From contig OX359247.1 in assembly GCA_947179485.1 (NCBI GenBank), positions 41,144,801-41,208,800 of the forward strand: 64,000 bases of DNA, read 5' to 3'. How positions within the stretch are numbered: the first letter of the stretch is position 1; every line of letters starts with the position of its first letter. Shown here piece by piece: positions 1-64,000 of this stretch. The position numbers were made by a program, and so were the translations under genes. The notes beneath the pieces were generated by a model. That model had not been told where the DNA came from, searched no databases, and saw only the letters and a program-made list of their open reading frames with translations. Origin of the DNA: Allacma fusca (Eukaryota; Arthropoda; Collembola; Symphypleona; Sminthuridae).

Positions 1-1441
1 CTAAACGTCGTGATTGTTCTATTGATTAACGTTAGGTCCTGATGTTAAAAGAACGTTGTATTTTTGTTGAGAATTGCGATAATATTTGTGATAGTCTCAT
101 TGACGTTCCTGGGACATCGCATCTGTGACCAAAAATTTGAACTTAGTCAGTTTAACGTCAACTAACGTCAATTCACATTTTCAGACGTAAATCTGACCAG
201 TCATTTCTACTCGGGGCTCTATTCACTGCCCAATCCGATAGTTTTTCTCAAAGGGATAAAAGAAACCCTCAAATTTACCACAAAAAGATTGACATTTACT
301 TATTTCCGGATACTTACAGTCCTTCTTCAAATTTTTTATTTGACTATTATGTACATGAATTATGTACATAATAGTCTTAGTTATTATATTTTATGAAGAA
401 AATAATCACGAAGATAAATATTAACATTCCTCCTCATTTCCTACACCTGAGTCGTAATGCAAACAATTAAACAAACTGCGCTTGTACAGATAAACGATGC
501 AATAACCGAGACGGTTATAAAAAACGATATGCTTTTAATATGTAGCACATCTTGAAAAATTTTCAGCAAAACTGATAACTTAAAACTTTTACACCGAGCT
601 TGGAGCGTGTGTAAAAAGTATCTAGTGTTCGTACAAGTACGCTTACATCATACATGTAGGTACATAATTAGATATGTATAGTAAAAGACTGTTGAGCTCT
701 ACAAACTTAGCTTTCGCACAGACGATTTGCAAACGTTTGAACACTGATATTTTAAACAAACCCAGATACCTTGACCAAATACCGTACATTGTCGCTCATT
801 CAGTACTGGACTAGTTCACCATCCCGGAAAGAGCTACTCAGAGTGCTTTTCTCTTTCTATAAGAACAGAAGAACGACTTCTTTTAGCTACTTTCCGTTGA
901 AGAGAATTAAACCTACTGCATATAAATTATTAGCTCAAAAATCGTACGTCAAAAATTTCTTTCAAAAATACGGTTTTAGACTCAAAATTGTTTACATACA
1001 TTACATGGAGTATTACTTTAACGACTCTCTGTTTGTAGATATTGGGGAAAATATACGGAACTTTTAAAATGAGACACAAGGCATTCCCCTACAGTGCTGC
1101 ATTTGTTTACTCATCCTCTTAGCATTTGGGATTCCTCAGACTGGAGACGCAAACCAACGGTAAGGGATTATATTTATTTGCATTTGAGTTGTTTGCTTGG
1201 CTGTCAGTGTGCACATGCACGACGAACATTTTTTCGCTCAGAAATCGCAAATAATTTGAGACCATTCTTACAACGGTATTACTGTGGAATTGAAAACTGT
1301 TTAATGTAACATTAAAAAATGCTAAAAAACAACGAATGTTGTAAGCAATTCCTGCTGCTTTAATGCCAGCACAATTTTTGTATAACTTTACTCACTCACT
1401 GTATGTAGTATCTCTCACAATCAGCACTAGGGAGGTACGTA
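1..1441. other. AT-rich intergenic DNA, no gene seen
   Basis: I see no convincing coding region. The open frames here are short, mostly lack an ATG and have no recognisable motif. The first 190 bases repeatedly show the hexamer AACGTC/GACGTT, which may be the edge of another inverted-repeat element cut by the window start. Confidence 0.5.
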
Positions 1442-1449
1442 CATGAGAG

Positions 1450-2091
1450 CAAAGCTGGGCAAAATATTCGCATATACCTTAAATCCTACATTTTGTAGAT
1501 TCTTACGTAGAGCCTACAATTTAGCCTACATAATCACTCACGAGATTTGTCCCTACCAACAACCGACGTAGATATTTGTCGGAATTTAATCCTACCTGCA
1601 AACTAAAACCATTTATTCACGCATAAATTGAAGCATACAAGTTATTTACAGTGTTCCTACTTTAAATATAAACAAAGCAATGAAAATTCATGTTACCTTA
1701 TTAAAATTTTTCTTTCGTAAAGTTTCAGCTTTTGTTTCAGCAATTTTGTAAGTGTTACTCATCAAAAATTAATTTCTGTTGCTTTCTGTTATTTTGGAGG
1801 GGATTAAGACTTACAAGCGTCATTGAAAACGAATTGAAATGGTTTGCATTGCAGGAAGTAAACAAAAGAGAAAAACGTATGTGAAAGAAAATCAAGATGG
1901 GGTTTTTATTCCGCGTTTTGGAATACCAAAGTTTCGAAAATACTTATCTACATATGCTTTCATGCTTAACCTACCTTTTTTCTGTGTCTACATACTGATT
2001 TTTCACATCATACAAAATAGTCGAAAATTTGTGCATAACCTACAGTTTTGCCTACTTGTAGGCATACATGTAGGGTATACGCCCAGCTTTG
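1450..2091. mobile_element. hAT-like MITE with TGTAGG/CCTACA-rich interior
   Basis: The 642-bp element is bounded by an 11-bp perfect terminal inverted repeat, CAAAGCTGGGC on the left and GCCCAGCTTTG on the right. The flanks are CATGAGAG (1442-1449) and TATGAGAG (2092-2099), a likely 8-bp target duplication with one mismatch. An 8-bp duplication is characteristic of hAT DNA transposons. Near both ends the interior repeats the word CCTACA or its reverse complement TGTAGG. No transposase frame is present, so it is non-autonomous. Confidence 0.75.
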
Positions 2092-2818
2092 TATGAGAGC
2101 ATGTTATAATCTGCAAATGCTGTTTGTGACTACCGCTCAACTCCTCAACTCCCAACAAGTTCATCAACGTTCACGCAAATATGTACAAGTTACATATGTA
2201 TGTATGGTTGGCTCTTCAATACTGCTCTCATCCTTTTCTCATCCTTTTCTCATTATTTCTTACTGTCAATTAAACTCGCCCCTGGAAGATTGGATACTCA
2301 TGAGGTGAGGGTAGCAGGCCTCACTCAGTGCTGAATATTGAAAGTGTTCACATTTAAGCATGTACATTCATTGTTTCGACTTTGGATGCTTTATTTATTA
2401 GATTGTAGTTTCGTTGTAAGAGTCTCTCTCCCAGATCCATATTTCTACAGGCGCGGCAGGAGCAAATCTTGACTCACTTTCTTGAATGTTGAATAGATAT
2501 TATGAGCTAAATGACGGAACAAATTTACCCAAATGTGGTATAAAATTTACTGGAAAATGAGGGTATCGATTTTTTTTTACCATTGCGCCTTTATGGGGCC
2601 ACGGGAGACACAACATTTCTTATGGAGGCTTGCATCTTTACGTTTTCATGTAGATGAAAAAGTGAAAATCGATCATATGCATAAATCTAGTCCATGCTTC
2701 CTCTTAACCAGGGTTGTATAGAAAAATCTTGCTAAAGCAAACCCACTTGTAATACAATTTTCAGCAAGAGCAACCCAATTGCAAGAATACAATTTTGTTT
2801 TACCTTTCTAGGTTGCTC
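2092..2818. other. Intergenic, nothing recognised
   Basis: No supported gene. A short direct duplication of a CTTTTCTCATC unit lies near 2230-2255. The last 110 bases are rich in GCAA/TTGC words and may belong to another degraded repeat into which the next element inserted. Confidence 0.4.
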
Positions 2819-3336
2819 TAGGGCTTCTACTGGGGACACTATTTTTGTCCCGGTGACAATTCTGTCCCTTCCCGAAATCCTCGGGACAAAAAGAATCGTC
2901 CCGATTCAGTCCCGAAATCACATGGGGACAAAAATTTTGTCCCGAAACTGTCCCGATCCCGGTCCGTCACGCAAACCTCAGGATGTCTTGTCCCGGTTAT
3001 AATCCCAGTCTTATAAAATGCTCCAGATTCCTTTACTTCTACAAGAATACCTCAAATAACAGCGAAATTTTACTTTAAAAAATATTTATATATATAATAA
3101 CACATTTTAAACGGAACTATTCCCACACATATTCATTTTTATAGCAATGGCATACTGTACAGGTATATTTTTCTGTCCCGATCTATTGTTCCGTCCCGTC
3201 CCGAAATCTTAAGGACAAAAATAATCGTCCCGATTCAGTCCCGAAATAACATGGGAACAAAATTTTGGCCCGAAACTGTCCCGATCCCGGTCCCGTCCCG
3301 AAAACCTCGGGACGTCCGTCCCGAACAGAAGCCCTA
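2819..3336. mobile_element. hAT-like MITE with GTCCCG/CGGGAC arrays
   Basis: A 518-bp element. It begins TAGGGCTTCTACTGGGGAC and ends GTCCCGAACAGAAGCCCTA, so the outer ten bases are perfectly inverted. The flanks GGTTGCTC (2811-2818) and GGCTGCTC (3337-3344) form an 8-bp target duplication with one mismatch, pointing to the hAT superfamily. Both halves are packed with GTCCCG and GGGAC words, a motif already present in the terminal repeat. Related copies occur at 6470-6635 and 12140-12363. No transposase is encoded. A minus-strand open frame over the right arm (3209-3463) is a by-product of the repeat. Confidence 0.8.
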
Positions 3337-4144
3337 GGCTGCTCGCATGGGTTGTATTCGCAACAGACGTCACTAAAGTATTCATTTGGTAGTATAGTAA
3401 GTATTTAACTAAAACCTGCAGGAAAATAGTAAAATAATACTGCATAACATTGTCCTTTTCCATTTTTTATCATCTATTTTTCGGGAGTTTCTTTGGGAAA
3501 CCGAGTTCAAACGTTTTACAATAATAAATATTTTTAAAGAATAGTGCACTAAAATTATGGTTTCCCCGTTACATACTGATCATTCAAGTCAACTCATCTG
3601 AAACCAGGAGATATGAGGATGCAGGTTATTGATAATGAATACTCTATTTTTTATATTATACACAGATACACACACACACACAACTATAGTTTTCCTACTA
3701 AATACATACGTAATTATATAATTTCTAAATTTTGACTACGATTCAAAAATGTCAGTCGAGAAGATTGTTTTTTGTAGAGCCATTAAATGTCCTTTCAATG
3801 AGCTGTTAATGATGTTAATGACTCAGGTGACATGTAATATAACTACGCTCCAAAACCAGATTTTTTGAAATTTCAGCCCCAGTTGGCATGAATTTGAATT
3901 TTATATATAATAATTTTATATGATTATTATTTGAGATCTTCATCAGAGAACAATTACAGGAGGTCCAAGCTAAACGCATGGCTCAAGGATCATTTCAAAA
4001 ACTAACCCGAATGTAACCCACAATACTGTAGCCCGAAACCGCCCAGTCCATTAGATCAATTCTAAAATCTGGCCCGGCCCATTTTATTCAGACCCGCCGT
4101 TGCCCAAATCCCGCTGGTGTTTGCAACGGCTACGGGTCTGGGCC
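3337..4144. other. Intergenic with a small CA microsatellite
   Basis: No gene is supported. A short (CA)n run sits at about 3668-3683. From 4020 on the sequence becomes rich in GCCCG words and leads into the composite fold-back repeat that follows. Confidence 0.4.
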
Positions 4145-5566
4145 GAGTTCTACTTTCCCGGCCACAAAATGACCTTCCACTCACTCATATATTTACACTA
4201 TAATACATACCGTAAAAACCCTAAAGATGGCCCCCGGCCAATTTCCAAACATTAACCTAAACCCAGGCTATCTTTAGAGTCCCGGCTACCTTTAGGGTCC
4301 GGCCATCTCTACTAAATATAAAAGCGTAAATTACAAAATAGGATTTTTTTATGAAAAAATGTTTTTAAATATTTAGTTCTATTCCAGAATAATAAATGTA
4401 GCATCGTTCGGATTCAGATGAATAGTCCAGATTGTCCGTAGAGTAAATAATAGCTTCAAAATCTAAACTGCATATACAGAAAAAAACTATTGCAAAAAAA
4501 ACCAGGCCATCTTTGGGGGCCCGGCTATCTTTAGAGGCCGGCTATCTCTACATGTATGGGGTAAAACCCAGGCCATCTTTAGGGTCCCGGCCACCTTTGG
4601 AGGCCCGGCCATGTTTAGGGTTTTTACGGTAAGTAACTTCCACCAGACTTCCACCTCCCACCAAACTTCCACTTGACCTTCCACCGAACTTCCACTTGAC
4701 CTTCCACCAGACTTTCCATCTAACCTTCCACCTTCCCCTTGATCATTCCACCTGACCTTCCACGTGACTATCCACATTACCCATACAGACTCTGTAGTCT
4801 GGCTTTGACAATATATACAAATAGCTAACTAAAAACAAACTATAATGCCTCCCTGCATGAGTTACTGCATGGCCGAAGCTCATTTCTTTTGTGCCTATTC
4901 ATCTAGAAAATGACAGTCTTTCGATCAACTTCAGTGTGTTAACTTATGTTTCGCATTTTTTATTCGTAAAATTAACACGAAGATTCTAGACTGTTTTAAG
5001 TTAAAACTAACTCATGTAATTAACTATAAAAATGCAGCTTACCTTTGAGAAAACAAGTTACTGTTACAAAATCATTATACTGATATGTACAAGTATGATG
5101 GTCAGATTTCGATGTTCTTGTATAGAATTATGTCAAAGGACTGATAAAAATCAACCACTGGAAAACCACGTGATTCAAAAGGGCTCAGTTGCCGTAATTA
5201 CCGGTGAACTGATTTTTAACAAAATTTTTAAAATGTTTTTAGCAAATTCCGTAACAACTTACGATTAATGGCATGACGAAAACTTAGCGCTGCGACTTAA
5301 TTTTCCCAATAAATTAAAACGCTGATTTACGGTTTGAATAGTCGCATACAGTGGGCAACGCATTAACTATCTCCAGTTCGCACTTTGTGTTTCACCCACC
5401 AGAACACATAGGGTTATGTTAATTAACACGGGCAAAGATATGGAAGGTAAACAATCTGTACAATTTTGGTGGAATGTTAAGTGGAAGGTCAAGTGGAAGG
5501 TCTAGTGGAAGGTGGAAATCCTGGTGGAAGGTGGAAGTTCATTTTGTGGCCGGGAAAGTAGAACTC
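4145..5566. repeat. Composite fold-back repeat with CTTCCAC arrays
   Basis: Arms at 4145-4180 and 5531-5566 are inverted copies of each other: 36 bases with one mismatch, centred on CTACTTTCCCGGCCACAAAA. Inside them, 4636-4772 is an array of CTTCCACC/CTTCCACTTGACC units. At 5471-5540 the same units recur in reverse complement (GGTGGAAG, AAGTGGAAGGTC), so the structure folds back over more than its arms. A second element (4210-4629) is nested in the left half. The unique centre (about 4800-5450) has no recognisable gene. The minus-strand frame at 4487-4777 is translated repeat. Confidence 0.6.
4210..4629. mobile_element. Nested MITE, TA target site, GGCCATCTTTAGGG repeats
   Basis: The 420-bp element starts CCGTAAAAACCCTAAAGATG and ends with the matching inverted sequence (CATGTTTAGGGTTTTTACGG), with one mismatch over 20 bases. 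It is flanked by TA on both sides (4208-4209 and 4630-4631), as for Tc1/mariner-type elements. The interior repeats the phrase GGCCATCTTTAGGGTCCCGG and its reverse complement several times. It has no coding capacity. Confidence 0.65.
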
Positions 5567-6469
5567 AGCCCGGGTCTGCCAACAATAATTTTGTTTACTT
5601 ACTATTTCACAAACTGACGCAAACACAAATTAAAGCAACCGTTGTTATTCTATATAGTTTTTTTAACGTATAGACAGGTCAATTTATTCAGGTAAATAAT
5701 TTGAGGATTTAAGATATTACAGGTTTTACTGTATGGGTTCTTTATCGTTTTGCCTTTTTAAATGTAGTGCTCCTATTTAGCATCCACAGACAACAGCTTC
5801 TCATGATCATTCACTATATTCTATATAGTGTGATAACATTAATGTTGTTGATTGGACTTTCGAACGTTTTCAGCTCGAGTTTTGCGGGCTGCTTGCAGGT
5901 CCCAGATATATCTAACTAAATCGGGCCCAAACCGCCCGCAGACCGTACTATGTAGGGCAAATACGACCAAAAATTACAAAAAATGCCCCAACAATACAAT
6001 CAAAAAATTCCAAAGGAAATACATGATCCCAGGGACAAATATTTGTCTCCACATAAAATCTGGACAGGAACACCAAAATTGTTACCGTAGATAATAGGGA
6101 CGGGTAAAATAAAATGCCCGGTAGAAACTGCCTACAATCGGTCAAAAGTCAATGTCATTGGTCTAAATTTTCACAAGAATTTCATGCAAGTAGTTCATTT
6201 TGGTGAAACACCATGTGCATATATCAATTTACTTTCAATTTGTAAAAAACTAGATGAAGACCATTACACCGGTAGTACATAAATAGCTTGTTTCTCATGA
6301 AGTAATTTCCACGAAATACTTGGAAAGAGCAATAATTGCTCTAGACTCATTGACTTGTATAATCGTTTCGAGACAGCAAGAAGTATTTCCCCACCCTAAT
6401 CAGACAGTAATTTAACGAATTCTCAATTTTCAAGACAAAACTGGGAACGATTGTTAAGAACAAGTATAG
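5567..6469. other. Intergenic, no gene seen
   Basis: No supported gene. A short GC-rich patch at about 5875-5950 repeats GGGC/GCCC words and resembles the outer parts of the fold-back repeat to its left. Otherwise the sequence is featureless AT-rich DNA. Confidence 0.35.
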
Positions 6470-6635
6470 GAACGAAATGGGACAGAAAAATTGTCCCAAT
6501 GTTCCAATTTTCGTAACGGAACAGCAACATTATCCATACATCTAATTTTCGGGACGGGATGGGGACAGTATATATAATTGTGTCCCCGTCGGTAATGGGG
6601 ACGGGACGGATTTTCTGTCTCCAGTAGAAGCTCTA
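6470..6635. mobile_element. Degraded copy of the GTCCCG hAT-like MITE
   Basis: This stretch repeats GGGAC/GGGACGGGA words and ends in CCAGTAGAAGCTCTA, a slightly changed reverse complement of the left terminus of the element at 2819-3336. Only one terminus is recognisable, so this is a truncated or diverged copy. Confidence 0.5.
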
Positions 6636-8950
6636 CTTGGGATGTTTACAACCCGCTTAGCAGGTATTCTAGGAGCATCTTGGGTAGCAAAACAATTCGT
6701 GTAATTTGCGCTAGGTCTGAAAAAATATTTTTTAACGAGGATGTATCACACATACACATACAGCCAACTACGATAAGTATTTGTTACGAGTTTTTTACAA
6801 ATATAAACAAAACATACCCCCGTAGTCCCTGATATGTTGAAATAGGAGGGTGTCCGGGATTACCGAAAATTCGGTCCCAGTGTGTATCCCTGGTCGATTT
6901 CAAATTTTCAACCTCGCGATCAAATCAAGGCCACTGGGAAGGAGCTGTCAAATTTCAGCACCAACCAGCTTAGACACCAGGGCTTCAGTAGCATGTTTTT
7001 CGATTTAAATTTCTTTTATCTAGGCACGACCGCTGTATACATCTTAGGCAGATTTCACGAGTTGGGGTGTATTGGAATCTGAAAGGCTTCAAGGAAATTA
7101 GTCATTGTACACCGACGTTGTGAGATAACTTATATAATTTACAGTTAATACTATAAATGTTTTTGTTTATTAACAGTTTCCCTAAGGAATTCCTCGAAAC
7201 TTTCAGGGGCCTTGGCCTTTAACCATTTCCAAAACGGACTGAAGTTCAATATTGGTGGGCTGGAATGATGGCAGAGGATCAAAGAGATGCCAAGGTAAAA
7301 AGTTTGTATTAATGATCGAGCTGAAAAATGTAAAACTACTTTACGTACTGCAACACTGTAGCAATACTATGCCATTTCACGTCTCAACATATACACATGG
7401 TCGCACAAATGAGAACGCCAGGGCGTTTACGAGGTTTTCTTTTCTTGCAATTTCGGGTATTTATGGCACGTTGGGAATTTTCAGGCAGCATGTCAGCATT
7501 GTTGGAATGTTCACTCTACTGTGATTTGGAAAGCTCAATATCAAGAAATAATATTGGTCATATAGTAAATGCAGACAAATTCTTCTAAAAGTACAACACA
7601 AATACAGTATATTAAATATCTGACACTGCAGCACCAGGTTACATACAGCCGGTGCCCAAAAATTTACTTTATGTATGGGTAAAATTTAAACTCGCATGAG
7701 TACGGCAGTGCCTGCGATCCTGGTGATTGCCACTTTCTATTACCCCTCACGATTTGTGCAGCCGATTTAGCAACAGAAATTGCAAAAAAAGAACAGGAAA
7801 CATAATTATACTGGTGAAATGGGTAGGAAAAAAATCACTGTAAAAGTTAGATTTGTTCAAATCAGTTTGTGGTTGGTATATATGTAATTAAGTTTCAAAT
7901 CTAGTCATCAGCTAAATGTAGTTTTTGTGACGTCATATTTTTGACTTCTAGAGTTTTAATATTTTACTTGGGTAAGTGAAATAAGATTTTTAAAATTGTC
8001 AGAAATTCTAATATTTTAGAACCGACTCATTTGCAATAAAAAAATGTAAAATCTTAAATTCTGTCACTTCACTTCCGCTTCTGATTGTGAGATGAAAGTC
8101 TTTTCAAACTTGTACTCTATTTTTACCAGCCATCATCAAAATTATGAACTTACCAATGGATTACAATACCAATGAATACCATACGGTTCTTTCAAAAACT
8201 TACATTTTTTTTACAAAGCAGCGTTGAATATTGTTTAAACTTTTTGTCGGTTATAAAAATCCTTAAAAGGCTACATACTTTAGGGGCGTTCACATTTTTT
8301 ACAAAGAACTCAGGGATACGGAAATATTTTATGGGGTTTGAAAATACGAGGGAGCGAAGATCTCTTCAATACACCATGGGAGCGAAGGGGGTAAAAAATG
8401 TTTGCGCTAATAGTTCACATAAATGACTTTTAATTTACATAATTTATGATAAACTCACAAGAAATATGAAATTTTGAACACATCTAGAGTACCTACTATT
8501 TTAGATTATTCTAAAAAATGATGTACTGGGTATTGTTGCAAGTGTATGAATCGGAGGATGAAAGAATTTTATGCGAGAAACGAATAATTTCCATGACAAG
8601 AGGGACAAAAAGTCAGTATACTAGTATACTTGTTATATCAGTAATCCTGCCCAATGAATCAAACGCTACCTGGACTAACTTCATCAATAATTTTTTGTAC
8701 CGCCATATGGTTTCGAAGCTGTATAGGAATATATATCCACTGAGTATTTAGCACGGTACTAAGCAAAAACCATGGCTGCTGCATTTGGCTGGTTCGTTGA
8801 GCAGGATCTTAACAGGATTAAAAACTCTTCTTTTATTCTTAATTACAAGCTTTTGAAACCCCACTTTTCAACGTACTTTACTATGCAATATCCCGTTTCA
8901 ATACATGCGGCTTTTCTCGTAACATTGGGCTAGGGTCTGCATTTTCTACA
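6636..8950. other. Intergenic, no gene seen
   Basis: More than 2 kb with only short, motif-free open frames, for example 7252-7524 and 7397-7588, which overlap each other in two frames. I see no splice-consistent exon series, RNA gene or clear repeat structure here. Confidence 0.4.
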
Positions 8951-9204
8951 CAAAGCATGTAAAATTTAAATTAACCACTCCAGGTAGATGCCACGATTGT
9001 AATATGCAGGAAGAAAACAACCTTATTCACTTCTTTGGGAGGTGTCGCATGTATGATACCCCCAGAAATCATCTGTTAAGTAAATATGATATTCTAAATG
9101 CTCAAAATGACCTGTCAGTGACGTATATATTTTCAAAAGGCTTTCTTTCAGATATTTTTTCATTTATCTTTAAATTGCACAACCAGGAAATTTTTTCTTG
9201 CTAA
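8951..9204 (+). pseudogene. LINE ORF2 C-terminal remnant
   Basis: A frame around the ATG at 9004, open from about 8983, reads RCHDCN, then a Gln-Glu pair, HFFGRC and a downstream PRNHLL. This is the CxxC...H....C...R pattern found after the reverse transcriptase of many non-LTR retrotransposons. A similarly ordered pattern occurs in the LINE remnant at 59281-60420 on the other strand. No reverse-transcriptase domain remains, so it is a dead 3' fragment. Confidence 0.45.
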
Positions 9205-10289
9205 TCTAAGCGCTGACTGCTAAAGTGTTTGTATGACATGGGCGGCACCCGAAAATATGCTTTAATAAAATTTATTTGTTGTAGCACTAATCGCGTATAT
9301 AGTGTACACCCTTCAAACTTTGTTTGTTGTTCACCGTGAAATCGGTGCGTAGATTCCGTATAATGACTTTTTGGCCCAGAAAGTTTGAGTTTTGGAGATC
9401 ACGGATACAGGAACGGCGGATTTTAATATAGTCCTCCTTGAATCCATGAACACCAGCTTTATAATATTTACCGTCATTAGATTGATAGTAACTGATTCAG
9501 AAGCGCAATTATTGAACATAATGCGGAGGAGGAGGATTTGTTATTTTATCTTGGAAAACTGGGCATTGTTTCAAAGCATTGGGCGTGTGAAAATTTCTTT
9601 GTGATTCATTTTCATCAAATCAGAAATGTTCAACATGCGGAGATCTACATGAAGTTTCACTAAATTGAACAAATTGTATTAAATAAAATGATCTAGATGC
9701 AATGCACAATGAAACAGAGATGTACAAATGAAATAGCCTTCCTTCTAGCCTTCTAGGGTTAAAATATCGTAAAATTTCATCCTTTAACATATCTTTACTA
9801 GAAGCCCTTAAAATATTCCTCTTCTAATATTTCCTCAGCCTTCTTTCTAAAAAGCATAAACACAAATTCGCCTTCAGCCTGCTTCTAAAAATAATCTTCC
9901 TTTAATTTTAGACATCGTCTGATTTTTTATTAATCAATAAACATTTAGGGACGCCTTTTGAGGGCATTTTGGATATACATATTTCCGATCTCTGGAGAAT
10001 ATGTAATATGTATATATAGCAGCAGTTCCCTTTATTCAATCACGTGAAATGATCTACACAAATCATACTTCAGTGAATAATCTCTCTATAAGGAGTAATC
10101 AAGGGACCGGGAAATTAAGGTACTGCTTGACAATAAATTTTGTGCAAAAGGAAACATTTTGATACTAATCGAAAAGTCACTTAAATCATTTTGCCTCGTC
10201 ACCGACGAAATTGTGCAGTAACTATACTCGTTGAGATAACTTTTTGCAGTGCAAGCACTTGTAATTACAATTGAATTTCTTGCCATTTC
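9205..10289. other. Intergenic with a CCTTCT-rich patch
   Basis: No gene. Between about 9738 and 9910 the word CCTTCT/CTTCTA recurs many times, in the manner of the self-iterating MITE interiors elsewhere in the window. I could not find its termini. The rest is featureless. Confidence 0.35.
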
Positions 10290-10450
10290 AGTTGTGCTTA
10301 ACCGGTAATTGCGAGTATTTATTGCTTTTGCAATTTAAATAGGCAATAATAATTGCACTTGCACCGACAATTGCAATTCCCTAGTGTATAATAACAGTGT
10401 GTATTGAACCGAACTTGCAAGTTCAGGTAGTAGTTGCAGTTAACTTGCAA
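10290..10450. repeat. TTGCAA-iterated repeat patch
   Basis: TTGCAA, TTGCAC, CAATTGC and related words occur about every 10-20 bases on both strands. TTGCAA is its own reverse complement, so the patch can fold on itself. It is probably the interior of another short inverted-repeat element; the termini are not clear. Minus-strand open frames here are cysteine-rich artefacts of the repeat. Confidence 0.4.
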
Positions 10451-10644
10451 TTGACAAAAAACACTAACAAGGTAAGATTTTGGGATGGTGCAAGTGGATT
10501 CAAACAAAGCATAGCATATGTTTTAGTACTCCCCTAGTATGTTTCAAAACTTATGTAACTCGAGTGCATTTTATCCCGTTCTCTTAGGACACGTCACCAA
10601 AGTTTCAAAATTGTTTAAAAAAATGTTAAATCCCATAAGGATTT

Positions 10645-11080
10645 TCAAATTTTGATTTTAAGGAAATTCAAATATTGAGTCGATGAAATTTTGATTTTAA
10701 GGAAATTCAAATATTGAGTCGATGAAATTTTGATTTTAAGGAAATTCAAATTTTGAAAGTCGATGAATATTTAATTTTAAGGAAATTCAAATATTGAGTC
10801 GATGAAATTTTGATTTTAAGGAAATTCAAATTTTGAAAGTCGATGAATTTTTAATTTTAAGGAAATTCAAATTTTGAAAGTCGATGAAATTTTAATTTTA
10901 AGGAAATTCAAATTTTGAAAGTCGATGAAATTTTGATTTTAAGGAAATTCAAATTTTGAAAGTCGATGAAATTTTAATTTTAAGGAAATTCAAATTTTGA
11001 AAGTCGATGAAATTTTGATTTTAAGGAAATTCAAATTTTGAAAGTCGATGAAATTTTGATTTTAAGGAAATTCAAGTTTT
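10645..11080. repeat. Tandem array, about 11 copies of a 39-41-bp unit
   Basis: The core TTAAGGAAATTCAA recurs 11 times. Two unit types are visible. A 39-bp type has ATATTGAGTCGATG after the core, in the first, second and fourth units. A 41-bp type has ATTTTGAAAGTCGATG and fills most of the rest. The short type is confined to the left end, as expected when arrays grow by unequal exchange or slippage from one side. There are no spacers of differing sequence, so this is not a CRISPR array. Confidence 0.9.
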
Positions 11081-12139
11081 AACGGTCACATTGGTATACC
11101 CTCCAACAAAATTCCCCAAAAAGTAACCCCTCTAGTAATGTAATCCCTAAAAGACAAACGTTGTGGCATTGTATACAGCGTTCATCGCTTCAATTTAAAA
11201 AAAGCGTTCGATACTCCCGATACTGAATCGTCGTCTTTGACACAGTATCACTAGCAAGTCTAGCTCGACGAGTTCGGGTCAGCTCTCTAGCAATCAAAAA
11301 ACGTTTCCACAGACCATGCGGTTGATGACATTGCTAATAATGCGATTTACTTGGATTTACAACAACATATATAATGCGTCGGTACGAAAAATTACAGTAC
11401 CCACCAGAAACCGTTTTTCCATCGTATTATACGCATCGTGGTACGTTCCGTTGGATGACAGCACGTATTGACTACAGTATTTTAATTAGAGTTAGTTGAA
11501 GGCTGCTTGGGATGCACCCTTCCGTCAACTTAAATTTTTCCGTAAATGCGCTAAAGCCTTACTTGTTCCTTCGTAATTTTTTTCACCCTTCCCTTCATTT
11601 CTGCCTAAAGAAGCGCTTCCTTTCCTGAACGACGCCTTCGTCGAAGGATTCCCGTGGACGGGTGAACATCTGCTCAAATATCATGAGTTCATTTCATCTT
11701 TCTTCTCACCACAGCATTCAAAAATGTGGGGGAGGTTGTGAGTTATTTCAAAAGGTTGTTATCAGGGAAAAACCTTCGTTGTATTTAAAACTGCACTTAT
11801 TTTTGGTTTTCTTCGTTTGCGCTCCTGAATTAGAGTTTCTCCAACCTTGCTCCCAATGTTTTATGATCACATACACAATTGTTTATCTAAAGACTCGTGT
11901 GGTAGCTCATTTGAAAGGCCATACAATTTCCAACAAACAGCTGTCAACACATTTTGCGAAACAAATTTTGTGTGACAATCAAAACAGAAATAAATTGACA
12001 CACCAAAAGAACTGACTTGACTTCACGTTTCTGAAACCTCAAATATTTCAATAAAACAAATGTTGAAAATTCTGGAACAAAATTGGTTACCATCAATACC
12101 TGTACAGTATACTATTACTATAAAAAGTAATATATATAG
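11081..12139. other. Intergenic; possible 5' region of the giant gene
   Basis: No gene is clearly supported. The 117-codon frame at 11662-12015 has no recognisable domain. Because a good splice acceptor lies at 12546 just before the giant coding exon, an upstream exon and promoter could lie here, but I cannot point to them. Confidence 0.35.
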
Positions 12140-12363
12140 GGATTGTTCCGTTTTAATTTTTTTATTCTATATGTGAATACGTTTTAAAGTTAACCTCTAT
12201 TATTGGAGATACTCTTATATAAATAGTGGGATTTGGAGCATTTCTTTTAAGACTGGGATTATGATTGGGACGGGATCGGGATCGGGACAGTTTTGGGACA
12301 ACATTTTTGTTCCCATGTTATTTCGGGACGGGACAAAAAAAATTGTCCTCAGTAGAAACCCTA
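12140..12363. mobile_element. Truncated, inverted copy of the GTCCCG hAT-like MITE
   Basis: Read on the minus strand, this stretch parallels the element at 2819-3336. It has the TAGGGTTTCTACTGAGGAC terminus (ending at 12363 on the plus strand), the GTCCCG-rich arm, then the TAATCCCAGTCTTA and GCTCCA landmarks. The opposite terminus is missing. It lies less than 250 bases before the giant coding exon. Confidence 0.6.
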
Positions 12364-12529
12364 CAGCTTCAGTTACGCAGTTGGTTTTTAAGATTACGTA
12401 CTTCTGAAGTGACCTTTCCAAAATTCTAATTACATGGTCTTAGTACATCTATAATAATTACTTGAAACGTAAATTCAAGGTTGTTATAATAGACCAACAT
12501 CCAATCTTTGTTATCCAAATTTCATGTGT

Positions 12530-12546
12530 ACCTTTTCTATTTGTAG
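12530..12546 (+). other. Candidate splice acceptor before the giant exon
   Basis: The sequence CCTTTTCTATTTGTAG ending at 12546 is a good acceptor. The in-frame TAG at 12544-12546 would be removed with the intron, and the frame from 12547 is then open into the ATG at 12577. Either translation starts at 12577, or an upstream exon supplies an earlier start. A very short ATG-GAG-TAA frame at 12548 would also precede the main ATG in the mRNA. Confidence 0.4.
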
Positions 12547-12576
12547 GATGGAGTAATACAAATATCGGCAAAACAC

Positions 12577-15500
12577 ATGGAAGACTTACTCCTCAGTTTA
12601 AGTCCCATCACCAATGAATCTTTCTCAAGTTTTTATACTCGAGTTCAACATCTTGAGCTGAGCCTTACGCACTCACCCACCGATAAACCGTGGGAATCGT
12701 TATTCGTATGTATTTTACAGCAACTTCTACATTGTACTGGTTGTGACGATCTCGAAGATATTGTCCAACAAGCTGGGAAATACTGGGCGAGACTGCAAGT
12801 AAAAATAAATGAAATCATTCGAAGTTCGTCCAGCGTTTTAAATAAAACAATCACATGCGAAGAAATCTCGAAAACTATACAAAATCAGTCAAAGGGAGTT
12901 CAAAACTACATTGAAGACTTTCTTCAATTCCTCCACGACCATTTCAATACGAATGTAAAGCTCAGCTTTTTCGAATGGCGAGCTCTCTCCATGACACAGT
13001 TCCGGTACCCTGACCTCGAGAAGTCCCCAAAGGAAGAACATGCGATACTCGTAATGGATCCAGATCTTAATTGCTTTCGTCTATTGACTCCCGTATTAGA
13101 TTCAGGTTCCTCAATTGATGACTATTTCGAAGAATTATTCAACCAAATAATTCAAAGGCAAGAAATGCGTCCTTATTTTATCAAAAAATTCGAAAAGCTA
13201 GACACACCGGACTTCCAAACATGGGTTGACTCACAATTCGAAATTCTCACACAAGTCTCATCAGTGATAGAGTTTCCGAAACTCCTATTACCAGATTATG
13301 ACAAAATTGTGCCCTTGTCAAATTTCCCTTTACTGGCGAAATATTTTGACGCTGTTCAACCTTCAACAAAGGAAGAGATTTTGCAGTCACTCAAACAGTA
13401 TTACATCCTGTCAGTCGAAAACGCATCTAAGGTTATTTTGGAAACTCGAATAGCCCAGCATAAAGACGAGTACGTGAGAAGGATCGAAAAGGAAAAAGAA
13501 CTTCAGAGGCAAAATAATCAACTTGAACGGGATTATAAAACTGCAGAGGAACGAAAGCGAAAGTTTGAGTTAGAACTCCAGAATTACCGTCAAAACATGG
13601 AAGCTGACAAGGCAACCAAGAAAAAACAAGAGGAAATCATCCGCCAGAGGGAGCAATACATAGCAAAATCTGAAGGAGCACTGATACAGAAGCGATGCCT
13701 CTTAGCTTGGAACTGCTTCCGGAAAGACCTAATGGAGGTAAAATTTTCCTACGAAACTCTCCAGCAAGTATCTCAAGTACATTCAAACTCATTGATTCCA
13801 TTGGCCGAGCTTTGCAAAGATGTCTTAAAGTACCTCCCGTTACCTTCTTTTACAAACAATACAGAAAGAGAAAACCTACTGTTGTATATAGCAAACAATG
13901 ACACGCCAGAGACGAAAGCCGAAATTACGGGTATTTTATCCTTTTTATTCCAACCTCCAAATATAGCCTTTAACGCTAACAAAAACGAAACTTTGGAAGT
14001 GTCTGGAAGACATCTGATTGTTAGCGAATTGTTGAAGAGCATAGCCGAGTATCAATTTAAAGAATTAAGACTGGCAGCTGGCTTGACGATATACTTGAAT
14101 GCCGATTTTCCACAAGAACGTTTCCATGGCGTAAGTATTGTAATGTCTGCACCAACCATAGAAGTCATTGATATGGTTACAATAGACACTTCTGGGAATT
14201 CTGGCGATCCACAAATTAAACTCCCGAAAGCAGCGAATGGTGACTATAATGGACGAAACGGAACAGATGGGGAAGATGGAGCTGCAGGTGAAAGTGCTGG
14301 GCACGTGTATTTACAGACATCAGAATGGAAGCTTTCACGAAACCTGACTATCATTGCAAATGGTGGCCATGGTGGTGTCGGACAAGACGGTGGTGATGGT
14401 AGAGATGGAGATTCGGGTAGGGATGGAGTTGATGGCGATTCGAAAGCCAACTGGAAAAATCAACCCGATCCCAATAAGTACATCGATCGAGGAACAAAGG
14501 GTGATCGAGGGGATAAGGGGGGTGACGGAGGAAGGGCGGGTTTAGGTGGTGAGGGCGGTAATAAGGGCGTCGTTCTTACTTCTGAGAATTTCTGTGGTAA
14601 GATAATTGCAAATGAAGGTTGTCAGGGCGAAGATGGTAGATCAGGTTCTGGAGGAAGAGGGGGTCCAGGAGGATACGATGGTACTGATCATGGTTGTGCG
14701 TGGCATAACTATTCGTTTATGTTTGGAGAATGGAAGTACGCCAGAGGTGAACTCGATGTAAGGGAACAAAAGGTCTGGTATGGTGGCAATGGATGGGATC
14801 TAATAACTCGGAGGTCTGAAAGTGAGGTTAGGAGTTGTCAAGCCTGCATGGGTGGGGAAGGGTCTACTGGAAAGGATTCCTCGAACCGAGCAAGTCAGCG
14901 CAATAAAACTTCTACCAGAAACGACATCTCTCAAAACGAAATATTTGAAATGTCCAAAGCTGTGAGAAATTTGTATAATCATAGAGACCTAGCAAATTTA
15001 ACGAGAGAAACTGCTGCACTGAAAACTGATCAAGCTTTGGAGGCCCAGATGAGTAATCTAAGAAATTTGAAATCCGATGAAATGAGTGTGAACGATGAGA
15101 TCGATGCAAAGCTTGAAAGATGTCAGAAGAAAATTGATCATGCAGTGGAACTACAAACAAAGTTAAAATCGGAAATGGCTGGTACCGAAAGTCGGCAGCG
15201 GGACGTGTGCCGCCACTTAAAAAAAGTGGCTTTGGAGAAGCAACGCCTTAATTCAATTATCGACACCACCGAAGGTGTTGCTAACCAACTGAAAAAAACC
15301 TTTCAAGCACAACTGAAGTTTCAAAATCAAGCTAAACAACAGTTACAAGCAACCCTCAGTACAGAGTTTGATTCAACGCCCTTGGAACCTCAGGCTACCC
15401 AGAAAGTCATTTCAGAAGATATACAAATAAACAAGGAAACATGGATTGCTCGATATAAAGATATTCACAATTTGTCAGCCTTACCAGATGAGGTTTTACC

Positions 15501-18500
15501 AGTTGTGCTGGCGTCTAGATTTGCCAATAAAGAATCGGCTCGGGCCTTCGAAATCGGATTGCAATCTGTAGTTTCCAGTCAGACTTTATCAGCTAAAGCT
15601 AAAGGATTCGTTGAACAAATTTTTAACAGTTTCCGTTCTGACACAACTCCATCAACCGTACGATATTTTAATAACTATCTCTCTGCAGATGTAGACATTG
15701 TTCAACAAACAAACGCCTGGTCGGGAATAAGTCATAACGAAAAAGGCCTAATTTTTTCTCTTGACCGTCATTACAGACAGAAATCCTTAGAAGCTTTCCT
15801 CATACATATTCGTAACTCAGACGCTTTCGTGCATCCTGGAAAGGTTCAATCATTTCAAAATAATATTGATGACTTGAATAAGCAAAAATTTTCAGAACAT
15901 GGGAAGCTCATGCTTGATCACCTTTCTACCGTAATGGTAGATTTTATGGAAACATGGTTGTTGAGGAAATGGCTGAAGCACTATTCAATGTCTGGGATTC
16001 CTGAAAGTCCAGAAAATACCTCTGATATGTTACGCAAAGTCCGCTGTATTTACTTGGAGGCCAAACAATATATACCGAAACTGGGATTGCAAGAAGTGTA
16101 TAGTAATTTTTTCAGAATCATCACATCTGCGAAGCCAGAGATGCAAGACAAAGATATTTGGCATGAGTTTGTGCTAATCACCACTCATCTAAAATCCTAC
16201 TCTTATCTGACAACTGTAACACAGAGAAAATCCGATTTTGAACTTGTAGAGGCCGCTTTGGCGGCATTACAAGGTTCGTTATCCAATATTAACATCAAGT
16301 CTGACGTTTTTGAAAAGTTTAAGATTTTATTACTCGTATTCCGCCATGCAAATCTTCTTCCGGATCAGCTGCAGAAATTGTTTTCCTTGTGTGATGAAAT
16401 TTCTTGCATCATTTTGCAACCCAATGAGGATATTTTCTTCGAGTTTCAACAAGTCCTTCAGAGCATCGAAGATAATTTTCAGTACAATCATCTGCGACCA
16501 ATTCAATCAAGAATCCGAGACTATATCGATAACATCTTTCAGGGGAAAGCTAAGAAGCAACTTGGAAGTGTATTAAATGACACAGCAGACTTATTTGGAA
16601 CCTCCCATTATAATGCGGTCAGTTGCACTTTTCGATTAAAATGCCTGGAGGACTTTGAGAAATTTTTAAAACAATTAATCGACTGGGATGATTGTAGTAG
16701 CGACCTGGAAGAATATGAAACACAGCTAACAAACAGCTTGTTTGAAGAAATTGATGCAGTTTTGAAGGAACCATATCGAAATATATCTGAAAGCTCTTAC
16801 CATCTTACAAAATCTATTTTGAAGACTGGACGAAATGCTGTAAGCTCAATGTTTACCAGTAAAACCCAGTTGATCAAACAGGAGGAAATTCCGGCCATAA
16901 TTAAAATGATCAAGCTGCTTCGAAAACAAACTAGTTGGGGTCACATTCGTAAAAGTATGGACACTTCTGAATTGTTGGCCATGAACGATGAGTTGGAGAC
17001 ATTTTTTCAAGCTTCTCCCCATTTTTCAAACATATGTCTGATTAGGCATGAAATTCAACAGTTTCAGTTGTACTTTAAGGAGCAGTCCGTTATCAGGATT
17101 AAAAACGATGTAGCAATATTACTACAGTCCCGAAAAGATTGGATGATAAAGTTTGATCAGAAAATAGCTGGTATTGTTGAATGGGTGAAGACACGGATTG
17201 AAGATTCTAATGTTATTTTCCATCAGCAGGAAATACTCACGTGCATCAAGATGCATCTCATTAAAATCGTTGATGCTCGTCAAGTCTGCAGTCACAAAGA
17301 CTTTTCCAAACCTTTGAATATCAGCCAAATGTTGGAAGACTTAGAAGAGATATTGAAGAGGGACGAACCAACACCTGATAAACTACTTGCCAATGTTGAG
17401 GAACGGCTTAACCAAATAACTTCGTTCCTTCCAGGTCGGTTATGCTTGACCTTCGACTTTCCTAAGGATCCTGAAATGGGTGAAGAAGAGCTCGTTCCCA
17501 AGGAAGTTGATGTATCTGATGTAATCAAGTACGTGTCTAAGCAATTGGAGAATTATACAACAGATCCAAGTACATTATTAGAAGTTGAAGAAATTTTAAA
17601 AATCTCTTGCCACGTTCTGTCCCATTGCCACAAAATTGAACTCAATGTTTTCAGTGACAATATCAATGAAACCACCGTGCCCAAATTTGCTGAATTTCAT
17701 GATCAGGTCCAGAACCTTTCAAAAGGTCAACTTCAAAATTGTCTTTATTTGGCTCAACAGTTGAAACAATTTGACGGTCTCGTTACAGCATACGAAAATT
17801 CTGATTTTCGTAATGTATTTGAAGGACTTATAAATTCTCGCCAAAGAAGATTTGAAGATTTGGAACAAAAAGTAAATTTTCTTCTTAAGCGTACTCAAGA
17901 GGACCTGGAGGAAATTTCTGACGTACAACTTCGATGCGGCAAATACATTCTACCCTGGACTAAACCGTTAATCCACTATAACGACAGCATTGTAAAATTT
18001 ATATTTTCCGACTTTGAAGACATTACTTCAAATATTTGTGAGACGAAGTTATTCCAAATCTATTTACAGTCTGTACTGAAATTTCCGTATCTGCAAGACG
18101 TACTAGTACCTTCTTCAGTTCGAACCAATATTTTACAACTAGAAAGTTGTTTTAGTTGCAAGCAGTTCCAAAATGTTTTCAAAACGATTTTTCAGTCGTC
18201 AACTCAAATAGACCATTGGGGATTGCCAATCCTACTTCTAATCCAGAGGCTCATCATGGTTCTTCCAGAAGACAATTGCACGTGCCAGGAAATTCATTCT
18301 TTAGCTGTAGAAATAAATCTACTCGCCAAAAATATGCAAAGTGCAAAAGAACAAACAGTACTGGAAACTATCATGCTGAAATTGACAGCAAATTCATACA
18401 AATGTCTCACTAAAATTGCTACGGAACGAGAACTTCTTGACAAAGTGCACAGCACTGTTTCCATGGTCACCTATCGTAGAGGCATCATTCGGCAGAACGT

Positions 18501-21500
18501 CTTCAGATGTGAATTGTACCAGAAATTTGAGGCTTATTTCCAACATAGTCCTGCCGATGTTTCTGTTGCAGATTTCTACGACAAAGTAATCCTTCCTATG
18601 ATAGATATAGAAATCGTAGATACTTTTGGATTGAAATCGCCTTCATCCACCATTCAAGAACATCTGATCAATCTTGTCAACTCAGACGCCAAACATTTCT
18701 ACCGGCGAAACAATGAGATCCTGGGCCTCGTATTACTTCATTACAACCTAAATAAGCTTGAGACGGACTTCTGTAAGGCCATAGCAAACTGCAGTCATTC
18801 CTGGAAACCAAATAAGGAACAAAAGACAAGGCTAATAAATTTCATTGAATCAAACAACCCCAAGGAAACGAATTTGAAATTAGGAGAAAATCGCCTTGTG
18901 AAAATATTTTTAAACGACATCGACGTCGAGAAGAAAAATATGAATTTACCCTTTCTCTCTCCCAATGTGCTGATGTATTTAAAAATTTTAATACAATCAG
19001 TGAAACCTTCCAAACTTCCTGAAATTACAGAGAAAATCAAGCAAATATTGGTCCACTGCTGTTTATCAGAATGGGAATCAACGATTAAAGAGCTCGTGAA
19101 GAATTTCTGCTTTGTACGCCTTCTGAATTTAAATGTCCCAGAGGACTTCCTTGAAGCATTAGAAAATGTGGAACCTCGAGTAATGAAAAAGATTTCTAAA
19201 GAATTTGACACCTTCCGGGGCAGTTATAAGGAAATTCCCCAAAACGCAGAAACGCTAGAGTTGGTTTCCAAACAGTTCGACCGGAAGAGCAATACAAATA
19301 TTAGATTGGAACTAAAAGTGCATGAAATGATTCGCTTTAAGCACTTCTTCAATCGTCATTTCCACTTCAAAGCATTCGAGGATGAAGACATCGAAATTTT
19401 CCAAAGCTTTGATTTACTCTACCAAAGATTCCTAATTTTCCACGTTCCCTTTGAGGAGTTTAACGATCTCTTTTATCGATTAGCGGAAATACCATCAAAA
19501 AAAATAATTCAGACTGTTAGCAGCTCCAACGCGTTTGAATTTATGGAATCAATTTTAATTGAACTGGTGAAGAGAAATTATTCAGCCTTGTGTGAGAAAA
19601 AAGAAAATGCAGATTTCAGTTATTTGTTCGACATAGGGAGAGGATTGGCCCAGTGGAAAGAAAATGGATCCGCAAAACGAAAACTTATGGAAATTCTAGC
19701 TGACGCAATTTTGTTAGAAGTAGAATGTTTAAGTGGTTCTACAACCATCGATCTCGAAAAAGTTCGCCGGGCAATTGAGTGTATTCAAGATTTGAAAATT
19801 TCGACAAAATTAGTCAATGACCTCCACCAAACCCCGTTGACCATTTGGGTGCGGAAGATTCGTCAGCATAAATTATTGGAAACCTTTAATAGCAAGACTG
19901 CCGACGCCATTTTGAAATTCGAAGACAAATTTGGTCTGGTGACAAAAAAATTACTGGAGATATGTAATGGACAGCCGGAGAATCTTATTTTCGAGTTTGT
20001 GAACAATTTCAATTCTTGTCGCTGGGATGCCAGGCTATGTCAGTTAATTGAAACAGAAAACGATTTTACAAATTTAAGTGCGAAGTGCACAGAAGAGGCT
20101 GTAAAAATGCAGAACGCCATAATAGACATATCAGAGATTTCAGACCTTATGCGAGAGAACCCTAAAAATTGCAACATTATGAGTTACTTAGAACACGTGC
20201 CGGATGAAGAGTCGGAAGAAAATTGTTATACAGTTCCTGAGTGCCTCATGGAAATCGACTATTACAAAATTTTTGAACGAATTAAATGCGGGTCCAAAAT
20301 TGCAGCAGAAGTTAAAAAATTGTTAGTTGATCCTGACGAGACTATATTACAGAAACTACTGAACGTACGTTCAAACTTAAAAACCGCTGGTAATTACGCC
20401 AAGCAGAAACTCACAGAGTTAGTTCTTGGTGAGGAAATGGAGGGATTTGATTCAATTATATCTACGTGGGACGAGTCAAGGATTCAAAAGTGGGTTCAAC
20501 TTATTGTCTCATTTAATGATAAAAATGATCAAACTAAAATCGTTACGGAGCACTTGCACGAAGTCCTGGCAGTAATTTGTCGTGGAGTTTATCTTAAACA
20601 TGAATATTATCCAAGACAAACTCAACTGATTTCCGCATGGCTGCTCATTCAAAAATCCTTCCGACAAAAGGGATGTCTCGCAGAAATTCAGACCGGTGAG
20701 GGAAAAACTTTAATCATTGCGATGATGGTGATTGTTAGAGTCCTGTGTGGAGATGATGTAGATGTCATAACAAGTTCACCTGTACTCGCCCAAGAAAATT
20801 TGTCCGATGTTCAGGAACTTTACAACCTTTTCGGCGTAACTACGGGAACAAATTGCGACCTTGAAGCTGAAAGGGATGAGAAAGTTCGGAAGACCAGATA
20901 CAAGAGTAGAGTTATATATGGGGATGTCGCAAGTTTCCAACGGGATATACTTCTAACAAATTTCTTTGACAGAGCCATCACGATGGGTAGAACTACGGAC
21001 ATCATATTTGTTGATGAAGTAGACAGTATGTTACTGGACAAGGGTGAGAACATTCTGTATTTATCTCACAACATTCAAGATTTGAGATCACTATGGCCAA
21101 TTTTTGTCGAGATTTGGAACGCTGTTCATGCGCCTGACGTATTCCGAGGTCGTCCAGAAGATGTCGTATTAGTTACACGGTTTGTAAAACATCGGATCCA
21201 GAAAGGAGATATATTCTTCCCAAACAGTCTCAGCAAATTTATTAAAGAAAAGCTCGTGGTGTGGATACAAAACGCATTTCTCGCAATGAACATGAAAGAA
21301 AATGATCCCTACATACTATCCGACGTGAACAAGAAAGGCCCGTCAATTGTCATTATGGATAAGGATACTGGGGTCGAGCAAGTAAATATGAACTGGAGCA
21401 ATGGCTTACATCAATTCATTCAACTCAAGCACACTGACCGTCTGACTTCCGAAAGTTTGAAAGCAGTATTCATGTCCAACATTTGCTACTTTCGCAAGTT

Positions 21501-24500
21501 CAAAGGTAAACTCTTTGGCATCACAGGAACCTTGGGATCCGCTACTGAGAGTGAACTTCTGTCTAAATGCTATGATGTTGATTTCTTTGCTGTGCCGCGT
21601 TTCCAGTCAAGACGCTGCATCGAAGATGAAGGATTTGTTGTTCAGGATGAATTCACTTGGATTAAGAAAATTCAAGACATAGTTCATGAGAAATGCCGAC
21701 AGAATAGGGCTGTATTGATTATCTGTGAGAACGTAGATTCTGTTGATAAAATAGTAAAAGAACTTCGACCAATGCATTCCCAGAGAGTCACTGCATACAA
21801 AAGCTCGTTTGATGAAGAATTTAGGAAAAATAAGGAGACGACACCGCTGGACTCGGGGCATATTCTTGCGGCAACAAATATAGCGGGGAGAGGCACTGAT
21901 TGGCGAACAACCCAGGCTGTTGAGAAAGCAGGGGGTCTCCATGTAATCCTGTCATATATGCCAGGAAATGTCCGGATAGAAGAGCAAGCTTTTGGAAGAA
22001 CGGCACGTAAAGGGCTACCTGGCTCAGTTCAATATGTTGTTATTCATACTGACACAGAGGACACCACTGTGGATGCACTCAGGCGCACAAGGGATGAAAA
22101 CGAAAGCAAACGTTTAGACAACTTCAGAATCAAAAGTATCCCGCGTATCGAAATTGAGGAGAAGCTTTGTGAAAGATTTCATGAAACTTTAAAAATTGTC
22201 AAATCCAAGCTAAACGTAAAGGATAATGATGTTCAAAAGCTTCATATCGAAAATTTGAAGAACAAATGGGCCATGTGGTTGGATTCGATGTCCGAAAGTC
22301 TAAAGTTAGTTCACGTCAAGGGCGAGGCTCCGATTATCGAAGATTTTGAGAAATTCAAGTCAGACATGATAAGCAAAGCTGGTGGCGTTTCCAAATTTGA
22401 ATCCGGCCCGGTCGAACTAATCAAGCTGGGTAAAATTTACGAGGAAAAGGAAAACTTTACCCAGGCCAACGTTTATTTTGATAAGGTTATCAATTCAGAA
22501 CCTAACTACAGTGAAGTGGCTCATTATTACAAAGCAGCCACCACACTAAAGGAGAAATCATCGGGTATAGAGTCGAAGCGTCTAGCGATTCAACACCTAA
22601 AATTATCCCTTAGACTTCTCAAGAAAAGGATGAGCCAACTCATGTCATCTTCAAAAACCTTGCAGATGACAGATAATATTAGACGCCAAGATGGAATGGG
22701 TACAATGTCCAACAGATACGAGAAGCAGGTTGAGAACGAATGTGAATTATATCAAGTTCACTGTGGTAAGATAGAAGAGGCTATAGGAGCACCCATAACA
22801 TCAGGACTACTCAAAACCATAACGTTTGTCATAGACGATAAAGAGTCCACTGACATTTTTGAAGTGTTGAGAAAAAACCCTGGCGTTTGCAAGAACTATC
22901 GACTTAGTAAAAAAGTCGCGTTCAGCGAAGATGGGGACCTAATTGTCAATAATACGACCAGCCCGTGGCCTCCTCTGTTTATGTACTGCAAGTCTCCTGT
23001 GGTAGAGTTCCTAAAAAATTGCCTTCAAGACGGTACTCGAAGTAGTCGTTTTATGGAAGAGCATGCATTTTGTGGAGTGTTCGAAAAATCAGTTGTGACT
23101 CGTAACAAATTCTGGACATTTCTCATCCAAAATAAAGTCCTGATTCACAATAGAGTGGAGAAAATGATCATTATACGCAGCTCCTCGCCTGAAAAATTCA
23201 AATCTGTGATGTTACCAGAAAGTATTCAGGATTACAAGCGTATACTCGAAACCATTTTACAAAACAATGATAACGATGTTTACAACATGAATCTTCTCGA
23301 AGATCTGTATCTTTCTCCCGAACAATTGTCTTCCATAGAAGTGGAACTTGCTGTAGCAGGAATATTGTGTTTAGAGGATATAATGGTAGCAGACGTAAAT
23401 ACTGAGCTCACTGAGAAGTTGCAATGGAATCCTATCCTAAAATCCTGGGACGGTTTCACGCCAGAGCTTCAGCAGTACCAAGACTTGGTGGAGGTGGTCA
23501 TCCAAAAGTATTCCGGGAAGGGGTGTAAGCAACCCGTGTTCGAAGATACGATTCGGTTTGACGAAATTCCATTACCCTTGGACGATCTTACATCATCAAA
23601 GACCGTATGGACATTTTTACGTGACGCTCGCGCAATTAAAGATGTTCGTGTAAATTTTTCATTGGATCATGCGCAGAGTGAGAAAAATATCAAGGCTCGA
23701 TTTAGTCAGATCAAAAGATGCTTAAACCGAGATATCGAACTACAAAATATTTTCAGACGTTATCACGACATTCCAGAAATTCAACCTAACACCGATCATG
23801 TGATGGAAGTCTTAGAGAAAGCCGTTGGAAAAATCAAAACATTGCCTGCAATTGACATATTCTACACACCCTTATCGGATTACTACAAAACTGGAGCGTA
23901 TCCTCCAGAACTTGAAGACTTTAATGACCAAAGCTTTGGGAACTTACTTGAGCTTACGGAGAAGACGCATTGGTTTGACTGGAGGGCTTTTTTGGTGGCC
24001 ATGCTTGGTCTGCTTCAAATAGCCGGCGGAATATGTATGTTAGTTATGTCAGGTGGAGCACTTTTTCATTGGGGGGCTTTTCTAATAAGTGAAGGAATCA
24101 GTGATGTGCTGTTTGCAATCCAGGCCGGGTTGATCAACAGGAACTTTTCATGGACAGATTATGGAATTCACAAGGCTATGAGTGTCAGCATCTCTGTAGT
24201 CACTATGGGTATAGGTGCTTGGTGTGGCAGTGGAGTTGAAGCTGCCCGATACTTAGGAAAAACTGCCTTCGAGATATTGAAATTGGCAGGAAAAGACGTA
24301 CTAAAAAAAGCTGGCAAGGCAGTACTGGAGTTCTTTGCAGAATTGGGATTTGATCATTTGTTGGACTACCTGCGGGAAAAAATTATAGTAAGCTGTCGAA
24401 CTGAATTAGACTCCCATTTTAAAAGTGGTAACGAGGCTTTATTTAATGAAATGAGTGAGGTCGTAGATCAGATACATGCTCAGAGCTATGAGAAAGGACA

Positions 24501-25965
24501 AGCGGAGAGACTGATTGATGATACGTTTGAAAATGTGTTTAAAAACGAGAAGGAAGGGAGCTTCGGGAGAACCATAGGAGCAAAAGCTAATGAGATTAGT
24601 AGTAGTGTGATTAAAATTTTGGGAAATTGTAGTGACATTGCTAATAGCAAAATATTTTCTAACTCTTCTAATAAGCACCTAAGGCGAGTGGAGAAGGTTG
24701 GAAAAGTACTAAGTAAGCTTACAAAAGCTGCCGCTTTTTTAAAACCTTTACTTGAAATGGCAACATATGCGAAGGAAATTTTGACGGTCCTGATCAGAAG
24801 TCTAAGGGCTACTCTGGCAAATCTACAAACGCAACGGGTTGGAAACAATGGGGCACGAGAAGACAAATCCACAGATGCTATTTTTGGAACGTACAAGCAA
24901 AACTTTTTTCATGATATTACCGCAAAAATTGTCGACTTTATGGCTACCACTATCCAGTCTCAATTCCTTGTGCCCGCATTTAATTACGCAGCCAGATGTG
25001 CAGTCAAGTTACTGAATAAAAAGATAAAGAAAAATACTAAGAATTCTCTCCGACATTTACATATGGAAAAGTCTACAATCCTAATAAAGCAACTTCAGTT
25101 TGAACAAAAGAAAGCAGTGCAAATTCGTGCCTTGAATAAAATTAAAGGCAGGACCACTATTAGAGATCTGGACCCAAGGACTTTTCTTCAAGGCTCGGAT
25201 TTCACAGTCAGCACTGCAGCTAATTTTTTCGGTGACAATGCTGTCTTTTACGAAGACAACAAGGGCAAGGTTCATTTTGGAAAGCCAACTCTTTCCAGTG
25301 TGATTCAAAGCTTTGGCAGAGGCACATCTGTATCGCTTGTAGAGCTATTTGTGTGCGCTTGTTACTTTGGGTTTATTCTCACCGTTGAAGATACAACCGG
25401 AGAACTCAACTGTGAGGATAGCATATTGGAGATTGCACCCGTGTCGCATTCAGGTTCAAAGAAAAATGCCAAAAGTGGATTTATCACTGCAAACTTGGTG
25501 TACTTGCGAAATGACAAGGACGAGGCACTGCTCAAGCCCAAATACAATGGTGAAGTTCAAGAACTTGAAGATGAATCTGAAGTGAGTAGACTTGGATTGT
25601 ATCAGAGTTTGATATTTTTGAAAGCAGTCATGAGGGTAGAGGGCACTGCGTTGAGGAGTGAAAGACGGACCATGATGAAAGATGCTTGTGATGTATCTAA
25701 CATAGCATATACCATTGATAATGTGAAAAGTTTTGTCCAATCAAATCTAAAGGACTTTAACATTGTTCAACATTTATTTGAAAAAATGTTACAGCAGAAC
25801 AACCTAGGAGATAATTCCAAAACTACAATGGAATGTATCCAGAACTTGAGTTTGGATGGTGTTGAAAGTATTGAAGGTGGTTACGGAAACGGTCATATAA
25901 TAAGAAAAATTCAGAACAGTATTTCAATGTCTGATTCTGCTAGGAAAAACCAGATGGAGTGTTGA
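12577..25965 (+). CDS. Giant single-exon protein with a SecA-type ATPase core
   Basis: 4462 residues with no stop or visible intron. Residues 286-367 are coiled coil and 540-770 a collagen-like glycine-rich block (GXXGXX, many Asp/Arg). A second coiled coil spans about 788-930, followed by some 1700 residues of helical, unassigned sequence. Residues 2675-3170 match the SecA motor: Walker A AEIQTGEGKT (about 2702), Walker B DEVD (2813), the SecA-specific WSNGLHQ, ITGTLG, IAGRGTD (about 3102) and QAFGRTARKG (about 3138). A TPR-like helix pair follows (3281-3318), then hydrophobic segments at 3802-3853 and 3868-3890. SecA uses ATP to push proteins through a membrane channel in bacteria and plastids. 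Catalytic residues look intact, so ATPase activity is plausible. The substrate, location and role of this protein are unknown. The SecA wing and scaffold domains are not recognisable. Eukaryotic neighbours argue against contamination. Confidence 0.9.
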   Translation: MEDLLLSLSPITNESFSSFYTRVQHLELSLTHSPTDKPWESLFVCILQQLLHCTGCDDLEDIVQQAGKYWARLQVKINEIIRSSSSVLNKTITCEEISKTIQNQSKGVQNYIEDFLQFLHDHFNTNVKLSFFEWRALSMTQFRYPDLEKSPKEEHAILVMDPDLNCFRLLTPVLDSGSSIDDYFEELFNQIIQRQEMRPYFIKKFEKLDTPDFQTWVDSQFEILTQVSSVIEFPKLLLPDYDKIVPLSNFPLLAKYFDAVQPSTKEEILQSLKQYYILSVENASKVILETRIAQHKDEYVRRIEKEKELQRQNNQLERDYKTAEERKRKFELELQNYRQNMEADKATKKKQEEIIRQREQYIAKSEGALIQKRCLLAWNCFRKDLMEVKFSYETLQQVSQVHSNSLIPLAELCKDVLKYLPLPSFTNNTERENLLLYIANNDTPETKAEITGILSFLFQPPNIAFNANKNETLEVSGRHLIVSELLKSIAEYQFKELRLAAGLTIYLNADFPQERFHGVSIVMSAPTIEVIDMVTIDTSGNSGDPQIKLPKAANGDYNGRNGTDGEDGAAGESAGHVYLQTSEWKLSRNLTIIANGGHGGVGQDGGDGRDGDSGRDGVDGDSKANWKNQPDPNKYIDRGTKGDRGDKGGDGGRAGLGGEGGNKGVVLTSENFCGKIIANEGCQGEDGRSGSGGRGGPGGYDGTDHGCAWHNYSFMFGEWKYARGELDVREQKVWYGGNGWDLITRRSESEVRSCQACMGGEGSTGKDSSNRASQRNKTSTRNDISQNEIFEMSKAVRNLYNHRDLANLTRETAALKTDQALEAQMSNLRNLKSDEMSVNDEIDAKLERCQKKIDHAVELQTKLKSEMAGTESRQRDVCRHLKKVALEKQRLNSIIDTTEGVANQLKKTFQAQLKFQNQAKQQLQATLSTEFDSTPLEPQATQKVISEDIQINKETWIARYKDIHNLSALPDEVLPVVLASRFANKESARAFEIGLQSVVSSQTLSAKAKGFVEQIFNSFRSDTTPSTVRYFNNYLSADVDIVQQTNAWSGISHNEKGLIFSLDRHYRQKSLEAFLIHIRNSDAFVHPGKVQSFQNNIDDLNKQKFSEHGKLMLDHLSTVMVDFMETWLLRKWLKHYSMSGIPESPENTSDMLRKVRCIYLEAKQYIPKLGLQEVYSNFFRIITSAKPEMQDKDIWHEFVLITTHLKSYSYLTTVTQRKSDFELVEAALAALQGSLSNINIKSDVFEKFKILLLVFRHANLLPDQLQKLFSLCDEISCIILQPNEDIFFEFQQVLQSIEDNFQYNHLRPIQSRIRDYIDNIFQGKAKKQLGSVLNDTADLFGTSHYNAVSCTFRLKCLEDFEKFLKQLIDWDDCSSDLEEYETQLTNSLFEEIDAVLKEPYRNISESSYHLTKSILKTGRNAVSSMFTSKTQLIKQEEIPAIIKMIKLLRKQTSWGHIRKSMDTSELLAMNDELETFFQASPHFSNICLIRHEIQQFQLYFKEQSVIRIKNDVAILLQSRKDWMIKFDQKIAGIVEWVKTRIEDSNVIFHQQEILTCIKMHLIKIVDARQVCSHKDFSKPLNISQMLEDLEEILKRDEPTPDKLLANVEERLNQITSFLPGRLCLTFDFPKDPEMGEEELVPKEVDVSDVIKYVSKQLENYTTDPSTLLEVEEILKISCHVLSHCHKIELNVFSDNINETTVPKFAEFHDQVQNLSKGQLQNCLYLAQQLKQFDGLVTAYENSDFRNVFEGLINSRQRRFEDLEQKVNFLLKRTQEDLEEISDVQLRCGKYILPWTKPLIHYNDSIVKFIFSDFEDITSNICETKLFQIYLQSVLKFPYLQDVLVPSSVRTNILQLESCFSCKQFQNVFKTIFQSSTQIDHWGLPILLLIQRLIMVLPEDNCTCQEIHSLAVEINLLAKNMQSAKEQTVLETIMLKLTANSYKCLTKIATERELLDKVHSTVSMVTYRRGIIRQNVFRCELYQKFEAYFQHSPADVSVADFYDKVILPMIDIEIVDTFGLKSPSSTIQEHLINLVNSDAKHFYRRNNEILGLVLLHYNLNKLETDFCKAIANCSHSWKPNKEQKTRLINFIESNNPKETNLKLGENRLVKIFLNDIDVEKKNMNLPFLSPNVLMYLKILIQSVKPSKLPEITEKIKQILVHCCLSEWESTIKELVKNFCFVRLLNLNVPEDFLEALENVEPRVMKKISKEFDTFRGSYKEIPQNAETLELVSKQFDRKSNTNIRLELKVHEMIRFKHFFNRHFHFKAFEDEDIEIFQSFDLLYQRFLIFHVPFEEFNDLFYRLAEIPSKKIIQTVSSSNAFEFMESILIELVKRNYSALCEKKENADFSYLFDIGRGLAQWKENGSAKRKLMEILADAILLEVECLSGSTTIDLEKVRRAIECIQDLKISTKLVNDLHQTPLTIWVRKIRQHKLLETFNSKTADAILKFEDKFGLVTKKLLEICNGQPENLIFEFVNNFNSCRWDARLCQLIETENDFTNLSAKCTEEAVKMQNAIIDISEISDLMRENPKNCNIMSYLEHVPDEESEENCYTVPECLMEIDYYKIFERIKCGSKIAAEVKKLLVDPDETILQKLLNVRSNLKTAGNYAKQKLTELVLGEEMEGFDSIISTWDESRIQKWVQLIVSFNDKNDQTKIVTEHLHEVLAVICRGVYLKHEYYPRQTQLISAWLLIQKSFRQKGCLAEIQTGEGKTLIIAMMVIVRVLCGDDVDVITSSPVLAQENLSDVQELYNLFGVTTGTNCDLEAERDEKVRKTRYKSRVIYGDVASFQRDILLTNFFDRAITMGRTTDIIFVDEVDSMLLDKGENILYLSHNIQDLRSLWPIFVEIWNAVHAPDVFRGRPEDVVLVTRFVKHRIQKGDIFFPNSLSKFIKEKLVVWIQNAFLAMNMKENDPYILSDVNKKGPSIVIMDKDTGVEQVNMNWSNGLHQFIQLKHTDRLTSESLKAVFMSNICYFRKFKGKLFGITGTLGSATESELLSKCYDVDFFAVPRFQSRRCIEDEGFVVQDEFTWIKKIQDIVHEKCRQNRAVLIICENVDSVDKIVKELRPMHSQRVTAYKSSFDEEFRKNKETTPLDSGHILAATNIAGRGTDWRTTQAVEKAGGLHVILSYMPGNVRIEEQAFGRTARKGLPGSVQYVVIHTDTEDTTVDALRRTRDENESKRLDNFRIKSIPRIEIEEKLCERFHETLKIVKSKLNVKDNDVQKLHIENLKNKWAMWLDSMSESLKLVHVKGEAPIIEDFEKFKSDMISKAGGVSKFESGPVELIKLGKIYEEKENFTQANVYFDKVINSEPNYSEVAHYYKAATTLKEKSSGIESKRLAIQHLKLSLRLLKKRMSQLMSSSKTLQMTDNIRRQDGMGTMSNRYEKQVENECELYQVHCGKIEEAIGAPITSGLLKTITFVIDDKESTDIFEVLRKNPGVCKNYRLSKKVAFSEDGDLIVNNTTSPWPPLFMYCKSPVVEFLKNCLQDGTRSSRFMEEHAFCGVFEKSVVTRNKFWTFLIQNKVLIHNRVEKMIIIRSSSPEKFKSVMLPESIQDYKRILETILQNNDNDVYNMNLLEDLYLSPEQLSSIEVELAVAGILCLEDIMVADVNTELTEKLQWNPILKSWDGFTPELQQYQDLVEVVIQKYSGKGCKQPVFEDTIRFDEIPLPLDDLTSSKTVWTFLRDARAIKDVRVNFSLDHAQSEKNIKARFSQIKRCLNRDIELQNIFRRYHDIPEIQPNTDHVMEVLEKAVGKIKTLPAIDIFYTPLSDYYKTGAYPPELEDFNDQSFGNLLELTEKTHWFDWRAFLVAMLGLLQIAGGICMLVMSGGALFHWGAFLISEGISDVLFAIQAGLINRNFSWTDYGIHKAMSVSISVVTMGIGAWCGSGVEAARYLGKTAFEILKLAGKDVLKKAGKAVLEFFAELGFDHLLDYLREKIIVSCRTELDSHFKSGNEALFNEMSEVVDQIHAQSYEKGQAERLIDDTFENVFKNEKEGSFGRTIGAKANEISSSVIKILGNCSDIANSKIFSNSSNKHLRRVEKVGKVLSKLTKAAAFLKPLLEMATYAKEILTVLIRSLRATLANLQTQRVGNNGAREDKSTDAIFGTYKQNFFHDITAKIVDFMATTIQSQFLVPAFNYAARCAVKLLNKKIKKNTKNSLRHLHMEKSTILIKQLQFEQKKAVQIRALNKIKGRTTIRDLDPRTFLQGSDFTVSTAANFFGDNAVFYEDNKGKVHFGKPTLSSVIQSFGRGTSVSLVELFVCACYFGFILTVEDTTGELNCEDSILEIAPVSHSGSKKNAKSGFITANLVYLRNDKDEALLKPKYNGEVQELEDESEVSRLGLYQSLIFLKAVMRVEGTALRSERRTMMKDACDVSNIAYTIDNVKSFVQSNLKDFNIVQHLFEKMLQQNNLGDNSKTTMECIQNLSLDGVESIEGGYGNGHIIRKIQNSISMSDSARKNQMEC

Positions 25966-26532
25966 TCTACGCGTTGTATTAAGATTATGTTACATTATAG
26001 TAGAAATCTATTACCAGAGATGTGAATGCTGTAAACTACTTTCACTTACACTACACGTGTAGCTGCCAGAACTGTTTCGTGAGGGCCATCACCTTTGTAA
26101 TCCCTTGTTTTTCTTAAAAATTACACAATTGTATGGAGAAAACTTTAATGGGTGTTCGGAAAGCTTTTTTGTAGATGGATGCCATTCATTCTTTTCGAAT
26201 TGTAACACTAAGAAAGTTTCAAAAATATGCATAAGTTGTTATAACATGTTGGCCGAGTAATTGGTGCTGGTGCTGATTCAAGATTTCCGTACTCCACGTA
26301 TACTAATGGACTTCAAAAGCTTTAAATGCTAATTACTTATATTATATTTGTAATCCAAAACTATTGTAAATTGTGAGACACTTATCGTTTTCATTAAGTA
26401 GGGAAAGTAATTTAATACTGTATGTGTATGTGGTACCTATTTTCAGTCAACAGTGATGTATTGTGTGTCTTGCTCATACATAATCTGTTAGTTGGATTAA
26501 CATAACGAATGCTTCCATTTTATCGTTAGTCG
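25966..26532. other. 3' flank of the giant gene
   Basis: AT-rich sequence that probably contains the 3' untranslated region. I do not see a canonical AATAAA before the MITE; the first clear one (26560) lies inside that element. No further gene is visible. Confidence 0.4.
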
Positions 26533-26534
26533 TA

Positions 26535-27342
26535 CAGTCGACTCTCTTTATAACGACATCAATAAATCTCCCAAAAAGTGACGTTATAAGGGAACGACGT
26601 TATAGAGGCACATAAAATAAATAATGGTTTAAATTGCAAATTCTTCGTTTTTAGTTAAATTGGACTCATGTCTCGTTTCACTGCAGGCATATAGCACATA
26701 CTATATGTCTATGCAGAATGAGAATAAAAATAGTTAATATTGATTAATAAATAGTAATATTTTTCAAAGTGAGCCAAGCCACAAACGCCGTCAACAACAA
26801 AGGTCGTGATTGAATAAAATATTTTCGGAATCTCAATAAGACACTTGTCAGATCACTTACAAAAGTTTTCAAACAGGGAAAAATGTAGTTCCGTTAAAAC
26901 TATGAATATCAGTTCTTTACTGGATGAGAAAATAAATCTAAAAGCTTGGAAATGTGGAATTTCCTGAATGGGACTTAGACAATGTCGTTAACCACACTTG
27001 CACATACATTTACAATAATACGTTCCTTCCAGTATTTTATAACGTTGCTTTATAATAAGCCAATGCAATTATAGTGAAATTGAAGCGCAAAAAAACTTTA
27101 AAATGACAGCACCAGTATGTTATTTAGCTAGGTTTGACGCTTTGTAACGTCAACATGACGTTATAAGGGTACATTTTTTACCTTACGGCTACAAAAAAAG
27201 TGACTTTATAAAGGAACTGACGTTATAACGAGTGACGCTATGAAGGTAGAAATTATCATATAATGTAGCTTGGGAGGAACCCAGGATGACTTTATAGGGA
27301 GAGTGACTCTATAGGGAGAGACGCTATAAGGAGAGTCGACTG
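26535..27342. mobile_element. pogo/Tigger-type MITE
   Basis: The 808-bp element starts CAGTCGACTCTC and ends GAGAGTCGACTG, with TA on both sides (26533-26534, 27343-27344). CAGT termini with a TA target duplication are the signature of the pogo/Tigger branch of Tc1/mariner elements. Words such as GACGTTATAAGG and GACTTTATAAAGG recur near both ends as subterminal repeats. There is no transposase frame, so it depends on an autonomous relative elsewhere. Confidence 0.85.
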
Positions 27343-27344
27343 TA

Positions 27345-29838
27345 TGCATTTATTTTTCGGTGTGCAATAATTGAATATAGTATAGTATTAGTATATCCTC
27401 TGATAATAACTGTTATGAGGAATTCGATAAATGCAATTAAAGGATATTTATATATACATAAAATAACTAGTCCACAAACATACTATTCAACTCGGAGGTG
27501 TAGAAATACGCTTTTCAGTAGCAATAACAATGCTCGTAATAACTTTGGTTGCCACTAACCACTCTACGAATATAATTAATTAACGGAACAAATTTTTACT
27601 ACTTCAAAAAAAGGTCTACTAGATTTTTACACTGCCATGAACATAGCAGCAAAGTTGATCACTACTAGACAATAATTTAATTACTTTTAAATATACAAGG
27701 AGCACTTTTTATGCTTATTAAGCATCTAGGTTAGCAGTCCAATTAGCTTGTCGTGAGGTACGTGCACTACATCCTCTCAACCAAATTTTGATCTGAGGAA
27801 TACAATTAGTTTAGAAATCATTAATTCGCTTGTAAGCAATAACGTTCATCAATATCTACAGTTAAAGAATACTAACCGAAGTATGGTTTCAAAAGTATGG
27901 ACTCAAAATTCAAATTGTTCTATAAATTTTTAATTTGTAATAAAAATGATAAGATAAAAAAATAATGAAAAGATAATAATTGGAAGTTTATTAAAATAAT
28001 ATTTCATTTATATTTATCTGGTTTCGGATGTGTAACAAATTATATTATGGTAGTTCTAGCTAATGAAACGTCGTTTGGATGCTACTGCAATAAATGTGTC
28101 TACCTAGTTGAACTGGGGTCAAATATTAATGACGGTTTTAATTAGCTACTTGAAATTATATGTAAGTACTTTGATTTATATTCTTACAATTAGAACTGCT
28201 TTTGAAAACTATCGGCCGTGTCTTAACGGCTGTAAAAAAACAATTTTCTGCCTGTTCTTACTCCCTTCTCGAAAACCTAAGTCTCCCAATTCAGATAAAA
28301 ACCAAACCAATGAAACGATTTTAAACATCAAGGGCTTATTGTCGATGGCATGGCCTGGGTATTTTTGTTGTATTTTTTCACCTTAGTGTACTCAAGGGTA
28401 GCAAAGATGATCACATCAATAAACAAATTTTTTAGCCTGTTGCTACGTGTAGTCACATGCTGGAACAGTTATCAGCCATTTGCAAGCATTACACTTTTTA
28501 AAAAGAGATTTTCAGAAAAATTTGCCCAATGTTTTGCATGTAAATGACATTTCGGGTGTAAAATTTGGTCGTGGACACTTTAAGGATTCTCCTAGAAAAT
28601 AATATATTAGAAAGGTTTTCATGGCGGATGTGCTAAGGCTATGTATAGTACTACCATAAACTGATTGTGAGCTGACAATAAATATTTCAATTTATATAAA
28701 AAATTATAAAAAGCATAAGTTTGGTTTTAAATTATTTCAATTTCAAGATATACTTCAGCATAAGCATTTTAACACAATACTGTGACAATTTTGTAGTTCA
28801 AAAGCCCTGGTTTTGTTCATGTGGGTAGTGTATTGCATAATTGCTTACTGGTTAATGATCTGGAACTGTACAATTTCCTGGAATGTAATATAGTAACTAA
28901 CTCAATGCTAACTAAATCAGATAAACATGGCTGATAGCATCTTATGTGGATTTTATAGACAAGAGGTCGAAATTAATTATTTAGCGACACAACTGCTTAT
29001 ACAAAATAATTACTCTTAGCCCAGAAATGAAAGATTATGTAGTCGACCATCTTAAGGAAGATTAAAAACTGCAAGCGTTGATTCCAGTTGAGTCAATTAA
29101 TGTGGTGATAACAACACAACATATAAAACGAAACAGAATGGGATGCTGTCGAGTTAATGAACTACATGCTTGAGAAAGTCGAAGTGAAGGAACTGCATGA
29201 TAATTTCTGAGAAAAGCTTGCATTATTATAATAATATACTGTATGTTGGTTGTTTGTTTTTCTGAACAATAAAATAAATATTTGATTTTTGTCTCGAAAC
29301 ACTGATATTGTCCAGATTCAATTAAAAAAGAAACATTCATACAAATCACAACAAAACAACTTTCAAATTTTCATGGATGTCCTCTCATGTAGATGAGAAA
29401 CTACGTACTCAGATTTTGCTTTTGACAAAGAGGTGGTCAAATGGGGTCAATCAAGTCGCACTAAAATCAGAATAAATGTGTTAAATAACAAATCAAGACC
29501 AATAACACTAGCTGAAAAACCATTTTCAATGGAATCAATCACCAGCATAAAAATAATTGATTTCTCACCAAAATATTGGAACGAGTTTAAAAATGAGTTA
29601 AGTTAATTTCAGTTATAATATACCAATAGAACATTTGCAGGCATGTGATTTCTTGCTGGGTAATAATGCGAAAACAATTAGTACATACAATTGAAAATAT
29701 TTTTATAATTCGTTACCCACCCATTGGAGCTGAATCTTGTTTTATACTACAGAGCGATATAACAACTCGAATTTTATTTAAGCTTTTTTGCTAGTAACTA
29801 TTATACACCTACCTTCTGTGAAACTGAAACTGAACTAT
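27345..29838. other. Intergenic, no gene seen
   Basis: About 2.5 kb of AT-rich DNA. Open frames at 28108-28547 and 29062-29349 have no motifs and no splice support. I see no repeat structure. Confidence 0.4.
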
Positions 29839-29917
29839 CTGCAATGGGCCCACCTGATGGCCTGAGCAGTATCTCTCTCCAACTAGGTGAGAGGGAACCC
29901 CTAAAATACATAAATAC
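29839..29917 (+). repeat. SINE-like dispersed repeat, copy 1
   Basis: Starts CTGCAATGGG, carries TGGCCTGAGCAG, then GTGAGAGGGAACCCCTAAAA, and ends in an ATACATAAATAC tail. The same order of words occurs at 34764-34831 and, on the minus strand, at 59100-59179. The repeated ATAC tail resembles the 3' end of a retrotransposed short element. Confidence 0.6.
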
Positions 29918-30062
29918 CTTCTGTGAACTGACATTTTTCTCGCTGAAATTTGCAATTACACGTACAAATAAGGATCGGGTGCAATTTGAAGCTTCACAAA
30001 ACTTTCCGACTTTCATGTAATACGAAAAATATTACAATTAAAATAGTTTAAAGAGTTGTAAA

Positions 30063-31283
30063 TTATTTGTCCAGCATATGCTTTCTTATTTTCTCCAAAA
30101 CTGATTTCTTCGGGACATCGTCGTTGAAGCACACTCTCATTCGTTTGGGAGCAGGACTCATGATGGACGAGCCGGAGTTTGACTCTCTTCCAGATTTCCC
30201 GTCGTACCAACTCACAGGTGATGAGGTTCTGGAAGAATTCCAGGGCTCACACTTGAACACTCTACCAAGTTGAACCTACGAAGCATTAAAGAAAGAGCAA
30301 TGAGTGTAACCTCATGTGGATTCAGTTTAATCAGAATGCGAGTCATACCGTTGATTTTGAAGAAACGATGTGTAACTCCTCACTTCCCACGAAAGCATCC
30401 TCACGCTCTGACGCTAGTAAACAGTCACTTCCCATAATGACCTTATCCAATTCGAAAACACTGCCGCTCAAACTGTCAAATGCCAATTTAGCTGCTCCGT
30501 ACTTGGCATATTTGAGCTCGTAAGCAATTTCTGAATGTTAGTATTTAGTAAGAGAATAATCTATTTTATTAGATTGTACATATATTTGTTAGATGTAAGT
30601 ATTATAAATCAGTACAAAACATTTGACTGCATATTGTTGTGAGGTCACTGAACCCAATTACATACCTTTAAACTTCTTCCCATTGACGTCAACCGTGACT
30701 TGGTACTTGTCCCGTCCCTTAACGAACACACTATGAATATCATAAACAGGGGTTCCATATTTCATCTTCTTACAGAGATATTCCAATGCACTGACCACGG
30801 ATGAACAGATGCGGGAGTTCTTGGGAATCTGGAAAGCGGGTAGTGACAAAGTAGATTCCTCCAGAGTTACTTGTATTAAAAAATCCATCGCAGCTGATTC
30901 CTTAGCTAAGGACTTGCGTGGTGCTTCTCCGAGTCCTGAAACATTGCACACGATTATTTATCATTCAGTGTTTGACTTTTAAAAAATAGCCACTACAACG
31001 ACGTCTCATTCAAAATATTTTCCTTACCTACGAATTTATTCTTCCGTGTGTCACGACCATCATACACCCTAGCCCTCCATCGGCGCTGATAAAATTCCGG
31101 GTGGAACTGATCCGTCATTTCGAATTCTTCAGTTACTACCAAATATCCCCTTTCAGCCAAAAGCCTGATCCCGGAGAGTGGAGTGTAACTCGGTCCATTA
31201 AATATTTTTCGAAATTTTTTCGGCCGGCAAAATATTCCTGATCCGAAGCGTCCGTCAGTTTGTGCCGTAACGGTGAAGTCCAT
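30063..31283 (-). CDS. Protein with two double-stranded-RNA-binding domains
   Basis: Four exons on the minus strand join in frame: 31283-31028, 30935-30666, 30530-30349 and 30275-30063. All introns are GT..AG, and the product is 306 residues. The ATG at 31283 is the first after an in-frame stop. Residues about 34-107 form a dsRBD: helix, three strands, then GLGEAPRKSLAKESAA, the typical G-x-G and Lys-rich helix. Residues about 131-197 form a second, containing GTPVYDIHS, YQVTVDVNGKKF and YAKYGAAKLAFDSL; its loop lacks the usual Gly-x-Gly. The last 100 residues are polar, with a basic PAPKRMR stretch that may be a nuclear signal. Such proteins bind dsRNA as cofactors of Dicer, ADAR-like or NF90-like systems. 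I cannot assign it to one family. A 5' untranslated exon near 31425 is possible. Confidence 0.85.
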
Positions 31284-33184
31284 CTCAAGGTTGTAAATAT
31301 TTTTTGAAGAAATCAATTTCCAAATTAGTTAATCCTCACAACCAGCTATAATATTTATTTTACTATAGATACTTGAAATAATTGTACAATTAATAGCTCA
31401 AAAAATACTTTCACTAACCTTACGTTCCACAGCTACGTGTCTCTCTAGGAATTTTGAAGAATGTCCTTGCTGACAGAACACGCTGGACTAGTGTGTTCTA
31501 TAATTTTGGTTATCAAAATGCGGGGTACAGAATATGTTCCTAAAATTCGGCTAAAGACGGACTTTTATGCACCACGCTTTCAGTAGAAACTTTTGCATTT
31601 TATGCAAAAAAAATTATTTTAATATAGTACATTTGCAACGCGAATAAATACCTTCACTTGGTAGAGCCTGCCGAAATGTAGTTACGTTTTAGTGACACTT
31701 CAATGTTTTTTGAATAGTCAACAATTTGAATTAACATTTGCATTATACAGGGGCTGTGTGAATAGTAGCATTTTTATTATTTAGTTAAATTATATTTTAA
31801 TTATTATGTACTGACTAAGTACAGGGATATGCATACCTAAATCACTTATAGGCCATGCCGGAAGGACGTTGTTCAAACATTTCATGCGTTTGCGAATGAC
31901 TGTGCCATATGTAATCATCAACAATTAGAACACGCCGAGGTTTTTGTCCACTGGCTTTCTTTTGTAGCAAGAATAAGAAATCCGTAACTTGAAATGTTAA
32001 GGTGAATTAATATTTTGGGGGTCAGGCTAGAACCGAGAACAGAGGACAATTGAGAACACAGAGAACAGAGAGGCTAGAAGTGAGGACCACGAAAACAGAG
32101 AACAGAGGACAAGGACTGGGGACGGAAGAACCAAGGACACTTTCGGCTAGAACCGAGAACAGAGGTCGAGATCAGTGAATGGGGACAGATCACTGGGGAC
32201 AAGTTCTGAAAACTGGGGACGGGTCACTGGGGTCATCAACACAGGGCAAGAAATAAGATTTAATTTTCAGGGTCCTAATTGAAGAAAAAAATTGTTGAAT
32301 CTAAAAACTTTAAATTCGCAGCAATAATTGTGATTATTAAAGATCACTGTCATTTTGCGCTTGAACACAATTCGAACTTCAAACAAAATTTACTGAGATA
32401 CAAATTTTCTCAGACAGCTAATCGATTTCCGTTGTCTCAATTGTCTTGTTTAGCTGACTTTAGAAATTGTGCCATATGGTATACAATCTGTGAAATCACA
32501 TCTTATTTGAAAAAGACATCCCTGTTGCAAAACTTGGTCATCATTTTCGGTGCAAACTAAGGCGAAATCGACTAACTGTTCTGTTCTTGGTTGGCCAAGG
32601 TGACAAAGCTCAAACTATTTTTTATTCTGACCCTATTGACTTGAGCCAGGGCGTGTAATAATTAGAGACCCATAGAATGTCCTTAAGTATTCCGTCGACA
32701 ACGAAAAGCATATAATATATGTAGGAAGGGCGTAGAATACGTTGAGCTGGTTTGTCAATGAAATGTAGTAATAATGGGGAAGTCCCTGAATGGACAGTCC
32801 GATCTCGTCTGAGTCTCAGAGTATCATGAAATATGCCCGTCCAATCCGTCCCAGTTAGAAATGACGTGAGTTCGACTCACGATCAGTTTCAATCTCTGGC
32901 AGAGGTTTTGGTTAAAGTCTGTATCCGTCCCTAACAGGCATGTGTAACATCGTGTAGAACTCCCATAAGTGAAGTCCCTTGATGAGGACAAAAATGTCCC
33001 CTTAGGCTATTTCCGAAATACTGTGTTTAAGTCAAAACCGACAACGTAAATGTGTTCAACACCATACCAGGAGCTTAAATAAATTTTTTGGGCCCATTCG
33101 GGTAACAGGACACCCGGCTTAGGTTAGCATTGTTACATCGCGATAACTGCCGTTTGTGTTGGCCAATTAGGACCAAACCAAATG
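31284..33184. other. Intergenic with a purine-rich GAACAGAG/GGGGAC patch
   Basis: Contains the probable promoter side of the dsRBD gene near 31430-31500, where CCTTAC on the plus strand could be a minus-strand donor of a leader exon. At 32033-32240 the words GAACAGAG, GAGGACA and CTGGGGAC are iterated on one strand. This looks like another self-repeating element whose termini I cannot define. Nothing else is supported. Confidence 0.4.
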
Positions 33185-33484
33185 TAAACCCACTTATGGC
33201 TTATAGTCTGTTGCTTTACTGCAAACACACATAGCGGGTACCGGAACCGGGTAATACAATACCCAGTATCCGTAAATATTCAAAAATATGTGACTTCATG
33301 CTGCAGCAATATGTTTTTATGATTGATAGGCGACAGACTATTTTCGTGCTAATGACATCCGGGCATTGTACCCGGGTTTTATAATACCCGGCCGAATATC
33401 GGGTATTGAATTACCCGTTCCCAATACCCACCGGATACTTGTGTTAGCATTGAAGCAACAGACTATAAGCCATAAGTGGGTTTA
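33185..33484. mobile_element. MITE with 31-bp perfect terminal inverted repeats
   Basis: AAACCCACTTATGGCTTATA and the following 11 bases (33186-33216) are repeated exactly in reverse complement at 33453-33483. One further outer base pair also matches (T at 33185, A at 33484). The 300-bp interior holds several small palindromes built on GGGTAT/ATACCC, for example CGGGTATTGAATTACCCG. I see no clear target duplication, so the superfamily is open. Confidence 0.85.
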
Positions 33485-33925
33485 ATCTTTTTTTGTGTTC
33501 ATTACTAATCTTCTCTGAATCTTCCAATTTTATGTATATACTACATAGTATAATATTACAACATTTTTTGGAATATGTACATATAATGTACATACTTACA
33601 TTTTAAATACTGTGGATAATATTGAGGCCAAATATAATTAGTCTGCAACCAACCAATCCAAGATTATTAAAAAAATAATTTGGGACTAGTTGAGCTGCGG
33701 CACGGTCCCACGGAATGGAGCGTGATAGGGCTTTCTGTTTGCAGCGAAGGCGCTGCCCGTGTATTACGTTCGCAGGAACCTCCTCTCCTCGTCTACTACA
33801 GCGAGCAAGCAATGCTTGCATGCTGGCCGTATGTCTACGCATACAATCCATGCGTGGCAGTAATATGTGCACGACGCCTTAACTAGATATGTATACAAAT
33901 TACCCGTTTCGGATGTATCCGGATT
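33485..33925. other. Intergenic between two inverted-repeat elements
   Basis: No gene. Opposed open frames at 33603-33886 overlap on both strands and have no recognisable motif. The last 30 bases carry CCCGTTTCGGATG/ATCCGG words similar to the interior of the MITE to the left. Confidence 0.35.
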
Positions 33926-34030
33926 TGACTGCCGGCACTCCCAAATAAACGCTTTTTTATAATGTAGATTTTACTAATCCCCACATTTTCCAGCAATAAA
34001 AAAGCGTTTATTTTGGAGTGCCGGCAGTCA
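33926..34030. repeat. Short fold-back hairpin, 35-bp arms
   Basis: TGACTGCCGGCACTCCCAAA and the next 15 bases (33926-33960) are inverted at 33996-34030 with a single mismatch, leaving a 35-base loop. The 105-bp unit would form a stable hairpin as DNA or RNA. It may be a tiny MITE; no target duplication is evident. Confidence 0.8.
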
Positions 34031-34309
34031 ATCAAATTGGCGAAAGTTTACAATTGCCTATGTAATGTTTTTACAAAAATCCGAAGTTTTCATTTTAGGG
34101 CCCGGAAAAAAATCATCTGTGTAGTAGATGCTTAGATAGTAAATCTGAGATAGTACGATTTTCATTATTGTAAAAAATTATTTAATATTTCGGATTTTCT
34201 CGGTGTTTTTCGATGTTTTCTAATGTTTTTTGAATAAAATTTTTCTTTTCAGTTGACGAAATAATTTGACGTTGCATCATTACTAGGAATCATTGCTCTA
34301 ATTCTGGGA

Positions 34310-34462
34310 TCTTAATTTGTCGGTGGTCGCACATTTAAAGTGCACAAAGTTGCACATTTAGCCGATTTTTGTCGACTGTCGGCATGCAACCTAAAAAGTT
34401 GTATTTTTAGCCGATATCTGTTGGCTAGTTTCGACCGATTTTTGTCGGTCGTCGGCTAATTT
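34310..34462. repeat. GCCGATTTTTGTCG-iterated patch
   Basis: GTCGG, AGCCGAT and CCGATTTTTGTCGG recur on both strands together with GTTGCA/TGCAAC words. The pattern matches the self-iterating interiors of the MITEs elsewhere in this window, but terminal repeats are not resolved. Confidence 0.4.
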
Positions 34463-34763
34463 GGAGCTCCCGTTTGTCATCACTGCCGAACCAATGACTC
34501 CAGGCAATTCAAATTTTTTGTAGGACAAATTAGCTAAATAGTAACAACCCTAATGCTTTTGAAGGAAATTGAGCCATCCGTTGTTCATCTGAAAATTAAA
34601 TGGGGTCGCGTTTAAACACATGCAGGTACATACTGTCATGGTTCGACTTGCTATTCTTGCAGTCTTACCATTTTCTTTGTCATTAAAACAATAATTGTAT
34701 TTTAGTTTAATGTTGATTTAATTGTAACAACAGTGAAAATTATAATGGATAGTTAGCTAACCC

Positions 34764-34831
34764 TATGGTGGCCTGAGCAGTCTCAACTCATTGGTTAGTG
34801 AGAGTGAATCCCTAAAATACATACATACATA
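34764..34831 (+). repeat. SINE-like dispersed repeat, copy 2
   Basis: Carries GGTGGCCTGAGCAG, GTTAGTGAGAGTGAATCCCT and AAAATACATACATACATAG in the same order as the copies at 29839 and 59100. The 5' CTGCAATGGG part is missing. It ends in an ATAC-repeat tail. Confidence 0.6.
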
Positions 34832-35823
34832 GCTAACCCTAGGCTAACAATACTAAACACGATCTCTTCATAAAGGAGATAATTATTAAGGATCATTCTG
34901 TTTATATTCGAACAAACTATTGGTGCGTCTTGTTTTTTCTCTGTACTTCGTCCTATTTATTCTCTATAAATTCCAAGTAATGTTGTACTATTTTTCGATC
35001 ACTGATAACTCCTCCCTTTATTTTTAATTCCCTACTTTGACAATATGTACAGAAAGTGGGATATATAGCCTATAGCGTACGCCATCTACAATGATTACAT
35101 TTGTTCCTTACATCAAATTGTCTCTCATATCGACCACTAGATGTCGCAGCAACTTGCACCTGCGTAATTTGAATATGAGTGCTAACGTTTCTTCGAAATT
35201 TGTATACAAATACAGATTACGATTACACATTGGTATTTTAATCAATCGTTAAATCAATATAATACCAACAGCGCCAAAGGATGTCTATGTTTGCACGTGC
35301 GTAGCTGAGTTTATACACAAACGTTTTAATGCGTACAAGAGGTGCATAAGCGCTTTATTGACTAATAGTCTAGTCTGTCAACTGTCAATGTATACTATGA
35401 CATATTTATGAATATTTTAGGGTATTTATAGGGGAACGTACAGTTTACCAGCTTGTGCTGTTACATCCTATAGTGCCGCTCCGCCCCTTAGTAACTTAGC
35501 CCGTCGCGCTGATTACGGATAATTTTTTCAGGTGTGTATAAACATTTGAAACGTGTCGGCGTTGCCAAGTTTGATTGTCAACAACTATAAACTTCCGAAG
35601 TGACTGGCTGAGACCTGTGAAGCGTGCCTTCTTCGTAGTATTAAGTAGTCAAGAGCAATCGATGGGAATTATAGTGTAGTTGGCGTTGGCGGAATGACGT
35701 GAAGATAAGTGATCTTTATAAATTTCGAAGCAGGAAAACTAAACTGGTTCCAAAGGATTATTTCATCTTTAACGTATTGCTGGTTAGTATATTGACTCTA
35801 CTAAAGTTACCGTTTTAAATAAA
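34832..35823. other. Intergenic and 5' region of the coiled-coil gene
   Basis: No coding region seen. A patch at 35468-35510 is clearly richer in G and C than its surroundings and contains CCGCTCCGCCCC, a possible GC box for the gene at 35824. The start of transcription cannot be fixed from sequence alone. Confidence 0.35.
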
Positions 35824-36467
35824 ATGACAAGTCCAGACATTTCATTCACGAGTTCAAGTGACAGTGGTAGCGATGAGGACTTTCAAGAATGTCCGGTTTA
35901 CAAGAACCTCCGGCAAAGTAAGGCGAAGTTGAAACAAGTGGGTGATCCGGATTTTTTGGTAGCTGAATGCAAGAAATTGGATAATAAAATCGAGCTGTTG
36001 CAGAAGAATAAGCGTAAATTAAGGAAAGACAAGATAGGAACTTTGAACTGGTCCAGACAACTCCGGGAATTGGAGAGCTATTTAGAAGAAGGTACCAAAT
36101 AAAATATACATTGGCTCTGATCGGACCAAATACAAATATTTCGTTGTGTTTGAGTTGTCTTTTGGTGTTTCTTTTTGCAGGAAACGAAGAGGAATTACGC
36201 ACTTTAGAATCGGAGCATGAAGAGGTCCAGAGTACCATCAAGGATTTGGAGGAAGAAATTAACGAATTGCAGAAGCAAAAAGAATCTATCGGGATTCAAA
36301 TGGACAGGAAGGTTGCTCTCATGAATCATTGGGCACATCAGTTCGCAGCTGCTCAGCCGGTCATTAGTGCATGTCGAGATGTATTTGCTACAGTTGAATC
36401 CATCAGCGATGCCATTTCAGAAGATCGTAAAGCGTCCGTCGAAGTTACCCCGATTGTGGAACCCTGA
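35824..36467 (+). CDS. Small acidic coiled-coil protein, unknown function
   Basis: Two exons, 35824-36091 and 36181-36467, are separated by an 89-bp intron with donor GAAG|GTACCA and acceptor CTTTTTGCAG. They join in phase to give 184 residues. The N-terminal 40 residues are Ser/Asp/Glu-rich (SSSDSGSDEDF). Residues about 40-145 are heptad-like helix with many Glu, Lys and Leu (KNKRKLRKDK, DLEEEINELQKQKE). The tail (NHWAHQFAAAQ onwards) ends in a proline. No signal peptide, membrane segment or catalytic motif is present. Without splicing the frame stops after exon 1, so the intron is needed. A hairpin with arms AGCTCTTA/TAAGAGCT lies at 36488-36518 just after the stop; no canonical AATAAA was found nearby. 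I do not recognise a family; a scaffold or tethering subunit is only a guess. Confidence 0.75.
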
Positions 36468-37676
36468 AGTGTGCATTTGAAATAATAAGCTCTTATTTTA
36501 TTATCTTATTTAAGAGCTATTTAGGTACTATTTAGTAGATAGGAAATTTTGAAGGCGAAGTTGTAATAATGGTAGAATAATTTATACTAAGATGTTCAAT
36601 AATTAATAATTATTAATTCCTGCAGTTCTTTTCAAATAAGTTTACTTGATACGCGTTTCTGTATGGAAAAATAGAAATGTTTATCTGAAGACGGAGACAC
36701 GGTTCACATCGTCCAACAAACCCACTATGGAAACCAAATTGAAACTAATGAATATTTTGTTGTGACCGTCACTCTGTACAGGGTTGACTTTTGGGGACAA
36801 AAGACAGCAAACCTGATAATGAGTGAAGATGCTTTCCCTAACTTAATATAATATTCAACGTAGGGATCTCAGTGAGTCCTTGAGTGCTTGTTCGAAATCC
36901 CATGTCTGGCTGCAAAAATACGTAATAGATTGTAATTTTAAAAAATACAGAATTATGTCAAACCTATTTTTTATAAAGGCTTACCTCACTTCGTTCAACA
37001 CTGTATCCTTAATTTTTGAGCAATCCAAGTGAAACAAATTTTTGAAAATCTTGTAAAAGCTAAAATCGGGTATATTTTTGTGAACTGTATCTTGCCTTTG
37101 TATGGAGGTGCATGTATAGCTACAGATACTCAAGTGTATTTTTACCGTACATATGTAGAGTTTCTTCTACCCGTAATCACAAAAATTCATTTTCGTGGTG
37201 AAATCCAGATCAAGATCATGGTTAAGGAGGTTTTAAGGAATCCATGAACTCATTGTCAGATCTTTAATCACATCTAAGAGATAGAATCAAATTCTTTCAC
37301 TGATTCTTCTATTGAAATAGTATACTACGAAGGAATTTAGCATTTATTTTAACTTCGCAAAGTACAGATGGTAACATTATACATAATCGTTTTTAAGCAA
37401 AACTAGCATTTGAAAAACTTCCTAATCATAATTATGTACATAGCTTCAATATGTGAAGATGTATTTTTCTTACATATGTATATAATATATATCATATGTA
37501 GCATGTGGCCATGTGGGTCTCCTTGATAATTGAAGTTGAGCTCTCGAGAGTACTTGATAACTGCTGCTTTCAGTGTGAATTCATCAATTTTAGAACAACG
37601 AATTAAGAGCATGAATAAGTGTTACTTATGGTTTACTCGCCAATTGTAAGTCCAGCATTTCGCGGATGTTATTAAT
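36468..37676. other. Intergenic between coiled-coil and globin genes
   Basis: Downstream flanks of two converging genes. No additional gene is supported; the frames at 37029-37247 and 37403-37612 have no motifs. Confidence 0.4.
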
Positions 37677-39505
37677 TTAATCACTGTAACTGTTGAAATT
37701 GTCAATTCCTTCGCCGATCCTATCCGTCATGACGGCCAAAATTTTCTTCCATCCAGTTTTCACTGGTGCAGTGTAGAGCGTTCCCAATTCCAACGCAATG
37801 AATTCTTGAAGCGAGTCCTGGACCCTCTACAATAATTTTTGATGATGTTTTTATACTGCATTTATTCTCGGTACAACAATTTAGTACGGTAGTGTTAGCG
37901 TGAGACGGAGTGTCGATGTCTTACGTTAAATATTTGCTGTTTTTAACATTTGTAATTTTACACCCTTTAATTATATATTAAATATTCAAAACTTGTTTTG
38001 TGGCTAGAATAGTTTAAATAAATTTAAACGAGTTCAAAGTCTGTGAATTTCCTTCAGGAGAGATTGCTATCTAAATATTTGTCAAGACAGACGAGTCGAA
38101 AATCATAATCTAACAATAAGCAGTATAAGCACGGAATTTATAATTCACACACCATATCAAATGTGCTGTTCATGTGCAGTGAACAAGTATACACCGTTTT
38201 AAGCTCGTGCTCGTGTTACACACATAGGTATACTAATTACTTTTTACCCCTATATATAATTACAAAATTACTCATTTACGAAGAATTAGAGTAACCCATA
38301 TGAAAATCGGGACCAGAGAGAAGTTGTACAGGTTATATAACATGCACCCTGGGGAACCCCGAAAACACAGATTTTTGGGGGGACAACGAATTCCTCATGA
38401 ACCATACGCACGATATACATAGTTCGGTTCAAATTGATGCTAAAGGTTGAGATAATATCTGTTTCATGAATTTTATCTGATTTTGAAATTTTAATGATAA
38501 AATAGTAAAAACTGCTAAAACGTTGTCTGAGGATCAATTCTGAGCTTGCAGGATTTTGGAAAGTTTTGAAATCAGCCAATATTCAAACAACAGTTATAGC
38601 AACTTTAATTTCAATTTGGACTAAACTGTAAATTATGCATAACTGAGTGTACGGTTCGGGAGAAATTTGCTTTTCCTCACGAAAATTCGGTTTTGAGGGT
38701 ATTCCACAAAACTTGTTGTACAAACCATGGATACACCACTTCTTTCTGGTTTCAGTTTTCATAGAAACTATTTTTTTTTAAATTAAACGCTCCTTTGATT
38801 AATAATATGGGATATTTTTAGAGCGACAAGATTTATTCAGATTCGCAATCTACGTACCTATTTCACCTTGCGTGTAAGTAAGTACCGTACCAACTTTATA
38901 AATATCTAATCTTAGATTCTTGAATACCTAGCTAGTCCTTCTGGTTCCCAAGATAAACGGGCGTGCTAAATATCTCTTATTTAGTTTGTCGCTGTTATTG
39001 AATATTAGGTTAGTTAAATATTGTTATAATACGTTACCACAAAATCTTCTCGAGTCAGTTTGCGTTTTGCGTGATTTTCTCCCATTTTGAGTAAAAGTTC
39101 ATCTAGCATTTCCACGTCGTCCAGATTTTCTATAAAGCCATTCAGGGCACTCATTAGGGTGAGTGCATGTGCTTTAAACCGACGATTCTCGGGTAGTTCT
39201 TCCAACGGAACTTTCGCAAAGGCTTTGAATTGAAGTTGATAATGTGGGTACTGCTTGAAGAAACTGTCAAATTATTACGAAATGTAAATTTTTTTATAAT
39301 TATTATTTTAACTGATCACGTAATTCACCGTCGTAAATAATTCAGCTAAAGAAATGATAAGTATTTATGCCAAAGTGTAATCTTACTGGATGAAAAACTT
39401 TGACCCATAGCCTTTTAAATCTTTTGCAATAATTCCCCAAGTGTCTAACAAGGCTTGATTTTCTTCTGCCGTTGGAATTAGATCAGCGTTGGGTTGGTTC
39501 GACAT
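37677..39505 (-). CDS. Intracellular globin
   Basis: Three minus-strand exons, 39505-39387, 39263-39038 and 37826-37677, splice in phase (donors GTAAGA and GTAACG; acceptors TTTGACAG and ATTGTAG) to a 164-residue globin. Visible hallmarks are Trp23 in helix A, Phe52 (CD1) in LQFKAF, distal His72 (E7) in FKAHA and proximal His104 (F8) in MGENHAK. Helices G and H read VQDSLQEFI and TGWKKILAVMTDRI. Intron 1 (123 bp, phase 2) lies 12 residues before CD1 Phe and intron 2 (1211 bp, phase 0) 11 residues after F8 His. These correspond to the ancient B12.2 and G7.0 globin introns. There is no signal peptide, so it should be cytoplasmic and bind haem and oxygen. Its role (storage, diffusion, sensing or radical scavenging) cannot be told from sequence. 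The first ATG with a globin-like helix A after it was chosen. Confidence 0.92.
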
Positions 39506-42500
39506 TTTTAGTCCTGGGATCTAAGAGTTCAAAAACTAGAATAATTATTTTACTAATTGTAATTATTTATACTGTGAGTCTACATGTGTGCGTAATTATA
39601 TCAACATGAATTTTTCCAGCAATATTTTACAAGCCAAGTTACTTAATTTAACTGGTTAAGTTACTTGGTATAAAGTATGAGCACTATGACCCGTCTTTTA
39701 ATTGGACCTTATGAACATCCACGGACGGATACCACAGGTCAATAGATTGCGATTGCAAACTTAAACAGTATATATGTACTTGCTGGTTGTTACAGACCTG
39801 AAAGAAAACGCTTGATTGAACGATAAAAGGATCTAAAAAAAATGACTTCCTTGAGATGAATACAGTACACGCAGAAAATGATTTTCAACTTCAGCGAGGA
39901 GGAGTTGACTTCAACGTTTCAATAGTTCTGAGGAACTGGACAAGAATTGGTCTTATCGAGCAACAAATACTTCTTCATTCAGATTTTTTTTATTCTGGTC
40001 GTATGATTACATGATTATCCTTGAAGCACACAACTGTGCACACAGAATTCGGCTTTTGATGGGAAATACAACGAGGGTTCATAAGGACAGACGCCAGGTA
40101 TATCATTTAGGGCTGGCGGACTTATGAGTCTACAATATTGTTTATTTTAGATCGTGGACCAACTTCAATGTGCAGGCTCATACTCATTAATATCTTTGCC
40201 ACTCGGGGACTGTGTAGCTTCATATGTAAGTATCTATAATGAGCATCAATATAATGTCAGGGTAATTATGTACGACCTTATTAGTAGAAACAATTGGGCA
40301 GTAAGCATTGTAATAATGTACATATATGCTTTCAAAAAACAAAACATCCAGTGGGGGTTTCATTTATAAGTGAATACACAGTAATACGTAATTTCTCTCT
40401 AATTAGGATCGATGAAAATCAAACATCCCCTCAAAATAGTTCCCTTTACTTATAGCCGTATGATAAGAAATTGTGTTATAACTACATCTAAAGCACGTGT
40501 ATCTGAAGCAAGTTCTCGTATAGTGCAGTATTGTGTGTAAAAAAAACTTATTCAAAATAAGAATCCCAAAATTCCCAATCCCGAGTGTTTGCAGTAATAG
40601 GAGGCTTCAACAGATGCAACTGTCAATGTATATAAATTGAATATTTTGTGCATATGGTAAATACACGTGGACATGGGTTGTATTGTAATTAACTGCCAAA
40701 GTAAGTATGTCTGCTAAATGTCTGGCTGATTGTGAGATAAACGTAAGAGCATTTTTTACATTATTTTCTTTCATTTTTTATCGATTACTTACATAAGACT
40801 TCATTCTGTAAGCCAGTCATTCATTGAAGCGTATGGAGGGCAGCATCAAATATAATACAAAAATACAGTGTAAAAACCTTTTAATGTGCATTAGTTAAGG
40901 CTCACTTGTCCGGGTGTATTTATCACGTAGTGATGATCACAGGTTTTTTTGTTAGGCAAGGTGAGAAAATTGCAAGCACGGATTGCATGTGTTTTTGGAT
41001 GGATGAAAATGTTTTTGTTAACTCTTACTTCAACCATTATAGGCAACCTTTGACCTCTCATATTTCTCCTAAATTATTGAGTGTATTGAAGAGATATTAC
41101 AAGTATCGGACGAAGAAAATCTTTCAGATAGTCAACTTCCCTGCCCCTTAACCAATTTTCATTAAAATCGATGAACAGCTGGTAATGTGTAATTAATTTT
41201 AGATATTAGATAGGGACCAAGTTTCACTTATTGTTTGAATAAATTGGAAATTGAAAGCAGCGTTTCGAGCTTAGCTTTTCTTCAGACAAATGGATAATTA
41301 TTTTTGATTAACAGCGACGCACTGTATATAGCGGCATATTGCAAATTACAATACATGAAGAAAAAAATTGGATCTTACAAAACATTAATTTTTCTTTTTG
41401 TGCTTAACTTTAATAGATTGTATTAAATCAAAAGTTTGTTTAAAAAGTAATTATAATTCATTACTCGTTCCAAATCAGTATCCATTTTTGTTGAAAGAAG
41501 TTAATTATTCATTACATACATAGTCTCTCTAACTCCAGAAAATCAAGGCTGTGTTGTCAAGTACTATCAAGAGTTGAATAAAAATGCAAAATTATTTACA
41601 GCGCATTTCAGAGATTTATTCGACATATAAAATGATTAAGCCAGGTTGTTACAAATATAGCCGAATGTGATGTATTGTAGGTAATAATTACATAGTCACG
41701 TCCATTTATAATAAAGATTAAGGGGTAGGAAACCAATAATTACTAATTCAAGTGGTTAATGTGGTCTCTCATTGATTATAATCATAATGGGCTCATCACA
41801 GTCATTGCACTCTTTAAGTAAGATTGTTCGTTGTAGGTAAATACTTGAGGAATTACAATTCATTCAAATGATTGTTTATATAACGCAAATAATGAGTCAG
41901 GAGCAGGAGTAATTAAAAACTTCGGAGCACTTCAAACTCCAAATGCTTGCGATATTTTATGAGACCTTCAAATTATCAAGAGCTTGTTGCACAAAGACCT
42001 TCGGAATCTCTGTGAAACCTTGAAGGAGGAATGTTATTTAGCAGCGTCATTTAAGCTGATAGTTATGTACAAATGAACATACAATGCTCATACTGCTTGG
42101 AAGTAAATAAACATTTTCAGCTTTTCAATCTGTGCAATGTCATGAGATAATTAAGAATGACTTCTTATTTGATGATTTATTCTGAGTGGGTTAGGTTGAC
42201 AAGAAGGGTTCTGTGGATTGATCTTTTAGTCTCAGTACTTATTCAATGCAAAACTGTTCCTGAACATAGAATTTTCATAATGCAAATATTGAGCTTCATG
42301 AAATTGGAATTGCATTTTACAAACAAGCGAACTGACAGATATTACTTGCTAATCCATCAAAAGCAAGTTGGTAGGAATTGTGAACGTGCACCTGCTCATG
42401 ATTCATTCTTCAGCTTCAGCTGATTGTCAGTCATGGAAAAATAGATATTATTTTTAAAAATTCCCAATTGACCTTTTTTCCGCAGAAAAGTCATTCAACA

Positions 42501-42974
42501 ATTGAAGACCTCACCACATAATCTTATAATTCGCAACGTTTTAATTTTTACAATACTTTTCAAGACAGGGTAATTTATTTTTTTCATATTTATTCAATCA
42601 GACAGCATTCTGCATTATCAAACATTAAGCACTTCATAACAGATATACTAGCGCAGAATTTTTCTTGACCAAATGGAGTCCACCCGTTCTACGGATGGGT
42701 TACAGTGGACTAAAATAATCAGCAGCTTGGTGTTCAATGGCATCGCTACAATGGAATTCAATAATTTGATTGAGACTTTGCAATTGTGGAATGTGTAATA
42801 TTTTTTAGGGATGATCGTGGTTAGAAATGGACTTGGTTCAAAGACCTAAGTTAGGAGTATCCCTTTGAAAAGAACGATAAAATAAATCTCAATTAGCAGT
42901 CGTTTTTTTCTGCGTGAAAATTGAAACTTTACGGAGATTTTCAATGCCTTCTCACTCACTCGGGCTCAAGTTAC
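39506..42974. other. Intergenic, no gene seen
   Basis: About 3.5 kb of AT-rich DNA with only short motif-free open frames (40154, 40906, 42157). No repeats with defined ends and no splice-consistent exon series were found. The first few hundred bases should contain the globin promoter, but no element stands out. Confidence 0.4.
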
Positions 42975-43760
42975 AGACTCCTAGACAAACATGGGCGCCT
43001 GCCTAGATTCTAGGCCCTATAATAGGCTAAGGCTCTAGGATGCTGCATGTTGGGATATAAATCTAGGCGAGGTTCTAGGCTGGGCAATCACCACTACAAT
43101 ATAGGCTTAGGAAAAATCTAGGCTATTCAGGTATTTCCGAAAAAGTGGCTGGGCTATTCAGGCAGGCTACAAGTTCATTCAAGTAAAGGCTAGGCAATAA
43201 TGGTGAATGGAACATTCTCAAAGCACGAATTTGTTAGGACAGGATTACAAACGTTGGGAAAACGTTTGCAGAGACGAACTGACACAAAGGCGGGAATTAC
43301 TTGCAATCAGTAATTACCAAAGTATATGCACATGTATACCACAGTACATGCATAATCGTCCCATATTTTATTATTCCCACTGGATTATGTATTTTACTAC
43401 AGCATTAGTCAAACCCCTAGACCCCTACATTGATATTCCAATTGCATGTTGCATGTGATCATTGTATAATACGGCTTGCACTATCTAAAACTGATTAAAA
43501 CTTACAATTTTATATCGCCTATATAGGCTGGCAAAGCGCTGTCAGAAGCTGTACAGCAAATATAGGCAGGCAAACAATGCACACTAGGACAGATATAGGC
43601 TAATAGGCAGGCAGTTAGAGTACTTGACCCGTGGTATTAAGGCTCTTCTTTTCGTTGAAACATCCTATTAGCCTATATAGGATGGCGATATTTTTTGAAA
43701 GAAAATAGGCAGGCTTTAGGCTTAGGAACTTCATTTGCCCACCTTTGCTCCTAGATGATT
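42975..43760. repeat. TAGGC/GCCTA-iterated region
   Basis: TAGGC, TAGGCAGGC and CCTATATAGG words recur densely in two arms (about 42979-43200 and 43520-43735) around a plainer centre. The outer sequences, left CTAGACAAACATGGGCGCC and right GGGCAAATGA-type when inverted, are only weakly complementary. This is probably a diverged member of the self-iterating MITE type. The open frame at 43207-43458 has no motif. Confidence 0.45.
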
Positions 43761-44449
43761 TTCCTTGGTCGACATCTCAGACAATATTCTATTTTATTTT
43801 GTCTAATAAAATGACCTCAGCAGATAATTGAAACCCGTTCACACCATACAAATGACCATTATATGGTTATTATATTATATTAAGGATAAATTGTCTTATG
43901 ACGAAGCTTTTAAGTAGTTTTAATAAAGATTTCATATCCAATGGGATAGGATTCAAAATTTCTAAAAAAACCAATTTTGAGGCCTCGAAGTACTATCAAA
44001 AAACTGGGATAGCTTTGATCTTGCAAGGCACATCTTGGTCAGAGGTCACCGAAAAATATATTATTACTCAACAAGTTTGTAACGTGTCTGCCAAAATTAT
44101 GGTCAAAATTTTGACCGGGTATTCAAATTTTTCATTTTTTCGACCAAAATTACAAGATTTTTTTGTCCTAGAAGGAATCATCAAGTATTTAAACAGATTT
44201 AAAAAATTCATTCTGACTGAAGATCAAAATTTCTGAGAAACAGAGTTTGGGATGTCTAAAAATCGCAATAACTTTTGACTGAGACACCGTATCTCAATCA
44301 TTGACCCCTCGTTTGAAATCTGCTTACGTGCTCTACAAACTAAAGTAATGCCAGCCAAAATTTACAAATCCTATTTAATATATCTATTGTTGGATAATAA
44401 AATTCAACAAATTCTCGACCAAAATTTGAACATTTATTTTCATCAAGTA

Positions 44450-44874
44450 GTAATTATCGTACACTTGGTCCTCCCCATTCAATACGAAGGCGAATACCCT
44501 CATCAAGCTCAACAGAAAAACAGGAATACCAAAGATCATATCTACGGAGGGGCAATTCTGAACACGGACGTAGTCCCCCCTGTGTCTACTCCCAAATAAA
44601 AGACGGCACTTTGGATCAAATCGAGGTGGTTGCAGGAGAGCATGACTTAAAAACAGAAAGTGGTCACGAGCAAGTGGTACAGATTCGTAGAGCTATCGTC
44701 TACGAAAATTACGACACAGGAGCAATGGTCGACAACATTGCTTTGTTGGTACTTCAGCCGGAATTAAATTTCACTGAATTCGTACAAAGCATTCCTATTG
44801 GCCCACTCACAGGTACAGCACATATGTATGCGTCTATATATTTAATCGTTGGTAAGTGGTCCAGTTCGCCATAA
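44450..44874 (+). pseudogene. Trypsin-like protease fragment lacking the catalytic His
   Basis: One frame reads GEYPHQ and HIYGGAILNTD, matching the start of a trypsin domain (usually GEFPHQ, HxCGGSILN). After a CCCCCC run at 44575-44580 a different frame continues with CVYS, IEVVAGEHDL and DNIALLVL, matching the loop and catalytic-Asp region. The TAAHC block with the catalytic His is missing three residues including the His, and the partner Cys of CGG is Tyr. The frame ends at a stop at 44872. Two GT donors lie near the end (44812 and 44853). No GDSGGP serine region follows within 2 kb. It is either a broken gene or a non-catalytic protease homologue with a miscalled base. Confidence 0.6.
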
Positions 44875-45372
44875 CTATTCTGAGCACCCCTGCAATCCAA
44901 AGAAAATATCCCGTCATTAATTTCGTATTTGAATAATTTCTAACAATCATATGAGGAGAAATTCTAATTTTAAAGAATATGTTCAAATTCATTTGAGTTA
45001 AGATTCAGTAATCTTCGTATAACAACGTCTTACAAGAGTAAACGTGAATTGCAATCAATTCAAAAGCAAAATCTAGCGACAAGAAATTATAGACAAAATA
45101 CAAGGGACAGCCGGGATAGTTAACACTTACCCCGAACCTGTCATCCTCTGTTAATACTGACAAATTGCTTACATAAATAATTTCTATGAGGAAAGCTCAG
45201 TCTCTTTTCCCCTTTCTTCAAAAATGTACTCTGAAGGGGTTCCTTAAAACCAGCATTAAGAGTAGAGTGGCCTAATGCTGTCAAAGAGAAGATTAAGAGA
45301 AGAGGCATCTTGTGGTAGGAGTAATATTAACACAATTATTAATAAATTCCAATTGTGATTTTTTTCCCATAC

Positions 45373-45804
45373 TAGTGATGCCAATGGTCTGGTCTGATCC
45401 AGATTTTATGAAACTGGTCTGGTCCAAACCCCAGACCAGACCATTGGTCTGGTCCAGTTTATCGGACCAAACCAATGGTCTGATCCAGTCGTTCGGACCA
45501 GACCAGACCAAAGACCATGGTCCAGGAAATCATTGAGAGCAATTAAATATAATCACATTTTATCCAGTAAAATTCTTCTTTTATCCCCAAAATTACATTT
45601 TTAATTTGTTCCATAGGATTTCGTTAACTCATAAATTTTTATTTTGCGTACTTTTGGGACCATGGTCCTGTGGTCTGCTCTGGTCTGGTCCTGAAGCTGG
45701 ACCAATTGTATCTGGTCTGGTCCAAGTGGTGGATCAGACCGGACCAGACCAAACAAACCTGGGACCAGATAATAATGGTCCGGACCAGACCATTGGCATC
45801 CCTA
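45373..45804. mobile_element. hAT-like MITE with GGTCTGGTCC arrays
   Basis: The 432-bp element starts TAGTGATGCCAATGGTCTGG and ends CCAGACCATTGGCATCCCTA, a 20-base inverted repeat with one mismatch. Flanks TCCCATAC (45365-45372) and GTCCATAC (45805-45812) share the last six of eight bases, fitting a hAT-type 8-bp duplication. Both arms are almost pure GGTCTGGTCC/GGACCAGACC words. Four overlapping Trp/Pro-rich open frames here are translated repeat, not genes. Confidence 0.75.
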
Positions 45805-46090
45805 GTCCATACTCCATAAAAACAGATCTCACTCGCAAGAGTGACATTTTCTCCTTTTCGGGTCAACCCCCGACAAAAACAGAGTTTACTGTATGCGTAG
45901 AGTCAATCTAAAATTCTGTGACGTGTTAACACTCATTTAAATGTAATGCAGAGAAACCGATGATGTCAGGATGGTGAAGGTTGTCAAGTCAACAGTAACA
46001 TTAGCACTAAAATGACACCCTGCATTGGAAACACTGGGAGCCCTCTTACTTGCAAAGATGACATGAGTTTCCTTTGCGGGATTACAAGCG

Positions 46091-46316
46091 CCAGTGACAG
46101 AAGTGATCCCTTTGCAAACTTTTTGAGTCATTTTGATTGGATAACAGACAACATCAACCAATTGGAGTGAGTTCAAATATCCTTTATTATTAAAGAGCAC
46201 GACAGGGCAGTGACAGATCTTGTGGCCAGCGAAGCACCAGAAGTGGTCTCTTTGCAAACGTTTTGAGCCATTTGGATTGGATCACAGACAACTACGACCA
46301 ATTGGAGTGAGTTCAA
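46091..46316. repeat. Direct duplication, about 140-bp unit
   Basis: The sequence from AGAAGTGATCCCTTTGCAAAC to GACCAATTGGAGTGAGTTCAAA-type ends occurs twice. The first copy is about 46097-46177 and the second about 46234-46316, with several substitutions. The shared tail CCAATTGGAGTGAGTTCAAA is identical. This is a small, diverged tandem duplication with no coding content. Confidence 0.6.
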
Positions 46317-46682
46317 AAATATAATATTAATACGGGACACTCTTGATTTACAAGAGTCACCTTGAAATAGTTAAATTGCTTACTCTGATGCGGGAAATGA
46401 GATCCTGGGAAAATGTTTTTACTCATTAAGAGCCAGCGTGCTTATTATGTATAATTGAATTATGTTATAACGAGAATGCACCGTGTCGTTATAAGTAATT
46501 ACACTATAAGTGTACAGCTCACTGTCGCCAAAAGAGTGCCTAAACAAATAGCCAAATGTGACTGTTACTGTACTACTGCAACGTATGCTCTTCTAAAGGG
46601 GAGTGTTAGAATTATGAGGCATTTTGCAAAAGATTTAAATTTTTTGGAACACTGTTTTTTGTATAAGTGTCTCGGATAACGA

Positions 46683-47920
46683 TGTGAGTGTGTGACTAGT
46701 GTCACTCACTCACGTCACACTCACTCCTCACTTCCCAATTGTTGTGGTGAGGAGTCCAGGGTGTTATATCCCAGGAGTGATGACGTCAGGGAGTTTATGC
46801 TGGACCTGCAAAATTAAAAATTAGAATGTAGGTCATGGGAAAAAAGTGTAAACAAATAGTTTACATTTTTTTCCCATGAAATATTATTTTTTTTTCCTCC
46901 CTTCATATCCTTATCCCCAAATAAATAAAATGTAAAACCCTTACCTTATGTACCTTCCTAAGAATCCCGGACCCCTTCCAAAGTATAAATAGGGCTGCTT
47001 TTTCTCCAAAAAGGGCAGACTTGTAATGAGTCTCCTGTCCATGAGTTGCTCGTGGTGAAACTTTCCGGGGAAATCCCAGGCTCTGTACTCCGACCTCTGG
47101 TCTGGAATAATTTAAACCGCGGTTTTCCCGCTGGTCTTACCTAAGCCCTACCTATAAAGCCCTCCTCCGTCCAATCCCACTCCAGTATTTTTTTCCGGTG
47201 GTGAATTTAAAATTCACCCAGACCGGTTACCTGTTGTCATTGGAGTATTGTATGGTTGTTTTTTTTTGGAGAATTAAAATTAAAATAAAAGTATTTTTTT
47301 TGAGTTTCATTTTTGAAATGTGTCCGAAGTCCCTGGTTTCGTGTGGAAAACTTTGTGTAAGTTGTCCTTTCGTTTTTATTATTTTTTTGGGAGGATTAAT
47401 TTTTTTATAGTGTCAGTGGGTCAAGCCAAACCTTCCCTCCTTACCTGTACTTAATTTAGGCATCCTGAAATTCCTTCCCTATATTAAATTAAAATATTTG
47501 AGTCCGGTCTTAGGACTCGGATATTTAATTAAAAGCGTTAAAATTAAAATTATAGCGTGGTCCTCAACGTTTTGCCCCTTGTAATTAATTAAATTCGGGT
47601 TTAATTAATTACCCCTTTCGTTATTTTATTTGAAATTAAATTAAACTCTTTTAGTAAAATCCGGGTAAATCGGTTACATTATCCCCCTTAAAATTAAAAG
47701 GTTATTTTGTTCCAATTAATTTAAATTAAATTAATTGAAGTAGTTAGTTCACCTAAGCCTAGTGGGACTAAAACTAAATCTGCGCGTAAATTAATCGAAG
47801 TAGTTAACCACATAAGCCGAGTGCTGCTAAAGTAGTAAAGTAGTTATTTATGTAAGCCGGTCCCGCCTAACTTATTTTCGAGTTTAGTTTCTTTAAATAA
47901 ACCATGTGTCAACCCTCACA
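46683..47920 (+). repeat. 5' LTR
   Basis: 1238 bp, bounded by TGTGAG and CTCACA. Compared with the 3' LTR it has an extra nine bases (TCACTTCCC) near 46726 and lacks about 13 bases near 47318. Single substitutions lie in the base after TATAAA (T here, C there) and near 47564 (C here, A there). Confidence 0.95.
46984..46991 (+). promoter_or_regulatory. TATA box of the 5' LTR
   Basis: TATAAATA about 300 bases into the LTR is the best core-promoter candidate for the element. In the 3' LTR the same site reads TATAAACA (55705-55712). Confidence 0.5.
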
Positions 47921-48333
47921 TAATAAGGTGCGGTTTTGATCTCCTTAAATTATATTAAGGGTTTTTCAATATTCTTTGGAATTATATTAGGTGTGTCAGT
48001 TGCGTTACGAACCCACCTCTCGCAGCTAAAGCTCTTCTTACCCCCTTTTATTAAATGTTTCTTGATTTTGATCGCGTTATTGTATCTCCCCACTGCTGTC
48101 ATTTTATGCCCAATCCTCAAAACGTAATCTCAGGTATACTTAATAGAGTTACCACATATTCTTTTCATTACGAGCCATCTATTGAGTCGATTGTTATTCA
48201 CGCTCTTTGTATTTTTCGAATATTACCTACCCATACAATATTATTACCCCTAGACGTCATTCGTCACAGTTTCCCTAGCTGCCTCTAAAGTTATTTGTAT
48301 TTCGAACTAGCCCTTTTAAAATCCGAAATAAAC

Positions 48334-49235
48334 ATGGATCCACAGGATATTCAGAATATCGTCAGTGCAGTTGCGCAGTACTTTGCGCAGAATCCAATAC
48401 AACCTCCCCCCAGCAGGCAGATCCATCTCGGATGTATCATATGCTTCAAACTTTCCGCAAGTATGATGGCAGTTTTAATGCTAGGGATTGGATTAATCAA
48501 TTCGACAGTGAATGTCAATTGTACGGCCTCACTGATTCTTGGAAAGTTAGCAATTTAGACAGGTTCTTGAGTTCCACACCCTGCATTTGGTGGAAATCCC
48601 AAAAATCTGGATATATTCAGTTAGCTGCTCAGACACCTACAGCTGAGGTTCCAGACTTTTCCGCGTATGCATGGGCTACTATCGGGAATGCTTTAGCAAA
48701 TTTTTTCTCCGACGCTAACATCAAGGAACGAGCTAAGTCGGAATTAAAAACTCTAAGGTACACCTTCGGCAGTGACCCGATGGAGTTTGTAGCAAGTGCT
48801 GTAGATTGTATGGCCCGCATCAATCCTCACATGACCGAGGACGAAAAGGTCACGAATCTATTACGGGGACTTCCTGAGAATCTCCGTCCGCACGTTACTT
48901 CAGGGGCAACCTCTCTAGATACGTTCTTCCTAAATTTGACTCGACATATTCATGTCAATCCCCATCTGGCGCGTGATGTCTCTACTGCAGGACCATCATT
49001 CACGCAACATTCCTCTTCTCTTCGTACTTTGTCTTCACAGACAAAATTAGTGATCCCAAAGTACTCTGACGAACATATAGCCTCATGTAGAACCCCAGAT
49101 GGGAAATTGCTATGTTTCGAGTGCCGACGACCCAACCATCGTGTTTATAACTGTTTCCAGTTAATGAAGAAACAAGGCATCCCCATCCCTCCCCGGAAGC
49201 CCAAGATAGTGGTTACGTCTTCGGAAAACGAGTAA
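48334..49235 (+). CDS. gag: gag (nucleocapsid), frame broken at a C-run
   Basis: Structural protein that packages element RNA. The ATG at 48334 opens about 25 codons in one frame. At a CCCCCC run (48406-48411) the coding signal moves to the -1 frame and continues from about 48411 to the stop at 49233-49235. The second part holds the capsid-like region (WINQF, RDWI) and near its end a CCHC zinc knuckle, CFECRRPNHRVYNC, typical of nucleocapsid. The break is explained if one C is missing from the run, whether by a real mutation or a homopolymer miscall; the near-identical LTRs make the latter quite possible. The pol frame opens at 49151, overlapping the gag end in -1, so pol is probably made by ribosomal frameshifting. 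No canonical slippery heptamer stands out. Confidence 0.8.
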
Positions 49236-49402
49236 GGTGTCCTGTTCGGGCAGAGACACCTAAACTCCCTTCTTCTCTTCATAATTCTAGCGATAATTTT
49301 TCAATAATTTCTCAATTTTCTGTTTCGAATCAGTTTTCGATTCTCAATATAGATGACGATTCATCTAGTATTATTTCAAGTTCTAATTCTATTAAGTTTC
49401 CG

Positions 49403-52400
49403 ATGCGTCATATCGGTCCTTTACGTCAGTTGAATAATTCTGACATTTTATGGAATATTCGCATTAATGGGAAAAATCCCTATAGTTTAGATGCTCTTGT
49501 TGATACTGGGGCTAGTATCAGTTGTATAAATCCTTTATTATTAGAGAAGATTCCTAATAGTTATACAATTCATAAATGTTCCCAACCTATAAGAATTTCA
49601 TTATCTGTTAATGAAAACCAAGATATTCTTATTACTCATTATATCAAAATATCTGTGTCCGCGAAGAGCGCCGGTTATTTCAATTGGATATTCTATATAC
49701 TTCAGAATCTGTCTTCCGAAATGGTTATTGGTTTAGATATACTGTCCAGCATCAAGGCTCATATAAATTGTAGCAAAGGCCAAGTATATCTTCCCAATAA
49801 TATAGTACACTGTCTGAAGTCTATCTCGAATGTTAAATCCACTCCTACGCAACCTAGATTTTTTACGAAACCGAAGTCCAATTCTACTTCATCTTGTTCC
49901 GTAAAATCTCACGTCAGTTCCAATTCTATGAGCTCCCATACCAACTATATTTTTAATGCCGTCAAGAATCACCGTCCTGGTGACAAACCGTTTCCCAGAA
50001 TACCGTCTAGATGTCGTACAAATAGGCCATACCAGATTCCTGCACAGGGAGCTCGAAGAGTCAAAGTACTTTTTAACTCAAACTATGATGGAGACATTAT
50101 AGTTTGGGCTAACAAGGAATTATTCTTAAATTATGGGTTAGTTCAAACTTCTTGCATTACACACGTTAATAATGGGCAGGGATTTATTTATATTTCCAAC
50201 ATTAATGATCAACCAGTAACACTTCGAGCTACCTCATTCCTTGAAGATTGTGACATCTACAATCAAACCGCAGTACCTTTGCGACAAATATCAAAATCTG
50301 CATTACCTAAGCGAAGCCTCACTGACTATGAAATATCACAGTTTAATTTAGGACCTACATTATCAGAGGAGCAGAAACTCCAAATTATTAATATTATTCG
50401 TAAACATCCTCACGCTTTCGCTTGGTCTGATGCAGATATCGGTATTATTACAGATGATAACGGCAATAATATTTCATGTAAGGTAGATTTAGTAGATACA
50501 ACTCCAGTGCAGCGCTCTCCATATCGTAATTCCCCTCACAACAAGAAAGTAATTTCTGAACACATTGAGAGGGAGAAATTATTAGGATGGTTAGAACCTT
50601 GCACTGGACCGTATGCTTCACCTATATTAGTGGTTCCTCGAAAATCAGGACCCCCTAGAGTAGTATACGATTTACGAGAAGTAAATCTAAAGTGTCAGTT
50701 TTTCCCTTTTCCAGCTGACAACTTACAGGAGCAGTTAGATTCGTTTGCGGGAGCCTCATATTTTTGTACAGCCGACGGAAAGGATGCTTTTCGACAAATT
50801 GAAATCGATAAAGACTCACGCGACATCTTGGCTATCGTCACAAACGACGAATTATTACGGCCAACCAGAGCCCCGTTTGGTTGGAAAAACTCAGGCCCAC
50901 GTTTTCAGATGGCTTTCAGGAAAATATTTCCTAAAGTTACTTATCCATGGATAGCTTCATACGTTGATGATGCAGGTTTTTTCGGCTCTACGTTTCCCCA
51001 AATGTTGGATAGGTTAGATATTTTCCTCGCTAGATGTGCCCAACGCAACTATAAGCTGCAGCCTAAGAAGTGTTCGTTTGGTTACGAACAATTAGACTTC
51101 TTAGGCCACGTGATATCTAGAGAAGGTATACGTATCAAGGACGATCGTATACAGGCGATATCTAATCTTCAACCTCCCAAAACACTTCGTGGACTCCGTC
51201 GCGTTATTGGTATTATAGGATTTTTCAGACGTCATATTAAGGATATGTCCGCTATAGCAAAACCTTTATATGCACTTACGGAGAATGGAAAACGTTTCAT
51301 TTGGACTCAGACCGAGCAAGATGCTTTTGATAAATTGAAATTAGCAGTAACTTCTACACCCATTCTTATGTTTTCACATCCAGAAGGAAAGCTAGACCTT
51401 TACACGGACAGTAGCTCCGAAGCAATCGGCGCAGCTCTACTTCAAACATTAGGAAATCAAGTTGGAGTTATAGCATACTTCTCTAAATCTTTCAATAAAA
51501 CCCAAATGAATTGGTCAGTGACCCACAAAGAGTGCTTCGCTATAATCAAAAGCATCGAGAGCTTTCACCATTATCTCCATGGTAGGGATTGTAGAGTTCT
51601 GACAGACCATTCTTCACTAAAATGGCTCATGCAAGTTAAAGATCCTAAAGGTAAATTAGCCCGCTGGGCAAGTAGCCTTTACCCGTACTCGTTTACCATC
51701 TGTCACATTCCCGGAAAGCACAATCAGTTAGCAGATGCTCTCAGTCGGGATCCAAATGAAGAAATCAAAACGGTGGAAAATATAAGATCTTTTTCTGTAA
51801 AATCAAGTCCTGATCCAGAATTACTCACAATCGATGAAATCGAAAACAACGAACCTTTATTCTCTTATGTTATCAACTCTAAAAAGCAGACCTTTGAACA
51901 GCTTCAGCGTCAGGATGATAACTTGAAATCTATCATTAATACAATTCAATTAAACGAAACCGAATCTCCTGAAGTTCCACATAAATTTTCAAAGGATTAT
52001 GCTTTAATTAATAACATTTTATATTATGCCAACTATAATGAGATAGGACCGTTCTGGTTGTTAGTAATTCCGGATTGTTTAAAATTACAAGTTTTTAAAA
52101 ATATTCACGAGACAGATTTATCTCACTTATCATTCCACAAGACTTATTATTCTATCCGTTCTAGTTTCTTCTGGATTGGTATGTATAAAGATATCCGTAG
52201 ATTTTGTAAGGCTTGTCAAGCTTGCCAGTTCAATAATACCCCTCATGTCGGGAGAACTGGTCCACTAATGACAAATCTTACGCCAACGGATCCCTTTCAT
52301 ACTATCGCTATCGATTTCATTGTAGAACTTCCAGTAACACGTCGTCGCAATCGATATCTTCTTACAGTCGTTGATCTAGCCACTAGATGGATCGAAGCAA

Positions 52401-53608
52401 TTCCAACAACTGACATGACGTCAGATACAGTTATTAACAAGTTGGAAAATTATTTCTTACGCTTCGATCACTGTAAGGAATTAATTTGTGATAACGCCGG
52501 CAGTTTTACCTCTACCGACTTCCTCAATTTTTGCTCCAACAAATGCATTAAAGTGAAGCATATCAGTCCGTATTCTGCTGCTAGTAACACCTATGCAGAA
52601 CGTCCCAATGCTACTTTCAAAGCCATGTTAAATAAAGCATGTCCCACGTCATGGGCAGATTGGGACAATTGTGTTCCTGCTATAACCCGGAGCTATAATA
52701 TTTCTCTGCATTCAACTACAGGATACTCTCCCTTTAGGTTATTATACGGTTCAGAGCCTCATTCAGCTCAGGCGGCTAAATATCCCATTAATCAGGAGAA
52801 CCTCAGTTGTGCAGACAAACGTTTTCAATTGTTACGTGACAGAACACAGGCTAATGAGAATTCTTGTCGTTACCAGTTGCATAATAAGATACAGTTCGAC
52901 AAGTCTCATCCTCACATCGAATTTAACATCGGTGAACTTATTCTCGTTAAGAGTCGAGAACGTCTTGTTGGTGCTAAGGCACGTTTTAAGTTGAAATGGG
53001 ACGGCCCATACCGTATAATGGACCAGTTAGGTCCCTTAACGTATTTAGTGGACTTGGAAAATTCTCTTGCAAATAATATAGGCAGAGTTTTCTATGCCCA
53101 ACATCTAACCAAATATCAACCTGAACTAATTGGTCAGCATGTCACTATCGTTAACGATTCATTTAAGGAACCAGAGGTAGTTTTGCCTCCAGAGATCGAA
53201 GGCTCACATACACTACCTCCAGTTCCACCTATCGTAAAACCTCCAGAACCTCCAATAAATCAGGTTCCTCCAGCCCCACCTATTGTGAACTCTGATACAG
53301 TTCAGTCACCAAATCCCTTAGTCACGCCCCCAGTAGTTTCACCAATCCCTGGTTATGTACCTCCAATTTTTGATGCTCAACCAGAATTGGATAATGATTG
53401 GTTTAATACTACTAAATATACACGAGATTATGAGGAATTTGCGTCTACTTCTTCCCCTGAAATGTTCTCCGATGAGTCTGATAACACGATCATTGAAAAC
53501 ATTAACGATGATAATATAGGTAATACCAACGAAATTGGTAATAATACAAGTTTATTGAACAGTTCAAACCCGTTCTCTGATAATTTTAATCCCGCTATTC
53601 ACACTTAA
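49403..53608 (+). CDS. pol: pol polyprotein: protease, RT, RNase H, integrase
   Basis: 1401 codons from the first ATG; the same frame is open back to 49151 inside gag. Domains in order: aspartic protease with DTGAS at residues 34-38; reverse transcriptase with the catalytic YVDD at 520-523; RNase H with LYTDSSSEAIGAALLQ near 665 and ADALSRDP near 775; integrase with an HHCC zinc site (KACQACQ). The integrase catalytic triad is Asp971, Asp1030 and Glu1066, an exact DD35E spacing. A GPY/F-type module (KLKWDGPYRI) follows, then a proline-rich tail. The order RT-RNase H-integrase places it in Ty3/gypsy rather than copia. All catalytic residues are present and there is no stop, so the enzyme part looks functional. 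Its position after gag in -1 implies a fusion product. Confidence 0.93.
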   Translation: MRHIGPLRQLNNSDILWNIRINGKNPYSLDALVDTGASISCINPLLLEKIPNSYTIHKCSQPIRISLSVNENQDILITHYIKISVSAKSAGYFNWIFYILQNLSSEMVIGLDILSSIKAHINCSKGQVYLPNNIVHCLKSISNVKSTPTQPRFFTKPKSNSTSSCSVKSHVSSNSMSSHTNYIFNAVKNHRPGDKPFPRIPSRCRTNRPYQIPAQGARRVKVLFNSNYDGDIIVWANKELFLNYGLVQTSCITHVNNGQGFIYISNINDQPVTLRATSFLEDCDIYNQTAVPLRQISKSALPKRSLTDYEISQFNLGPTLSEEQKLQIINIIRKHPHAFAWSDADIGIITDDNGNNISCKVDLVDTTPVQRSPYRNSPHNKKVISEHIEREKLLGWLEPCTGPYASPILVVPRKSGPPRVVYDLREVNLKCQFFPFPADNLQEQLDSFAGASYFCTADGKDAFRQIEIDKDSRDILAIVTNDELLRPTRAPFGWKNSGPRFQMAFRKIFPKVTYPWIASYVDDAGFFGSTFPQMLDRLDIFLARCAQRNYKLQPKKCSFGYEQLDFLGHVISREGIRIKDDRIQAISNLQPPKTLRGLRRVIGIIGFFRRHIKDMSAIAKPLYALTENGKRFIWTQTEQDAFDKLKLAVTSTPILMFSHPEGKLDLYTDSSSEAIGAALLQTLGNQVGVIAYFSKSFNKTQMNWSVTHKECFAIIKSIESFHHYLHGRDCRVLTDHSSLKWLMQVKDPKGKLARWASSLYPYSFTICHIPGKHNQLADALSRDPNEEIKTVENIRSFSVKSSPDPELLTIDEIENNEPLFSYVINSKKQTFEQLQRQDDNLKSIINTIQLNETESPEVPHKFSKDYALINNILYYANYNEIGPFWLLVIPDCLKLQVFKNIHETDLSHLSFHKTYYSIRSSFFWIGMYKDIRRFCKACQACQFNNTPHVGRTGPLMTNLTPTDPFHTIAIDFIVELPVTRRRNRYLLTVVDLATRWIEAIPTTDMTSDTVINKLENYFLRFDHCKELICDNAGSFTSTDFLNFCSNKCIKVKHISPYSAASNTYAERPNATFKAMLNKACPTSWADWDNCVPAITRSYNISLHSTTGYSPFRLLYGSEPHSAQAAKYPINQENLSCADKRFQLLRDRTQANENSCRYQLHNKIQFDKSHPHIEFNIGELILVKSRERLVGAKARFKLKWDGPYRIMDQLGPLTYLVDLENSLANNIGRVFYAQHLTKYQPELIGQHVTIVNDSFKEPEVVLPPEIEGSHTLPPVPPIVKPPEPPINQVPPAPPIVNSDTVQSPNPLVTPPVVSPIPGYVPPIFDAQPELDNDWFNTTKYTRDYEEFASTSSPEMFSDESDNTIIENINDDNIGNTNEIGNNTSLLNSSNPFSDNFNPAIHT

Positions 53609-53609
53609 T

Positions 53610-53864
53610 AATCCTGGTCACGCTGATCCGAGTAGTCCCCCGAAAACTACTCAAGATCCGCTACCCAGTTCTACTGTACTATATGTTTCTCCTACTTCTA
53701 GCATAGTCAGTAATAATTCTACTACATCTATCAGATCCTCTTCCCGTGTTTCCAAACCTCCTCTACGGCTTGACCCTAGTGATCCAGAGACTTATAAGAT
53801 GAAACGCATTCATACGTTTGATAATGTCACGTCATTTTTCAATTCGTTATTACATGAGCTATAA
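53610..53864 (+). other. Coding-like Pro/Ser-rich segment in the +1 frame after pol
   Basis: Directly after the pol stop, the +1 frame is open for about 85 codons. It has the same Pro/Ser/Thr-rich composition as the pol tail (SSPPKTTQDPLPSST, later DPSDPETYKMKR) and ends in TAA at 53862. It may be the original pol C-terminus cut off by a one- or two-base indel, or a separately expressed tail. Confidence 0.45.
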
Positions 53865-53883
53865 AATTTAATTGTATCATAGC

Positions 53884-54909
53884 ATGTCGTCTTACGAAGA
53901 GTATATGGACCTAGATTGTGGGTCTCCATTCCAAGAGGTTACGGACGCACTTGAAGAAATGCTTCTAAGTTCTCCAGTACGACCCCCTCCCAAGCTCATA
54001 TCTCCCTTAAATACTCCACCGAATTTCCGATATCCCACTGAACCTCCTATTCTTACCTGCACTGACCTTGCCCTGTATGTCCCACCAGTCCTTCCTGAAC
54101 GCTCCGTTGAGATCGTCGAGCTTGACGACTGTCCGCAACTCCCAGTCCTAATTGTACCACACGGTTCTGGATATACACGCAATCAGACTCGCCCTTCCAG
54201 GGTTTCAAGTGGTCTTAATCCTAGCTCTTTTTCAGCACCTTGTGGTATAATTCCTCTTGGCGAACCTATTCTTACTGGCCCTTTTTCTGTTCCACCTAAA
54301 CTCTCTTTTCCCGAACCTAATGACCTCGCCTTCAAGATCCCTTCTGTTCCCCCACCCAGACAACACCTGACACCCGTTAAAAGACTTTACGTACCACCCA
54401 CCCTTCCTAAACCACCTCATAAACTACCGACCTCAAACTCACCTCAACCGTCGACCAAACCTTATATCCCCGTTAAATCACCTTCCACACCACTCACTTT
54501 ACCTCAACCACCTCTCAAAAGACCCCGTGCCGATTTCCCTTTAAACCAATCCCGAGTCTGCCTTATCCCTCCTAATTTCAAAGGTCCCCTACAGAAATCC
54601 TTACCCAAACCTCATGCTCATCCCAAAACTCCAAACTTTCCACAAAGCACTATGCCCGGTGCAAGGAAGTACAGAGAAGGACGCGGGCTTCAGAGGCGTC
54701 GCGACATGAAATGTCGATTTTGCCGAGAGAGACACTCTGGAATTTGTGATCAGCGTCGACTTCAGAGTCCTTCCATTCCGATGTCGGAATTGTATCGGAC
54801 TAGTGATGGTGTAACTGTGTGTTACTACTGTCGACAACCGGGTCATTATATGGATAATTGTCCCAACCATAATCCTCGTTTTGGTGGTTCAGGTGGAGGA
54901 ATCGCCTGA
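53884..54909 (+). CDS. Third retrotransposon frame: Pro-rich zinc-knuckle protein
   Basis: 341 codons from the first ATG (53884), between pol and the 3' LTR, where env would sit in a retrovirus-like element. There is no signal peptide, membrane segment or glycoprotein feature. About 250 residues are extremely proline-rich (PPPKL, PPTLPKPPHKLP and similar). They are followed by a Cys/His cluster CRFCRERHSGIC (C-x2-C-x3-H-x3-C) and a regular CCHC knuckle CYYCRQPGHYMDNC, then a Gly-rich end. Function is unknown. The knuckle suggests nucleic-acid binding, perhaps a second nucleocapsid-like chaperone or an RNA-export factor. It is intact, unlike gag. Confidence 0.8.
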   Translation: MSSYEEYMDLDCGSPFQEVTDALEEMLLSSPVRPPPKLISPLNTPPNFRYPTEPPILTCTDLALYVPPVLPERSVEIVELDDCPQLPVLIVPHGSGYTRNQTRPSRVSSGLNPSSFSAPCGIIPLGEPILTGPFSVPPKLSFPEPNDLAFKIPSVPPPRQHLTPVKRLYVPPTLPKPPHKLPTSNSPQPSTKPYIPVKSPSTPLTLPQPPLKRPRADFPLNQSRVCLIPPNFKGPLQKSLPKPHAHPKTPNFPQSTMPGARKYREGRGLQRRRDMKCRFCRERHSGICDQRRLQSPSIPMSELYRTSDGVTVCYYCRQPGHYMDNCPNHNPRFGGSGGGIA

Positions 54910-55414
54910 TATTAATATCGTTTCTGTTTTTTTTTCTTGAGTCAAAATATGTGTGTCCGTGAGAAGGGGAACGTCACGGTAGATCATTAAATATCTTAAA
55001 ACGTATTTACAAAGATCTCTTTTTGTGTGTTCATTTAAAAAAACTTAGTCATACTAAAATGATCTCAATATTTTAGTAACATTATATTATAAAGGTTCAA
55101 TAGATAAAATATTTGTGTCCGGGGGACTTCGGTCGCTCTGGGATTATTCCAATAAACTACAAAAACATACAAGTAATAAAAACGTCATCTGGTACAACTG
55201 AAGCCAAACTAGGAAGCCGGAATTATTATAAAGGTACGAGTTTCTTTGCAGTTTGTTTTCTTTGATTATGTCCGGTACTTTATATTCTTGTCTTCGTACG
55301 GTATGGAAAATGAATACACTGACAACCACGAAAGGGAAATCAATGTTCGACTCAAACATGGCTATAAAATACAAATGTTAACAGGGTAACATTTGTTTTC
55401 TCCTGGGAGATATT

Positions 55415-56653
55415 TGTGAGTGTGTGACTAGTGTCACTCACTCACGTCACACTCACTCCAATTGTTGTGGTGAGGAGTCCAGGGTGTTATATCCCAGGAG
55501 TGATGACGTCAGGGAGTTTATGCTGGACCTGCAAAATTAAAAATTAGAATGTAGGTCATGGGAAAAAAGTGTAAACAAATAGTTTACATTTTTTTCCCAT
55601 GAAATATTATTTTTTTCCTCCCTTCATATCCTTATCCCCAAATAAATAAAATGTAAAACCCTTACCTTATGTACCTTCCTAAGAATCCCGGACCCCTTCC
55701 AAAGTATAAACAGGGCTGCTTTTTCTCCAAAAAGGGCAGACTTGTAATGAGTCTCCTGTCCATGAGTTGCTCGTGGTGAAACTTTCCGGGGAAATCCCAG
55801 GCTCTGTACTCCGACCTCTGGTCTGGAATAATTTAAACCGCGGTTTTCCCGCTGGTCTTACCTAAGCCCTACCTATAAAGCCCTCCTCCGTCCAATCCCA
55901 CTCCAGTATTTTTTTCCGGTGGTGAATTTAAAATTCACCCAGACCGGTTACCTGTTGTCATTGGAGTATTGTATGGTTGTTTTTTTTGGAGAATTAAAAT
56001 TAAAATAAAAGTATTTTTTTTGAGTTTCATTTTTGAAATTTTGATTTTTTTTGTGTCCGAAGTCCCTGGTTTCGTGTGGAAAACTTTGTGTAAGTTGTCC
56101 TTTCGTTTTTATTATTTTTTTGGGAGGATTAATTTTTTTATAGTGTCAGTGGGTCAAGCCAAACCTTCCCTCCTTACCTGTACTTAATTTAGGCATCCTG
56201 AAATTCCTTCCCTATATTAAATTAAAATATTTGAGTCCGGTCTTAGGACTCGGATATTTAATTAAAAGCGTTAAAATTAAAATTATAGCGTGGTACTCAA
56301 CGTTTTGCCCCTTGTAATTAATTAAATTCGGGTTTAATTAATTACCCCTTTCGTTATTTTATTTGAAATTAAATTAAACTCTTTTAGTAAAATCCGGGTA
56401 AATCGGTTACATTATCCCCCTTAAAATTAAAAGGTTATTTTGTTCCAATTAATTTAAATTAAATTAATTGAAGTAGTTAGTTCACCTAAGCCTAGTGGGA
56501 CTAAAACTAAATCTGCGCGTAAATTAATCGAAGTAGTTAACCACATAAGCCGAGTGCTGCTAAAGTAGTAAAGTAGTTATTTATGTAAGCCGGTCCCGCC
56601 TAACTTATTTTCGAGTTTAGTTTCTTTAAATAAACCATGTGTCAACCCTCACA
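55415..56653 (+). repeat. 3' LTR
   Basis: 1239 bp, same boundaries TGTGAG...CTCACA as the 5' copy. It is followed directly by the target duplication AACGA. The end lies 232 bases before the splice acceptor of the LDLa exon at 56886. Confidence 0.95.
56629..56634 (+). terminator. AATAAA signal at the extreme end of the 3' LTR
   Basis: AATAAA only 19 bases before the LTR end; the same in the 5' LTR at 47896-47901. If used, the transcript would end at or beyond the LTR boundary, leaving almost no U5. Other AATAAA words occur earlier in the LTR (near 55643), upstream of the TATA box. Confidence 0.4.
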
Positions 56654-56885
56654 AACGAGAGCACAATTTGCAATTTCTGACGAAAATTGTAAATAAATAC
56701 GAGCCTTATACCGTATCCAGATTTTATGATGGATAAAAACACCATGGCGGTAAAATAGATAAAGGAACTTTTGTCAAATTTCCGATTTTTGGGACAACGT
56801 GGGTAGTTTTCGAAAGCGCTTATTTTTTGTAAATATATGATTTAATGTGAAAATGATACAACATTCCATTGAATAATTGTTGCAG

Positions 56886-58029
56886 ATTGGCATGCAACTG
56901 TCCTTGCAATTATTTCCAATGTACCAACGAGTTCTGTGTGAATCCCAGTTCTTTAAATAATGAGATAGATGACTGCGGCGACGGTTCCGATGAGATTAAA
57001 GGGATCCGGAAATTGTTCTACAAGACTAGTCATAACTACAAAATCTGGGATATTGAAAACACCAAGTAAAAATGCCATTACACGAAACGACACCCCGAAA
57101 GATACAGGTTGATAAGCACCGATTACTTTTGTGATGGAATTTTAAACTGTCCAGCAAGTGATCCAAGAATTTGTAACAACTATAAAAAGAATCTATCCCT
57201 ATGTTCCGACTCCACTCAAATGGGATCCCGGGTTCCATCCAAGTTAAACAACTGCATTCACTTAACTGACGAATCAAATTGTCCAGTCTTCATAAGTGGT
57301 TCAATCAAATGCACCAATGAAAACAAATGCATTCCTCCCCAGAATCTCTGCAACGGAGTCCGTAACTGCAACGATGGATCTGATGAGATGAACTGTGATA
57401 GTTGCAGTAATTCTAGATCCAACTTTCATTGCCCTAGGAGCAAGACCTGTATCAATACCCGGAGCCGTTGTGATGGTAAGCGTGATTGTGCAGAAGGCGA
57501 ATATAAGGAAAATTGCAACGATTGCCAAAACACGGACTTCTTGTGCAGCAAGGAAAAAAAATGTATTCCAAAACACTACCGCTGCGATGGAAGACCGAAT
57601 GATTGCGATGGAAATATGGACGAAATAAATTGCCCAGAATGTGTGGACAATGATTTTTTATGCAAAGGGGATCAAAAATGTATTTCTGGGCACAGGACTT
57701 GCAACGGAGTTTTTGACTGCGATGACGAGTCGGATGAGAAGAATTGCATAAAATGCAAAGGTTATTCATTTCATTGTAAAACTGAAAATAAATGCGTTCC
57801 CTTTCCTAGTAGGTGTGACGGTAAAAAGGTCTGCCTGGATAGTGAGGACGAGAAAAATTGTAAAAAATGCTCGAAGGAATCTTTGTTCTATTGTTACAAA
57901 TCTAGAAGATGCATTGAAGGAAATTTAAGGTGTGATGGGAAGACGGACTGTGAAAACAATGAAGACGAGGACCAACCTTGTCCAAGAATATCAACAGATG
58001 GGTCAAATGATTATGCTTATACAGATTAG
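56886..58029 (+). CDS. LDL-receptor class A repeat protein, 3' part
   Basis: Two exons are visible, 56886-57065 and 57108-58029; the 5' end is missing or lies upstream of the retrotransposon. The first exon follows the acceptor AATTGTTGCAG. The in-frame TAA at 57067 is removed if the 42-bp GTAAAA...ATACAG segment (57066-57107) is an intron, and the join keeps frame. About eight LDLa units follow: a divergent first one (CNYFQC...CGDGSDE), a partial second, then six regular repeats with six cysteines and SDE/DE calcium-cage acids (for example CNGVRNCNDGSDEMNC). LDLa repeats are extracellular ligand-binding modules. The protein ends NDYAYTD without a membrane segment, so it is probably secreted. 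The trypsin fragment at 44450 might belong to the same gene, nudel-style, but the splice phases do not match directly. Confidence 0.8.
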
Positions 58030-58103
58030 GTCAAAATACAATATTAAGGGGCCCTGTTTTGTGCCGTCTGAATATTCCCCCTGAATGGCGGATACGATTA
58101 CTA

Positions 58104-58140
58104 AATAAATCAAAAGTAAAAATAAAATAAAAATAAATAA
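58104..58140 (+). terminator. Poly(A) signals after the LDLa gene
   Basis: AATAAA at 58104-58109 and further overlapping AATAAA words up to 58140, 75-110 bases after the stop codon of the LDLa gene. Confidence 0.6.
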
Positions 58141-58439
58141 ATTACTGATTTACCTGGGGACTTTTTTATAACATCCTTAAGGATAACCATAATAATTATA
58201 TAATTATATGAATACATGTATATAAGGAGCTTTCAGTTCTTGAGGCGTAACCTTATATGATGTTAGCTGCAGCTAAAATACTGATAGTCAGCTATTGGAG
58301 GAAAGTGCTTTTTTTAAAACACCCTCAAAATAACATGGAAAATATTTGTGCTGGTTTGTAATTAGCGCGAGGAATGGATTACATGAAAAATGTTTATGTA
58401 GAAAAAATTGAACGCTTCGGCGTGCACGAGTGTCCAATT

Positions 58440-58645
58440 CATACTTGCAGCCGTACAGTTCATAAGGTTGTGAACTGAACTGAACTAGCCCTAATTTTCA
58501 CTGTTTTTGAACGAACTTGAACGAACTAGCTAAATGCAAAATTTTGATTGAATGAATTTGAATTGAACTCAGAAGGACTTGTTATGAATGTGAACGAACG
58601 TTCATCATACGTTCATATAACCCAAAGGGAACTGAATTGAGCTTT
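58440..58645. repeat. GAAC/GTTC-iterated patch
   Basis: GAACTGAACTGAAC, GAACGAACTTGAACGAAC and ACGTTCATCATACGTTCAT lie within 200 bases, mostly GAAC on the plus strand with GTTC at the edges. It resembles the self-iterating MITE interiors elsewhere in the window. Termini are not resolved. The remaining flank up to 59099 has no recognised gene. Confidence 0.45.
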
Positions 58646-59099
58646 AGAGTTAGGGTTTGAATATAAACATATATTCTTGAAAACAACACGAATACTGTAT
58701 CATCTATAACTGATTGGTATGGCCATATTTTTTGTAGTTCTTGAAATGGATTATGGATGAATGTGTACGAGAAAAGTCTGAGTTGAGTAAAATGCAGGCT
58801 GGGGAAAACTGAGATTTACTGCACAAAAAACTACTTTACTATTTAATTTTGTCAAAATACTTTAGAGCCAAATTACAAGTACTGATGCCAATTACAGACT
58901 GCCACATTGCCTAAGATAGCTTGTATATATGGATTAGCTACAAAAGTTCACTCATCCCAACAGAACACATTAGGGAATGATAAATGCCAAAAATTATCAC
59001 TTAAATCTATACAATCGTATAGCGGAAGACGACCCGAACATTGTACATACCATTACGTTGAAAAAGCATTAGTGGGTGGGGTTAATATTGTAAGATTAA

Positions 59100-59179
59100 G
59101 GTATGTATGTATTTTAGGGGTTCGCTCTTATTAACTTAATGAGATGAGACTGCTCAGGCCACCAATGCGCCCATTGCAG
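59100..59179 (-). repeat. SINE-like dispersed repeat, copy 3
   Basis: On the minus strand it reads CTGCAATGGGCGCATTGGTG, GCCTGAGCAG, then GCGAACCCCTAAAATACATA with an ATAC tail, parallel to the copy at 29839. It lies about 100 bases beyond the 3' end of the LINE remnant, in the same orientation. Confidence 0.65.
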
Positions 59180-59280
59180 ATTTCTCTGTACTAGTTACTG
59201 TGTGCGATTTTTCAAAACGGCCTATTGCAATTGAGTAGTACAACAGGTCGCTTGCACTCGTCTGCTCGAAAAGACATGTC

Positions 59281-60420
59281 TATGTATGTATGTATATTTA
59301 TTGTGTTTTTGAGAATGCTCATACACAAGGTTTACAGAATAGATCAAATTTTCGTTTTAACATTCCACATTTTTTACAATTCGACTCTAAATAAAATATA
59401 ATTATTTATCAAATACAATATACGTAGATATATATTTGGCTGTTCTACATAAACCGTAGAAAAACTCGTATAGCTCATTTAGTGGTACAATTTCCGTGGT
59501 GCACATTAGATTAGCAAAATACTTCTTAATATCTATATTTTGATACTGCATGCAATGACCTAAATATTGTTTCCTAGTATTTTCGAGGGCATGACACTCT
59601 GTGTAGAAGTGAATCCATGATTCCTGGCTGTAACCACAAAGACATATATTATGTACATTAACTTTACACAGGTAATTTCTACATCTAATTTCTGATTTAT
59701 CAACCGCGCTAGTCGAACTTGTGCTATTAGTTTTTTCTTATAAAAAGGCAAGTCGGACGTTAGGTATCCAGGAGAAATTTCATTTCTTAGAAAGTATTTG
59801 TATATAGGCGTCTCCTTAGAGTTCAGGATAGCGTCAACATCATGTAGTAGAGATTGCATTGAAGACGCTTGTATAATTGCATTAAAATGTTTCCCTATCC
59901 ATTCCGTAGTAAGAATATCCCAATTAATTTCGAACCCCAGATTATGAAGTTCTGTTCGTATCAGTCTTGCCCAGTTCCATTCTGGTGGTTATTCACTATT
60001 TATGTCCAGTTGGATTAGTTTCTTTAGTACTACATATGGGTTGCGATGGCATTCCATTTTCGGTATTTTACATAAGTATAATAATGCTAATTTAAGGATC
60101 GTACATTTGATTTTGCAACGTCCTCGCTCTATTCTGCTAACGTGATTGGAAGTACTGTAATTCAGGCAAAGAACCTTTCTAATGACTTAAGTCAAGAAAA
60201 CATACTTTCAAATAAATATTTCTAATTATACTAAAAGCTGGGCATGTTGCTAAGAAGTGAAAGGCGTCATCGTCCTCATCCTCCAGTCCACACTGTAAAC
60301 ATAGAGAGCAGGTAGCAATTCCTATTCTGTAGAGGTGTTTTGGGAATCTTCCATAAGACAAGGGTAACAGCGGATTGAGCGGAGAGGGAAAATGCATAAA
60401 ATTAAACGTTATCACGTTAA
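59281..60420 (-). pseudogene. LINE (non-LTR retrotransposon) 3' remnant
   Basis: Minus-strand coding fragments in more than one frame. At 60415-60179 the frame reads PLSYGRFPKHLYRIG, then CSLCLQCGLED...HFLATC, the Cys/His motif that follows the reverse transcriptase in many LINEs. Further downstream, about 59990-59530, come WARLIRTEL, KKLIAQVRLARL and then CLCGYSQESWIHFYTEC, a second such motif. Frame changes and an in-frame stop near 59990 show it is dead. The 3' end, about 59300-59281, is a short (ATAC)n tail, as for LINEs that end in microsatellites. The two Cys/His motifs suggest two overlapping or nested remnants. Confidence 0.6.
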
Positions 60421-62351
60421 CACAAAAAGGTGAAATTAGAATAAGAATATTTCATCAGTTATAATCTCAAAAGATAGCACGCTGGGTTTTCTGGTTTTTG
60501 ATAATCCATTTCAATGACTTTAAATTACAAATAAAAGAAACAGCTATTTACAATCAAACCGGTTTTTAACATTTAATAACGCATATTCGGCACAATTTGG
60601 AGTAAGTTTCGTATTAATATTATTTTATCAGTTTTTTACTGAAACATTCGAGTTTAGTCTAAGTTCAAAGCTAGCTGCAAAAATAAAACTAAGTGTCACT
60701 TAAATATAGTATAAATGGCTTGGACTAATTGACACGCTAATGACAGAAAGAGAACTGAACTTAAACGGCACGAACAATTTTGTATTGTGAATAAACTGCA
60801 AGTATGGTCCAATTGATTTAAGCCTTCTGTTGTGTCGTCCCAGAATTGAGTATAAAGGATGCATTTTTAGAGAAAACAACCAGGTGACTGTATGAAAGGA
60901 TCGCCAATTTGGATATGATCCAAACATTTTCTAATGTTCTTTACTTTTTACTGTCATCATGACTAATTGTAAGTCAAAGAAATGAATTTTAGAAAATCTG
61001 CAAGAATATTTGTACGTGCTGCAAATGTCGTGTTGTCGATATTATTGTACGTTATAAGTCATGGGTTACTGGGTTACTCCCTTATGAGGGTTAGAAGCGC
61101 AGGGTCACTGTGATTTAGAATGTTCATACATGAATGTATGTATGTCCAAAATTTTTGGAGCTTTGTCCCTCAATCAAGGGGAAACAAAAATATAAAATCA
61201 TTTTAGTATAAAAATCAAATTGTTTGCGGTGCTTTCAGACTGTAATATATTTATATGATACCGCATGTAGGTTGATATGTAATTCGAATTAAATTTAAAA
61301 AAAAAACTATAAATAAATATAGGTTGCGTTCATAACATTACTGTGAATCAACACAGCTCATGATATGTTGTCATTAAGTTGTTACTCGGTACCCACAGGT
61401 CCTGAAATGAAAGTGTTAGAATCTAGAGATAAGCAGTATGTATTCGATATATGTAATTGCCTATTACTTATTTGTATCTTGATGACTCAGGCGTTCCTGA
61501 AAACGAGCGGTTAATAGAACCAGGACTACAAAATTCTTGTGTTTCTTGCGAATGATAAAATAACCTCAGCTCTGGCGACACAACCAGATAAGCAACTTCC
61601 ATGTCCAAATTCTGAACTATACTCAAATGACCAATAAGGGGACGTTCAAGTATTTCATTACGCAGAATTCTCTAAAAACACGTACACATGAGTAGTCCCA
61701 CGAGGTGACAGCCATCAAATTAAGGAAGCCGATTTTTTTTCGGGATATATTTATTCAAATTTATAAAAAACCAGATATTTATCAATTTTCGGCCGCGAAA
61801 CAATCAATAAAAATTTCAATGTATTTTGGTGGCAACATAATTGATACAAAGGAACGTGGGATGGTGCTTTAAATGTTTTTTGTGGATTAATTTGTAGCAA
61901 CGGGCAACTGGGTTCGAAAATCGGAAAAAATTGATGTCATAATAAAAAGAAGTACGTCTTTTGCATTTATATTTTATGGCTAATTATAAACGTTTTTTAT
62001 CGAAATGAAACCACTCACACTACCCCTGCCTTATGAAATACTTAAAAGACCCTTATGTACATATGCGTATTCCAATCTCCTGCTAAGAGTAACCATAAAA
62101 GCCGCTGACTTTGTCTGATAATTAGAAATCATAATTTTATTGAAAATTAGCTGAACTTGGTTTAAGCACAATGTATTGATATTATGTCAATTCTGCCTAT
62201 AGTAAGAAGGTCGTGATTTATGCTTATAACCAGTTTTGAAGCTGGCATTGACTGCTCTGGTCTTCTTAGACACACTGACTGTTTGTATTGTCACCATTTA
62301 TACTCCAGGACAGTTCAAATACATCCCACACATATCATCTTGGAAAATAAA
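60421..62351. other. Intergenic, no gene seen
   Basis: Nearly 2 kb of AT-rich DNA without recognisable coding sequence. The frame at 60700-60927 (minus) has no motif. The last 300 bases should hold the promoter of the secreted-protein gene; no distinct element stands out. Confidence 0.4.
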
Positions 62352-64000
62352 ATGACAGGGGTTTTTACATTTCTGTTAGTTATTGCTGCCGTAGTCTCAA
62401 CTTTTCATCAATGCTCTTCGCATAGACTGACCAAGGAAAACTTGGTTCCTACAACAACCAGGTTTGTATGGTTTCTAAAATGTTTCCAAGATTATAGAAA
62501 GTAATAATAGGTTTGGCCTTAGGCGTGACCAAAAGTAATTTATTGTAGATCGCTTTCTGCAGAATATAACATTGGAGAATTTAGTAGAATCTTAAGGGAA
62601 AATTGAATTAAATGTTTAAAAAGGAACGGGAAGGGAAATGTTAAGACAAGACGACTATGAGTTGTTATGTAAATTAATAATTTAGTCTATAAATGTAAAG
62701 CTGTGCTTAAATTTATGAGTATCATTATTCATTAACTGAGGGCCCCCTAAAAGCAGTCAAATTTTATTCGACACCGATTTCCTGTTGTTACCACTGTAGT
62801 TGTAATTGTACAATAAGGTTACTCGTGAAGTCGTAAACTTAAAAACCCAGAAAGTATCGTAGTCATTTAATACTTAACAATTGCGTAAAGTTTATACATA
62901 TGCAATAGTTGTTTCTATAGGATGGTGTGAGCAAAAGATTCATGGTAGATGATTCTCACAATTGAGTAGAAATATAAGCATAAAGATTTTGACGGGGCTC
63001 TGTGAGACATGCTTGAGTTTTGTGACATACTCACAATGAGCATTAAAGTTCGTCAATTATTAAATAGTATCAGGAAACACAGGTGTTGCCAAAACGTTTT
63101 CCATCTTCAACCTCACGTGTTTTATAAAATGTTTGTCTCCTGGTAATTTATTATAACAATTTAAGTCAGTACTGTTACTTCCCTTGAAAATACGTAAATG
63201 TGCTTGAGTTTTTATGACGAATATCATTAAGATGGGTTTCGTGGATTGGCTGTTAGTATGAGTATAGACTGGCAATTTGTAGGATTTCCATTTCTTTTAA
63301 ATTCGTGCCGTGTAAAAAGCAGGAACTATGAACCGCTTACTCGTCCCTCAGATCAAAGAATGTCGGATAGATTCCAAATCCTGGAACCTATTTAAAAGAT
63401 GGACGAATTGGATTCCAGACGAAGCACTTATTGTATTAATTTTTCAAGACTTGTAGGCCCCGCCCCCAAACTTTACGAGAAATGGTTCAATTTCAAAAAC
63501 GTGTTCTTCAGGTTGCAAACATATGTATCTTGCATATCCACCATTTAAAACGAATTAAACATTAAACATGTTGGTTTTGGAAAACGCCTAAGGAGGGGAT
63601 CATGAGACTGTGGTTATGTATGATTAGGTAGAGTTGTAGAGTATGATTTATGGTCCTCTAAGTCAATGAGAAAAATTCAATACAAATTTTTTATAACGTA
63701 AGATAGATCCGACTCTACACAAATCAATTAATGAGGCTTTGGTCGTGTAGCAGTACACATGTACATATAATGAAAAAGTTTGTTCGTATTTCCAGGAGTG
63801 CGGAGAATACAGTGAAGACATGTCTTCCACACAAGTATTTGAACGTCTTCACGCAAAACTGCATTGATTTTGACGAACATTCCGACGATGAAGACCAAGG
63901 AGATTGTCCAAATAAAATGCATTTGACGCTGAATCCCGGTACCAAGACGGTCACATGTGTTTGCAACTTTGAGAGTGCTGAGGTGCCGTTGATTTACGTT
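62352..64000 (+). CDS. Secreted cysteine-containing protein, 5' part only
   Basis: Exon 1 (62352-62461) begins MTGVFTFLLVIAAVVSTF, a clear signal peptide ending near CSS. It stops at donor CAG|GTTTGT. Exon 2 starts at 63796 after the acceptor GTATTTCCAG, joins in phase 2 and runs off the window. It encodes an acidic segment (DFDEHSDDEDQGDCP) and CVCNF, with five cysteines so far. The spacing CP...C-x-C...PLIY is somewhat like the small secreted DUF4789-type domains of arthropods, but this is a weak resemblance. A 1334-bp intron separates the exons. Function is unknown; an extracellular or cuticle-surface role is only inferred from the signal peptide. Confidence 0.65.

What the first reader, a model, noticed from the sequence alone, without database searches (positions are those of the whole stretch)
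12577..25965. Giant 4462-residue single-exon SecA-type protein in an animal-type locus
SecA motors belong to bacteria and plastids. Here the SecA core (Walker A, DEVD, WSNGLHQ, IAGRGTD, Gly-Arg-Thr-Ala-Arg finger) sits at residue 2675 of a huge uninterrupted frame. It is flanked by MITEs and, within 6 kb, an intron-bearing nuclear gene. A single exon among spliced neighbours suggests old horizontal transfer or retroposition, followed by retention of a full-length frame under selection. This may be an undescribed eukaryotic SecA-derived system.
Basis: partly seen in the sequence, partly recalled or inferred. Interest (0 to 1): 0.92.

Follow-up and report, generated by a model that had tools for sequence, protein, structure and literature searches.

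The report
Animal giant built on toxin motor
An animal chromosome carries one uninterrupted 4,462-residue gene of a family shared with intracellular bacteria, a bacterial-type protein-pushing motor joined to a membrane segment and a toxin-like tail; here the motor looks intact, the tail has lost its active site, and the gene shows signs of long-term selection.

Summary
In detail: an open frame of 4462 codons (12577-25965) with a SecA-type motor, in a chromosome-scale animal assembly. What I did not find described is the build. Relatives share a trunk (glycine-rich module, SecA motor without the SecA wing/scaffold, TPR-like helices, a hydrophobic module without a convincing Pfam or PDB match, often a circularly permuted OTU cysteine-protease domain) and then changing ends: 116 tails form 64 clusters, their hydrophobic modules one. 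Identified ends are Endonuclea_NS_2, LHH, Ntox5, Ntox46 and Tae4. That is the layout of a polymorphic toxin with its own motor. The window protein keeps the motor motifs, but its OTU-like domain lacks the catalytic His and Cys by the best alignment, and no toxin end is recognised. A paralog on another chromosome shares these losses and is wrecked, with retroelement-like sequence in the place of its motor. dN/dS between the two is 0.37, so the disarmed form was long under purifying selection (the motor itself could not be tested). ATP-driven translocation of the tail is my best mechanism; it is inferred, not shown.

The parts
12577..25965 (+). Open reading frame, 4462 aa, giant SecA-family protein (P0001)
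12527..12546 (+). Possible 3' splice site (TGTACCTTTTCTATTTGTAG), 30 bases before the ATG; a 5' exon cannot be excluded
   Evidence: consensus only
13774..15156 (+). aa 400-860: conserved N-terminal module ending in a glycine-rich GxxG stretch
   Evidence: profile found in 91 of 125 proteins, window protein included
15157..20403 (+). aa 861-2609: region with almost no detectable relatives in the fetched set
   Evidence: 0 of 124 proteins for each of five segments covering aa 850-2640; BLAST carries the core match back to aa 2370 in one relative, P0059
20404..22116 (+). aa 2610-3180: SecA-type two-RecA motor core; motor motifs intact
   Evidence: (125 of 125)
20692..20709 (+). Walker A motif TGEGKT (aa 2706-2711)
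22114..22836 (+). aa 3180-3420: helical module, TPR-like
   Evidence: 118 of 125 proteins; Pfam TPR matches, below cut-off, in the relative L001; no Pfam TPR match in the window protein
23524..24456 (+). aa 3650-3960: hydrophobic module, motif AMLGLxQI..G...LISEGISD..FA....FSW..Y..HK; predicted membrane-inserting
   Evidence: 124 of 125 proteins; no convincing Pfam or PDB match; a 19-aa window with KD >= 1.6 in 108 of 124 against 4 of 124 control stretches of 300 aa
25252..25794 (+). aa 4226-4406: degenerate circularly permuted OTU-like domain (pseudoenzyme)
   Evidence: not found by the stricter OTU-only profile
25519..25521 (+). Asp4315, in the column of the catalytic His of relatives in alignment A5
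   Evidence: same region NEALVRP in the C1 paralog
25594..25596 (+). Gly4340, in the column of the catalytic Cys of relatives in alignment A5
   Evidence: SRLGLYQSL also in the C1 paralog
25795..25962 (+). aa 4407-4462: C-terminal end; no nuclease or other toxin domain recognised
   Evidence: 0 Pfam families in aa 4228-4462; same end point in the C1 paralog

Best explanation
The gene belongs to a horizontally mobile family of giant proteins built like polymorphic toxins that carry their own motor. SHOWN (by sequence or model): a conserved trunk (glycine-rich module, SecA-type ATPase core lacking the SecA wing/scaffold and SEC-C parts, TPR-like helices, hydrophobic module, in many relatives a permuted OTU-like cysteine-protease domain) with exchangeable C-terminal ends, several of them known toxin nucleases or an amidase. 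SHOWN for the window gene: intact motor motifs, hydrophobic module present, no OTU Cys box, no recognised toxin end, and purifying selection on the parts that could be compared. INFERRED mechanism for armed relatives: the hydrophobic module inserts into a membrane, the SecA-like core uses ATP to drive the C-terminal part across it, and the OTU-like protease cuts the end loose (or removes ubiquitin in the target cell). INFERRED for the window protein: an animal lineage kept the motor and membrane parts and disarmed the tail, so that it now acts as a tamed translocator or membrane ATPase, or as an antagonist of armed relatives from symbionts or other loci.
Confidence: 0.55

Rival explanations
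1. The family is an NTPase-switch sensor/effector of innate immunity or cell death (like STAND or NLR proteins): a variable arm senses, SecA-like ATPase and TPR-like part gate, OTU-like and nuclease ends act inside the same cell. The window member is a regulatory pseudo-effector.
For: Long family-variable region before the core; TPR-like helices; no N-terminal hydrophobic stretch in the window protein; presence across animals, rotifers and ciliates.
Against: The hydrophobic module is the most constant part after the motor (124 of 125); a Tae4-type amidase end (one relative) makes most sense against bacteria; SecA homologues are listed in a Wolbachia prophage module that also holds toxin domains (PMC5062602, passages).
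Confidence: 0.22
2. A decaying transferred gene on its way to becoming a pseudogene: the tail died first, and the intact frame is chance plus recency.
For: OTU Cys box and end domain missing; the C1 paralog and two of five cluster copies are broken.
Against: The losses are shared by the C1 paralog, so they predate a split at dS about 0.74, yet 4462 codons stay open; dN/dS 0.374 with 0 of 1000 bootstrap values at or above 1, and 0.46 (0.30-0.69) in the OTU-like domain itself. Part of that constraint may have acted on the paralog before it broke.
Confidence: 0.12
3. A genuine protein translocase (SecA function) working at an organelle or symbiont membrane in this animal.
For: ATPase motifs intact and alignable to E. 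coli SecA.
Against: No SecA_SW or SEC-C, PPXD below cut-off (against control); of the five other SecA-core loci in this genome three have lost the motor motifs and two are broken.
Confidence: 0.06
4. Assembly contamination from an endosymbiont.
For: Bacterial relatives exist, including Wolbachia and Rickettsia.
Against: Lies within a 66 Mb contig among animal-type genes and a retroelement; a diverged paralog sits on another contig of 82 Mb; the best of 120 listed relatives is only 45% identical.
Confidence: 0.01

Closest known systems
Giant eukaryotic-type secA genes of insects, Daphnia and Wolbachia (wBol1_1092 / wBol1_1091, wHa homologues; PMC3639933)
   Same: SecA-type core in a huge, essentially intronless gene; shared by arthropods and Wolbachia; purifying selection reported there for wBol1_1092
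   Different: The passages I saw describe the secA domain and its transfers, not the hydrophobic module, permuted OTU or changing ends; the window gene is a disarmed member in an unnamed animal
Phage WO eukaryotic association module (PMC5062602)
   Same: Two SecA homologues listed there among domains more like those of eukaryotes than bacteria; secretion is one of the four predicted functions
   Different: Bacterial prophage setting; the window gene is chromosomal in an animal
Polymorphic toxins, including OTU-type releasing peptidases (PLOTU) (PMC3482391) and giant actinobacterial toxins with SecA-like ATPase domains (PMC8195603)
   Same: Conserved trunk, protease near the end, exchangeable toxin tip; SecA-like ATPase predicted there to help secretion
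   Different: Hydrophobic module and permuted OTU are not in the passages I saw; no immunity gene seen here; the window copy has no recognisable tip
EschOTU, permuted OTU deubiquitinase (PDB 6w9s; PMC7396840)
   Same: Order His then Cys; top structural match of an armed relative's domain
   Different: EschOTU is a catalytic deubiquitinase; the window domain lacks both catalytic residues in alignment A5, and substrates are unknown for the family
Bacterial SecA translocase (E. coli SecA, SecA2 proteins)
   Same: Two-RecA motor and its motifs
   Different: No wing/scaffold or SEC-C found; embedded in a 4462-aa protein with an unrelated membrane module

Membership tests
SecA translocase | DEAD-type motor with Walker A, DEVD, GRGTD and arginine-finger motifs | tested here: met
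   SecA_DEAD 105.5 bits; motifs aligned with E. coli SecA
SecA translocase | Preprotein cross-linking domain (PF01043) | tested here: inconclusive
   20.1 bits against a cut-off of 23.5; control E. coli 139.3
SecA translocase | Wing and scaffold domain (PF07516) | tested here: not met
   No match up to E 1; control E. coli 243.8 bits
SecA translocase | Works with a SecYEG channel | not testable with these tools
   needs biochemistry
Giant eukaryotic/Wolbachia secA family | Core belongs to the giant clade, apart from housekeeping SecA | tested here: met
   Core tree rooted with one housekeeping SecA (E. coli): beside the Daphnia/Moina clade, support 0.928 (one method, FastTree)
Giant eukaryotic/Wolbachia secA family | Very long, intronless coding region | tested here: met
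   4462 codons open; a 5' exon is not excluded
Polymorphic toxin | Conserved trunk with exchangeable C-terminal toxin domains (family level) | tested here: met
   64 tail clusters against 1 trunk-module cluster among 116 proteins; toxin Pfams at ends of the relatives scanned
Polymorphic toxin | A toxin domain at the C-terminus of the window protein itself | tested here: not met
   0 Pfam families up to E 0.1 in aa 4228-4462; an unknown domain is not excluded
Polymorphic toxin | Neighbouring immunity gene | tested here: inconclusive
   None seen directly after the relative in L001; not systematically tested
OTU peptidase, permuted type | OTU fold with order His...Cys (relatives) | tested here: met
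   Profile halves match OTU domains in swapped order; 6w9s at rank 1 of the second-look alignment
OTU peptidase, permuted type | Catalytic His and Cys in the window protein | tested here: not met
   Asp4315 and Gly4340 in those columns of A5; no Cys-box pattern anywhere in the tail; same in the paralog; column placement depends on the alignment

The most novel reading that the evidence does not exclude
Animals have repeatedly captured, and at least once disarmed and kept under selection, a self-contained ATP-driven protein-injection machine: a SecA-type motor fused to its own membrane module and cargo. The window gene would be a domesticated translocator or antidote made by killing the cargo while keeping the engine, a SecA-type protein-moving motor working in an animal cell.
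Probability: 0.2. Interest if true: 0.92.

Novelty: new variant of a known kind. Interest (0 to 1): 0.64.

Why it matters
If right, it turns a puzzling 'secA in animals' annotation into a testable machine: a single polypeptide that carries motor, membrane module, protease and cargo, shared by intracellular bacteria, protists and animals. It would give Wolbachia, Rickettsia and chlamydia-like symbionts a route for moving proteins that does not need a multi-protein apparatus, and it would give animals an example of a captured weapon whose warhead was removed while its engine was preserved. It also supplies a clean handle: armed relatives (Daphnia), a disarmed one (this gene) and dead-motor relatives (the C10 cluster) can be compared side by side.

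Tried and rejected
Tried without result: a whole-database search with aa 1-1200 (the 1497 candidates sharing most words were scored, none at E <= 0.001, although 91 of 125 fetched proteins share the 400-860 module); Rfam and tRNA scans (none); viral contigs for the hydrophobic module (36 pattern matches, none a relative); genome contigs for the same (168 pattern matches, 2 relatives, L001 and L002); PDB profile of the hydrophobic module (best E 0.075, not credible) and Pfam (nothing credible). Foldseek gave no significant match with the whole tail model or with the armed OTU-like model (OTUD5/DUBA 3tmo at rank 15, E 1.6), which a permuted order could explain; the second-look aligner brought up 6w9s. 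In one search most top rows are helical proteins, largely membrane proteins, on the hydrophobic and helical part; I give them no weight. A weak prePAAR_I match in the hydrophobic part of L001 (17.7 bits, cut-off 25) is not used as evidence. NCBIfam names the core SecA/SecA2 but far below every cut-off.

Considered and rejected: retroposed copy (no evidence found), MITE-borne gene, contamination, recent truncation of the end (the paralog ends at the same place). Not tested: plastid SecA in the tree, and a latrotoxin-type C-terminal domain (a lead from PMC3482391, not tested by profile, so not claimed).

Limits of counts: one search found 555 relatives; only the best 120 are listed and, with 4 more, analysed (125 with the window protein). 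In one search the 8 proteins with a tail under 300 residues and the one without the hydrophobic module were left out. Alignments A2 and A3 were poor in parts and not used for conclusions; A5 scatters its first ~60 residues; A6 was not used. dN/dS values are simple Nei-Gojobori estimates, and the paralog's own decay pushes them up. The tree is one FastTree run.

Full report
OBSERVATION. The frame 12577-25965 (+) is open for 4462 codons. Pfam finds SecA_DEAD at aa 2643-2989 (105.5 bits, E 4.1e-30), with weaker P-loop_SecA, Helicase_C and SecA_PP_bind matches; the closest solved structures by sequence are SecA2 and SecA proteins over about aa 2697-3187. The motor motifs align with E. coli SecA. 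The window is C10:41144801-41208800 of a 392.7 Mb assembly of 91 contigs, and C10 alone is 66 Mb. Animal-type domains lie around it: globin (2.4e-15), trypsin (2.8e-7) and dsRBD (2.2e-6) among 75 flank frames, LDL-receptor A repeats and a retroelement with reverse transcriptase and integrase.

FAMILY. A search with aa 2600-3250 found 555 relatives, 120 listed. Named sources include Daphnia, Moina, Lutzomyia, Anopheles, Stomoxys, Halictus, Apolygus, Folsomia, rotifers, Mytilus, Clytia, Amphiura, the ciliate Stylonychia, and the bacteria Wolbachia, Rickettsia, Tisiphia, Parachlamydia, another chlamydia and a gammaproteobacterium. In a FastTree of 129 cores rooted with E. coli SecA the 11 named bacterial sequences form at least four separate groups (chlamydiae, Rickettsia/Tisiphia, gammaproteobacterium, Wolbachia); some deeper nodes are poorly supported. 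The family evidently moves between domains of life; direction cannot be told here. PMC3639933 (passages) had reported such genes in insects, Daphnia and Wolbachia, judged most annotated introns spurious, and argued for transfer from eukaryote to Wolbachia.

TRUNK. Profiles made from the window protein and searched in 125 proteins (itself, 120, 4) give: N module with glycine-rich part 91, motor core 125, TPR-like module 118, middle module 34, hydrophobic module 124. The modules keep this order in all 125. After the hydrophobic module 83 of 124 have 500-750 further residues, 23 more than that and 8 under 300. The hydrophobic module has no convincing Pfam or PDB match; 108 of 124 have a 19-residue window with Kyte-Doolittle mean of 1.6 or more, against 4 of 124 random 300-residue stretches of the same proteins, though 55 of 124 have such a window somewhere in the much longer part before it. 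The region between the N module and the core matched no fetched protein in five segments. E. coli SecA run through the same Pfam library shows SecA_SW (243.8 bits) and SEC-C (41.7 bits); the window protein shows neither. It carries the SecA motor but is not a complete SecA.

CHANGING ENDS. Among 116 proteins with a long enough tail, the last 160 residues fall into 64 single-linkage clusters at E 1e-3, while their hydrophobic modules form one cluster. Identified ends are Endonuclea_NS_2 (P0003, P0013), Ntox5 (P0030; P0044), LHH nuclease (P0085; P0077), Ntox46 (P0040) and Tae4 amidase (P0050). In the precomputed column, 17 of 120 listed relatives carry one of these five families. A constant trunk with changing toxin ends is the signature of polymorphic toxins (PMC3482391, passages).

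A WRECKED PARALOG AS CONTROL. C1:5458140-5476593 carries a relative of the whole window protein, 51-61% identical in five pieces and 32% in a short sixth, from aa 1 to 4461. It is broken: successive pieces lie in different frames, there is an in-frame TAG, no match for aa 937-1071, 2035-2478 and 2645-3190 was found, and in the last gap, the place of the motor, lie frames that look by eye like gag, reverse transcriptase and integrase of a Ty3-like element. It ends at the same place and has the same or near-same sequences at the two catalytic sites, so disarming predates the split. Over 3062 codons compared in separate in-frame pieces dN/dS is 0.374 (95% interval 0.34-0.41; 0 of 1000 bootstraps at or above 1), 0.305 in the hydrophobic module and 0.46 (0.30-0.69) in the OTU-like domain; the last 55 codons are uninformative (0.73, 0.32-1.88). 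dS is about 0.74. The motor cannot be tested this way because the paralog lacks it.

A SECOND GROUP IN THE SAME GENOME. SecA_DEAD matches five further places, all at C10:49.80-49.93 Mb: intact frames of 2241, 2312 and 2314 aa and two broken copies. In the three intact ones all six motor motifs examined are altered, five of them severely (TGTLGS reads TCTLGS); no hydrophobic or TPR-like module is found by profile, and they group with a Lutzomyia protein (support 0.953). The two closest (79% identical over 2289 codons) have dN/dS 0.56 (0.49-0.65). So this genome holds two kinds of long-kept SecA derivatives: motor motifs intact with tail dead, and motor dead.

MECHANISM. For armed relatives I propose: the trunk binds and inserts by the hydrophobic module; the SecA-like core, lacking SecA's own scaffold, moves the adjoining C-terminal piece across the membrane with ATP; the OTU-like protease frees the end or acts on ubiquitin. 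PMC8195603 (passages) had already proposed that SecA-like domains help secretion of giant actinobacterial toxins. For the window protein I infer a tamed use of motor and membrane parts, or antagonism of armed relatives. None of the movement steps is shown.

VERDICT. The new content is the toxin-like build, the permuted OTU and the disarmed yet maintained state.

Noticed in passing
G000:C10:49802116-49935154 (L009-L018): Group of five SecA-derived genes on one strand, three intact frames of 2241-2314 aa with altered motor motifs (dN/dS 0.56 between the two closest) and two broken copies.
   Followed up: partly
G000:C1:5458140-5476593 (L023-L025): Broken paralog of the whole window gene; frames that look like a Ty3-like retroelement lie where its motor core should be.
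   Followed up: yes
window 46683-56470: Ty3-type LTR retrotransposon with about 1.05 kb terminal repeats, 95-100% identical in the direct-repeat blocks compared; gag and pol frames at 48432-53608.
   Followed up: partly
window 10647-11080: Minisatellite, 41-bp unit, 10.7 copies, 1.5 kb upstream of the gene.
   Followed up: no
window 30661-31328 (-): Exon-like frames read by eye as a dsRBD protein (Pfam DND1_DSRM/dsrm matches exist among the flank frames), the likely intron-bearing neighbour 4.7 kb downstream.
   Followed up: no
P0002 (Lutzomyia longipalpis, 2846 aa): Contains two SecA cores in tandem (window core aligns at 395-1050 and 1062-1759).
   Followed up: no
L001:3241-3333: Weak prePAAR_I match (17.7 bits, cut-off 25) inside the hydrophobic module of a gammaproteobacterial relative; at most a hint of a shared membrane-passage motif.
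   Followed up: no
P0056, P0061: Permuted OTU domain with His and Cys present (Parachlamydia and an unnamed relative), followed by about 200 further residues of unknown function.
   Followed up: no
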